45,106 nt of DNA, from assembly GCA_029260055.1 (NCBI GenBank), contig JAJDDX010000454.1, forward strand, positions 1 to 45,106, in the 5' to 3' direction. Positions 1 through 45,106 of this stretch are shown here, in pieces. Both the position numbers and the translations under genes were made by a program. How positions within the stretch are numbered: position 1 is the stretch's first letter; each line of letters opens with the position of its first letter. The notes beneath the pieces were generated by a model. The model was not told the DNA's origin. It searched no databases and worked only from the letters and a program-made list of their open reading frames with translations. This stretch comes from Phycisphaerae bacterium. GTDB lineage: Bacteria > Planctomycetota > Phycisphaerae > UBA1845.

Positions 1-114
1 ACAAGTATGCGCGATGGATCGGCCATGCGCAAATCAAGTGTGGCGCGATCTCTCGCGGTGTGACGCGCAGTCCATCCCAAGCCCAGCACGCAAAAACCGT
101 GCCGAACAGGATTG

Positions 115-236
115 GGGTGCCCCATCCTTCGGGTACTCCCGCAGGGTGGGGGAAGGATGCGGAAAGGATGCGGAAAGGATGAGAGAAGGATGCTGTGGTC
201 CGCCCCCCAACCTTGCTGCGCAAGGATGGGGCACCC
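115..236. repeat. REP-like inverted repeat, copy 1 (GGGTGCC family)
   Basis: Perfect 15-bp inverted arms, GGGTGCCCCATCCTT at 115-129 and AAGGATGGGGCACCC at 222-236, enclose about 92 bases. Inside, at 151-192, lie three to four tandem copies of a 10-11 base unit resembling GGAAAGGATGC. A diverged second copy is at 1682-1770 and shares the order of internal blocks (GGGTACTCCCG, then GTGGGGGAAGGATG, then TGGTCCGC). No coding gene is supported in 1-291; the remainder of this stretch shows nothing else I recognise. Confidence 0.8.
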
Positions 237-291
237 GCGCAGTTTGGCGACGTCAAAGGGGCGTCCCTCTTGCCGCGCCGAGCCGCAGGCT

Positions 292-1293
292 TCAGCCTGC
301 GCGGGCGTGACGCGTCGCTGGATCGCCCAACCCGTCCAACCGCCGCCGGAAGAACACGAGTGTCGCACACGTGGTGATGAGCAGCGCCATGACGCCGACG
401 CCCCACTGCGACACCGTGGGGATCGGGCTGCCGAAGCCGATGCAGGGGGAGAAAACCGGCGGATCGTCGACCGGGTCGGTCCAGACGGCTTGGAAGGCCA
501 TCCAATCGGCACAGTCCACGTCCGTGTCCGCGTCGAAATCCGCCCAGCGGGCACCCGGCCCGGCGTCCACGCCCGGGCCGGAGAAGTACTCGGCAAAGAA
601 GTAGAAGTCAGCCGCGTCGACCGTGCCGGAGGTGTCGTAATCACCGCTGCCGTCGGCCGGGATGTCACCGTAGCGGATGTAATCCCACCAGACCGTGTTG
701 GCCACGTCGTACGTCTTGGCGCGGATGTTAATTGCGGGGTCGTGCCCGGGGAACGGGTAGGGACCGGCCGGTACGCCTTCGCTGATCACTTCGCGGTCGA
801 CGTAGAACGTGTACCACGAACCGCCCTGGATTTCGAGCCGGTAGATGTGGGGCACGCCCGGCAAGATCTCGGGGTAGATGACCAGAGAGATCGGGTTGTC
901 GCGGACGAAACGAATCTGATCGCGCGCGAGCACGAAGTGGTACAGTGCCGGACCGATCCCGCCGGCAGCCAACACGGCCGGCGAACCGAAATCGAGCCCC
1001 GTCGCCAGCCCGTCGCTGTACATCCGCCACTCGATGAAGAAGTGGGGTGCGCCTTGGAATTCGGCAAGGTCTCTCCCGTAGTCGAACTGCTGGCCCCACT
1101 CGGTGCCGGGGCATATTTCCGTGTGCTGGTGAAGCCAGCCGTCAGCGACCCACTCAATCGGGTCGCAATAGACCTGAAGGAGGCTCCAACCCGCATCCAC
1201 AGGAAGGGAGTCGCACTCGTATGAAAACACGTCCGCGAGCGAGATCGCCGCCGGCACGAGCACCAAACCGGTGAGGAGTAAGGCTCTGGACAT
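292..1293 (-). CDS. Secreted dockerin-type protein with IPTL-CTERM sorting tail
   Basis: The 333-residue protein starts with a signal peptide (residues 1-20). The middle (about 21-210) is of unknown fold and resembles a concanavalin-like sugar-binding or laminin-G-type sandwich only by its pattern. Two dockerin-like calcium loops follow at about 218-236 (DYDTSGTVDAAD) and 252-270 (DFDADTDVDCAD). The C-terminus has IPTVSQWG at 291-298, a hydrophobic segment at 299-315 and then RRR, which is the layout of the IPTL-CTERM signal known to be handled by an exosortase (XrtH type). It should therefore be processed and attached at the cell surface. GAAGGA lies 8 bases before the ATG. It is divergent from the sulfatase operon. 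The ligand of the dockerin is unknown, and planctomycete dockerins are not generally cellulosomal. Confidence 0.8.
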   Translation of the reverse strand: MSRALLLTGLVLVPAAISLADVFSYECDSLPVDAGWSLLQVYCDPIEWVADGWLHQHTEICPGTEWGQQFDYGRDLAEFQGAPHFFIEWRMYSDGLATGLDFGSPAVLAAGGIGPALYHFVLARDQIRFVRDNPISLVIYPEILPGVPHIYRLEIQGGSWYTFYVDREVISEGVPAGPYPFPGHDPAINIRAKTYDVANTVWWDYIRYGDIPADGSGDYDTSGTVDAADFYFFAEYFSGPGVDAGPGARWADFDADTDVDCADWMAFQAVWTDPVDDPPVFSPCIGFGSPIPTVSQWGVGVMALLITTCATLVFFRRRLDGLGDPATRHARAG

Positions 1294-1681
1294 GGATTCA
1301 GGTCCTTCGTCGACGAATCGAACCTAACAGACGCGCGGACTCGGCTCGAACCGAGGCTCATTGGCACCCTCACACATTCTACCCCGTTAGGCACCGGAAT
1401 AACAGCGGAAAGTCGGTCGGGCAGATCTGTGAATTGGGTAGGGAAGGTCGAGGGACGAGACCTGCCGCGAGTCTGACCCGCCACCATGCCGAACAGCGAC
1501 CGTCATGGAGCAGTTGGGCAGTGCGAGGCTGGATGCCATGCGTCGCCCTGAAGGCTGCTGGGCCGCTCGCTGACACTCGCGGTACTGATCAACGATCGCG
1601 CCGTTCGTAGGGATGGTCGGGGCACGAGGCCTGCCGCTCACTTGAAGCGCATAAGCGGCGTGCTGCGCCTGTTGCCACGGC

Positions 1682-1770
1682 GGGTGCCCCATCCTTTGGG
1701 TACTCCCGAAGAGTGGGGGAAGGATGTGGTGGTCCGCTCCCCGCGCTTGCCGCACAGGAATCGGGCACCC
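1682..1770. repeat. REP-like inverted repeat, copy 2 (GGGTGCC family)
   Basis: The left arm GGGTGCCCCATCCTT (1682-1696) is identical to that at 115-129. The right arm (1755-1770, ending GGGCACCC) has decayed. The internal blocks keep the same order as copy 1, so the two are copies of one element and not chance palindromes. Confidence 0.75.
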
Positions 1771-1782
1771 GTCCGCTTCGAT

Positions 1783-1810
1783 TTGACGCATGAACCGCGT
1801 CCGCTACCGT
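1783..1810 (+). promoter_or_regulatory. Candidate sigma-70-type promoter for the sulfatase operon
   Basis: TTGACG (1783-1788), a 16-base spacer and TACCGT (1805-1810) lie 29 bases before the esterase start. The -35 box is good and the -10 box weak. It is the only such pair I see between the repeat and the gene. Confidence 0.35.
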
Positions 1811-1838
1811 GGCGTCGACTTTGAATTCGGGAGATTGA

Positions 1839-3419
1839 ATGATGTTGAAAGTCCGAACGCTTCGCTCTTTCACGCGGATCGTGTGCCTCGCCGCCTTGCT
1901 CGTATCGCTCGGTTCGGCACCCGTCGTCGCCGACGTCTGGCTACCCGCCGTTATCGGCGAGCACATGGTCCTCCAACGCGAGACTGAAGTGCCCATCTGG
2001 GGCAAGGCCGAGCCAGGCGAACGTGTCACGGTGTCAGCCGATTGGCTCGACAAGCCCGTCGCTACGACAACCAACAGCGGCGGCTGGTGGCGCGTACCTC
2101 TGCTCACGCCCGGTGCCGGCGGACCGCATAGCATCACCATCGCCGGCAACAACAAGATCACGCTCGAGAACGTCATGATCGGCGAGGTTTGGGTTTGCTC
2201 CGGTCAATCCAACATGGAATGGTCCGTCAGCGCCGCCGAACACGCGGAGGAGGAAGCGGCCGCCGCGAAGCACCCGAGAATTCGCCTCTTCCACGTGCGC
2301 CGGGCGACCTCCGGCCAACCGCTGACCGACCTCAATGCCAAATGGGCGGAGTGCAGCCCCGAGCAGGTGAAGGGCTTCTCCGCGGTGGCCTACTTCTTTG
2401 GCCGCGAGTTGCATCGAGAGCTCGACGTGCCGATCGGCCTGATCGCCACGTCATGGGGCGGCACGCGCATCGAACCCTGGACGCCGCCCACCGGCTTCGC
2501 CGCCGTACCAGCTCTGACCGAAGTCACCCGTCAGATCGACAAGGCAAACGGTGAGTATCGCGAAGCGGTCAAGGCTTCACTCGGCGCTATCGAAGACTGG
2601 ACGCGCGCCGCACGAAAGGCAGTGTCGGCCGGCGGACCGATTCCCACCAAGCCCGCGCTGCCGAAGCACGAACTCGACAGCCACGCTCAGCCCACCGGCC
2701 TCTACAACGCCATGGTCCATCCGCTCGTCCCCTTCGGCATCCGCGGAGCGATCTGGTATCAAGGCGAGGCCAACCGGTTCGACGGGATGATGTACCACGA
2801 CAAGATGAAAGGGCTCATCGCCGGCTGGCGACAGCAGTGGAGCCGGGGCGACTTCCCGTTCCTCTACGTGCAATTGGCGCCCTTCAGGTACCAGCGTCAC
2901 GATGCCAAGAACGAACTCGGCAGCGTGACCAACCTTCCGCGGATATGGGAAGCCCAGGCTGCTACGCTCGCGGTGCCGAACACCGGCATGGCGGTAACCA
3001 CCGACATCGGCAACATCGAGGACATCCACCCGCGAAACAAGCAGGATGTCGGTCGACGCCTGGCGCTGTGGGCCTTGGCGAAAACCTACAGCCGCGACGG
3101 CCTCGTCCACTCCGGCCCACTCTTCAAGTCGATGGCGGTGGAAGGAAGCCGGATTCGATTACGTTTCGATCACACCGGCTCGGGCTTGGCGTCTCGCGAT
3201 GGTTCGTCGCTGAGTTGGTTCACGATAGCGGGCGCCGATCGCGAATTCGTCGAGGCGGAGGCGAACGCCGACGACGATTCCGTCATTGTCTCCAGCGTCC
3301 TCGTCCCCGAGCCCGTGGCTGTGAGATTCGGTTGGCACGAATTGGCCGAGCCCAACCTTATGAACAAGGAAGGGCTGCCGGCCTCTCCGTTCCGCACCGA
3401 CCATTGGCCGAAGCCCTGA
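1839..3419 (+). CDS. Sialate O-acetylesterase family protein
   Basis: Predicted exported SGNH-type carbohydrate esterase that removes O-acetyl groups from sialic acids or other acetylated glycans. The 526-residue product has a signal peptide (about 1-31), a beta-rich N-terminal domain (about 32-110), and the family nucleophile motif GQSNMEW with Ser124. A late Asp395/His397 pair (DIHPRNK) fits the rest of the triad. WYQGEAN at about 306-312 is a further family block. Two in-frame ATGs occur at 1839 and 1842; GGGAG at 1829-1833 serves either. It is the first gene of the operon that continues with the sulfatase maturase, phosphatase and sulfatases, which suggests removal of acetyl decorations before or during desulfation. 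The true substrate cannot be read from sequence. Confidence 0.9.
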   Translation: MMLKVRTLRSFTRIVCLAALLVSLGSAPVVADVWLPAVIGEHMVLQRETEVPIWGKAEPGERVTVSADWLDKPVATTTNSGGWWRVPLLTPGAGGPHSITIAGNNKITLENVMIGEVWVCSGQSNMEWSVSAAEHAEEEAAAAKHPRIRLFHVRRATSGQPLTDLNAKWAECSPEQVKGFSAVAYFFGRELHRELDVPIGLIATSWGGTRIEPWTPPTGFAAVPALTEVTRQIDKANGEYREAVKASLGAIEDWTRAARKAVSAGGPIPTKPALPKHELDSHAQPTGLYNAMVHPLVPFGIRGAIWYQGEANRFDGMMYHDKMKGLIAGWRQQWSRGDFPFLYVQLAPFRYQRHDAKNELGSVTNLPRIWEAQAATLAVPNTGMAVTTDIGNIEDIHPRNKQDVGRRLALWALAKTYSRDGLVHSGPLFKSMAVEGSRIRLRFDHTGSGLASRDGSSLSWFTIAGADREFVEAEANADDDSVIVSSVLVPEPVAVRFGWHELAEPNLMNKEGLPASPFRTDHWPKP

Positions 3420-3466
3420 CGCCGATCCTGTTGCACAAGCCGCGTTCGAGCGGTACACCGTGATAC

Positions 3467-4726
3467 GTGGAACCGCCACGCAAACAGCTTGAATCCGTCT
3501 TGATCAAACCGGCCGGCCCGGACTGCAACATCGCCTGTAAATACTGCTTCTACCTCGAGAAGGAGAAGCTCTTTCCGACCGGCGGCGCGCACCGAATGAG
3601 CACCGATGTGTTGGAAGCGACGGTCCGCCAGGTCATGGTGGGCAAAGCGCCGAACGTCTCGTTCGGCTGGCAGGGCGGTGAGCCTACCCTGATGGGCGTC
3701 GACTTCTTCAAAAAGGCGTTCGAGCTTGAGGAGCGATTCGGCCAAAGCGGCCAGGTCGTCGGCAACGGCTTGCAGACCAATGGCCTGCTAATCGACGACG
3801 AATGGTGTAACTTCCTGCGAGAAGCGAAGTTTCTCGTCGGGCTGTCCATCGACGGCCCGAAAGAGATTCACGACCACTACCGAGTCACGCGCGGACAGAA
3901 GCCGACGTGGACGCGCGTTAACGACGCTCTGAAGCGCATGCTCGACGCCGAGGTCGAGGTCAACGCGCTGACCGTGCTCAACGATCTCTCCGCCGAACAT
4001 CCGGACGAGATCTACGACTTCCTCAAGGGAAGTGGGCTGACCTATTTCCAGTTCATCCCATGCATCGAGCGTGATCCAGCCGATCCTACTCGCGTCGCCC
4101 CGTTCAGCGTGTCACCGGAGCAATACGGCGCGTTCCTCTGTCGCATCTTCGACCGGTGGCACGAGGATTTCATAGACGGCATACCCTCGACCGTCGTACG
4201 TTGGTTCGACTCGGTCTTCGCGACCTACGTTGGTGTTCCGCCACCCGAGTGTACGCTGCTTACGGAGTGCGGCAGCTACGTCGTCGTCGAGCACAACGGA
4301 GACGTGTTCTCCTGCGACTTCTACGTCGAGGATGACTGGAAACTCGGCAACGTGATGGCCGGCGACCTGAGGGATTTGCTGAATTCGCAGCAGCAGACGC
4401 GCTTTGGCCACGTGAAGGCGGAGTTGCCCGATGCCTGTCGGGAATGTCGTTGGTTGCGGCATTGCCGCGGCGGATGCCCGAGGGAACGCCTCAGCGGGCC
4501 AAACGGTAACGGCGTGAGCTACTTCTGCGAGGGCTATAAGATGTTCTTCGCCCACGCCGACGAGCGATACCGACAACTGGCGCAATCATGGGTGCGTCAG
4601 CAGGGCGAGCAGGCCTGCACGGTGTCAAGGTCGTCCGCGGGCGCGCAGTCCACCGCGAAAGCGGGACGAAACGATCCCTGCCCGTGCGGCAGCGGTCACA
4701 AGTACAAGAGATGTTGCGGACGATGA
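3467..4726 (+). CDS. Anaerobic sulfatase-maturating enzyme (radical SAM/SPASM) with C-terminal SEC-C motif
   Basis: Cytoplasmic radical SAM enzyme that oxidises the active-site Cys or Ser of sulfatases to formylglycine. The 419-residue protein has the radical SAM motif C20-x3-C24-x2-C27 (CNIACKYC), the glycine-rich GWQGGEPTL segment for SAM binding, and a C-terminal SPASM region with several cysteines, including CRECRWLRHCRGGC. These should bind two auxiliary [4Fe-4S] clusters. The last 20 residues form a SEC-C zinc motif (NDPCPCGSG followed by KYKRCC). The start is GTG at 3467. It sits 47 bases after the esterase and upstream of three sulfatases, all of which carry the Cys-type target site, so they are its likely substrates. 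The SEC-C tail is not needed for the known reaction and may help in binding substrate or protein partners. Confidence 0.9.
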   Translation: MEPPRKQLESVLIKPAGPDCNIACKYCFYLEKEKLFPTGGAHRMSTDVLEATVRQVMVGKAPNVSFGWQGGEPTLMGVDFFKKAFELEERFGQSGQVVGNGLQTNGLLIDDEWCNFLREAKFLVGLSIDGPKEIHDHYRVTRGQKPTWTRVNDALKRMLDAEVEVNALTVLNDLSAEHPDEIYDFLKGSGLTYFQFIPCIERDPADPTRVAPFSVSPEQYGAFLCRIFDRWHEDFIDGIPSTVVRWFDSVFATYVGVPPPECTLLTECGSYVVVEHNGDVFSCDFYVEDDWKLGNVMAGDLRDLLNSQQQTRFGHVKAELPDACRECRWLRHCRGGCPRERLSGPNGNGVSYFCEGYKMFFAHADERYRQLAQSWVRQQGEQACTVSRSSAGAQSTAKAGRNDPCPCGSGHKYKRCCGR

Positions 4727-4790
4727 GCCGGCTGCCGGTGTCGGTGTTGCGATACTCGGCTCGGTCTACTGGATGGGACGGATGGACACA

Positions 4791-7490
4791 ATGCTTGCGT
4801 GTATGCCGTGCGTGCCTCACGCGATCATCGCATTGGTTGGGTTGCTGCACGGCGCGGCGATTGCCGAGCCCGTCGAATTCCAGAGCGCTTGGCCGACTCA
4901 CATCGAGCGGACTTGGATCGGTCCGGAATACTGGGCGAATCGCCTGCAGGATTGGCAGATCAGCGGTGGTCGGCTCGAGTGTGTCGAGGCGCGTAGCGCC
5001 AAGCCCTTCCGCACCGTACACCTGCTGACGCGCAGGCTCGGCATGGCGCCGGGCGAGTTCATTATGAGGGTGAGCACCGGACCGATTCGCGGCGCGGCCG
5101 ACGTGCCCGCCGACGCGGCTTCCGGGTTTCTCATCGGCGCCGGCGCCAAGCTGGACTACCGCGCAGCCGCCCTCGTGCATCACAGTACCGGCCCGGGCGG
5201 CGGCATCCTCGCTGCGGTGGATGGTTCGGGACGCGCGGTCTTTCGCGATATGACGGCAGAAGGTGCGCCGGCGCTCGCCACCGGCGCTGTCGACAAATCG
5301 GCGCTTTCGGGCACAGTCCGTCTAGAGTTGGTCGCGAAGCGGATGGGCGCTGCCTACTCGCTCACGTTGGCCGTTGTTGACCCCGAGGCAAGTACACTCG
5401 TCAGTACCGCGACAATCGAGGATGTGTCCGCCGATCGCCTCGTCGGCGGACTTGCGCTGGTCAGTCACCCGGGCACGCCGGCCGACGCAGCCCAGAACAA
5501 GAAAGAGAAACGCAACGTGCCCGGAGCCCGATTCTGGTTCCAGGCCTGGCGCATCGCCGGCGAGAAGATCGAGGCGCACGATGATCGCGCCTTCGGACCG
5601 ATCCTGTGTGCCCAGTACACGCTGAGCCGCGGCGTCATGAAGATGACTGCCCAGATGGCGCCGCTGGGCGAGCGCGACACGCGCACCGTTGGCCTGGAGG
5701 TCAAACGGGGCGGTGAATGGAAACGCATCGCTACGACTCAGATTACCGAACCCGGCTTCACCGCGACTTTTCGCGTGCCGGACTGGGATGCCACGAAGGA
5801 CACGCCATACCGCGTGACGTGCGGCCTCGAGGGCGCCGCCAGAAGGCACATGCCGTATGAGTGGTCGGGCACGATCCGCCGCGAACCGATCGAGAAGCCA
5901 GAGCTTGTCCTGGCTGCGTTCACGGGCAACCACAACATGCGCCCCTGGGGCGTAGACCACGGTACCTTCGAATGGACGCCCGACGCAGTTTGGTTCCCGC
6001 ATAACGACCTCGTCGCTCATGTCCGCAAGCACGCACCCGACATGCTCTTTTTCAGCGGCGACCAGATCTACGAAGGCGCAAGCCCCACGCGCCCCGAGAT
6101 CAACAACCTGGACTACCTCTACAAGTGGTACCTCTGGTGTTGGGCGTTTCGCGACCTCGCGAAAGACAGGCCCTGCATCTGCATCCCCGACGACCATGAT
6201 GTCTATCAAGGGAACCTGTGGGGTGCGGGCGGTCGCAAGGCAAAGCGCCAGGACGACGGCGGCTACACGCGACCCGTCGAGTTCGTCAAGATGGTCGAGC
6301 GCACCCAGACGAGCCATCTACCCGATCCCTACGACCCGGCCGCCGTGGGGCAGGGGATCGGCGTCTACTACACCGCGATGAACTACGGGCGAATCAGCTT
6401 CGCCGTTCTGGAAGACCGGAAGTTCAAGTCGTCCGCGGCCGATCTCGTGCCCGAGGGCAAGGTTGTCAACGGCTGGTTCCAGAATCAGGACTTCAAGCCG
6501 GCCGAGCAAGCCGACGTACCCGGCGCGACGCTTCTCGGTGCCAGGCAGTTGACGTTCTTGAATGACTGGTCGACGGACTGGAGCCATGGCGCCGAACTGA
6601 AGGCCGTGCTCTCACAGACGATCTTCGCCAACGTCGCGACCCTGCCGGAAGGCGCGACGAGCGGCAAGGTGATCCCGGGCCTACCGCGCCTCAAACGCGA
6701 CGAGTACCCGGAGAATGAGCACCTCGCAGCCGACTCCGACTCCAACGGCTGGCCTCAGTCCGGGCGAAACAAGGCACTGCGAGAAATGCGTCGCGGTTTC
6801 GCCGTCCACATCGCCGGTGACCAGCATCTCGGAAGCACGATCCAGTACGGCATCGACGAGTGGCACGACGCGGGCTTCGCCATCTGCGTGCCCTCGATAG
6901 CGAACTTCTGGCCGCGACGTTGGTACCCCCCGAGCCCGGGGCACGAGCGCCGGCCGGGCGCGCCGAAGTACACGGGCAACTTCAAGGACGGTTTCGGCAA
7001 CCGCATGACCGTGCATGCCGTCAGCAATCCCGTCAAATCAGGCCGGAAGCCCGGAGTCCTCCACGACCGTGCACCCGGCTTCGGCATCGTGACCTTCGAC
7101 AAGCCGAAACGGACGATGACCCTGGCGTGCTATCCGAGGGGGGAGGACCCGGCACGGCGAACCACAGACCCGTACCCCGGCTGGCCCGTGACGATCGCGC
7201 AGGAAGACAACTACGCCCGCGAGCCATTCGCCGTTTTGCCCGAAGTCCGCGTGGTGGGCCTTGTCGATCCGGTCATCAAGATCATCGATGACGCCGGCGG
7301 CGAGGTAGTCTACGCACTACGCATCAAGGGCACGACCTATCGCCCGAGGGTGTTCAAGGACGGTACATACACGATCGCTGTGGGCGAGCCGGATACCGAC
7401 AACATGAAGACCGTGAGCGGCGTGCGGCCCGTGCTTACGCCACGGCAAGAGCCGATTAGATTCGAATTCGAGAAGGAAGCATCACCGTGA
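4791..7490 (+). CDS. PhoD-like metallophosphatase/phosphodiesterase, exported
   Basis: About 899 residues, beginning with a Sec-type signal peptide that ends near AAIAEP. The N-terminal 300 residues are a beta-rich region of unknown role. The PhoD-like metallophosphatase core lies in the second half. Its metal-binding motifs can be seen as FFSGDQIYEG, IPDDHDVYQGN and, later, HIAGDQHLGS. PhoD enzymes are Ca/Fe-dependent phosphodiesterases or monoesterases of the periplasm. In-frame ATGs occur at 4773, 4782 and 4791; the last gives the most normal signal peptide. Its stop overlaps the start of the next sulfatase gene (GTGA, 7487-7490), so the two are translationally coupled. The substrate may be a phosphate ester on the same glycan, which is inference. 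Confidence 0.8.
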   Translation: MLACMPCVPHAIIALVGLLHGAAIAEPVEFQSAWPTHIERTWIGPEYWANRLQDWQISGGRLECVEARSAKPFRTVHLLTRRLGMAPGEFIMRVSTGPIRGAADVPADAASGFLIGAGAKLDYRAAALVHHSTGPGGGILAAVDGSGRAVFRDMTAEGAPALATGAVDKSALSGTVRLELVAKRMGAAYSLTLAVVDPEASTLVSTATIEDVSADRLVGGLALVSHPGTPADAAQNKKEKRNVPGARFWFQAWRIAGEKIEAHDDRAFGPILCAQYTLSRGVMKMTAQMAPLGERDTRTVGLEVKRGGEWKRIATTQITEPGFTATFRVPDWDATKDTPYRVTCGLEGAARRHMPYEWSGTIRREPIEKPELVLAAFTGNHNMRPWGVDHGTFEWTPDAVWFPHNDLVAHVRKHAPDMLFFSGDQIYEGASPTRPEINNLDYLYKWYLWCWAFRDLAKDRPCICIPDDHDVYQGNLWGAGGRKAKRQDDGGYTRPVEFVKMVERTQTSHLPDPYDPAAVGQGIGVYYTAMNYGRISFAVLEDRKFKSSAADLVPEGKVVNGWFQNQDFKPAEQADVPGATLLGARQLTFLNDWSTDWSHGAELKAVLSQTIFANVATLPEGATSGKVIPGLPRLKRDEYPENEHLAADSDSNGWPQSGRNKALREMRRGFAVHIAGDQHLGSTIQYGIDEWHDAGFAICVPSIANFWPRRWYPPSPGHERRPGAPKYTGNFKDGFGNRMTVHAVSNPVKSGRKPGVLHDRAPGFGIVTFDKPKRTMTLACYPRGEDPARRTTDPYPGWPVTIAQEDNYAREPFAVLPEVRVVGLVDPVIKIIDDAGGEVVYALRIKGTTYRPRVFKDGTYTIAVGEPDTDNMKTVSGVRPVLTPRQEPIRFEFEKEASP

Positions 7491-8935
7491 GGCGACGAGA
7501 GTTCCTCAAGACCGTGGGCCTCTCAGCCGCGGCCGCCGCGGTGCCGTCCTGCATCTCCGCACCACGGAGGTCGCCTCCTCGCTCAGCCGCCCGCAAACCC
7601 AACTTCGTGCTAGTCCTGGTCGATGATCTCGGCTACAAGGACGCGGGCTTCATGGGCAGTCGATTCTGCGCAACGCCTGAGATCGACAGATTGGCGTCCC
7701 GCGGGGTGGTGTTCACGAATGCGTACGCCAATGCGCCAAACTGCGCCCCGAGTCGTGCCTGCCTGCTCTCGGGGCAATATGCCCCGCGGCACGGTGTCTA
7801 CACAGTCGGCACCCCGGAGCGTGGCCCCGCGCATCTTCGCAAGCTGATTCCCACACCGAACCGAACCACGCTTGCCGCGGATGTCGTGACCATCGCCGAA
7901 GCGCTCAGGCCCGTCGGGTATGTCCGCGCCAGTGTCGGCAAGTGGCATCTCGGCCGCGACCCCGAGTTCGGCCCACTTGCGCAGGGCTTCGATGTGAACA
8001 TCGGCGGCGGCCGTGCCGGGCATCCTCGCAGCTACTTCAGCCCCTACGATAACCAGAACCTCGCCGATGGGACGGCGGGGGAGTACCTCACGGATCGACT
8101 GACCGACGAGGCATTGAACTTCATCGAGTCAAACAAGGATCGGCCTTTCTTTTTGTACCTGCCCCATTTCGCCGTGCATACGCCGCTCCAGGCGAAGCGT
8201 GAGCTGATCGAAAAATACAAACAGAAAGGCGTCGTCGATGGCCGGGGAAACGCCAGGTACGCCGCTATGATCGAGAGCGTCGACAACGGCGTTGGACGCC
8301 TTATGGCCAAGCTCGACGAACTCGACCTTGCCGACGACACCCTCGTGATCTTCTTCTCGGACAATGGTGGTCATGGCAAGGTCACATCGATGGCACCGCT
8401 TCGCGGATCGAAGGGCATGCTCTACGAGGGCGGAATTCGCGTGCCGCTCGTGATGGCGGGATGCGGCGTAGCTCGACCGGACGTATCCGAGACGCCCGTG
8501 ATCGGCACCGACCTTTATCCCACCATCCTCGAAATGGCGGGTGCCGCACCTCCGATCAACCATCCACTCGATGGAAAGAGCCTGCGCCCGCTGCTCGATG
8601 GAGGCAGTGATCTTGGCCGCGATGCGCTATTCTGGCACTTCCCGGCCTATCTCGAAGGCTACGGGAAGACGAAAGGGGCCTGGCGCACGACGCCGGCCGG
8701 TGCGGTCCGCCGCGGCGACTGGAAGCTAATCGAGTTCTTCGAGGGACACAGGCTCGAACTCTACAACCTCAAAGACGACATCGGCGAACGAAACAACCTG
8801 GCTGGCGCAATGCCCGACCGAGCGCGACAACTCCACGATGTGATGCAACGTTGGCGAGCCTCGGTCAAGGCACCGGTTCCGACAAAGAGGAACCCGCGCT
8901 ACAATCCCTCAAGGGAAGCAGGACACGCAGAATGA
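7487..8935 (+). CDS. Sulfatase (formylglycine type), Tat-exported, 1st of three
   Basis: Sulfuric-ester hydrolase of the S1/alkaline phosphatase superfamily, 482 residues. The N-terminus has a twin-arginine motif (RRREFLK) followed by an alanine-rich segment. The metal-binding start VLVDDLGYKD is at about 44-52. The maturation site is C86-A-P-S-R90 (NCAPSRACLLSG), so Cys86 should become formylglycine. Later metal ligands are seen in FFSDNGGHGK. GKWHLG (about 152) is another conserved block. The start is GTG at 7487 with AAGGAAG seven bases before it, and the gene overlaps its neighbours by 4 bases on each side. The substrate is unknown; a glycan sulfate is likely given the esterase and maturase in the operon. 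Confidence 0.92.
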   Translation: MRRREFLKTVGLSAAAAAVPSCISAPRRSPPRSAARKPNFVLVLVDDLGYKDAGFMGSRFCATPEIDRLASRGVVFTNAYANAPNCAPSRACLLSGQYAPRHGVYTVGTPERGPAHLRKLIPTPNRTTLAADVVTIAEALRPVGYVRASVGKWHLGRDPEFGPLAQGFDVNIGGGRAGHPRSYFSPYDNQNLADGTAGEYLTDRLTDEALNFIESNKDRPFFLYLPHFAVHTPLQAKRELIEKYKQKGVVDGRGNARYAAMIESVDNGVGRLMAKLDELDLADDTLVIFFSDNGGHGKVTSMAPLRGSKGMLYEGGIRVPLVMAGCGVARPDVSETPVIGTDLYPTILEMAGAAPPINHPLDGKSLRPLLDGGSDLGRDALFWHFPAYLEGYGKTKGAWRTTPAGAVRRGDWKLIEFFEGHRLELYNLKDDIGERNNLAGAMPDRARQLHDVMQRWRASVKAPVPTKRNPRYNPSREAGHAE

Positions 8936-10413
8936 TCACGACCCGAGCACCGACACGCCGTGACTTCGTGAAGCGAGCGGGGCTAGGCGCTTTGACGCTG
9001 GCCGCGCCGGGTATCCTGGGCGCGGCACAGGGATCACGGCGACGCAAGCCCAACTTCCTCTTCATCCTCGTGGATGATCTGGGTTGGAAAGACCTCGGCT
9101 GTTACGGCAGCTCGCTCTACGACACGCCGAACATCGATCGGCTAGCCGCCCAGGGGATGCGCTTCACCAGCGCCTACGCAGCCTCGCCGGTCTGCTCGCC
9201 GACTCGCGCGAGCATCATGACCGGCAAGCACCCCGCTCGCCTCGGCATCACCGACTGGATCCCGGGAAACCGCCCCAAGAACCGAAAGCTCATCGGCCCG
9301 CCCATCCACAACGAATTGCCTCTTGAGGAAGTCACGATCGCCGAAGCGCTCAAAGGCCGGGGCTACGCGACGTTCTTCGCCGGCAAGTGGCATCTCGGCT
9401 CGAAGGGCCACCATCCCGAGCAGCAGGGCTTCGACATCAACAAAGGCGGCCACGACAAGGGCTCGCCGCCGGGCGGCTACTACGTGCCCTACGAGAATCC
9501 GACACTCGCCGACGGCCGGGAGGGCGAGTATCTGCCCGACCGCCTCGCCGACGAGTCAATCCGCTTTCTCGAAACCCGCCACGACGACCCGTTCCTGCTC
9601 TTCCTCTCGTTTTACACGGTCCACACGCCCATCCAGGCGTGCAAGAAGCACGTCGAGCGATACAAAGAGAAGGTGGACCGGCTCCCGGAGTCCAACGACC
9701 CCGAATACATCGCCGAGCGAGACGCCTGGGCGAAACAGCGACAGGACAACGCAGCCTACGCATCCATGGTCCACGCCATGGACGAGAACGTGGGCCGCGT
9801 GCTCGCCAAGCTCGATAAACTGGGGCTCGCGGATGATACCGTCGTCATCTTCATGTCCGACAACGGTGGCCTGTCGACACTCGGATGGAAGGGCAGTCCC
9901 ACTTCCAACTTGCCTCTGCGGGCCGGGAAGGGTTGGTGCTACGAAGGCGGTATTCGAGAACCGATGATCATCCGTGCCCCCGGTGCCACGAAGCCCGGCA
10001 GCGTGTGCGACACGCCGGTTATCAGCATGGACTTCTACCCGACGATGCTCGAACTCGCCGGGCTTGCACCGATCCCCGTGCAACATCGCGACGGATTGAG
10101 CCTCGCCCCGCTGCTGAAGGGCGGCGATTCCATCGCGCGCGACACGCTCTACTGGCATTACCCCCATTATCACGGCAGCCTCTGGACGCCCGGCGCAGCC
10201 GTCCGACACGGCGACTGGAAACTGATCGAGTTCAACGAGGAAGGGCGGACCGAGTTGTACAATCTGGCGGACGACATCGCCGAACGCACCGACCTGGCTG
10301 CAAAGATGCCCGGCAAGCGAGACGAGTTGGCGGCAATGCTGCACGCCTGGCAGGGCAGAGTCGGCGCGAGCCTGGCGAAGCCGAACCCGGACTACAAACC
10401 CAAAGGCGAGTGA
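8932..10413 (+). CDS. Sulfatase (formylglycine type), Tat-exported, 2nd of three
   Basis: A 493-residue S1-family sulfatase. A Tat motif (TRRDFVK) is at about 8-14, the metal-binding LVDDLGWKD at about 46-54, and the maturation site is C88-S-P-T-R92 (PVCSPTRASIMTGK). GKWHLGS and FMSDNGGLS are further conserved blocks. The start ATG at 8932 overlaps the preceding stop (ATGA), which argues against using any earlier in-frame start. It is more similar in layout to its upstream neighbour than to the third sulfatase, and probably arose by duplication and then changed specificity. The product is expected in the periplasm or outside the cell, folded before export with its formylglycine already made. 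Confidence 0.92.
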   Translation: MITTRAPTRRDFVKRAGLGALTLAAPGILGAAQGSRRRKPNFLFILVDDLGWKDLGCYGSSLYDTPNIDRLAAQGMRFTSAYAASPVCSPTRASIMTGKHPARLGITDWIPGNRPKNRKLIGPPIHNELPLEEVTIAEALKGRGYATFFAGKWHLGSKGHHPEQQGFDINKGGHDKGSPPGGYYVPYENPTLADGREGEYLPDRLADESIRFLETRHDDPFLLFLSFYTVHTPIQACKKHVERYKEKVDRLPESNDPEYIAERDAWAKQRQDNAAYASMVHAMDENVGRVLAKLDKLGLADDTVVIFMSDNGGLSTLGWKGSPTSNLPLRAGKGWCYEGGIREPMIIRAPGATKPGSVCDTPVISMDFYPTMLELAGLAPIPVQHRDGLSLAPLLKGGDSIARDTLYWHYPHYHGSLWTPGAAVRHGDWKLIEFNEEGRTELYNLADDIAERTDLAAKMPGKRDELAAMLHAWQGRVGASLAKPNPDYKPKGE

Positions 10414-10443
10414 CGCCCCTACTTACGCAAGGGAAACGACAGT

Positions 10444-11937
10444 ATGCCTGATTACACGCGGCGAGACTTCATGAAGGCAGCCGGCGTGGGTGTAGCGGGA
10501 ATGACGCTTCCGCAGCTCACCCTCGGCTCTACGGCGAAACCGAAGACGCCAAACATCATCTACATCCTCGCCGACGACTTGGGCTACGGCGAACTCGGCT
10601 GCTATGGCCAGCAGAAGATCGAAACGCCGAATATCGATCGGCTCGCCGCCGAGGGCATGCGATTCACGCAGCACTATTCGGGCAGTCCGGTATGTGCGCC
10701 CTCGCGCTGCACGCTTCTGACCGGCAAGCACACTGGCCACGCATACATCCGCGACAACTACGAAATCGGCGGATGGGGACCCGACGAACCGGAAGGCCAG
10801 CTCCATCTGCCCGCGGGCACCCCGACGCTCGGGCGGCTGCTGCAGCAGAGCGGTTACGCGACGTGCGCCGTGGGCAAGTGGGGCCTCGGCGGACCTGAGT
10901 CGACCGGGCACCCCAACAAGCAGGGCTTCGACCATTGGTACGGCTACCTCTGTCAGCGAGTGGCCCACAACTACTATCCGACCCACCTGTGGCGCAACGA
11001 CAAGAAGCACATGCTCGACGGCAATCCCTATTTCCGCGCCCACCAGCGCATCGACGCTCCGCCAAAGGACGCATCGGGCTACGATCGCTTCCGCGGAAAG
11101 CAATACGCGCCTGACCTGATGATCGACGAGGCACTAGGGTTCATCCGAAAGAACAAGGACGCGCCCTTCTTCCTCTACTATGCCACACCCGTGCCCCACG
11201 CCGCGATCCAGGTTCCCGAAGACTCCCTCCGCCGCTACGCCGGCCGCTGGGACGACGAGCCGTACCTCGGACACAAGGGCTATCTTCCGCACCCGTCGCC
11301 GCGCGCGGGCTACGCCGCCATGATCTCCCGCATGGACCGCGACGTCGGACGCATCATGACGCAATTGAAGGAACTCGGACTCGATAAGGACACGATCGTC
11401 ATGTTCTCGAGTGACAACGGCCCGACCTTCAACGGCGGGACCGATTCGAGGTTCTTCAACAGCGCCGGACCGCTCCGGGGGCTTAAGTGCGATCTCTACG
11501 ACGGCGGGATCCGTGTGCCGCTTATCGCTCGCTGGCCGGGCCGCGTCGCCCCGAACTCGACGAGCGATCATGTCTCCGCCTTCTGGGATGTGCTGCCCAC
11601 CGTCGCCGGGATTGTCGGTGCCGAGACGCCGGACGACATCGATGGAATCAGCTTACTTCCGACGCTGCTCGGCACCGGCAAGCAGCGCGAGCATCCGCAC
11701 TTGTACTGGGAATACCGCAGCCGCGGCGGAGGGCAGGCTCTGCGCACGGGGCGATGGAAAGGGCTTCGCCTGAAACTCGCCAAGAGCGACGACGCGCCGG
11801 TAGAACTCTACGACCTCCAAAGCGACATTGGTGAAAAAAACAACCTCGCGGACAAACACCCGGACATCGTCAAACGCATCAAGGAACTCATGAAAACCGC
11901 TCGAACCGAGTCCGAGCACTTCCCGCTTTCCGGATAG
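10444..11937 (+). CDS. Arylsulfatase-like sulfatase, Tat-exported, 3rd of three
   Basis: A 497-residue S1-family sulfatase. It has a Tat motif (TRRDFMKAAG) near the start, ILADDLGYGELG (about 41-52) for the metal site, and the maturation site C84-A-P-S-R88 (PVCAPSRCTLLTGK). SSDNGPTFNGG supplies the later Asp-Asn ligands, and the ADDLGYGELGCYGQ and HTGHAYIRDN segments are those of arylsulfatase A-like enzymes. AAGGGA precedes the ATG. It lies 30 bases after the second sulfatase and is the last gene of the operon; 227 bases, with a candidate promoter, separate its stop from the next operon's originally possible start. Confidence 0.92.
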   Translation: MPDYTRRDFMKAAGVGVAGMTLPQLTLGSTAKPKTPNIIYILADDLGYGELGCYGQQKIETPNIDRLAAEGMRFTQHYSGSPVCAPSRCTLLTGKHTGHAYIRDNYEIGGWGPDEPEGQLHLPAGTPTLGRLLQQSGYATCAVGKWGLGGPESTGHPNKQGFDHWYGYLCQRVAHNYYPTHLWRNDKKHMLDGNPYFRAHQRIDAPPKDASGYDRFRGKQYAPDLMIDEALGFIRKNKDAPFFLYYATPVPHAAIQVPEDSLRRYAGRWDDEPYLGHKGYLPHPSPRAGYAAMISRMDRDVGRIMTQLKELGLDKDTIVMFSSDNGPTFNGGTDSRFFNSAGPLRGLKCDLYDGGIRVPLIARWPGRVAPNSTSDHVSAFWDVLPTVAGIVGAETPDDIDGISLLPTLLGTGKQREHPHLYWEYRSRGGGQALRTGRWKGLRLKLAKSDDAPVELYDLQSDIGEKNNLADKHPDIVKRIKELMKTARTESEHFPLSG

Positions 11938-12011
11938 CGACTGGCGACCGCCGCAGCGCCCGGACTTCGTACATCCTGCGCTCACAAGGCTCCGCCGCGC
12001 GCGTTTGATGC

Positions 12012-12041
12012 TTGACATTCGTTTGTGAAGTAGGCTAACTT
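12012..12041 (+). promoter_or_regulatory. Candidate promoter for the propeller/haem operon
   Basis: A consensus -35 TTGACA (12012-12017) is followed after 18 bases by TAACTT (12036-12041), a poor -10. It is in the gap between the last sulfatase and the haem-protein operon, on the right strand, about 195 bases before the preferred start. Confidence 0.45.
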
Positions 12042-12236
12042 GGAACACGGATCGATTGGGTAACCCACGGCGCGTTCCGGGTTTGCGGGATTCACGGCGT
12101 GCGATCTCGTTTGCTGCGTGAGATCGTCGCATCACTGGTGACTTCGGTGTGAATCATCGCTCACGTGGATCGCGTTTTCTGTCTGGAGGTCTGCCCGGCA
12201 AGTCGAGCGAGTGGCTGGGCTCTCGGAGAACGCGCG

Positions 12237-14273
12237 TTGCTGGCAAATCGGGTGAATTCGCCGCAAACGGGGCTTGTGCTTGTCGTACTGCTCCTGGCGA
12301 GCGGGAACGGGATGCCGCTCCAGGCGGACGACCCGTTGCCGATTGCATTCGTGCAGACGCCCGCGTCGGATGCGCAGCCGGTTGGCGGCGACACCGGTAA
12401 CTCGATCCTCGCTGATCGCTACCTTGGCGGCATGCGGATCGTCACCGCACGACTGGACGGCGTGGACACATCGCGGCGCGTCGTAAGCGACGGATTCACT
12501 TGCGCGACCGATCCGGTATTCAGCCACGACGGCACGCGCCTGGCTTTTTCCGGTCGCAAACGTGCCGATGACCGCCTCGCCATTTGGGAGTTGGTCCGCG
12601 ACGATCCCGCGCCGCAGCAGATTGGCGACTGCGATGGCGACGCCGTAAGCCCGGTGTTCCTGCCGACAGGAGGCGTCATCTTCGCCTCGACCCTGTCACG
12701 CGAATTCGAGGAGCACGGCCGAAAGCTCTCGTTCTCCCTTCAAGTATTGCCGCGCGGCCAGCGCGACCCCGTTCGCCTGACCTTCAACCCAAGCAGTGAG
12801 TTCGACCCGATCGTCCTGCCGGACGGACGCATTCTCTATTCGTCGTGGCAACACGTGGGTAACCACCACTGGCCCCGCGGTACCGTCTCTCTCATGCTGG
12901 TCAACTCCGACGGAACCGGCGTCTTTCCGTTGACGGGCGGTCACCGGGGCCCGTGGCTCAAACGCGGCGCCTGCTACATCGGAGACGACCGCATCGCATT
13001 CATACGCGCCGACAAATACGGCGACTTCGGCGCCGGAGAACTGGTGACCACGTCACTCAACGACGCCTTCGCTCCGTACAGAGTGCTGCTGCCGATCAAC
13101 CGGTTTGAAGTCAGCGATCTGGCGCTTCTGCCGGACGGCGATCTGCTGCTGGCCGCGCGTCCGACCGACGGTTCGACACCGACGTTCGGGCTCTACAGGT
13201 TCCATGACGGGGAGATCACGCCGGTGTATGACGATCCGGCGATGCACGAGCTTGCGCCTGCCGTGGGAGGCGTACGGCCTCGCCCCGACCTCCGCTTCAG
13301 CACGGTCGTGGAAGATACACCCTACGGCTATCTGGCGATCCTGAACTGCGAAGAAACCGACCGAACGGATCAACACCCGCTACGCAAGGGTTCGGTCAAG
13401 GCCGTTCGTGTGCTGCAGGGCCTACCCTTGCGACACAAAGACGGCACGGCGCCCGCATTCGTCTCCGTGGCCACGCGTGAGGGCGAACCCGCCGCGCACC
13501 CGGCCTCGGGCACCGGCGGCGTACCGGTGCGCATCCTCGGCGAAGTGCCGCCCGCGTCCGACGGCTCCGTCTACCTGAAGGTGCCCGCCGATCGCCCGCT
13601 GCGCATCCAGTTGATCGACCGAGACGGGTTTAGCATCGTCAATGAACGGGCATGGTTCTGGGTCCGCCCGCATGAGCGCCGCGTCTGCATAGGCTGCCAC
13701 GAAAACCGTGAGCTCTCGCCGAACAACGTCGCGCCGCTGGCCGTGCGCCGAGAACCCACCGATCTGACAGACCCCGCGGGCTGGCGCAGCGTCACGTTCC
13801 GCGAGGACATCCAGCCGATCCTGGAAACGAGCTGCGCACTGTCCGCCTGCCACATACCGCCGACGCCGACAGCCGCGATGAACCTGTCCCCCGTTCCCAT
13901 GCCGGACGAGACGGATGCCCCGCATGCGGACCTGTACGGACCGGCCTACGCGAACCTCCTCGCGCGGCAGGATGGCAAGCCGTTTGCCGTAGGGGGACGT
14001 CGCGTCCATCCCGGCGACGCCCGTCGCAGTCCGTTGCTGTGGATGCTGTACGGTCGAGCCCTCGCGCCGCAATACAAACCCGCGGTGTTCGAAAGGCCGA
14101 TGATGGACGCCCATCCCGGGCCGATGCTTCCCGAGGCTCAACTGGAGCTGTTTCGCAAATGGGTCGACCTCGGAGCGCTCTACAGCGTCGAGGCACCGGT
14201 CGGGCCCTGGCCCTACACTTTCGAACCTCCCGACAGCGTCGTGATGGAGGGTAAATCAGATGCCACGAAGTAG
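12237..14273 (+). CDS. Exported haem protein with hydrazine-synthase-alpha-like beta-propeller
   Basis: About 678 residues from a TTG start at 12237, which has GGAG eight bases upstream and gives a normal signal peptide ending near PLQA. A GTG at 12165 would add 24 residues. The body carries TolB/YVTN-like propeller strands (PVFSHDGTRLAFSGRK, FDPIVLPDGRILYSS). A haem motif C484-I-G-C-H488 sits in the block RPHERRVCIGCHENREL, a context I associate with proteins of the hydrazine synthase alpha middle-domain family, which is common in planctomycetes and outside anammox bacteria. A second possible haem site, C533-x4-C538-H539 (CALSACH), has non-standard spacing. This is not a full hydrazine synthase subunit. 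It overlaps the next gene by 14 bases. Its role may be electron transfer or small-molecule redox chemistry outside the cytoplasm. Confidence 0.75.
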   Translation: MLANRVNSPQTGLVLVVLLLASGNGMPLQADDPLPIAFVQTPASDAQPVGGDTGNSILADRYLGGMRIVTARLDGVDTSRRVVSDGFTCATDPVFSHDGTRLAFSGRKRADDRLAIWELVRDDPAPQQIGDCDGDAVSPVFLPTGGVIFASTLSREFEEHGRKLSFSLQVLPRGQRDPVRLTFNPSSEFDPIVLPDGRILYSSWQHVGNHHWPRGTVSLMLVNSDGTGVFPLTGGHRGPWLKRGACYIGDDRIAFIRADKYGDFGAGELVTTSLNDAFAPYRVLLPINRFEVSDLALLPDGDLLLAARPTDGSTPTFGLYRFHDGEITPVYDDPAMHELAPAVGGVRPRPDLRFSTVVEDTPYGYLAILNCEETDRTDQHPLRKGSVKAVRVLQGLPLRHKDGTAPAFVSVATREGEPAAHPASGTGGVPVRILGEVPPASDGSVYLKVPADRPLRIQLIDRDGFSIVNERAWFWVRPHERRVCIGCHENRELSPNNVAPLAVRREPTDLTDPAGWRSVTFREDIQPILETSCALSACHIPPTPTAAMNLSPVPMPDETDAPHADLYGPAYANLLARQDGKPFAVGGRRVHPGDARRSPLLWMLYGRALAPQYKPAVFERPMMDAHPGPMLPEAQLELFRKWVDLGALYSVEAPVGPWPYTFEPPDSVVMEGKSDATK

Positions 14274-15963
14274 GCACCCGCGTGCTCGATCACGAACGAT
14301 CGGTCTCCTTGCGACGTGCTGCGGTATCGCCGTGGCATGGCCCGCGTACCCACAGACGCCGGAGAAGACCGCCGCGCCGGTCCTCTTCACCGACATCACG
14401 GCCAAGGCGGGAATCGACTTCGTCCAGACCATCGGCGACGACCACATGACCAATATCGTCGAGTCAGCCGGAGTCGGCTGCGGATTCCTCGACTACGACA
14501 ATGACGGCTGGATCGACATCTACCTCGTCAACGGCTGCTGGGTGAAGGGGCTCTCGAACGACAAACTGGAACCCGAGAAGATCAAACGGCTCTCAGCCGC
14601 TACCGACAAGCTCTATCGAAATCGCGGCGATGGAACGTTCGAGGATGTCACCGTCAAGGCCGGCCTCGCGAGACCGGCGTATGGTATGGGTATTACCGTC
14701 GCCGACTACAACGGCGACGGCGCCGTGGATATCTACCGGACCAACTACGGCGCGAACCGGCTCTACCGCAACAACAAGGACGGCACGTTCACCGACGTGG
14801 CCAAGGCCGCCGGCGTGGCTGATACCGACTTCGGCGTCGGCGCAGCGTTCTTCGATTACGACCGTGACGGCCGACTCGACCTCTACGTCGGCAACTACGT
14901 TCAGTACGACCCCGACTACAAGCAGTACTACGCACCCGACGGGTTCCCGGGCCCGCTCGCTTATACCGGGCAACAGGACCGGCTCTTTCACGGACAAAGT
15001 GATGGCACCTTCAAGGATGTGACGGATCAGGCCGGCATCAAGATCACGCCACACGGACGCGCGATGGGCATCGGTGCGTTCGACTACGACGGCGACGGGC
15101 TGACCGACGTGCTCGTCTCCAACGACGCCATGGAGAACTTCCTGCTCCGCAACCACGGCAACGGCACGTTCAGCAACGAGGCGCTGATGCAGGGCGTGGC
15201 ATTCGGGAAAAACGGTGACGCGACGGCTGCGATGGGCGTCGAAATCGCAGACTACGACGGCGACGGGCTCTTCGATGTTTTCGTGCCCGATATGCGCTTC
15301 TCCTGCTTGTATCACAACCTCGGTGGGGGCGTATTCGAGGATCACGCCGCCAGAACAGGCGTTGCCGCGGTCATGGGGCAGTACGTCGGTTGGGGCGGCG
15401 TGTTCGCCGACTTTGACCTCGACGGACAACTCGATCTCTACGTGAGCAACGGTGACGCCCACCACCTCGAACCGCACGAAGACGTCGTGTTCATCGGCAC
15501 CGGCGACGGCAAGTTCGCCGACGTGTCCGAGACCGCAGGTTCTTGGATGAAAGAGAAGCGCGTCGGCCGAGGCGTGGCCGGCGCCGACATCGACAACGAC
15601 GGCGACATCGACGTCCTCGTGACCAACCTCAACGATCGACCGGCTCTGCTCCGCAACGACACAGCGCGCACAGGGCGGCACTGGCTGCGCGTGGCACTTC
15701 TCGGTCAGCCCCCGAACCTCGATGCCATTGGCGCCGTGGTCAGAGTCACGGTCGGGGACAAGCAACTCGCGCGATACCGCCTCTCCGGCGGGGGCTATCT
15801 CTCTCAGCATGAGTCGCGCCTGCACTTCGGCTTGGGAAAACACGACAAGGTCGACCGTGTCGAGGTGATCTGGCCCGACGGAACGCGCAGCGTGGCCATG
15901 AACGTACCGGCCGATAAGGTCAAGGTGATCCGACAGAAGAAGGCCAAGAGGATGCCCGAGTGA
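14260..15963 (+). CDS. CRTAC1-family protein: FG-GAP/VCBS propeller with ASPIC/UnbV C-terminus
   Basis: A 567-residue exported protein with signal peptide (about 1-31). Seven calcium-binding loops of the D-x-D-x-D-G type can be seen: DYDNDGWID, DYNGDGAVD, DYDRDGRLD, DYDGDGLTD, DYDGDGLFD, DFDLDGQLD and DIDNDGDID. That fits a seven-bladed integrin-like propeller. The C-terminal 100 residues match the ASPIC/UnbV domain (GAVVRVTVGD, then YLSQHESRLHFGLG and VEVIWPDGT). GGAGGG at 14246-14251 stands nine bases before the ATG, inside the 3' end of the previous gene, so the two are coupled. Such proteins are usually binding or adhesion proteins and have no known catalytic activity. The operon places it with two haem proteins. 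Confidence 0.9.
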   Translation: MPRSRHPRARSRTIGLLATCCGIAVAWPAYPQTPEKTAAPVLFTDITAKAGIDFVQTIGDDHMTNIVESAGVGCGFLDYDNDGWIDIYLVNGCWVKGLSNDKLEPEKIKRLSAATDKLYRNRGDGTFEDVTVKAGLARPAYGMGITVADYNGDGAVDIYRTNYGANRLYRNNKDGTFTDVAKAAGVADTDFGVGAAFFDYDRDGRLDLYVGNYVQYDPDYKQYYAPDGFPGPLAYTGQQDRLFHGQSDGTFKDVTDQAGIKITPHGRAMGIGAFDYDGDGLTDVLVSNDAMENFLLRNHGNGTFSNEALMQGVAFGKNGDATAAMGVEIADYDGDGLFDVFVPDMRFSCLYHNLGGGVFEDHAARTGVAAVMGQYVGWGGVFADFDLDGQLDLYVSNGDAHHLEPHEDVVFIGTGDGKFADVSETAGSWMKEKRVGRGVAGADIDNDGDIDVLVTNLNDRPALLRNDTARTGRHWLRVALLGQPPNLDAIGAVVRVTVGDKQLARYRLSGGGYLSQHESRLHFGLGKHDKVDRVEVIWPDGTRSVAMNVPADKVKVIRQKKAKRMPE

Positions 15964-17858
15964 TGTACGCCGGCCCAGCACAATCTTGCGCGCGATGGTG
16001 TCGGGAGTTGGCGCTCGCGGGATCGGTCCTTGCTGTGACCTGCGCCGCGACTTCATTCGCTCAGGATACAGCCGCGCTCGATCTCTGCGGCCCGAAGTCC
16101 ATCCTGGTCGAACCCGACAGCGGCGACTTGCTTGTGCTATGTGAGAGGGGCGATGCCGTCATCCGTGTCGACGCGGAGACAGGCGCGATTCAAAATCGAG
16201 CAGCCACGGGTGACGAGCCCTTCGCGCTCTGCGCGGGCCCGAGTGGCGAGCGCCTCTACGTGACCTGTCGTCGCGGCCAGGAGGTCCTCGAACTCGACGC
16301 CGTTTCACTCGATACGCTCAGACGATTCCCGGTCGCGGGTGATCCGACGGGCGTAGCCGTGTCCAAAGACGGACGCCGGTTATTCGTCGGGTTGCACTCT
16401 CTCGATCAGGTGGCGGTGATCGACCTTCAGTCGGCTACCATCACCAAGCGCCTCGCCGCGGGGAACGGGCCGCAGACGCTTAGATCCGCTCCCAACACCG
16501 GGCGAGTCTACGTCACCAATCTTCTCTCCAATCCCACACCGACGGATCAACCCGCGCGCAACGAAATCACGGTGATCGACGATTCAACCGCGCGCGTGGT
16601 CGATCGCATCATCTTGGAGGGCGCCAACATCGGCCGCGACATCGCCTTCTCATCGGACGGCTCACGGGCGATCGTGGCGATCAGCAGACCCAAGAACCTC
16701 GTGCCGATGGTTCAGGTCGCTCGCGGATGGGTGGTGACCAACGGCTTCGCCGTCGTATCGACGATGGGCGAACACACGCCGATGCAGTTCCTCATCGATC
16801 TGCCCAACAAGGCCTATGCCGATCCCTACGGCGTGGCGATTACGCCCGACGACTCGAAGTTCTATTTGACAAGCGCGGGTATGGACACCGTGCTGTCCAT
16901 CGATGTACGAAAACTGGAACACGTGCAAAGCGAGGCCGCAGGCGGCGCGATCCCGCGCTATCAAGACCACCTCGGCCTGTCGCGGCGCTATGTGACGGCG
17001 CGGGTTGGCGTCGGCGCCAATCCGGAGGCCGTGGCGATCAGCCTCGACGGAAGGCATGCCTACGTCGCGAACCGGCTCGATGACTCCATCTCCGTGATCG
17101 ACACCGATTCTGATCACGTCACGCGCACCTTTGCGCTGTCCGCTCCGCGGGAGCTCAGCATAGAGGAGCGCGGCGAGAGATTCTTTCATAGCGCCGCTCG
17201 CACACTTCAGGGGCAGTTCGCCTGCGCGAGTTGTCATCCCGACCGTGGTTTTGACGGGTTGGTATACGACCTCGAACCCGACGGCCTCGGCATGGATACG
17301 CTGGACAACAGGAACATGCGCGGTGTCGAAGGTACGGCACCATTCAAGTGGGTCGGAACCAACCCGGACATCACGACGCAGTGTGGAACGCGGACGGCCA
17401 AGTGGATCATGCGCACCGGATGGCTTAGCTCCATGGAAGTCGTCGAACTGTCCACTTACATCCGGTCGATTCCGTCCGTCGTCAATCCCCAGCGCCGCCC
17501 GGACGGCAGGCTCACTGCCGCCCAGCGCCGCGGCAAGGAACTCTACGAACGCACAACCCGAAACGACGGCACGCCTCTTACCGATGTGCAGCGGTGCGAT
17601 TTCTGCCATCCCGGCCCCAAAGGCTTCGACGGACGCAAGTTCGATGTGGGCACGCAAGGATCGCGCGACAGGTACGCGGAGTTCGATTCGGCCCATCTCA
17701 ACGGCGTATTCGAGTCCGCACCGTACCTGCATGACGGAAGGGCGGCGACGCTCGAGGAAATCTGGACCAAATACAATCTCGAAGACAAGCACGGCTATTC
17801 GAGCGACTGGACCAAGCAGCAGCTCAACGACCTCGTGGAATACCTCAAGAGCTTCTGA
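15963..17858 (+). CDS. YVTN beta-propeller fused to dihaem cytochrome c (MauG/CcP-like)
   Basis: 631 residues. The start is ATG 15963, overlapping the preceding stop as TGATG, with GAGGAT nine bases upstream; a GTG three bases earlier is less likely. A signal peptide ends near SFAQ. Residues about 45-390 contain YVTN-type repeats (GVAVSKDGRRLFVGLHSLDQVAVID and similar). The C-terminal part has two haem motifs, C421-A-S-C-H425 and C545-D-F-C-H549, and the block APYLHDGRAATLEEIW that is typical of the MauG/cytochrome c peroxidase family. It probably carries or uses electrons in the periplasm. Distal ligands cannot be assigned from sequence. The next gene starts 14 bases after its stop. Confidence 0.85.
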   Translation: MYAGPAQSCARWCRELALAGSVLAVTCAATSFAQDTAALDLCGPKSILVEPDSGDLLVLCERGDAVIRVDAETGAIQNRAATGDEPFALCAGPSGERLYVTCRRGQEVLELDAVSLDTLRRFPVAGDPTGVAVSKDGRRLFVGLHSLDQVAVIDLQSATITKRLAAGNGPQTLRSAPNTGRVYVTNLLSNPTPTDQPARNEITVIDDSTARVVDRIILEGANIGRDIAFSSDGSRAIVAISRPKNLVPMVQVARGWVVTNGFAVVSTMGEHTPMQFLIDLPNKAYADPYGVAITPDDSKFYLTSAGMDTVLSIDVRKLEHVQSEAAGGAIPRYQDHLGLSRRYVTARVGVGANPEAVAISLDGRHAYVANRLDDSISVIDTDSDHVTRTFALSAPRELSIEERGERFFHSAARTLQGQFACASCHPDRGFDGLVYDLEPDGLGMDTLDNRNMRGVEGTAPFKWVGTNPDITTQCGTRTAKWIMRTGWLSSMEVVELSTYIRSIPSVVNPQRRPDGRLTAAQRRGKELYERTTRNDGTPLTDVQRCDFCHPGPKGFDGRKFDVGTQGSRDRYAEFDSAHLNGVFESAPYLHDGRAATLEEIWTKYNLEDKHGYSSDWTKQQLNDLVEYLKSF

Positions 17859-17872
17859 CCGGAGGTGACGTG

Positions 17873-19006
17873 ATGGGTAAAGCGATAATCCGAGCCGCGA
17901 CGATCCTGGGAGCCTTCGCGTGCGCAGCGTCCGCCATGCCGCCGCACTTCGACACATGGCGAACCTTCGGAAAGGCGGACGGCCTGCCGAGCGACAAGAT
18001 ACTCTGTGTCGCCGCTACGGACAGCGCCATCTGGGTCGGTACCGACAAAGGCCTGGCACGATACGCGGGCGGGAAATGGCGGACCTTCACGCCGAAAGAC
18101 GGGCTCGCACACCTCGCCGTCATGGCGATCTACGAAGATCCCGATACCGGAGACCTTTGGATCGCCACCATGGGCGGACTGAGCCGCTACTCCGCCGGGC
18201 GCTTCGATACCTTCAACCAACTCAACAGCGGACTCGCCAACGACGTGGTCTACGGCCTCACCGTGCGCCACGGCGAGGTGTGGGCGGCCACCGCAGCCGG
18301 GGCGAGTCGCTACGAAATCGCCGACAAACGCTGGACGATCTACAACGAAACAAACACGCCGATGCACGAGATCTGGTGCTACTCAGCCGCCGCATGCGAT
18401 GACAAGATCTATCTGGCTGTCTGGGGCGGCGGGCTGCTCGAATACACCAGAGCGCGCGACCGCTGGCGTGACTACAACGACCCCGACGGCGAAATGGAAA
18501 TCGATCTATTCAGAAACGACGGCCTCGTTCACGACGTCGTCGCCAGCGTCGATTGCGATGACGCCCAGCGCGTCTGGATAGCCACCTACTTCGGACTGAG
18601 CAGCTACGATGGCCGCAAGTGGCATAACTTCATGGATCACGACAGCCCGCTCGTCAGCAACTTCGTCAACTATGTCCGCACGAGCGGGACGAATTGCTGG
18701 ATCGGCACCGACCGAGGCCTCAACGCTACCGATCGCAAGAACTGGTGGACGTTCCAACGCGACGACAAGACCGGACGCGGCCTCGTAACCTACACGCCCG
18801 ACTCCGGCGCCGCGGAGCGCGTCGAGACCCCGACCGCGCTGCCGCACAACTATGTCCTCGGCATCGCCTTCTCGGGCGACGACATCTGGGTCGCTACGGA
18901 GAAGGGTGTCGCCCGCGGTACGATCTCCGGCGCTACCGCCCGCCGAGCGCCAATCGGAGCCGATGAGCCCCGTTTGACCAAGAACACGGAGGCGAAAGGA
19001 CGATGA
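17873..19006 (+). CDS. Stand-alone two-component-regulator-propeller (Reg_prop) protein, exported
   Basis: 377 residues with an N-terminal signal peptide (to about ASAMP). Repeated units of the form IWVGTDKGLARYAGGKWRTF, DLWIATMGGLSRY and RVWIATYFGLSSYDGRKW are Reg_prop blades, the kind that form the sensor part of hybrid histidine kinases in Bacteroidetes. Here no transmembrane, kinase or response-regulator part follows, so it is a free propeller. GGAGGTGA (17861-17868) gives ideal spacing to ATG 17873; a GTG at 17870 is less likely. Its stop overlaps the next start (ATGA at 19003-19006). It may bind a ligand or a partner of the neighbouring haem proteins, which is inference. Confidence 0.85.
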   Translation: MGKAIIRAATILGAFACAASAMPPHFDTWRTFGKADGLPSDKILCVAATDSAIWVGTDKGLARYAGGKWRTFTPKDGLAHLAVMAIYEDPDTGDLWIATMGGLSRYSAGRFDTFNQLNSGLANDVVYGLTVRHGEVWAATAAGASRYEIADKRWTIYNETNTPMHEIWCYSAAACDDKIYLAVWGGGLLEYTRARDRWRDYNDPDGEMEIDLFRNDGLVHDVVASVDCDDAQRVWIATYFGLSSYDGRKWHNFMDHDSPLVSNFVNYVRTSGTNCWIGTDRGLNATDRKNWWTFQRDDKTGRGLVTYTPDSGAAERVETPTALPHNYVLGIAFSGDDIWVATEKGVARGTISGATARRAPIGADEPRLTKNTEAKGR

Positions 19007-21024
19007 ACCGCGCACATCTCATGTGGCTGGCATTGTATCTGCTTTTCGCGACGCCTCTGGCCGCCCAGACGCCGGCCCCAAAACCGGCCGAGGAGCACAA
19101 GCCGGTGCCGGTCTACGGCAAAACGCCTGACATGGTCATTCCCTATCGAAGCTTCGTCGATCCCTACACGCGGTTCTTCCAGGAGATCCTGCCGTTCCGC
19201 GGCGTCATCGACGACAAGCAGCACGTGGTCGCGGGCGAACCGATCCGCATCGGCTTCTTCGCGCCGCTCGGCGATGCACCGGACGGCGATCTCGGCCAGG
19301 AAATGCTCGACGCCGTCACGCTCGCCATCGAACAGGCCAATGCCGCCGGCGGCTATCAAGGCAGACCGTTTGAACTCGTGAAAAGGGCGGACAGCGGCCT
19401 CTGGGGCGCAAGTTCGAACGAAATGGTCGCGTTCAAGTACGAAGACGACGTAGTGGCCGTCATAGGTTCGATCGACGGCGGCAACACGCACATCGCTCTG
19501 CGCGTCGCCTTAAAGGTGCAGTTGGCGATGGTCAACACCGCCACAACAGACCCGACCTTGACCGAGACGAATATCCCGTGGCTCCTGCGCTGCATGGCGG
19601 ACGCTCGCCAGCAGGGCTACGCGCTGGCCCATCACATCTTCGTCGAATGTGGCATCGAGAAGGTCGCGATGCTCCGCGTGAACAACCGCTTCGGTCGCAT
19701 GGGAATCGGCGAGTTCCGCGACGCCGCAAGGCGTCTCAAACACCCCCTTCGCGTCGAAATGCGGTGGGAGCCCCGCCGGCACGACTTCGACCTCCAACTC
19801 GATCGAATCGCTCAAACGGAACCCGAGGCAATCGTCTTGTGGGGGGACGCGCGCGACTGTGCGGCGGTCGTTCGCGAGATACGGCGCAGGAACATGCCGG
19901 TGCGCATCTTCGGGTGCGACAGGCTGGTAAGTAGCACCTTCCTCGAGCTTGCCGGTGGGGCGGCCGAGGGTGTCGTCGCCGTCGCGACGCACGATCCCAC
20001 GCGCGCCGATCCCAAACTCACCGAGTTCGTGGAGGCCTACAAGGCCAGGTTCCAGCGCGAGCCGGAGACCTTCGCGGCGCATGCCTACGACGGTGCGAAC
20101 ATCCTGCTGACGGCCATCGCCAAGGTGGGACCGTCGCGGTTTGCCATCCGCGACGCGCTCTACGATTTCACAAATTTTGACGGCGTGACCGGGCCGATCG
20201 AGTTCGACACGACGCTCAACGACATAGGGCCCGTCTACATCGCCACCGTGCGTAACGGCGCCTTCGTCTACCGTCCGGCGGAATTCACGAAGGCCGCATT
20301 GAACTCAGACGCCCCAGCGCCATACCGAAGCCTCGCTCAGTCCGCGCCGACGGCTCGAACGCCGGTGCGCCAAAGCGACACGGTACGGGAGACTTATCGA
20401 GTGGGATGTTACCTCCCGCTGGATGCAGGCGGCGAGGCCGCCCTCCGCGGCATACGGATGGCCCTGGCCGAAGACGCAGCCCACCATCCCGACGCGATGC
20501 CGATCGAGTTGCTCGTGCGTGACTCGCGAGCAGGCAAGGCAACCGAAGGATGGGGCGAGAATACCGGAGCACTGACCGACTTGGTCCTGTCCGACGAAGT
20601 GCTTGCTGTGATCGGATCCACGGAGCGGCGGGGCACGCACCTGGCCGAGATGCTCGCAGCCAAGTTCCATTTTCCGGTGCTGTCGCTTTGCCCATCCGAC
20701 GCGACGATTACGCAAATCCCGCTGCCCTGGGTGTTCCAGGTGGCGTCGGATTCGATCGGGATCGACCCCGGTTTTGCTCGCCGCTTCAGCGAGAAGTATT
20801 CGATCGGCCCCGACCGCCATGCTGCGTGGGGCTACGATGCCGGGGCGGTTGTCGCTACCAACATCCGACGAGGCGCTCGTGATCGCGTCTCCCTTCGAAA
20901 CGCGCTCGCCTCTGGCAGCGAGGAGACACCTTTCTGTCGGTTTGACGCACTGGGAAACCGCAAAACCGAACGCACTGCCACCTCGAGTACGTCACCCATC
21001 GAATCGGGGCTCGCCGGCCCGTAA
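19003..21024 (+). CDS. Tandem periplasmic-binding protein (two Peripla_BP_6-like modules)
   Basis: 673 residues with a signal peptide (MNRAHLMWLALYLLFATPLA). Module 1 (about 72-430) is a branched-chain-amino-acid-type binding protein: IRIGFFAPLG, AIEQANAAGGYQG, VVAVIGSIDGGNTH, and EAYKARFQREPETFAAHAYDGANIL split over the second lobe. Module 2 (about 455-650) repeats the same plan (VGCYLPLDAGGEAALRGIRMAL, AVIGSTERRGTHLAEML, PDRHAAWGYDAGAVV). Such proteins normally deliver ligands to an ABC importer, but no permease or ATPase is near. It is the last gene of the five-gene set and is coupled to the propeller gene. It may instead act as a ligand sensor or a substrate carrier for the haem proteins. 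The C-terminus after 650 is low complexity. Confidence 0.85.
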   Translation: MNRAHLMWLALYLLFATPLAAQTPAPKPAEEHKPVPVYGKTPDMVIPYRSFVDPYTRFFQEILPFRGVIDDKQHVVAGEPIRIGFFAPLGDAPDGDLGQEMLDAVTLAIEQANAAGGYQGRPFELVKRADSGLWGASSNEMVAFKYEDDVVAVIGSIDGGNTHIALRVALKVQLAMVNTATTDPTLTETNIPWLLRCMADARQQGYALAHHIFVECGIEKVAMLRVNNRFGRMGIGEFRDAARRLKHPLRVEMRWEPRRHDFDLQLDRIAQTEPEAIVLWGDARDCAAVVREIRRRNMPVRIFGCDRLVSSTFLELAGGAAEGVVAVATHDPTRADPKLTEFVEAYKARFQREPETFAAHAYDGANILLTAIAKVGPSRFAIRDALYDFTNFDGVTGPIEFDTTLNDIGPVYIATVRNGAFVYRPAEFTKAALNSDAPAPYRSLAQSAPTARTPVRQSDTVRETYRVGCYLPLDAGGEAALRGIRMALAEDAAHHPDAMPIELLVRDSRAGKATEGWGENTGALTDLVLSDEVLAVIGSTERRGTHLAEMLAAKFHFPVLSLCPSDATITQIPLPWVFQVASDSIGIDPGFARRFSEKYSIGPDRHAAWGYDAGAVVATNIRRGARDRVSLRNALASGSEETPFCRFDALGNRKTERTATSSTSPIESGLAGP

Positions 21025-21336
21025 GTCGTGCTTTAATGCGGCCGCGGGGGCGCTGCGAAAACTTCTTTCGGGTTGACTTCAAACTCTCGGATCTTTAGTC
21101 TATATACTTAAGTAACCAAACTCCGGTTGGTTCCTTCGTAGGCGTCGGGGGTAGCTATCTGGGCGCTTGCGGTATGTGTGCGACGGGAACGAAGCTGCAT
21201 ATCACCATTGATCGCCCGTCGGCGTGCGTCTGAAGGGTCGAGTGAGTTGGCTCTCGCGCTCTGCGGCCCGAGGCACGCGCATAGGCGGTTCGGTCGGGTG
21301 TTCGCCGATGGCGGCCGTGCCTGAGGGAGACCGGGC
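21025..21336. other. Intergenic leader region before DAHP synthase
   Basis: A 312-base gap with a sharply AT-rich stretch (21062-21120) in a GC-rich neighbourhood. It holds a candidate promoter and a small hairpin, AACCAA/TTGGTT at 21113-21131. The remaining 200 bases before the gene are unexplained; I do not see a leader peptide rich in Phe, Tyr or Trp codons. Confidence 0.5.
21073..21108 (+). promoter_or_regulatory. Candidate promoter of aroF
   Basis: TTGACT (21073-21078) is followed after 17 bases by TAGTCT (21096-21101), and TATACT lies at 21103-21108. The -35 box is good; which -10 is used is open. Confidence 0.4.
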
Positions 21337-22353
21337 ATGATCATAGTCATGAACGCTGACAGCACGCAAGTGGATGTCGACCGCGTCTTACACCGTGTCG
21401 AGCAGCAAGGACTGATCGGCCTGCCCATCGACCACGAGGCTAGAAGAGTGGTCGAGGTCCAGGGCGTCAACGGCAAGTTTGACCGCGTCGGGCTCGAGGC
21501 CGACCCCATGGTCGATCAAGTCGTGGACAGCGCGGGTCCGATGCTCGCCGCAGACCGTAAGCCGGGCGATGCGACGTTCGAGGTCCCGCTCGGCGAGCAT
21601 GCCACCATTGGAGCGCAAAAGCTCGCGATCATCGCCGGGCCTTGCTGCGTTGAAAGCAAGACACAACTTCTCGAAATCGCAGCCGCCGCCAAAGAGGCCG
21701 GGGCGGTGGCGCTTCGCGGCGGGGCGTTCAAACCGCGTACCTCGCCCTATTCCTTCCAGGGTCACGGCGAGCAGGGGCTCGAATGGCTCGCGCTGGCACG
21801 TGAGAAGACCGGGCTCGCCATCGTCACCGAAGTCATGCGATGCGAACATGTCGATCTCGTGGCACGCTACGCCGACGTGCTGCAGATCGGTTCGCGCAAC
21901 ATGCACCACACGCACTTGCTGGCTGCCGCCGGCGCGCAGTCGAAGCCGGTCCTGTTGAAACGTGGTTGGAGCGCGACCCTGGACGAGTTCCTCCAGGCGG
22001 CTGAGTACGTCATGCTGGAGGGCAATCGGAACGTCATACTGTGCGAGCGTGGAATCCGCACGCACGAAACGTACGTCCGCAACACACTGGCCCTGTCCGT
22101 GGTACCGCACGTCAAGCAGGTCTCTCGTCTTCCGATCATCGTGGACCCGTCCCACGGCACGGGGCGGGCGGATCTGGTTTCGCCAATGAGCAACGCGGCC
22201 ATCGCCTGCGGGGCCGACGGGCTGTTGGTGGAGATCCAGCGATCCGACACGCGAGCCTGGACGGACGCGGCACAATCGCTCGATCCGGCCGAATTCAACA
22301 CGCTTATCGCGGCCCTGAGGCCTTTCGCCGCCGCCGCGAAACGCACCGTCTAA
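21337..22353 (+). CDS. aroF: 3-deoxy-7-phosphoheptulonate synthase (DAHP synthase, type I-beta)
   Basis: First enzyme of the shikimate pathway; condenses phosphoenolpyruvate and erythrose 4-phosphate in the cytoplasm. 338 residues: an N-terminal ferredoxin-like (FL) domain of about 70 residues, which in related enzymes gives feedback control, then the barrel. Conserved blocks are IAGPCCVES (about 103-111; the Cys is a metal ligand), RGGAFKPRTSPYSFQG, LQIGSRNM, LLKRG and VDPSHGTGR, all of the AroF/KDO8P synthase type. GGAG eight bases before the ATG supports this start. It is followed by a long repeat-filled gap and does not form an operon with trpD, which lies on the other strand. Confidence 0.93.
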   Translation: MIIVMNADSTQVDVDRVLHRVEQQGLIGLPIDHEARRVVEVQGVNGKFDRVGLEADPMVDQVVDSAGPMLAADRKPGDATFEVPLGEHATIGAQKLAIIAGPCCVESKTQLLEIAAAAKEAGAVALRGGAFKPRTSPYSFQGHGEQGLEWLALAREKTGLAIVTEVMRCEHVDLVARYADVLQIGSRNMHHTHLLAAAGAQSKPVLLKRGWSATLDEFLQAAEYVMLEGNRNVILCERGIRTHETYVRNTLALSVVPHVKQVSRLPIIVDPSHGTGRADLVSPMSNAAIACGADGLLVEIQRSDTRAWTDAAQSLDPAEFNTLIAALRPFAAAAKRTV

Positions 22354-22395
22354 TCCGCTCCGTAAGAGTACCCGGTCAGACGTCAGGTGATGGGT

Positions 22396-22423
22396 GGCAT
22401 GGGCAAACTTGTTTGCCCGTGTC
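22396..22423. repeat. Hairpin after aroF
   Basis: GGGCAAAC (22401-22408), a TT loop and GTTTGCCC (22411-22418) form a perfect 8-bp stem, extended by a few further pairs on both sides. The preceding bases (GGGTGGCAT) resemble the GGGTGCCAC outer arm of the dispersed family. There is no T-run, so it is not a clear intrinsic terminator. Confidence 0.65.
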
Positions 22424-22487
22424 CGGCAATTCCGGCGCGTTGAGAATCCACAGAGTGCCGTCGCGCCGGCTACCGCTACCAAGCTTG

Positions 22488-22617
22488 GCCCTGAAGGGGC
22501 CTGATAGCGAAAGCCCAGGGCAACGCCCTGGGTACGTCCCGACGCATCGCGACCCGAGCCCTGAAAGGGCGCGATAGGGCTCTTCCTTATGACGCCCTTT
22601 CAGGCGACGCCGTGAAC
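22488..22617. repeat. Composite REP unit, left half
   Basis: Order of blocks: CCCTGAAGGGGC, then a CCCAGGGC-AAC-GCCCTGGG hairpin (22514-22532), then an 11-bp inverted repeat CTGAAAGGGCG (22561-22571) / CGCCCTTTCAG (22593-22603), then GCCGTGAAC. Its reverse complement recurs at 22817-22912. Confidence 0.8.
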
Positions 22618-22650
22618 GGAAGAACACATGTGGGTACATCGGTCTGGGTG

Positions 22651-22680
22651 CCACGGACAAGCGTACTCGCTTGTCCGTGG
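22651..22680. repeat. Hairpin of the GGGTGCC family (GGACAAGC core)
   Basis: CCACGGACAAGCG (22651-22663), a four-base loop and CGCTTGTCCGTGG (22668-22680) form a perfect 13-bp stem. GGGTG precedes it, giving the family's left flank GGGTGCCACGG. Confidence 0.85.
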
Positions 22681-22702
22681 CCGTTCGAACCGTGGCCTGA
22701 AG

Positions 22703-22733
22703 CACGGACAAGCTCCGCTTGTCCGTGGCACCC
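22703..22733. repeat. Hairpin of the GGGTGCC family (GGACAAGC core), second copy
   Basis: CACGGACAAGC (22703-22713), loop TCC and GCTTGTCCGTG (22717-22727), followed by GCACCC, the family's right flank. The core matches the hairpin 50 bases upstream and the one at 26577-26602. Confidence 0.85.
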
Positions 22734-22816
22734 GCCAAGCCGAAAACGTCGCTCAGCCGGTCTTTCGGGCAACGGCTCCCCGTCTTCGCGCGGCTCAACG
22801 GCCATTCTCGGCTTCA

Positions 22817-22912
22817 GTTCACGGCGTTGCCTTTCAGGGCTCGTCGACGCCGGTTTGCGTTCTATCCCCAGGGCGTTGCCCTGGGCTTGGCCTATTGCGC
22901 CCCTTCGGGGCT
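22817..22912. repeat. Composite REP unit, right half (inverted)
   Basis: Reads as an imperfect reverse complement of 22488-22617: GTTCACGGC, CTTTCAGGGCTC, the CCCAGGGC-GTT-GCCCTGGG hairpin (22867-22885) and GCCCC-TTC-GGGGC (22899-22911). The two halves face each other across the two GGACAAGC hairpins. Confidence 0.75.
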
Positions 22913-23048
22913 GAATCAAGCGCGACAGTCCACGACCCCATTCCGTCTTGCGGGTAGCCTCGTCGGCCCGTGACGACAGAGCGGCAGGTCTGTCCTGAAT
23001 TCCCCGACAGCCTCAAGCGACAGCTTGCCCGTCGTGGCATCAATCCGG

Positions 23049-23077
23049 CACTGGCGGTCAAGCCGCCAGTGGCACCC
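23049..23077. repeat. Hairpin of the GGGTGCC family (ACTGGCGG core)
   Basis: CACTGGCGG (23049-23057), a 5-base loop and CCGCCAGTG (23063-23071), followed by GCACCC as right flank. It lies just downstream of the zinc-ribbon gene's stop on the opposite strand. Confidence 0.75.
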
Positions 23078-23109
23078 GGCGCGCCTCGATCTCCGTGTGC
23101 CGCGTTGGA

Positions 23110-23379
23110 TCACCCCAGCGGCTGCTTCAGGAGCTTTCGCCGGCAGTTATCACACACATCGAATCGGAAACTGCGGTAGGTTTGATCCTCGATCTCGTCA
23201 GGGTCGGCGCTGCGGAGCTGTTCCAGGACGGCATCGAGCGCCGCACTGGTATCGCCTTCGTCAGCCGTGTCCAGGTCGACGTGCCCGGCAGCCGCGTAGA
23301 TCTCCAACTTCACGATGAACCGATTGTGGTCGTTCGCCGTGAGACGCTCGCCGCATTTGTCACACTCGTATCGAATCAT
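23110..23379 (-). CDS. Small zinc-ribbon-like protein, coupled to trpD
   Basis: 89 residues starting MIRYECDKCGERL. Two CxxC pairs, C6/C9 near the start and CDNC about 11 residues from the end, suggest one bound zinc with a roughly 65-residue insertion between the knuckles. The middle is acidic and alanine-rich. The ATG overlaps the trpD stop as ATGA (23376-23379), so it is translated after trpD from the same mRNA. I do not recognise a named family and no function should be assigned. Binding to RNA, DNA or protein is possible. Confidence 0.75.
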   Translation of the reverse strand: MIRYECDKCGERLTANDHNRFIVKLEIYAAAGHVDLDTADEGDTSAALDAVLEQLRSADPDEIEDQTYRSFRFDVCDNCRRKLLKQPLG

Positions 23380-24434
23380 GACGTTTGCCCCTCGCCCTTC
23401 TCCGTCGTCGCGATCGATTGCCACAATCGTAGCGTGCCCTCAGCCGCTCCGGAATCGACAGCATGCGAAGCCCGAGCGACGCCATCGCGAAGGTCCGTAG
23501 CCACACCCGCGACAGCCAGCGCAGCCGCCGCATTCAGAAGCGCGTGGTCGCGGCGCGGCCCCGGATCGCCTCGCAGGATAGCCTTGACGGCGTCGGCGCT
23601 TTCCGCGGGCGTTCGGACGAGCAGGTCATCGAGTCGACCTTGCGGTAACCCCGCGTCTTCAGGGTTCACATTAAACCGCTTCAGCCCACCGCCGCGTACC
23701 TCAACGATCGTCGTATCTGCCGTAACGGTCAGATCACACAGGCCGTCTCCACCGTGAACGACCCAGGCGTGGGTCGTCCCGAGGTCGAGAAGTGCCTGCG
23801 CCATCAGATCGAGCAGGCGAGGATGCGGTACACCAAGCACCTGGCGCCGGGCGCCGGCAGGGTTGGTCAGTGGCCCTAGCAGGTTGAAGATCGTACGAAC
23901 CGGAATGGCCTGACGGACCGGCGCCGCGTGCCGCATCGCCGGGTGCAGCGCCCGCGCGTTCAAGAAACCGATCCGCGCCTTGGCCAGACAGGCCTCCACG
24001 ATGGGCGGGGGGGCCTCTACGTCGATCCCGAGAGATGTCAGCACTTCCGTGCTGCCGCTGACCCGTGTGGTCGAGCGGTTACCGTGCTTAGCGACCGTGG
24101 CGCCGGCGCTCGCGGCGATGATCGCGGCCGTCGTCGATACGTTGAACGTGCTGATCCCGTCGCCGCCCGTGCCGCAGGTATCCACGCAATCCGCGTCGCA
24201 CCGGATACCCACCGCACTGGCTCGCATAGCCTCAGCCGCACCGACCACCTCATCAACCGCCTCGCCCTTGACGATCAACGCCCCGAGCAGGGCACCGATG
24301 GCACTTTCCGGCAATTCACCGGCCATGATTCGGCCGAAGATCCACCGCGACTGCTCGCGCGATAGATCACGTCCGTGCGCAAGCTCCTCGAAGATGTGCT
24401 TCGTGTCGGTGTCCACCTGAATGAGTCCTCGCAT
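23376..24434 (-). CDS. trpD: Anthranilate phosphoribosyltransferase
   Basis: Second step of tryptophan synthesis: transfers phosphoribosyl from PRPP to anthranilate. About 352 residues from ATG 24434 (start MRGLIQVDT); an ATG at 24449 and a GTG at 24416 with GAGGA upstream are alternatives. The N-terminal helical domain (EELAHGRDLSREQ) and the PRPP-binding block CGTGGDGISTFNVST are typical. KHGNRSTT, RIGFLNARALHPAM and FNLLGPLTNPA are further conserved segments that contact anthranilate and PRPP. Other trp genes are not in the window. It is divergent from mnmE, and ends overlapping the small zinc-ribbon gene. Confidence 0.93.
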   Translation of the reverse strand: MRGLIQVDTDTKHIFEELAHGRDLSREQSRWIFGRIMAGELPESAIGALLGALIVKGEAVDEVVGAAEAMRASAVGIRCDADCVDTCGTGGDGISTFNVSTTAAIIAASAGATVAKHGNRSTTRVSGSTEVLTSLGIDVEAPPPIVEACLAKARIGFLNARALHPAMRHAAPVRQAIPVRTIFNLLGPLTNPAGARRQVLGVPHPRLLDLMAQALLDLGTTHAWVVHGGDGLCDLTVTADTTIVEVRGGGLKRFNVNPEDAGLPQGRLDDLLVRTPAESADAVKAILRGDPGPRRDHALLNAAAALAVAGVATDLRDGVARASHAVDSGAAEGTLRLWQSIATTEKGEGQTS

Positions 24435-24493
24435 CCCGCCTGTCGTCATATGGACAATACGGGCTTCGGCCCGTTGAGGCCAGTCTCCGGCGT

Positions 24494-24519
24494 GGATAAC
24501 ATCCAGCGGATAACATCCA
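24494..24519. repeat. Tandem operator-like repeat in the trpD/mnmE divergent region
   Basis: GGATAACATCCA occurs twice (24494-24505 and 24508-24519) with a 14-base period. Each copy holds a small dyad, GGAT-AAC-ATCC. The position between two divergent start sites suits a regulator-binding site, but a chance local duplication is possible. Confidence 0.45.
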
Positions 24520-24608
24520 AGGGTCCGATAGACCCGCGGCCCATCGCCACCGTCGCGGGAAGAATCGCCGGACTCGGCCTCACGACAGACAGGGACAGCC
24601 TCAAACTC

Positions 24609-26015
24609 ATGCTCGATCGCCTGGACGATACGATAGTTGCGGTCTCCTCGGCACCGGGGCACGGTGCGATAGGCATCGTACGCCTGTCCGGCCCACGCGC
24701 CGTCGACATCGCGGACCGGATGACGACGGCAGACGACTTGGTACCGCTTTCGGCGCGACTCGGCTCGACCCGTACTCGCGGCGAAGTGGAGATTGAACCT
24801 AATCTGGGGCTGCCCGCCGATCTCTACCTGTTCCGCGCGCCGCACAGCTACACCCGCCAGGACATGGTCGAGATGCACACCGTCGGCGCGCCTGCGGCCT
24901 TGGAATTGGTCCGCAAGCGGGCGATTTCGCTTGGCGCCGTGGCGGCAGAGCCCGGCGAGTTCACGGCCCGAGCCTTCGTGAGCGGAGCGAAGGACCTCGC
25001 ATCCGCAGAGGCTGTCGCGGGCCTGATCCGTGCGAAGACTGACACGCAACTCCGCGCCTCGCGCCGGATGATGGACGGATCGCTCAATCGCGACGTGCGG
25101 ACCGTACGCGATGCGCTCGCGGAGCTACTCGCCCTCGTCGAGGCTGACATCGACTTCGCCGAAGAGCCCATCGACTTCATCACACCGCCCGAGTTGGGCA
25201 AGCGACTCGAGGAGATCAGCGAGAGTCTGCAACCGCTGCTCGCCGAACCGGCCACGATCGAACGACTCGACGTGCTGCCGCGCATCTTGCTTTTCGGACC
25301 GCCAAACGCCGGCAAGAGCACCCTGATGAACCGGCTGTCGGGCACGAGCCGAGCGATCTGTGCAGCCGCCGCCGGCACGACGCGTGACGTACTCTCCGCT
25401 CCGATTGAGCTTGAGAATGGCGAAGCGATCCTGCTCGACACAGCGGGCGTCGACAGGTCGGAAGATCAGATCATCGCCCAAGCCCGCGAGCTGACCCTCT
25501 CGCAGGCTGAGCGCGTCGACCTGCTCTGCGTCGTGCTCGACATCACGGCCGCCGACAACGAGCATCTGCTGTCCGTCATTCGGTCACTCGATGTGTCGAA
25601 GATCGTCGTCGCCGCCAACAAGTCTGATCTGCTGACGCCGGAGGCGGTGGGGCCGGCCGCGGCCGTCATCGAGCCTTGGGAACTGGGCCCCGTCTGCGCC
25701 ATCAGCGCCATAACGGGGGAGGGCATCGCCGAGCTAAGTGAGCACTTACGGCAGGCTCTGGGCAGCGGCGATGGCACGACGGCAGCAGAAGGCGTGATCT
25801 TGTCCGAGCGTCAACACGCGGCAATCCGACTGGCTTCGGAAGCCCTCGCTCGATCCGCCGATCTGGCACGCGGCGCCTCCGAAACGATCGACTGTGCCGA
25901 CGTGCTAGCTTTCGAACTGCGCGAGGCGCTCGACGCCCTGGGTGCCGTCACCGGCGACGTAACCACCGAGGACCTACTCGGCCAGGTCTTCGCAAACTTC
26001 TGCATTGGCAAGTAG
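24609..26015 (+). CDS. mnmE: tRNA modification GTPase MnmE
   Basis: Acts with MnmG to put the cmnm5/nm5 group on wobble uridine U34 of tRNAs. 468 residues from ATG 24609, chosen because LDDTIVAVSSAPGHGAIGIVRLSG is the normal beginning of the family. An N-terminal THF-binding domain (1-120) is followed by helical parts that surround the G domain. G motifs: GPPNAGKST (230-238), GTTRD (256-260), DTAG (277-280) and NKSD (337-340). The protein ends in the invariant CIGK with the essential Cys465. The mnmG partner is not in the window. Confidence 0.95.
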   Translation: MLDRLDDTIVAVSSAPGHGAIGIVRLSGPRAVDIADRMTTADDLVPLSARLGSTRTRGEVEIEPNLGLPADLYLFRAPHSYTRQDMVEMHTVGAPAALELVRKRAISLGAVAAEPGEFTARAFVSGAKDLASAEAVAGLIRAKTDTQLRASRRMMDGSLNRDVRTVRDALAELLALVEADIDFAEEPIDFITPPELGKRLEEISESLQPLLAEPATIERLDVLPRILLFGPPNAGKSTLMNRLSGTSRAICAAAAGTTRDVLSAPIELENGEAILLDTAGVDRSEDQIIAQARELTLSQAERVDLLCVVLDITAADNEHLLSVIRSLDVSKIVVAANKSDLLTPEAVGPAAAVIEPWELGPVCAISAITGEGIAELSEHLRQALGSGDGTTAAEGVILSERQHAAIRLASEALARSADLARGASETIDCADVLAFELREALDALGAVTGDVTTEDLLGQVFANFCIGK

Positions 26016-26060
26016 CTGAAGCCTAACCGGACGGTGGCTCCGATCGTGTCCGGCGCGGCG

Positions 26061-26513
26061 TCAGAACGGGGCGCCGGGACACTTCTGCCACGAACCACCG
26101 TGCCCGAGGCAACCCGGCTTTGAACAGTAGTACAGCTCCGGGGACCGAATGCACCTCTCCCCAGGATAGCGATGCAGTCCGTGACACCCTAATTCCGAGC
26201 ATCGGTGTGTCGGTGGCGGGCCGCAACTGTCCAACAGGTTCCGGTGCAAACCGTGGCATGTTGGCGCCGAGCAACGGTACGTGGTCGGTGCACGCAGGCA
26301 GCTCTCATGCGGTGCGACATGCCGTCCCGGGCAACCCGGCTCGATACACCGGTACGTGCGGAGGGTCGGCCGGCACTTCTCGAGGCCCGTGGTGTGAAGG
26401 CCGAGACAGGTGGGCTCAAGGCAGCGAAACCCACTCTGCGGTCTGCTGCATGTGTCCCACTGGTTGAGGTGAAAGCCCGGGCAGCCGATTGCGGTGCAGC
26501 GGTAGCTCGCCAT
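26061..26513 (-). CDS. Protein of six tandem C-x4-C-x3-H-x6-C units (putative zinc-binding array)
   Basis: 150 residues from ATG 26513, preceded by AAAGGA at 7 bases; an ATG three bases earlier is equally possible. Almost the whole protein is six repeats with a 24-25 residue period, beginning at C6, C31, C56, C81, C105 and C130. Units 1-5 keep C-x4-C-x3-H-x6-C exactly (for example C6-C11-H15-C22); unit 6 has one residue fewer (C130-C135-H138-C145). An aromatic-Arg pair (YR/FR/HR) precedes most first cysteines, and PG or HG precedes the His (consensus YRC-CxGxH). The spacing is unlike retroviral zinc knuckles (C-x2-C-x4-H-x4-C). I know no family for it. It lies downstream of the SPFH pair, separated by a 122-base gap with a hairpin. 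Confidence 0.8.
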   Translation of the reverse strand: MASYRCTAIGCPGFHLNQWDTCSRPQSGFRCLEPTCLGLHTTGLEKCRPTLRTYRCIEPGCPGRHVAPHESCLRAPTTYRCSAPTCHGLHRNLLDSCGPPPTHRCSELGCHGLHRYPGERCIRSPELYYCSKPGCLGHGGSWQKCPGAPF

Positions 26514-26537
26514 CATACGGTCCTTTCTCTGACTCTT

Positions 26538-26608
26538 GGGTGCCGCCGATGGTTTGTCCACCAGTGGCGTCGTCTACACGGACAAGCTGCCGCTTGTCCG
26601 TGGCACCC
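26538..26608. repeat. GGGTGCC-family element (GGACAAGC core), third copy
   Basis: Outer arms GGGTGCC (26538-26544) and GGCACCC (26602-26608) enclose the hairpin CACGGACAAGC (26577-26587) / GCTTGTCCGTG (26592-26602). It lies between the SPFH pair and the Cys/His-repeat gene and could act as an attenuator or mRNA-stabilising hairpin between them. Confidence 0.8.
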
Positions 26609-26635
26609 GATCGTCTACCGATGCTGGTCGATGGG

Positions 26636-28357
26636 CTACTCCGCCTTTGAGGCCGGCGCCGTCGCACCGCCCAGCAACTTCGCCGCCCCAGCCTCCTCGA
26701 ACCGCGACAAGTCCGTCCAGAACGTCCCGTCCCCGGCGAAGAACATCCGGATCGACTCCGGCTGGAAGTTCTCCGCGAACGTATAGAGGTTGTACGCCTC
26801 GCCGCTGCCCAGCGCGCCGACGAGCATCTCGTAACCTTCGGCTTCCGCGTCGTTCTTCATCTTCTCGACATCGGCGTGTGCCTTGCCGAGGATTTCGGTA
26901 CGCTTGGCATCGAGCAACGCCACCTCCTGCTGGATCGTGGCGACCTCCAGTTCCGCCTGAGCATCGATCTGAGCCGCTTCCTTCTCGGCATCCGCCAGGA
27001 TGCCGGAAACCATCACGCGCGTCTGAGCACTGATGGTCTCACGCGCGATCTCGACCTTCTTCTGCTCTTCCTCGAGCTTCGCCTTGACCGCGGCTGCATC
27101 ACGCTGCTTGGCCTTCGTGAGTTGGTTCTCGATCGCGATATAGCTCTGCTGGATCGTCCGCTTGAGATCTTCCGTGGTATCGGTGTCGCCGTCCCGCGCG
27201 GTCGGCGCGTGGACCTCGATCTCTCGAATCAGTGCGAGCAGTACCTCCAGGTTCTTCTGCTTCCCGATGCGCTGCAACTCCGCGGTCAGATCCTGCTGGA
27301 ACCGCTCCCGCTTCTCACCCTGGATGAAGTCCCGCGCGGCGTACGTCGAGCCGATGTTCCGGCAGATCGAACGCAACTGCGGGCCGATCACTTTGTCCAG
27401 CACGCGATCGACGTTACCGAACTCGTTGATGATCTCAGCCGCATGCTGCGGGTGGATGCCCCACACGACCGTCACGCCGACCTTGATGTCGTACCCGGTG
27501 TCCGAGGGGAACGAGATACGGAAGTTCTCCTCTTCGCTGATCTTGATTTGCGAGTACTCGTTAAACCCGATCTCGATCAGCGTCACCTTCTTGAGCTTCG
27601 GGTTGATGAAGTAGACGCCGGGCTGGAGCACATCCTGCTGCGTACCTCGCTCACCGGGCTTGGCGAGCGGTCGAACGTAGCTTGTGTGCGGTTCGGTCTC
27701 GGGTGCATCTCCGGCATCCGCGACGCGTTCGCTCGTGAAGTCCAGTTCGTCGGGGGTGGACACCGCCTCCGATGCGTCGCCGAAGAGATTCGTGACCACG
27801 CCGACGAAACCGGCGGGAATGACGGCGGCCGGGTGGATTTCGACGTCATAGACGTACTTGTTGAGCTTGTACGTGCCGGGCGTGAGAACCTCCTCGAGGA
27901 TACCCTTCATCCCGGAGTCACGCGCCACGATCTGCTGGCCCGGCGGCGGGTGGGTGCCGATCTTGCGCGTCACGACGCCGATCTCGGGAAAGTCGCCGGT
28001 GAACTTGAAGGTGCCGGCGCGCAGGGCATCCCGCTGGGTGTCATCCAGCGAATGAATCCACTGCCAGGTGCTCGGGTCGCCCGTTGAAATACTGATCAGC
28101 GGAATAATCTCGTAGTCCCAGCGATAAGGGTTGTAGAAGTAGCGCCCGGGCCCGAGCACCGCTTCCTGAAGACCTTTCTGGCCTGCCTCGCGTGCGACGG
28201 TTTGATGTGCGGGCAGTTCGCTACCCGTTCTGCGGATGAGCACGGCACACTTATTCTCCGGCACGTACACGCGGAACGAGAACCACAAACCTGCCGTGAC
28301 GACGGCCGCGGCGATCAACAACATCCCGATGAGCAGAGGTATAACGCGGCGCATCAT
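26636..28357 (-). CDS. Membrane-anchored SPFH/Band 7 protein B with triple N-terminal repeat
   Basis: 573 residues. One N-terminal membrane segment (about 5-27), then three copies of a ~60-residue unit at about 32-90, 124-181 and 182-268. Each has a V-GVV-x4-G strand, a KGI/QEVL-x-PG-x-Y block and an NPY/NKY-x-Y-x-VE-x2-P strand. The SPFH domain (about 275-400; DTGYDIKVGVTVVWGI) and a long coiled coil rich in A, E, Q and K (about 400-520) follow. GGAGG stands six bases before ATG 28357, which overlaps the stop of the upstream SPFH gene as ATGA. SPFH proteins form ring or cage-like membrane microdomain scaffolds; the pair probably co-assembles. The triple repeat is not a standard part of flotillin or HflK/C. 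Confidence 0.85.
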   Translation of the reverse strand: MMRRVIPLLIGMLLIAAAVVTAGLWFSFRVYVPENKCAVLIRRTGSELPAHQTVAREAGQKGLQEAVLGPGRYFYNPYRWDYEIIPLISISTGDPSTWQWIHSLDDTQRDALRAGTFKFTGDFPEIGVVTRKIGTHPPPGQQIVARDSGMKGILEEVLTPGTYKLNKYVYDVEIHPAAVIPAGFVGVVTNLFGDASEAVSTPDELDFTSERVADAGDAPETEPHTSYVRPLAKPGERGTQQDVLQPGVYFINPKLKKVTLIEIGFNEYSQIKISEEENFRISFPSDTGYDIKVGVTVVWGIHPQHAAEIINEFGNVDRVLDKVIGPQLRSICRNIGSTYAARDFIQGEKRERFQQDLTAELQRIGKQKNLEVLLALIREIEVHAPTARDGDTDTTEDLKRTIQQSYIAIENQLTKAKQRDAAAVKAKLEEEQKKVEIARETISAQTRVMVSGILADAEKEAAQIDAQAELEVATIQQEVALLDAKRTEILGKAHADVEKMKNDAEAEGYEMLVGALGSGEAYNLYTFAENFQPESIRMFFAGDGTFWTDLSRFEEAGAAKLLGGATAPASKAE

Positions 28358-29943
28358 TGGCCACCTCCTTTCTCCGCAGAGCTATCGAAGGTCTGCAGCC
28401 GTTTGAATACCTCGGCGAACGGTCCCTCCGTGTTCGTCAGGATCGACTTGACCGAGGGTGCGATTCTCGCCAGGAAGAAGTGCTGGGCGTACGTCGTGCC
28501 GTCGCCGAACGCCCGGACCGAACGAGCCAATGGCTCGGCCTGCGCCTGATACTCGTACAGTACAACGTTCGCGTCGGCCTGGCCGCGTGAGCGCGTGGCC
28601 GCCGCCTGCTTCTCCGCAGCCTCCAACGTCAGCTTAGCGACCTCCAACTGCCGGTTTGCCTGCGTGACGGCGATGACCTTCCGTTGCTCCGCCTCCTTGG
28701 TGACCGTCACCACCTCACGGCGTGCGTCGCCTATCGCCTTGTTCTGCTCCTGGAGTTCCTGTTGTTCCACGAGCATAGCCTGGGCCTTGGCTTCCTCCAT
28801 CTCGTTGGTCGACCGCTCCATCTCCTGGTCGGCCTGCTCCCGTTTGCTGATGAGGCTGGCGATCTCCGAGGGCGGCAGGATGTCGCGTACCAAGGCCGCC
28901 TTGATGTCGATGCCCTGTTGCCAGCACTCCCGCTTGAGTTCCGTCAGCAGCTTGACCTGAAACGCCGTCCGTGTGCGCCCGCTGATGAACTCAGGCGCCT
29001 TGAGCTTCGATCCCTGAATCCGCGAGATGCTCCGGGCGTTCGGCAGGATGATCTTTTGGAGGATGTCCTCTTCGTCTCCGTAAGCGACCGTCACCTCGGC
29101 CACCTTGTCCGGCCGGATCGCCCATTCGATCGTGCCCTCGATCGTGATGGTGAAGCTGTCGCCCGACGGGAAGTGGATGGCGTCGAGGCCGAGCATGTCG
29201 TACTTGTGGCTCCGGACGTCGACCTCTTCGATTTGCTCGAGGTAGGGGTTGTAGTAGTACAAGCCCGGTGGCCGAACCTCGTGCTGGACGCCTTTTTCTC
29301 CCGGCATGACCGTATAGGTATTCGCCTTCTCCGGCTCGCGCCCGCTTAGCAGCGTAACCACGCCGACGCGTCCCTCCGGTATCTGTATCGCGGGGAACTG
29401 CTGCACGTGGTAAGCGAGCAGGTTCACGTCGTGTCGTCCCGGGCGGAGGATTTCCGCGACCGGTCCACGTTCGTCGTCCTCCGTAGCGACCGTCTTGGGA
29501 TACGGAAGCGGCTTGCCGTACTTCCTGATCAGCACGCCCATCTGGTCCTGCGGGATGAGCGTCGCCGGGAACTTGACCACCTTGAATCTGTAGGGGTTTG
29601 GGAAATACCGCCCCTCACGAAGCTTATCGAGGCGGATGCCCTTGTAGCCGTCGCGAACTTGTTCCGGGCTTTCGCCGGTGATCTGAGCGACCCGTTCCAC
29701 CAAAGCGGGGTAGAGGATGACCTGGTCGCCGAACTCGTCGTGCAGTTCCGCCGGGAGCTTCTTGCCCGTCTTGTTGACCAACACCAGGATCTCGTTGGCG
29801 TTGACCTCCACGCGGATCACGAACCAGAGCAGCAACCCCGCAGCCGCAGCCAGCACGACCAGAAAACCGATCGCGCCGGCCACGATCCCGGCTCGGGGCC
29901 GGATCGACGGCCTGACGGCCCCTTGATCATCTTCGAAAGCCAT
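28354..29943 (-). CDS. Membrane-anchored SPFH/Band 7 protein A with triple N-terminal repeat
   Basis: 529 residues, paralogue of the next gene. A membrane segment spans about 19-43. Three repeats lie at about 47-131, 132-189 and 190-248 (for instance QMGVLIRKYGKPLP with AEILRPGR, and RVGVVTLLSGREPE with YYYNPYLEQIEEVDV). The SPFH domain is at about 255-365 (DSFTITIEGTIEWAI, then FISGRTRTAFQVKLL) and a coiled coil at about 365-470. AAAGGA eight bases before ATG 29943 supports the start. It is translationally coupled to the second SPFH gene, in the order HflK-then-HflC, but the sequences are much longer and no FtsH gene is near. Probable role: a membrane-bound hetero-oligomer. Confidence 0.85.
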   Translation of the reverse strand: MAFEDDQGAVRPSIRPRAGIVAGAIGFLVVLAAAAGLLLWFVIRVEVNANEILVLVNKTGKKLPAELHDEFGDQVILYPALVERVAQITGESPEQVRDGYKGIRLDKLREGRYFPNPYRFKVVKFPATLIPQDQMGVLIRKYGKPLPYPKTVATEDDERGPVAEILRPGRHDVNLLAYHVQQFPAIQIPEGRVGVVTLLSGREPEKANTYTVMPGEKGVQHEVRPPGLYYYNPYLEQIEEVDVRSHKYDMLGLDAIHFPSGDSFTITIEGTIEWAIRPDKVAEVTVAYGDEEDILQKIILPNARSISRIQGSKLKAPEFISGRTRTAFQVKLLTELKRECWQQGIDIKAALVRDILPPSEIASLISKREQADQEMERSTNEMEEAKAQAMLVEQQELQEQNKAIGDARREVVTVTKEAEQRKVIAVTQANRQLEVAKLTLEAAEKQAAATRSRGQADANVVLYEYQAQAEPLARSVRAFGDGTTYAQHFFLARIAPSVKSILTNTEGPFAEVFKRLQTFDSSAEKGGGQ

Positions 29944-30057
29944 CGCATGTGTCCTTTCCGATTTGTCGACGCGCTTCGCGGGAGGATAGGCCGTCCGCGC
30001 GACGTGCCGTTACGACGCGCCGGCGTGTCTGAACTCGACGCAGCCGCCGAGGCCGTC

Positions 30058-30249
30058 TCAAACGGACATCGGCGCTCCGCACTGAGCACAGAACTTCGCG
30101 TGGTCCGCGTTGGCCGTTCCGCACTGCTGACACGCGATCGTTTGCCGCGCCGCCGAGCCCTCGCGCCGTGCCTTCCTGACCAGCACCGCGCCGATGATGA
30201 ACATCACGGCGACGGTCAGTGCGACGATCAACGTCATGGGGCCTATCAC
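30058..30249 (-). CDS. Small membrane protein with C-terminal zinc ribbon
   Basis: 63 residues from a GTG start at 30249, with AAGGAG ten bases upstream. An N-terminal hydrophobic segment (about 4-25) is followed by basic residues and the zinc ribbon CQQCGTANADHAKFCAQCG (C-x2-C-x11-C-x2-C). The ribbon should face the cytoplasm. It stands 114 bases upstream of the SPFH pair on the same strand, so it may be the first gene of their operon. Zinc ribbons of this type are common in small proteins of unknown role; I infer a link to the SPFH complex from position only. Confidence 0.75.
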   Translation of the reverse strand: MIGPMTLIVALTVAVMFIIGAVLVRKARREGSAARQTIACQQCGTANADHAKFCAQCGAPMSV

Positions 30250-30322
30250 GTTCGTAGCACTCCTTTCGGGCTACACTTCTCCAACGCCGCTGGAAGTCTA
30301 CCACGCGGTCGCTCCGCCCGCA

Positions 30323-30328
30323 CTTATA
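30323..30328 (-). promoter_or_regulatory. Possible -10 box for the zinc-ribbon/SPFH operon
   Basis: On the minus strand this reads TATAAG, about 75 bases before the zinc-ribbon start and just after the xerC terminator. No good -35 box is visible at the normal distance (TTGGGT at 19 bases is the best), so this is a weak call. Confidence 0.25.
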
Positions 30329-30364
30329 AACCCGATGTGCGATTTGAACCCAAAAGCCGGAAAT

Positions 30365-30400
30365 GAAAAACGCCGCGAGCCCTTCGGGGGCCCGCGGCGT
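30365..30400 (-). terminator. Rho-independent terminator after the xerC-like gene
   Basis: On the minus strand ACGCCGCGGGCCC pairs with GGGCTCGCGGCG (one G-T pair) around a CCGAA loop and is followed directly by TTTTT. It begins 39 bases after the recombinase stop, and isolates it from the SPFH operon. Confidence 0.85.
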
Positions 30401-30438
30401 CGATTGTGTCTGATTCTGTCGTTCGATCTTGCCGGAGT

Positions 30439-31452
30439 CTACGCCCTCGGATGCGCCTCGTCATACGCGACCTTCAGCCGCGGCGTCGTCAGGTGCGTGT
30501 AAATCTGGGTAGTCGACAGGGACTGATGACCCAGCAGTTCCTGCACGCTCCGCAGGTCCGCACCGTTGCTGAGCATGTGCGTGGCGAAGCTGTGCCGCAG
30601 CGTGTGAGGGCTGATCGACGGATCGAGACCCGCTTCGCACAGGTATTTGTCCAGCTTGCGCCGTACGCTGCGAGTGCTCAACCGTTGCCCGTGCTTGTTC
30701 ACGAAAAGGGCGTTCTGGTCGAACGTCGCTGACCTGGCATCGGCGCGGCGAAGCTCGAGATAGCGCCTGATGGCCGCGATCGCCGTCGGGCCGATCGGCG
30801 TCGTGCGCTGTTTCTTGCCCTTGCCCCGCACCCGGATCGTGCCGCCTTCGAAGTCGACATCACCGAAGTTCAGGTCAACCAGTTCGCTCACGCGGACACC
30901 GGTCGAGAAGAGCACTTCGAGCATCGCCCGGTCGCGCGAGCCCAGCAGCGTGCTGGTGTCCGGCGTCCCGAGGAGGCGCGTGATCTGTTCGAGTTCCAGG
31001 AACTTCGGAAGTCGTTTTTCCTGCTTCGGGGTGCGGATCGACGCCAGCGGATGGGCTTTGACGTAGCTGCGACGCATGCAGAACTTGTAGAAGCTTCTCA
31101 GCGTCGCAAGCTTGCGTGCGATGGTGGACTTCGAGTAGTTCTGGGTTCCGAGGAACCCGAGGAACTCCTTGACGTCCTCCGTCTCGACCTCGCGCAGCTT
31201 CTGTTGCACGCCCATCTCGACGAGGACGGCGGTCTCGGTGACCGTGCCGTCGACGTTCGCTCCCGTCGGAGTTTCGTCCGTCGGGACATAGGCGCCGAAA
31301 TGCTGCCTGCCGCTTGCACGTGCCGTATCTCCGCCGAGGAAGGCGCAGAACTGGGCGAGATCCGCTGCGTAACACTTCGCCGTGTGGGGCGAGAAGTGAC
31401 GCTCGAACCGCAGGTAGTTCAGGAACTCGTCAATGATTGATTTCTCAGTCAT
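30439..31452 (-). CDS. xerC: Tyrosine recombinase XerC-like
   Basis: 337 residues. The N-terminal SAM-like core-binding domain (about 5-135) carries an insert of about 40 residues (roughly 42-82, GGDTARASGR onward) that typical 300-residue XerC/XerD lack. The catalytic domain shows all active residues: R187 (TGVRVSEL), K in the GKGKKQR hairpin (211-213), H283 and R286 (HTLRHSF), H309 (GHQSL) and the nucleophile Y318 (TQIYTHL). It likely resolves chromosome dimers at dif with a partner Xer protein, as no integron, phage or element ends are near it. XerC versus XerD cannot be settled from sequence alone. Its 3' end is marked by a strong terminator. Confidence 0.88.
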   Translation of the reverse strand: MTEKSIIDEFLNYLRFERHFSPHTAKCYAADLAQFCAFLGGDTARASGRQHFGAYVPTDETPTGANVDGTVTETAVLVEMGVQQKLREVETEDVKEFLGFLGTQNYSKSTIARKLATLRSFYKFCMRRSYVKAHPLASIRTPKQEKRLPKFLELEQITRLLGTPDTSTLLGSRDRAMLEVLFSTGVRVSELVDLNFGDVDFEGGTIRVRGKGKKQRTTPIGPTAIAAIRRYLELRRADARSATFDQNALFVNKHGQRLSTRSVRRKLDKYLCEAGLDPSISPHTLRHSFATHMLSNGADLRSVQELLGHQSLSTTQIYTHLTTPRLKVAYDEAHPRA

Positions 31453-31538
31453 GATCGCTTGTTACACTTCGGCGAATCCAACACCATGCGCCATGCTCAT
31501 TCCAACGAACAGGCGCCGACTACCACCGGGTCTATCGG

Positions 31539-31745
31539 CTACGTGGCGATCTGGTCGAGTTCCGTCTCCAGCCTTCGGCCCATCTGGTAACTCAGGACCG
31601 CAGCGTCGAACCAGTCAAACGCGCTCTCACGGTCCGATGCCAACGACGAAAAAGCGTCGATGACGTCTGCTTCCTGTCCGGGCGGATAACGGAATACGAA
31701 CCGCTCTTCGCCCTTTACCAGCGACAACTGCCGAATCTCGTTCAT
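31539..31745 (-). CDS. Small conserved-looking protein of unknown function
   Basis: 68 residues, beginning MNEIRQLSLVKGEERFVFRY. It reads as a folded alpha/beta protein: strand (FVFRYPPGQE), helix (VIDAFSSLASD), helix (FDWFDAAVLSYQMGRRLETELDQI). AAGGAAG precedes the ATG, which overlaps the stop of the lipoprotein gene as ATGA, so the pair is coupled. Not recognised. A gap of 86 bases separates it from xerC downstream. Confidence 0.7.
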   Translation of the reverse strand: MNEIRQLSLVKGEERFVFRYPPGQEADVIDAFSSLASDRESAFDWFDAAVLSYQMGRRLETELDQIAT

Positions 31746-32506
31746 GGCTTCCTTACCTCTCGCGGGTCTCCATCCGCGAGTTCCGTCACGTCCTGCCATC
31801 CCATCAGTCTCTTGATCGTGGCATAACAGCAGTACCGTATGAAGTGCTGCTGGCTTACAACGTACTTCCGCCAACCGTACGGGCTCTGTTCGCCGCGCCG
31901 GTAGCTCGCGTAATGTCGAACGTCCCTGACGACCGAGTCATGAGACGCGTCGAAGACTCCTTGGGTCTGGGCGATGAGCCCTCGAGGCACGCGTCCTGAA
32001 CTCGACGCCGCGAGCGCGGCTTGCCGAGAAAGCGTAACCGGGTCCACCGTCCCGCCGCTCTGCCCAGGCCGTGTACCGTACAATTGAGCGGTGATGCCAA
32101 TGCTCGGCGGATCGTAGGGGTCATATTCAGTCACCGAGAAAACCAGAATCGCGTCAACACCAAGTGCTTGCACAATCTCGAGCGCGTGCGTGGGCGACTC
32201 CACGCCGTCCATGCGCTGCGCCGCGAGCACCGCCAACACACGACTGACCGGGATTACCGAAACCCCATCAGCGTAGCTCAACTCGCCGGCCATCAGATCC
32301 GCGAAGCGATCCGCATCGAAATCCGTCGAACCGCTTTGGTTCAACGCCGGTGCGACCGCGATCGACATCGGACCCATGGCGGGATTCGCAATCACCGCGG
32401 GTTCGACGACCCGCTCCTTCATGCGACATCCGACCGACAACCAGGTACCTGCCAGCACCACGACGGGCATCCATACCCGTAATTCACGCCAGTTTTGCTT
32501 GGCCAT
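31742..32506 (-). CDS. Lipoprotein with LpoB/CsgG-like fold (putative)
   Basis: 254 residues from ATG 32506; GAGGAAG lies nine bases upstream and an ATG at 32527 is the alternative. The lipobox is LSVGC with Cys27, though Ser at -3 is not ideal. The segment MSIAVAPALNQSG, followed by FADLMAGELSYADGVSVIPVSRVLAVLA and ALEIVQALGVDAILVFSVTEYDPY, matches the alternating pattern of the LpoB/CsgG/TolB-N-like fold, in which a short-lived strand, helix and strand surround a nucleotide-binding-like sheet. Likely attached to a membrane facing the periplasm. It lies 120 bases after the TolB-like gene and may work with it in envelope assembly. Function is uncertain. Confidence 0.65.
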   Translation of the reverse strand: MAKQNWRELRVWMPVVVLAGTWLSVGCRMKERVVEPAVIANPAMGPMSIAVAPALNQSGSTDFDADRFADLMAGELSYADGVSVIPVSRVLAVLAAQRMDGVESPTHALEIVQALGVDAILVFSVTEYDPYDPPSIGITAQLYGTRPGQSGGTVDPVTLSRQAALAASSSGRVPRGLIAQTQGVFDASHDSVVRDVRHYASYRRGEQSPYGWRKYVVSQQHFIRYCCYATIKRLMGWQDVTELADGDPREVRKP

Positions 32507-32626
32507 CCTTGCCAGCTTCCTCGGCATCCCTGCCGGGCGTCCCGCTCGACTTCGCAGTGCCGCCATCCGTGCAGCCGGTCACTCAGGAGCCGAAGGCTCA
32601 ATGAGCCGGGACAAAAAAATCATCGT

Positions 32627-33847
32627 CTAATTAGGAGACGTTCTTTCGTCCGAAACGTCTGAATTCCATGCCTCTTCCGGTACCACCGTCTCCGAGGCCG
32701 TCCGAATATCCTTCTGTCGCTTGACAGCCGGCGCCGGACGAACGCTCGTCGAGGCTCGCGTTACGATGTCGCCGCCCGAGCCCGCAGGCGGAGGCCCCGC
32801 CGGGAGCAGCGACCAGATGTTCTCGTAGCCCTGGCGGCTGGACGTGAAATAGATCCGTCCGTCCGGCGAGAAGACGGGCGCGTAGTTCAGCGTGTACCCG
32901 TCCGTCAGCCGTGCCTTGCCGCCGCCGTTTGCGTCCATCATCCAAATGTCGAAAGCACCTTCCGCCATGGCGGACGTGCCGACCGTACTCGGTGCGTTCT
33001 CGGTGCTCGCGAACGCGACCATGCGCCCGTTCTGACTCCACGTCGGAAGGATCATCGCGTGATGCGCGCTGGCGGCGAGTTCCGTCGGATACCGCGGCTC
33101 GCCGTCGATCAGAGTCAACGTCCAAATGCTGAACCAACGGCTTCCTCGTTCCCGCGCACGTTGGAAGATGATCGTATTGTCAACCGGTGACCACTCGGGA
33201 AACAGGCCGTATCCGATGAACCTCGGCGTTCCACTCGCCACGGCGTCGACCACCCACAGCTCCCACTGCCCGCCGCCTTCCGGAAGGCTGCAGTAGGCCA
33301 GTTTCGAGCCGTCCGGTGACCAACTCGGGTGCATCTCGTCAGCAGGCGTCGACGTGACCTGAACCGGCTGGCCGCCATCACCACCGATGATCCACACATC
33401 CCAGTTCCCACCGCGATTGCTGGCGAACGCCACCTTCGTGTCATCCGGGCTGAATACGGGTTGGACATCACCTGAGGGGTCGGACGTCAGTTGTGTCACG
33501 GCGACGCCTTGGACCGACTTGATGTACAGATCGGGCTTCGTGTTGTGTCGCGTCGAGGCGAAGACGACCCGTCGACCTTGCGAATCCAGGTCGGGATCGA
33601 AGTCGCCGCCGACCTCAGTGAACGAATGCTGACGCAACGACAGCGCGGAGCGCGTGAAATACTTGCCCTGGTCGCCGTCGTCGATCTCCCCGAACATCCG
33701 AATCTGGTGAGCGCGTGCGGCCGCCAACATCGGGTGGGAAGCCGCTCGCTCGGCTTCGACGTTCGTCGGTTGGGGCGCGGCGCATCCGGTGACGACCATG
33801 ACGCCGAGAAGGACGCACGACAGGCGAAAGCGACGGAAACGTGTCAC
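32627..33847 (-). CDS. TolB-like beta-propeller lipoprotein
   Basis: 406 residues from a GTG start at 33847, with GAGG nine bases upstream; an ATG further up would add 25 Arg-rich residues of non-coding character. The lipobox is VVTGC. The body consists of WD40-like/TolB-type repeats: PVFSPDDTKVAFASNRGGNWDVW, PSWSPDGSKLAYCSLPEGG, PTWSQNGRMVAFAST and PVFSPDGRIYFTSSR (segments quoted in part). The C-terminal 60 residues are low complexity. TolB proper works with Pal and TolQRA at the outer membrane; none of those genes is here, so this may be a TolB paralogue. It heads a probable operon with the following lipoprotein and the small protein. Confidence 0.8.
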   Translation of the reverse strand: MTRFRRFRLSCVLLGVMVVTGCAAPQPTNVEAERAASHPMLAAARAHQIRMFGEIDDGDQGKYFTRSALSLRQHSFTEVGGDFDPDLDSQGRRVVFASTRHNTKPDLYIKSVQGVAVTQLTSDPSGDVQPVFSPDDTKVAFASNRGGNWDVWIIGGDGGQPVQVTSTPADEMHPSWSPDGSKLAYCSLPEGGGQWELWVVDAVASGTPRFIGYGLFPEWSPVDNTIIFQRARERGSRWFSIWTLTLIDGEPRYPTELAASAHHAMILPTWSQNGRMVAFASTENAPSTVGTSAMAEGAFDIWMMDANGGGKARLTDGYTLNYAPVFSPDGRIYFTSSRQGYENIWSLLPAGPPPAGSGGDIVTRASTSVRPAPAVKRQKDIRTASETVVPEEAWNSDVSDERTSPN

Positions 33848-34608
33848 AGGTAACGACCTCAGTTTTAGGGCGCGACGTGCGATCGGGGTCGGGCGTGTTG
33901 ACGACCGAGAGCCGGTGCGCACGCACCCGGACGAAATAGGGGGATTCGCGCTGAAGCCCCCAGCCTCGCACGTCTCATCGGCTGCCCGCCTTCGGCAAAG
34001 TAGTTAACCTCTGCGGCCGGCGGCTGTCCGATAACTACCCTTCATATCGACTCGGACGTTCGACAACCTGCATCGCTCGCACGCGCTAGTTTTGCCGTAC
34101 TACGGCGCAGAAATCGCCCTCCCAGCCGCCTGAGACAGTTCGCACCGCTCATCTTCGACGCGCCGTTCAATACTGATCACCGCCCTTCGATCCCGTCGGT
34201 CCCAAGCGCCCCGAATTATCAGCCTTGGCCACGTCCGCGTGCCCGGGCGGACCGCTCCACATCGGCTTTCCGACTGCCTGAGAAGCATCTTCCGCCTCCG
34301 GAAACCGGTCCGCGCTTCCGGCGTCGAGCCGGTGGATAACACGGAAATCACAGCCGGTTATCGGGCCCCATTCAGCGTTAACTCATTTTCTCGAAAAGCG
34401 TTAAGAAAAATAGAACCGACGCTCGCCAGGCCGGGGATTCCCGTATAGACTCTGGCACAGCGCTCCGGAAGCGACCCCGCAAAGGAGCGAATCTAGGGCA
34501 TTGGGATGGGGAAGAAGCAATCCACCCAACGTGACCACTTGGTGCGAGCTGTGACGCCACTGCGAATCTCGTCCCGCTCGCCAACGACCAGACCGAGGTA
34601 ATCGTGCG
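33848..34608. other. Intergenic region, 761 bases
   Basis: Divergent region between the TolB-like operon and the isochorismatase-like gene. I see no gene with a supported start. A less GC-rich stretch at 34375-34415 probably holds promoter sequence for the plus-strand gene, and GTATAGACT at about 34443 might be a -10. No repeat of the GGGTGCC family is present. Confidence 0.5.
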
Positions 34609-35439
34609 ATGGTGGAACAAACCAACGGCCGGTCCTATCCGTGTGTGGTCATCGATCTGAACACGCAGCGGGATCTGTGTCTGACCGACGGCGCCCGGCC
34701 CGTCACGAACGCGGCCGATATAGTGCCGGCTCTGCGACGGGTCGTCGCTTGGACCAAACGAAACGGTGCACCGCTCATCTCATCCGTGGATTCGCACCGT
34801 ACCGGCGAAATGCCCCGCAGCGGCTGCCCGGCTCACTGTGTTGACGGCACCATCGGGCAGCAGAAGGTCGAGTTCACGGTATTCCGGAGCCAAACCACGG
34901 TGCAGGTGGACAATACGTTGTCCGTCCCGCTGGACCTGTTTTCCCATTGCCAACAGGTCATCTTCCGGCAGCGCGGCGAGGACTTGCTCGCGAATCCCAA
35001 GGCGGACCGGTTTGTGACTCAGTTGCCCGCCCGCGAATTCGTGCTGTTCGGCAACGACGTGGAAGGTGCGGTCAAGAACGTAGCTCTCGGACTCATCGCT
35101 CGGGAGAAGCGCCTCACGGTCGTGCGCGATGCCTGCGGCTATTGGGACCGCAACGCCGCCGATCTAGCCTTCCGGCTGTTCGAGGCAAAGGGCGTCAGTG
35201 TGATCACGGTGGACGAACTCGCGATGCGCAAGCTCGAACGACCGCGCCGTGTTGAGGTCTGCATCAAAGCGATCGAAGCCGGCCGACGAAACGGACGCAA
35301 GGCCTCGCCCGCCGCGCGGCGCAACGGAACGACCAACGGAAGATCGTCCCATAAGAACCGAACCGAAAACGGCGAGTTGCGGGCGCGTCCGACCAACGGT
35401 ACTATTCCGCGTTCTCGAGGCAAACAACGCGGTACCTGA
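34609..35439 (+). CDS. Isochorismatase-fold protein lacking the catalytic cysteine, with basic tail
   Basis: 276 residues. Residues 8-210 follow the isochorismatase/nicotinamidase fold: VVIDLNTQRD with Asp16 of the triad, then APLISSVDSHR, CPAHCVDGTIGQQK, and a last strand EFVLFGNDVEGAVKNVALGL. In active members that last segment reads like DVCVKATAL; here the nucleophilic Cys is replaced and two residues are inserted (Glu152, Gly153, Ala154). The triad Lys region has only Arg (R120, R122). It should therefore not hydrolyse amides by the known route. The last 50 residues (about 225-276) are rich in Arg, Asn, Gly and Thr and strongly basic, as in nucleic-acid-binding tails. GAGGTAA precedes the ATG. 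The ferredoxin gene follows after 22 bases. Confidence 0.8.
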   Translation: MVEQTNGRSYPCVVIDLNTQRDLCLTDGARPVTNAADIVPALRRVVAWTKRNGAPLISSVDSHRTGEMPRSGCPAHCVDGTIGQQKVEFTVFRSQTTVQVDNTLSVPLDLFSHCQQVIFRQRGEDLLANPKADRFVTQLPAREFVLFGNDVEGAVKNVALGLIAREKRLTVVRDACGYWDRNAADLAFRLFEAKGVSVITVDELAMRKLERPRRVEVCIKAIEAGRRNGRKASPAARRNGTTNGRSSHKNRTENGELRARPTNGTIPRSRGKQRGT

Positions 35440-35461
35440 CCGTCGAGGCGTTCGCAGGCCG

Positions 35462-35740
35462 ATGGCGAAGAAGAAGAAGCTTCCCAAACAACTCGCGATC
35501 TTGGACGAGGACCTTTGCACGGGCTGCGATGCCTGTGTCACGGTCTGCCCCGTCGACTGCATCGATAAGACTTCAGATCCCCTGCATGCCGGCTACGCGA
35601 TGGGCGTCTGCACGATTGATCTTCAAGTGTGCATCGGGTGCAAGATGTGCGCCCAAATCTGCCCCTGGGACGTGATTACCATGGTCCCGACCGACCATGT
35701 CCTTCGCGAGCCCAAGCTCGCTGGATTGCTCAACGGCTGA
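35462..35740 (+). CDS. 2[4Fe-4S] ferredoxin
   Basis: 92 residues, start MAKKKKLPKQ. Two cluster motifs are clear: C19-x2-C22-x2-C25-x3-C29-P (CTGCDACVTVCP) and C57-x2-C60-x2-C63-x3-C67-P (CIGCKMCAQICP). Additional cysteines at 33 and 50 are not cluster ligands in the normal pattern. The N-terminus has four lysines. It is likely a cytoplasmic low-potential electron carrier. Adjacent to the isochorismatase-fold gene by 22 bases, so the two may be co-transcribed; a functional link to the acyl-CoA genes downstream is possible but a 657-base gap separates them. Confidence 0.9.
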   Translation: MAKKKKLPKQLAILDEDLCTGCDACVTVCPVDCIDKTSDPLHAGYAMGVCTIDLQVCIGCKMCAQICPWDVITMVPTDHVLREPKLAGLLNG

Positions 35741-36397
35741 CACGCTATGCGACCGTATCCGCGGCTTGCTGCGCGCGCGGGACGGCCGGGCAGACGGCCG
35801 CACATAGAGTGCTACCGCAAGCCCGGCCGGCGCCGTGCATTCCCCTCCAGGAAGCACCGTTCTTTCTTGCGTTGGCGGAATCCCGTGGATCTGGTCGGTT
35901 CGCTCTTGCCCCCCAGCCTTCGCCTCCCCTCCAGTCACACGATTCCGTCCTGTCAGGCCGACTCGATACCGGCCCGGCGGCGTGTGGGTGAGTGTGGTCG
36001 GCTCGGCCTGCCGCGGAACCGTCGTTCCGCTTCGTTAGCCCCTCGTGCGTAGCTCGCTGCGAGTGGCTTGGCCGTGCCTTCTGTCGCACTCGAAAAGAGT
36101 CTACGATACACCCGGCGCCGGGCCACCGGGCGTGTTCCCGAGGCCGATTGCACGACACCTATAAGCCATGGCCCGGTATTCCGGCGACCGGCGCGGCGGG
36201 GCGAGCGATGATCCCCGTGCGGCCAGATCCAATCGGAAGCGGCGCTAGGTCCCATCGCGTTGACGCCGCCTCGGCGGCACCACTATACTCCGGACTCGGC
36301 GGCCAGAGCGTTTTCCGCCGTGAATCCAGCGTTTCGCGACGCCACGGCACGCGCTCGGCGCGTCGGTGCCGACGCCGCTCGAATGAGGAACGACCGC
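35741..36397. other. Intergenic region, 657 bases
   Basis: No supported gene. Contains a 7-bp hairpin GCGGAAC-CGTC-GTTCCGC (36013-36030) without a T-run. Open frames here are Arg-, Pro- and Ser-rich with no ribosome site, as expected for non-coding GC-rich DNA. The promoter of the acyl-CoA operon should lie in its right half, but I cannot pick boxes. Confidence 0.5.
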
Positions 36398-37552
36398 ATG
36401 TCACTCGCTCCGCCCGGCGCTGATATCTCTGATGACCACCGGATGATGATCGAGGCTGTAACCGAATACGCGGAGGCCGAGCTGCTGCCGCGTGATCGAA
36501 GATGGGACGCGGACGAGTCCTCCGTCGCCGAGGTACTGCCTCAACTTGCCGAGATGGGCTTGCTCAACATGACCGTGCCCGAGGACCTCAACGGCCTCGG
36601 CTGCCAGTACCGCGTCTACGCAGCCATCCTGCATGAGCTGTCTCGTTGGTCACCGTCAGTGGCGGTCACGATCTCCGTGCACAGCATGGTGGGCAACAAC
36701 ATCCGCAAGTTCGCCACCGATGCCCTGCGTCAGGAGCCGCTGGCCAACTGGGGAGAAGCCGGCCACTTCGGCGCGTTCTGCCTCTCGGAAGCCGGCGCGG
36801 GCAGCGATGCCGGTGCCACGACCACACGCGCTGTTCGCGCGGACGGTGGATTCCGCGTCACCGGTGAAAAGATGTGGATCACCAACGGCATGCACGCGCG
36901 TTGGTTCCTCACCCTCGCGCGGCTCGAGGGAACGTCGAGTAAAAAGAACCTCTGCGCCTTTCTGATCGACGGCAACGAAGAGGGCATCGGGCGAACAAAG
37001 ATACACGGCAAGATGGGGATTCGCGGCAGCGAGACCGCCGTCATCAGTCTGGACAACGTCTTCGTGCCCGAAAACCACCTCGTCGGAGAGGTGGGGCAGG
37101 GCCTGCAGGTGTTCCTCGCCAGTCTCAACGAAGGGCGCATCGGCATCGCCGCCCAAGCGACCGGAATCGCCGAAGCCTGCCTGGCCGAATCGATCAGTTA
37201 CGCCCGGCAACGTGAGCAGTTTGGACGGCCCATCGGGAAGTTCCAAGCCGTCGCCGATATGATCGCCCAAAGCGCCGCCGAACTCGAAGCAGCCAAGTTG
37301 CTAACGTGGCGGGCCGCGTGCAACGTCGACGCCGGAGCGCCCGTCCCCGCCGAAAGTGCTATGGCCAAACTCTACGCCTCCGAGGCCGCCAACCGGATCG
37401 CCTATCGTGCGGTCCAAGTCCACGGCGGCACGGGCTATGTGAACGAGTGCCGCGTCGAGCAGCTATACCGTGATGCCCGCGTGACCACGATTTATGAAGG
37501 AACCAGCGAGGTCCAGAGGATCGTCATCGGCCGAGCACTCGCCGCTAGGTGA
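36398..37552 (+). CDS. Acyl-CoA dehydrogenase (1st of three)
   Basis: FAD enzyme that makes 2,3-enoyl-CoA from acyl-CoA. 384 residues from ATG 36398, with AGGAA six bases before; a start 15 bases earlier is possible. Shows the N-terminal helical domain, CLSEAGAGSDAG and WITNG for FAD and substrate, RGSETAVISLDNVFVP, QREQFGRPIGKFQ, and QVHGGTGYVNEC. The catalytic Glu is in IYEGTSEVQR near the end, the position used by short-chain enzymes. It begins the fatty-acid/branched-chain acyl-CoA gene set. The substrate chain length is not readable. Confidence 0.92.
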   Translation: MSLAPPGADISDDHRMMIEAVTEYAEAELLPRDRRWDADESSVAEVLPQLAEMGLLNMTVPEDLNGLGCQYRVYAAILHELSRWSPSVAVTISVHSMVGNNIRKFATDALRQEPLANWGEAGHFGAFCLSEAGAGSDAGATTTRAVRADGGFRVTGEKMWITNGMHARWFLTLARLEGTSSKKNLCAFLIDGNEEGIGRTKIHGKMGIRGSETAVISLDNVFVPENHLVGEVGQGLQVFLASLNEGRIGIAAQATGIAEACLAESISYARQREQFGRPIGKFQAVADMIAQSAAELEAAKLLTWRAACNVDAGAPVPAESAMAKLYASEAANRIAYRAVQVHGGTGYVNECRVEQLYRDARVTTIYEGTSEVQRIVIGRALAAR

Positions 37553-37680
37553 CGAGCGTCGCCCTCGCCCACAACCGGGCGCTGTGGCACGTGATGTGTA
37601 GGCCGGTGTGGCGGTGGCCCGGCCAGCGTAGCCACCCGAGTCGCCAAGTGCTCATGGCGGCGCAAGCTCTTGTGTTAAAA

Positions 37681-37695
37681 CGATTTGCGAAATCG
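37681..37695. promoter_or_regulatory. Operator-like palindrome before the second acyl-CoA dehydrogenase
   Basis: CGATTT-GCG-AAATCG, a perfect 6-bp dyad in a locally AT-rich spot, 14 bases before the ATG and touching the probable ribosome site (GAGG at 37695-37698). It may be a repressor site or an RNA hairpin that limits translation. Confidence 0.4.
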
Positions 37696-37709
37696 AGGCT
37701 CGAATCCTT

Positions 37710-38852
37710 ATGAATTTCGAACTTCAGGAAGAACTTGTAGCGCTGCAGGATGTCGCGCGGCGCTTCGCCGCCGAGACCATCGCACCCGACGCGCGCCGAT
37801 GGGATCGGGAGGCCGACATCCCGCGTGACGTGGTCGCGAAGCTCGGGGAACTGGGCTTCCTCGGGATCTTCATTCCGCCCGAGTTCGGAGGCTCCGGGCT
37901 CGGTGATCTCGGCGCAGCCGTGATCATGGAGGAGATCGCGCGGCACTGCGGCGCCACCGCGCTGCTGCTGGATGCGCACAACGCGCTGTGCAGTGCCCAT
38001 CTCCTGATCGGCGCCAACGACGAACAAAAAGCCAAATACCTGCCCAAACTCGCCACGGGTGAGACCCTCGGCGCCTGGGCCCTTTCCGAGCCGGATTGCG
38101 GCTCCGACGTCGCCGCCATGAAGGCCGAGGCCGTCCTCGACGGCGACACCTGGGTCCTCAACGGGGCCAAGCACTGGATCACGAACGGCCACTACGCCGG
38201 CGTCTACGTGATTATGGCCCGCACCAAGCCCGAGGGCGGCAAGGACGGCATCAGTGCCTTCATCGTCGAACGCGGCACGCCGGGCCTGATCATCGGACCC
38301 AAGGAAGACAAATTCGGCATGCGGGGCTCCGACACGGTGGGCCTGACACTGGAAGACCTTCGTGTCCCGAAGCAGAACCTCTGCGGCGAGCTTCACGGCG
38401 GGTTTGTCGACTCGATGAAGGTGCTCGAGCGAGGTCGCATCACGATCGCCGCCATGGCGGTCGGCCTGGGCCGCGGCGCCTTGGAGGAATCGCTCGCCTA
38501 CGCCAAGCAGCGCGAGGCCTTCGGCAAGCCGCTCTTCGAGCACCAGAGCATCCAGTTCATGCTAGCGGACATGGCGATGGAAATCGACGCCGCCAGGCTG
38601 CTCACGCACAAGTCGGCGATCCTCTCCGATGCAGGTGAGACCTGCAATGTCGATGCCTCCATGGCCAAGCTCATGGCGTCCGAGACGGCCACCAAGGCCT
38701 GCCTCAACGGCATCCAAATCCACGGCGGCATGGGTTACACCAAGGAAGTGCCCGTGGAACGCTATCTGCGCGACGCCAAGCTGACCGAAATCGGCGAGGG
38801 CTCCAGCCAGATTCAGCGCATGATCATCGCAAGACACCTACTCGAACTCTAG
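37710..38852 (+). CDS. Acyl-CoA dehydrogenase (2nd of three)
   Basis: 380 residues with all family blocks: [17 protein letters not shown] (part), [45 protein letters not shown] and [16 protein letters not shown]. The catalytic Glu lies in [12 protein letters not shown] near the C-terminus. It is 157 bases after the first dehydrogenase, with a palindrome in the gap, and 9 bases before the third. The three paralogues are not close copies of each other, so each probably has its own substrate range. Butyryl-CoA or isobutyryl-CoA are reasonable candidates from context. Confidence 0.92.
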
Positions 38853-38861
38853 GACATACTC

Positions 38862-39998
38862 ATGGACTTCTCGTTTGACGAAGATCACCAAATGCTCCAG
38901 CAGCAGGTCGCCGAGTTCGCTGCCAACGAGGTGGCACCCGGTGCCGAGGAGCGTGATCACGAATCGTCGATGCCCGATGCGCTGCGGCAACAGATCGCCG
39001 AGATGGGCCTGTTCGGCATCACCATTCCGCAGCAGTACGGCGGCGCCGGTATGGGCGTGGTCGCCTCCTCTATCGTGGTTGAGGAAATCTCGAAAGCCTG
39101 CGCCGGCGCGGGCGTGCTGATTAGCGCGCACAGCTCCCTCTGTGTCGATCCGATCATGACCTTCGGTACGGAGGAGCAAAAGCAGAAATACCTTCCGGGG
39201 ATGGCCAGTGGCACAACCATCGGCTGCCTCTCGCTGACCGAAGCGGGCAGCGGGTCCGACGCAGGCGCCGCGACCTGTGCGGCCGTCCTCAAGGACGACG
39301 GCTGGCACATCACCGGCTCCAAGATCTTCGTGACCAACGGCAAAGAGGCCGGCGTCATGGTGCTCATCGCCGTGACCAATCCGGACGAGCCGAAACGCCG
39401 TCTCAGTGCGTTTATCGTCGAGAACCCGACGCCCGGCCTGAAAACCGGAAAGCTGGAGAAGAAACTCGGCATTCGCTGTTCGTCGACGGCCGAGTACATT
39501 TTCGAAGACTGCGTGGTGCCGAAGGACGCACTGCTCGGTGAGCAAGGTCGCGGCCTCAAGGTGGCGCTGACTACGCTTAACGGCGGACGTATCGGGATCG
39601 CATCGCAGGCGCTTGGTATCACCGCCGCCTGCCTGCACGAAGCGAGCGAATACGCCAAGACGCGCGTGCAGTTCAATCGGCCGATCGGCAAGTTCCAGGC
39701 GATCCAGAACAAGATCGCCGACATCGCCGTCGGCTACGCCGCCTCGCGCTTGCTGGTGTATCGCGCGGCGTCGCTCAAGGATCAGGGCAAGCCCTACGCC
39801 CAGGAGGCGGCCATGGCCAAGCTGTTCGCGGCAGAGACCGCGTCCCGTTCGGCCAACCACGCGGTCCAGGTCTTCGGCGGCTATGGGTACTGCAAGGACT
39901 ACCCCGTCGAGCGCTATCTGCGCGACGCCAAGATCACCGAGATATACGAGGGTACCAGCGAGATTCACCGGGTCGTCATCGCGCGCGGTCTGGCGTAG
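38862..39998 (+). CDS. Acyl-CoA dehydrogenase (3rd of three; butyryl-CoA type)
   Basis: 378 residues. Shows GLFGITIPQQYGGAGMG (part), SLTEAGSGSDAG, IFVTNGKEAG, KKLGIRCSSTAEY, TRVQFNRPIGKFQAIQ and QVFGGYGYCKDYPVER. The catalytic Glu is in TEIYEGTSEIHR. The sequence is the most like bacterial short-chain (butyryl-CoA) dehydrogenases among the three. TAGGAC precedes ATG 38862. No etfAB genes are in the window, so the electron acceptor is encoded elsewhere. Confidence 0.92.
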   Translation: MDFSFDEDHQMLQQQVAEFAANEVAPGAEERDHESSMPDALRQQIAEMGLFGITIPQQYGGAGMGVVASSIVVEEISKACAGAGVLISAHSSLCVDPIMTFGTEEQKQKYLPGMASGTTIGCLSLTEAGSGSDAGAATCAAVLKDDGWHITGSKIFVTNGKEAGVMVLIAVTNPDEPKRRLSAFIVENPTPGLKTGKLEKKLGIRCSSTAEYIFEDCVVPKDALLGEQGRGLKVALTTLNGGRIGIASQALGITAACLHEASEYAKTRVQFNRPIGKFQAIQNKIADIAVGYAASRLLVYRAASLKDQGKPYAQEAAMAKLFAAETASRSANHAVQVFGGYGYCKDYPVERYLRDAKITEIYEGTSEIHRVVIARGLA

Positions 39999-40061
39999 CG
40001 GTCAACGGCTCGTTGGCGAAAAACTGATCGAGTCCGGGTCGGAGGGATTGGAGTCCACACC

Positions 40062-40922
40062 ATGACAGATGTAAAAGGCATGACCGTCGCCGTGCTGGGC
40101 GCAGGAACGATGGGACGAGGTATCGCGCAGATCTTCGCGCAGTCCGGAGCGACGGTGCGACTCTTCGACGTGGTGCCTAAGGCGCTCGAAAGTGCGCAGG
40201 GCACGATCAAGAAGCTCCTCAACCGCGCCGTCGAGAAGGGCAAGATGTCCGCCGACGACGCAGCCGGCGCCGTCGAACGAGTCCAACTCGTCAAGAAAAT
40301 GGATGACATCGGCACCGTGCCGCTGCTCATCGAGGCGGCCACCGAGAAGCCCGAGACCAAGATCGAAATCCTGAAGATTGCCGAGAAGTCACTCGAAAAG
40401 GGCGGCATCCTCGCGAGCAACACTTCCAGCATCAGCATCACGCAACTCGCGGCCGAAACCGCGGCGCCGGACCGCTTCATCGGCATGCACTTTTTCAATC
40501 CCGTGCCGGTGATGAAGCTGGTCGAGGTCGTGCGCGGCCTCCAGACCTCCGACGAAACCGTGGCTCAGACGCTTCGCTACGCCGAAGCCGTCGGCAAAAC
40601 ACCCGTCAAGTGCAACGATCATCCCGGTTTCGTGTCGAATCGCGTTCTGATGCCTATGATTAATGAGGCGATCTTCACGTTGCAGGACGGCGTGGCTGAA
40701 GCCGAGGCCATCGACGAGATCATGAAACTCGGCATGGCTCATCCGATGGGGCCGCTCGCCCTGGCCGACCTGATCGGCCTCGACGTATGCCTGTTCATCC
40801 TGGAGGTCCTCCACCGCGATCTCGGTGAGGATCGCTATCGTCCCTGCCCACTCCTGCGTAAGATGGTGCAGGCGGGCAGGCTGGGCCGAAAGTCCAAACA
40901 CGGCTTCTATCCCTATGAGTAA
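40062..40922 (+). CDS. 3-hydroxybutyryl-CoA dehydrogenase
   Basis: 286 residues; oxidises 3-hydroxybutyryl-CoA to acetoacetyl-CoA with NAD(P), or the reverse. The Rossmann motif is VLGAGTMGRGIAQ (about 10-22). The catalytic His is in FIGMHFFNPVPVMKLVEVV, and Asn in the block HPGFVSNRVLMPMINEAI. The C-terminal dimer domain (GMAHPMGPLALADLIGLD) is complete, and the length is the family norm. GGAGT stands before the ATG. The crotonase gene follows after 5 bases. Confidence 0.93.
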   Translation: MTDVKGMTVAVLGAGTMGRGIAQIFAQSGATVRLFDVVPKALESAQGTIKKLLNRAVEKGKMSADDAAGAVERVQLVKKMDDIGTVPLLIEAATEKPETKIEILKIAEKSLEKGGILASNTSSISITQLAAETAAPDRFIGMHFFNPVPVMKLVEVVRGLQTSDETVAQTLRYAEAVGKTPVKCNDHPGFVSNRVLMPMINEAIFTLQDGVAEAEAIDEIMKLGMAHPMGPLALADLIGLDVCLFILEVLHRDLGEDRYRPCPLLRKMVQAGRLGRKSKHGFYPYE

Positions 40923-40927
40923 GCGCC

Positions 40928-41677
40928 ATGAGTAGGACACAAATACGAACCGACATAGACGGCTCCATCGCGACGATAACCCTCCACACCGCCGAGGGTA
41001 TCAACGTCATGTCCGCCGACGTGCTCCGCGACCTCCAGAAAGAAGTCAAGACGGTCGCCGGCGCCCACGGCGTTCGTGCCACCATCCTGACAGGCGAAGG
41101 CAAGGTCTTCGCCGCAGGGGCGGACATCAAGGCGATGGCCTCCTTCAACGCGGACCAGGCAGCCGCTTACGGCAAGCTCGGCCAAGAAGTGCTCAACGAC
41201 ATCGAGTCGCTTCCGTCGATCACCGTGGCTGCCCTGAACGGGGCGGCCTTGGGCGGCGGTATGGAAACGGCGCTGGCGTGCGATTTTAGAATCGCGGTGA
41301 AGTCCGCGAAGATCGGCCTTCCGGAGACGTCGCTGGGCCTCGTGCCCGGCTGGGCGGGCATTCCGCGGATGACGAAGCTGATCGGCGCCGCGCGGGCCAA
41401 GAAGTTGTATTTGTCCGCGCTACCGATTTCCGCCGAGGACGGCGTGCCGCTCGGGCTGATTGACGAGGTCGTCAACGGCGCCGAAGACCTCATGCCGCGC
41501 GTGACCGCGTTCTGTCAGACTTTCAAACGAGGCGCGCCGCAGGCGATCGCGCTGGCCAAGCGAGCATGGCGCACCGGCGACGACATCGCCGCCTTCGCCG
41601 AGTGCTTCGGAACCTCGGACGCCAAGGAGGGCATTGCAGCCTTCCTCGAAAAGCGTCCCGCGTCCTGGATGGAGTAA
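40928..41677 (+). CDS. Enoyl-CoA hydratase (crotonase)
   Basis: 249 residues. The oxyanion hole is in AAGADIKAM and GAALGGGME. Both catalytic glutamates of a hydratase are present: Glu113 ([12 protein letters not shown]) and Glu133 ([15 protein letters not shown]). This makes water addition to crotonyl-CoA, giving 3-hydroxybutyryl-CoA, the likely reaction. It is 5 bases after the dehydrogenase gene and 8 bases before the mutase gene, so part of one transcript. Confidence 0.93.
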
Positions 41678-41685
41678 GCGTAAGT

Positions 41686-43290
41686 ATGAGTATTCGTCCG
41701 TCGGTCAACTCCGGGCAAGGCTCCGCCAACAAGCCCGACGAGAAGCCCTTCGTCGGACCGGAGGACCTCGGCGCGTTCGATCACGCCGAGGCGCTCGGTG
41801 AGCCGGGCTCGTTTCCGTTCACGCGCGGTCCGCACCGCACCATGTACCGCGACCGACTCTGGACGATGCGCCAGTTCGCAGGCTTCGGAAGCGCCGACGA
41901 CACCAACAAGCGGTTCAAGTTCCTCCTCGAAAAGGGCCAGACCGGGCTGTCCACCGCGTTCGACCTGCCGACCCTCATGGGTCGCGACAGTGACGACCCG
42001 CTGGCACTAGGCGAAGTGGGGCGCTGCGGCGTGGCCATCGCTTGCCTGGCGGACATGAGACGCCTGTTCGACGGCATCGACCTCGCCAAGGTCAGCACCA
42101 GCATGACCATCAACGCCCCGGCGGCGATCGTGCTCGCCTTCTACATCGCCGTCGCCAAAGAGCAGGGCGTCCCGCTCGATCAGCTACGTGGAACACTCCA
42201 GAACGATATCCTCAAGGAGTTCCACGCCCAAAACGAATACATCTTCCCGCCCGTGCCCAGCTTCGGGCTCGTGGTCGACACCATCGAATACTGCACGCGC
42301 CACATGCCGCAGTGGAATACCGTGAGCATCAGCGGATACCACATCCGCGAAGCCGGCTCGACGGCGGCAGAGGAATTGGCGTTTACCTTGCGCGACGGCA
42401 TCGCCTACGCCGATGGCGCGGTCAACCGCGGCCTGGCCGTCGACGAGTTCGCCCCGCGCCTGAGCTTCTTCTTCGATATGCATAACGACTTCTTCGAGGA
42501 AATCGCCAAGCTTCGGGCGGCTCGCCGCATCTGGGCACACGTGATGCGCGACCGCTTCAGGGCGAAGAACGAGCGCAGTTGGCTTCTGCGCACCCACTGC
42601 CAGACAGCCGGGGTGACGCTTACCGAACAGCAACCCATCAACAACGTCGTCCGCGTGGCACTCCAGGCGCTGGCCGGCGTGCTGGGCGGCACGCAGTCGC
42701 TGCATACCAACAGCATGGACGAAACCCTCGCCCTCCCGACCGAAGAGGCAGCCAAGGTCGCCCTGCGTACCCAGCAGCTCATCGCCCATGAGTCAAACGT
42801 CACGCAAACGGTCGATCCGCTTGCCGGCAGCTACTTTATCGAGAAGCTCACCAACGAGATCGAGGCCAAGGCCTGGGCCATCATCGATCAGGTCGACGCC
42901 ATGGGCGGCGTACTTCCGGCCATCGACCGAGGCTACTTCCGACGCGCCATCGCCGAGTCCGCTCACGCCCAGCAGCGTGCCATCGACGCGGGGCAGCAGA
43001 AGGTTATCGGCGTCACCGACTTCGTCGACGACGACGCACCGTCCGTGCCGACGCTCATCATCACGCAGGAGACGGAGGACGAGCAGGTTCGCCGCCTCGA
43101 GGAACTCAAGGCAACGCGCGATCAAGCCAAACACGCAGCCGCCCTGAAACGCATCCACGACGACGCCAAGGCCGGTGTCAACATGATGCCGGCGCTGATC
43201 GAAGGCGCCGAGGCGGACGCCACCGTTGGCGAGATGGCCGAGGCCCTCAAGTCCGTGTTCGGTGCCTACGACGGGGGGCCGGAATGGTAA
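41686..43290 (+). CDS. B12-dependent acyl-CoA mutase large subunit, isobutyryl-CoA mutase type by key residues
   Basis: 534 residues from ATG 41686. The TIM-barrel substrate domain of the methylmalonyl-CoA mutase family, without a B12-binding domain. Conserved: [56 protein letters not shown] (His219), [16 protein letters not shown]. The residue matching Tyr89 of methylmalonyl-CoA mutase is Phe64 and that matching Arg207 is Gln182; the spacing of 118 residues between them, and 37 to the His, is kept without gaps. Phe and Gln are the pair known from isobutyryl-CoA mutase, and Arg207 is needed to hold the malonyl carboxylate. So I read it as ICM-like. It overlaps the next gene by 7 bases. Confidence 0.85.
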
Positions 43291-44450
43291 CCTCTGCAAA
43301 GCCGGTTACGGGAGATCAAGCCCAGGGAGACCAACCGTTGCATAGCACGAAACACGCTCCGCGCGTGCTGCTCGCCAAGATCGGGCTCGACGGGCACGAT
43401 CGCGGTGTCAAGGTTCTGGCACGTTCATTCCGCGACGCCGGCATCGAGGTGATCTACACCGGCTTGTGGCAAACCTGCGAGGCCACGATGCACGCGGCCC
43501 TGCAGGAAGATGTGGACGTAGTCGGCGTCAGCCTGCTCTCTGCCGCCCACATGACGGTCATGCCCGAGATGCTGCGGTTCCGTAAGGAACTCGGCGTAGA
43601 GCACATCCCCGTCGTTCTCGGCGGCATCGTACCCGAGGCGGACTATCCCAAGCTCGAAGAAATGGGCGTCGCGGCTGTCTTCAACCCCGGCTCAGCCATC
43701 GACGACATCGTCGCCAAGATGCGCCAGCTAGCCGCCGCGCGGCCGAAGCTGGCAATCGACGAAATCAAATCGGGCTACGAAAAGGGTGACCCGCACTATC
43801 TCGCAAGGCTGCTCTCCGCGATCCAGCTCGAGATGAAGCTTGATGGCTGGTCGCCGCCCAAGGGCAATGCGTCGGTCATCGGCGTAACCGGCAGCCCCGG
43901 CGTAGGCAAAAGCTCTTTCATTGCCCGGCTGGGTCACCAACTGCGCGATCGCGGCAAGAAGGTCGCCGTCGTAGCCGTCGACCCCAGCAGCCCGGTCACG
44001 GGCGGGGCGCTACTCGGCGATCGCCTGCGCATGATGACCGGCTCACCCGACGCGGGCTTCTTCATGCGATCGCTCTCGTCCGGCCCGGTACAGGGCGGCC
44101 TCGGCCCGCACTGCCGCGAGATCGTCGACGCACTCAACGGCTTCGGCTTTGATTACATCCTGGTAGAGACGGTAGGCGCGGGGCAGTCCGACGTGGCTGT
44201 GCGTGACCTGACCGATCACATCATGCTGCTACTCATGCCCGACAGTGGGGACTCGGTCCAGTTCTCCAAGGCCGGCATCATGGAGATCGCCAACTGCTTC
44301 GTGGTCAACAAGTCCGACCTCGTCGGCGTCGAGGCGACTGAGGCACAGTTGCGAAGTGCCGTCGGCGGCGACCGCCCGATCTGGAGAGTCTCCACCATCC
44401 GCGACGAAGGCATAGAAGCCGTCACCGACTGGGCCGAATCGCTCCGCTAA
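43284..44450 (+). CDS. Fusion of B12-binding domain and MeaB/MeaI-type GTPase
   Basis: 388 residues. Residues about 24-150 are the cobalamin-binding small subunit, with the D36-x-H38-x2-G41 motif (GLDGHDRG) that supplies the lower ligand of B12, plus [12 protein letters not shown] and [12 protein letters not shown]. Residues about 165-388 are a G-protein of the MeaB/ArgK family: P-loop GSPGVGKSS (203-211), VDPSS (232-236), [20 protein letters not shown] (295-303) and NKSD (342-345). It lacks the C-terminal dimer arm of free MeaB. The order B12 then GTPase matches the first half of IcmF. MeaB-type GTPases load and protect the mutase cofactor. GTG/ATG choice: the start at 43284 overlaps the mutase gene, supporting coupled synthesis. 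Confidence 0.9.
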
Positions 44451-44464
44451 GGCAACTCTGCGAA

Positions 44465-44500
44465 GGGTGCCACTGGTGGCTTGCCACCAGTGCCGACACC
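44465..44500. repeat. GGGTGCC-family hairpin (ACTGGTGGC core)
   Basis: CACTGGTGGC (44471-44480), a two-base centre and GCCACCAGTG (44483-44492), with GGGTGC on the left and a decayed GACACCC on the right. It starts 14 bases after the last gene of the acyl-CoA operon and could act as a 3' stabiliser or terminator, though there is no T-run. Confidence 0.75.
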
Positions 44501-44723
44501 CGGAACCGTCGAAGCCTCCAGACGCCCCAAAGCGCTATATCGTCAGCTGTGCGGCCCGCTTCTTCACTCGCCGATCTGCACCCGCCCATCAATGAAAACC
44601 CCGATGCACGGCCGGCGAGATTGTGCGAACATCCAGAGCCTCGTAGTTCACGGCGTGAACCGTAGTCTCGTCGCGTTGGCGGGCCATCCGGTGTCACGTG
44701 GCGAGACATTCCGGAGAACAGCC

Positions 44724-45008
44724 ATGGAGAGGAAAGCCATGTTGTTGGGCGCAGTACTGTCCGTTGCGCAAGCTGCACACGGAGGGACGGCGCATGTCGA
44801 ATATGTCTGGGTAGCACCGGTCCCGACATGGTCGGGCCAGAACAACAGCGCCTACATTGATATCCCCGCATCGGTCAAGACCGTGACCCTGCCGCCCGGT
44901 CAAGCCGTCATCACATGGTCTCTCGGTGCGCATACGAGCGGCGATGGCTATTTCCGGATTCGCCCAGTGATTGGCGACCTGTTTCCGGAAGTCGGGTTCG
45001 ACATGTAA
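44724..45008 (+). CDS. Small secreted protein of unknown function
   Basis: 94 residues from ATG 44724, which has GGAG seven bases upstream and gives a positively charged n-region (MERKAM) to the signal peptide, cut near AHGG. A second ATG at 44739 also has a GGA site. The mature part reads as short beta strands (VEYVWVAPVPTW, VKTVTLPPGQAVITWSLG). It ends abruptly after RPVIGDLFPEVGFDM, and could be a shortened member of a larger family. Not recognised. The 98 bases after it show no further gene before the window ends. Confidence 0.5.
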   Translation: MERKAMLLGAVLSVAQAAHGGTAHVEYVWVAPVPTWSGQNNSAYIDIPASVKTVTLPPGQAVITWSLGAHTSGDGYFRIRPVIGDLFPEVGFDM

Positions 45009-45106
45009 CACCCCGCCGGAGTCGGCCACGTATCCCCACGCGGGAGGTGGGGGACTACGACCGGGGGAGGGGAGGTTCAGGTTAAGCTGCAGGTGCGCGG
45101 CACAGG

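What the first reader, a model, noticed from the sequence alone, without database searches (positions are those of the whole stretch)
12237..21024. Five-gene exported propeller/haem/binding-protein operon
Sequence: five genes on one strand with overlaps or gaps of 14 bases or less, each with a signal peptide. Four encode beta-propellers of different types in a row (HzsA-middle-like, FG-GAP/UnbV, YVTN, Reg_prop). Two of them have c-type haem motifs, up to four sites in total, and the fifth encodes two fused ligand-binding modules. Known families: each alone is known in planctomycetes. Inference: coupled synthesis suggests one periplasmic or surface complex that binds a small ligand and passes electrons. 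No permease, ATPase, kinase or quinol-oxidising partner is next to it, so it is neither an ordinary ABC importer nor a two-component sensor. I know of no described system with this set.
Basis: partly seen in the sequence, partly recalled or inferred. Interest (0 to 1): 0.8.

Follow-up and report, generated by a model that had tools for sequence, protein, structure and literature searches.

The report
Hydrazine-synthase-like exported redox gene cluster
Five neighbouring genes in this planctomycete encode an exported, haem-bearing relative of the anammox enzyme hydrazine synthase together with partner proteins; the same set recurs in several bacterial phyla, probably does a different chemical job from the anammox enzyme, and that job is still unknown.

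Summary
The five genes are real and tightly packed. Gene 1 is a relative of hydrazine synthase (HZS) alpha, gene 3 of a fused beta-gamma subunit, by sequence and predicted fold. The order alpha / FG-GAP / beta-gamma / Reg_prop / binding protein is kept in 45 of 48 loci with enough DNA (39 of 42 without contigs that built the profiles), under record titles of at least five phyla. Fused genes elsewhere link alpha to beta-gamma and Reg_prop to the binding protein. HZS-specific residues (alpha Tyr591; gamma His144, Asp168) are missing; the third haem cysteine (gamma Cys165) and a MauG-type tryptophan are kept, so hydrazine synthesis is very unlikely. Two cytosolic genes are attached in many relatives: DAHP synthase (15 of 79 loci, and the window) and a Rid/chorismatase-like protein (31 of 79; missing in the window). 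Best reading: a periplasmic HZS-like haem oxidoreductase with a ligand-binding module, possibly tied to chorismate-derived metabolism; substrate unknown. Papers of 2023 and 2025 already describe such HZS-like genes, the FG-GAP gene and binding proteins; the Reg_prop, Rid and DAHP synthase links were not in the text I read.

The parts
12237..14273 (+). Gene 1: HZS alpha-like subunit (TolB-like propeller, HZS middle domain, C-terminal haem domain), probably exported; start unsettled (12165/12237/12252)
   Evidence: PF18582 74 bits; NCBIfam hydrazine_alpha 183 bits, below cutoff 800; PDB 5c2v_A E 2e-38; AF2 model best fold match 5c2v_A, Z 34.3 over 608 residues
13686..13700 (+). Haem alpha-I motif CIGCH
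   Evidence: C-x-G-C-H-E in 80 of 80 alpha rows
13833..13853 (+). Haem alpha-II motif, CX4CH form (CALSACH)
   Evidence: a CX4CH occurs in 34 of 80 alpha rows
14260..15963 (+). Gene 2: FG-GAP / UnbV (CRTAC1-type) propeller
   Evidence: PF13517 166 bits, PF07593 79 bits; kept after gene 1
15960..17858 (+). Gene 3: HZS beta-gamma-like fusion (7-bladed propeller + dihaem MauG/CCP-like domain)
   Evidence: hydrazine_BC 179, hydrazine_beta 149, hydrazine_gamma 92 bits, all below cutoffs; PDB 5c2v_B and 5c2v_C; AF2 model vs 5c2v_B Z 43.6 over 341 residues
17223..17237 (+). Haem gamma-I motif CASCH
   Evidence: C, C and H in 58 of 58 rows
17349..17351 (+). Trp464, where HZS has gamma His144 and MauG/CCP a Trp
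   Evidence: 58 of 58 rows W; the four anammox-type rows H; role from PMC12758564
17382..17384 (+). Cys475, equivalent of HZS gamma Cys165 (third haem link)
   Evidence: 55 of 58 rows C, 3 rows E; the four anammox-type rows C
17595..17609 (+). Haem gamma-II motif CDFCH
   Evidence: complete in 56 of 58 rows
17870..19006 (+). Gene 4: Reg_prop propeller, no kinase domain found
   Evidence: PF07494 52 bits; a Reg_prop is fused to a binding protein in L036
19003..21024 (+). Gene 5: LivJ-type (Peripla_BP_6) binding protein plus a second partial module, probably exported
   Evidence: PF13458 169 bits, residues 80-419; PDB LivJ family
21337..22353 (+).
   Evidence: PRK08673 411 bits, above cutoff 335; same place in near relatives

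Best explanation
Genes 1 and 3 encode a periplasmic (or surface) haem enzyme built like hydrazine synthase: an alpha subunit with two haems docked on a beta-gamma subunit whose dihaem part is MauG/peroxidase-like. Electrons enter or leave at haem gamma-II (from a fused octahaem part in most relatives, from a free cytochrome in this clade); chemistry happens at haem gamma-I, held by three cysteines and flanked by a redox-relay tryptophan; a second step happens at haem alpha-I. Genes 4 and 5 form a ligand-capturing unit (binding protein with a Reg_prop propeller) that feeds or senses the substrate, and gene 2 is a scaffold or third subunit. It does not make hydrazine. The association of DAHP synthase and a Rid/chorismatase-like enzyme suggests that a chorismate-derived aromatic is the substrate, cofactor or electron carrier. 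Shown by sequence: homology, conserved order, gene fusions, kept and lost residues, the two cytosolic companions. Inferred: export, complex formation, electron path, the oxidative (MauG-like) direction, and the aromatic link.
For: Homology to all three HZS subunits by profile and PDB sequence search, and to alpha and beta by predicted fold. Order kept in 45 of 48 loci with enough DNA, 39 of 42 without profile contigs; also in G226 from another search. Fusions: alpha with beta-gamma in one 1770-aa frame with four haem motifs; Reg_prop with binding protein in one frame. Trp464 58/58, Cys475 55/58. DAHP synthase within about 1 kb in 15 of 79 loci, about 0.5 expected by gene density; its cluster copies form several groups on a tree. 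Rid/chorismatase-like ORF in 31 of 79 loci.
Against: No substrate, no assay, no co-fold. HMM scores lie far below the NCBIfam HZS cutoffs. The Rid-like protein scores below the cutoffs of both the Rid (106) and chorismatase (325) families, is missing from this window, and the genome holds only distant Rid hits of 30 bits or less. DAHP synthase is seen in only 15 of 79 loci, two of them on the other strand. The binding protein's best solved relatives are branched-chain amino-acid binders. The AF2 model of gene 3 has low confidence at residues 431-474, the region of Trp464. Three of 48 loci lack the order.
Confidence: 0.45

Rival explanations
1. A true hydrazine synthase of a novel anammox lineage: NO plus ammonium to hydrazine, as PMC10732223 proposed for seven Phycisphaerae MAGs.
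For: Homology of both subunits and kept Cys165; multihaem HAO-like ORFs in the genome.
Against: At the aligned places alpha Tyr591 is a gap, gamma His144 is Trp and gamma Asp168 is Thr or Leu in 30 of 30 non-anammox rows; PMC12758564 reports losses of this kind and rejects anammox for its homologues; PMC10732223 itself found no hydrazine dehydrogenase in its genomes.
Confidence: 0.04
2. A different nitrogen-oxide enzyme: gamma-I reduces or detoxifies NO, alpha-I handles hydroxylamine, without hydrazine.
For: Closest solved structure is HZS; HZS gamma-I binds NO when reduced (PMC12607021, passages).
Against: The proposed proton donor Asp168 and His144 are not kept; binding protein and DAHP synthase have no obvious place.
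Confidence: 0.15
3. A MauG-like maturation system: the dihaem part oxidises residues of a partner protein rather than a small substrate.
For: Trp464 in 58 of 58 rows; weak MauG/CCP-family matches.
Against: The HZS-type alpha subunit and a kept binding protein point to a small ligand; no obvious dedicated protein substrate in the cluster.
Confidence: 0.13
4. A sensor: binding protein and Reg_prop measure a ligand, the haems report redox state, and signalling goes to an unlinked partner.
For: Reg_prop fused to a binding protein; Reg_prop is named for two-component sensors.
Against: No kinase domain found, and an enzyme-like haem core with strongly kept residues.
Confidence: 0.1
5. Accidental neighbours in this genome.
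For: None found.
Against: Same order in 45 of 48 loci with enough DNA.
Confidence: 0.01

Closest known systems
Hydrazine synthase HzsABC of anammox bacteria (PDB 5c2v)
   Same: Alpha and beta-gamma architecture, haem sites alpha-I, alpha-II, gamma-I, gamma-II, third haem cysteine
   Different: Tyr591, His144 and Asp168 not kept; alpha gene upstream instead of downstream; beta and gamma fused; FG-GAP, Reg_prop and binding-protein partners
HZS-homologue clusters, clades I-III of PMC12758564 (2025)
   Same: Alpha, FG-GAP gene, fused beta-gamma; clade III with two ABC substrate-binding genes downstream; Trp for His144; Cys165 kept in clade I
   Different: Window clade has haem alpha-II but no extra N-terminal haems in beta-gamma and a double binding module in one gene; Reg_prop, Rid-like and DAHP synthase members are not mentioned in its main text (sections 7, 8, 12 part 1 read; word search)
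HZS-like genes of Phycisphaerae UBA1845 MAGs (PMC10732223, 2023)
   Same: Near relatives L040, L043, L044 come from MAGs OFTM321, 174, 285 of that paper (titles)
   Different: That paper suggests anammox; residues here argue against. It describes hzsA immediately upstream of hzsBC, which fits the paralogue form without an FG-GAP gene between (as on own contig C386) better than this cluster
PQQ-dependent alcohol dehydrogenase-associated system (TIGR03866 propeller with a binding protein)
   Same: Works somewhat like it: YVTN propeller and periplasmic binding protein beside cytochromes (recalled)
   Different: Propeller 84 bits against cutoff 287; no PQQ enzyme or ABC parts seen beside it

Membership tests
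Hydrazine synthase | NCBIfam cutoffs for alpha (800), beta-gamma fusion (1250), beta (560), gamma (625) | tested here: not met
   183, 179, 149 and 92 bits
Hydrazine synthase | Alpha and beta folds | tested here: met
   AF2 models: 5c2v_A Z 34.3 over 608 residues, 5c2v_B Z 43.6 over 341 residues
Hydrazine synthase | Gamma fold | tested here: inconclusive
   sequence match to 5c2v_C, E 2e-23; fold search barely tested this part
Hydrazine synthase | Alpha Tyr591 as haem alpha-I ligand | tested here: not met
   gap at the aligned place in 30 of 30 non-anammox rows, Tyr in 5 of 5 anammox-type rows
Hydrazine synthase | Gamma His144 and Asp168 | tested here: not met
   Trp, and Thr or Leu, in 30 of 30 rows; Trp in 58 of 58
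Hydrazine synthase | Gamma Cys165, third covalent haem link | tested here: met
   Cys475; 55 of 58 rows; the bond itself cannot be tested here
Hydrazine synthase | Hydrazine formation | not testable with these tools
   needs an enzyme assay
bCcP/MauG dihaem family | Two CXXCH and the Trp named in PMC12758564 | tested here: met
   window has all; Trp 58 of 58, gamma-I motif 58 of 58, gamma-II motif 56 of 58
bCcP/MauG dihaem family | Pfam CCP_MauG cutoff 25.6 | tested here: not met
   22.3 bits
HZS-homologue clusters of PMC12758564 | Alpha - FG-GAP - fused beta-gamma order | tested here: met
HZS-homologue clusters of PMC12758564 | Placement in a named clade (I to IV) | tested here: inconclusive
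   8 rows incl. window group together, 100/100, but the paper's sequences were not in the tree and the tool warns of long branches
PQQ-associated propeller TIGR03866 | cutoff 287 | tested here: not met
   84 bits
ABC importer | Permease and ATPase genes beside the binding protein | tested here: not met
   none among the genes scanned in 12-22 kb or among neighbour families shared by 4 or more loci; other window ORFs judged by eye
Two-component sensor | Kinase with Reg_prop | tested here: not met
   no kinase domain in gene 4
FkbO/Hyg5 chorismatase (Rid-like gene of relatives) | TIGR04444 cutoff 325 | tested here: not met
   at most 68 bits in 10 proteins scanned
FkbO/Hyg5 chorismatase (Rid-like gene of relatives) | Cys and catalytic Glu seven residues apart (Cys-318, Glu-325 of Nat-hyg5, PMC7170507 passages) | tested here: met
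   C-R/K-x-D/E-L-L-x-E in 28 of 32 ORFs, 3 more with M for the second L; not shown to be exclusive of other Rid proteins

The most novel reading that the evidence does not exclude
A widespread, uncharacterised extracytoplasmic haem-enzyme system, sharing ancestry with hydrazine synthase, that acts on or through a chorismate-derived aromatic made by its own DAHP synthase and Rid/chorismatase-like enzyme and captured by its own binding protein; anammox hydrazine synthase would be a repurposed branch of it.
Probability: 0.25. Interest if true: 0.85.

Novelty: new variant of a known kind. Interest (0 to 1): 0.6.

Why it matters
Hydrazine synthase was thought to lack relatives (so the abstract of PMC12758564). 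Here its core appears as one part of a five-gene system, with two further companions, conserved under record titles of at least five phyla; that gives a concrete setting in which to ask what the relatives of the enzyme do. It also bears on a published suggestion that near relatives of this bacterium could be novel anammox bacteria, and warns that hzs-like hits alone are not anammox markers. The fusions and the DAHP synthase and Rid links supply testable guesses about which proteins touch and what the substrate is.

Tried and rejected
Rejected: accidental neighbours; the upstream sulfatase/PhoD block as part of the system, since its genes hit only 2 of 79 loci, L088 and L090, and none of L018-L037; a plain 'no described system' claim; ABC importer and two-component sensor.

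Led nowhere: promoter and terminator scans at both ends (0 promoter-like sites in either stretch; 0 terminator-like near 21 kb, 2 near 12 kb). The ligand of gene 5 could not be told: the best solved relatives are branched-chain amino-acid binders; some lower rows are aromatic binders by my recollection. The Rid-like protein could not be assigned. In VIA-align most rows cover the propellers only, so the gamma domain was barely tested.

Results against my reading, and limits: 3 of 48 loci lack the order (L062 has genes 1-3 only, L067 and L089 none after gene 1). Only the best 79 of 273 alpha relatives were read, so the 48 lean to near kin; alpha-profile matches occur in 62 of 294 genomes of the phylum, most of which I did not read. 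3 of 58 gene-3 rows have Glu for Cys475, and L089, L105 and L109 also have only two haem motifs. In the DAHP synthase tree the window appears twice (L135 is the window itself, labelled 'other') and L134 is a near copy, which inflates the label changes; moves of the gene out of the cluster are not excluded. Distances to DAHP synthase are between open frames, not start codons. L044's contig ends about 380 bp after gene 5 with no DAHP synthase hit. The density test treats related loci as independent. The L124 fusion row sits on a very long branch.
Full report
OBSERVATION. The window (G000:C395 of a 7.6-Mb, 500-contig genome) holds five + strand genes from 12165/12237 to 21024 with a 14-base overlap, a 4-base overlap, an 11-base gap and a 4-base overlap. 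Pfam gives PD40 and HZS_alpha; FG-GAP_3 and UnbV_ASPIC; a YVTN-type propeller; Reg_prop; Peripla_BP_6. Haem motifs: one CXXCH and one CX4CH in gene 1, two CXXCH in gene 3. Signal peptides were judged by eye.

WHAT GENES 1 AND 3 ARE. NCBIfam scores gene 1 against hydrazine synthase alpha (183 bits, cutoff 800) and gene 3 against the beta-gamma fusion (179, cutoff 1250), beta (149, cutoff 560) and gamma (92, cutoff 625). Against PDB sequences at E up to 0.01, gene 1 has one match, HZS alpha 5c2v_A (E 2e-38); gene 3 has eight, HZS beta first (8e-36), an archaeal YVTN surface protein second and HZS gamma third (2e-23). AlphaFold2 models (gene 1: pLDDT 83.8, pTM 0.86, 56 sequences; gene 3: 80.3, 0.84, 49 sequences) have as best PDB match 5c2v_A (E 4.9e-41; next TolB 5e-13) and 5c2v_B (E 6e-29; next 4e-22). 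VIA-align gives Z 34.3 over 608 residues (rmsd 3.4) and Z 43.6 over 341 residues (rmsd 2.7). So both are homologues of the HZS core; the gamma part rests on sequence alone.

IS IT HYDRAZINE SYNTHASE? Against anammox-type sequences from the phylum search (five alpha, four beta-gamma), 30 of 30 other alpha rows have a gap where Tyr591 stands; 30 of 30 other gene-3 rows have Trp where gamma has His144, and Thr or Leu where it has Asp168. Gamma Cys165 is matched by Cys475 in 55 of 58 rows, Glu in L045, L105, L109; Trp464 in 58 of 58. The roles of Tyr591, His144 and Cys165 are taken from PMC12758564 (abstract, sections 7, 8 and 12 part 1 read), that of Asp168 from PMC12607021 (passages). Hydrazine synthesis is therefore very unlikely. 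PMC10732223 (abstract, sections 8 and 10, passages) proposed that seven UBA1845 MAGs could be novel anammox; MAGs OFTM321, 174 and 285 of that list are the sources of L040, L043 and L044 (titles). I infer, without having checked the other four MAGs, that the claim rests on the form with alpha directly upstream of beta-gamma.

CONSERVATION. A genome-contig scan with gene 1 found 273 relatives, of which the best 79 loci were kept. With profiles of genes 1-5, 48 loci have at least 7.4 kb after gene 1, and 45 of these have genes 2, 3, 4, 5 in order on one strand (L101 is counted, its listed order differs because stop-to-stop frames were sorted). Six of the 48 are profile contigs; without them 39 of 42. 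Exceptions: L062, L067, L089. Record titles of loci with the order name Planctomycetota, Acidobacteria, Omnitrophota, Latescibacterota, Verrucomicrobia, Deferribacteres and FCB. In the genome's family, 22 of 51 genomes have a gene-3 homologue at E below 1e-30.

FORMS. In 44 of 58 gene-3 rows there are ten CXXCH; eleven have two (the window, L038-L044, L089, L105, L109), three have 1, 6 or 9. In L027 the extra ones lie in an N-terminal cytochrome c554-like part. The window and L038-L044 group together (100/100). A third form, also on this genome's contig C386, has four extra haems, alpha directly followed by beta-gamma, an alpha lacking haem II, and Reg_prop fused to a binding protein in one 761-aa frame. 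In L124 alpha and beta-gamma are one 1770-aa frame with four haem motifs. The fusions suggest that alpha works with beta-gamma and Reg_prop with the binding protein.

CYTOSOLIC COMPANIONS. Clustering of neighbours showed a Rid-type protein and DAHP synthase. DAHP synthase: 15 of 79 loci; in 13 the open frames lie within 200 bp of the cluster or overlap it, and in two (L078, L101) it is on the other strand, 0.4-1.05 kb away. Fourteen genomes with it hold 47 PF00793 genes in about 57 Mb, so about 0.5 is expected in the 596 kb of flank (nominal P about 1e-17, loci treated as independent). In the window clade it follows gene 5 in L039, L040 (partial), L041, L042 and L169, as in the window; L044's contig ends too soon to tell. 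On a tree the cluster copies form several groups, at least three by my count, which fits repeated recruitment, though moves out are not excluded. The window's genome has three other DAHP synthases by score, one of them a 90% identical DNA copy elsewhere, plus a low-scoring gene in an outer group, probably KDO8P synthase. Rid-type ORF: 31 of 79 loci. It follows gene 4 directly in all seven near relatives L038-L044, with gene 5 next in six (L038's contig ends), and in L169; the window lacks it, and the genome has only distant Rid hits. Of the long forms scanned, L048, L059 and L078 match FkbO/Hyg5 chorismatase best (54-68 bits, cutoff 325) and L075 matches Rid slightly better; the six shorter ones scanned match Rid best; all are below cutoff. 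Thirty-one of 32 ORFs carry C-R/K-x-D/E-L-L/M-x-E, whose Cys and Glu are spaced as Cys-318 and the catalytic Glu-325 of Nat-hyg5 (PMC7170507, passages).

MECHANISM. Shown: homology, order, fusions, residues kept and lost, companions. Inferred: export; alpha and beta-gamma assemble as in HZS; electrons pass at gamma-II; gamma-I with a Trp relay does oxidative MauG/peroxidase-like chemistry; a second step at alpha-I; binding protein and Reg_prop bring or sense the ligand; an aromatic made from chorismate is substrate, cofactor or carrier (my weakest step, about 0.25).

NOVELTY. PMC12758564 already reports alpha / FG-GAP / beta-gamma clusters and two ABC substrate-binding genes in one clade. Its main text has no 'regulator', 'RidA', 'deoxy' or 'chorism'. 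Library searches combining HZS with propeller, chorismatase, DAHP synthase or HZS-like terms listed no further paper that describes the set as far as titles and abstract starts show ([20 of 61 listed], 46, 65, 66); figures, supplements and most subscription papers were not seen. I call it a new variant of a known kind.

Noticed in passing
L036 (G000:C386:6000-25220), 10816-17283: Second HZS-like cluster in the same genome: alpha directly followed by a beta-gamma with four extra haems and a Reg_prop::binding-protein fusion.
   Followed up: partly
L168 (G000:C362:50000-66000), 6150-11983: Third, more distant pair: a 1344-aa frame with an alpha-like part next to a 610-aa beta-gamma-like frame; the genome search reported one TAG inside the latter match.
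   Followed up: no
L167 (G000:C165), 10863-12077: DAHP synthase copy 90% identical in DNA to the window's, without the cluster; recent duplication or mixed strains.
   Followed up: partly
window 1839-11937: Same-strand block of SASA esterase, anaerobic sulfatase maturase (TIGR03942, 425 bits, above cutoff), PhoD-like phosphatase and three sulfatases (two scanned, one by eye); not conserved with the five genes.
   Followed up: partly
L125, L126, L127 (G000:C50, C231, C312): HAO-like multihaem cytochrome ORFs (PF13447 over cutoff); whether they oxidise or reduce was not tested.
   Followed up: no
L054, L083, L086, L087, L094, L096: Carbon-nitrogen hydrolase family gene, opposite strand, right after the cluster in 6 of 79 loci (one scanned).
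   Followed up: no
window 116-308 and 1680-1724; L167 2370-3638: Short repeats shared between the window and another contig of the genome (31-45 bases, 87-94% identical).
   Followed up: no
L045, L105, L109: Gene-3 homologues with Glu in place of the third haem cysteine, possibly the older peroxidase-like state.
   Followed up: no
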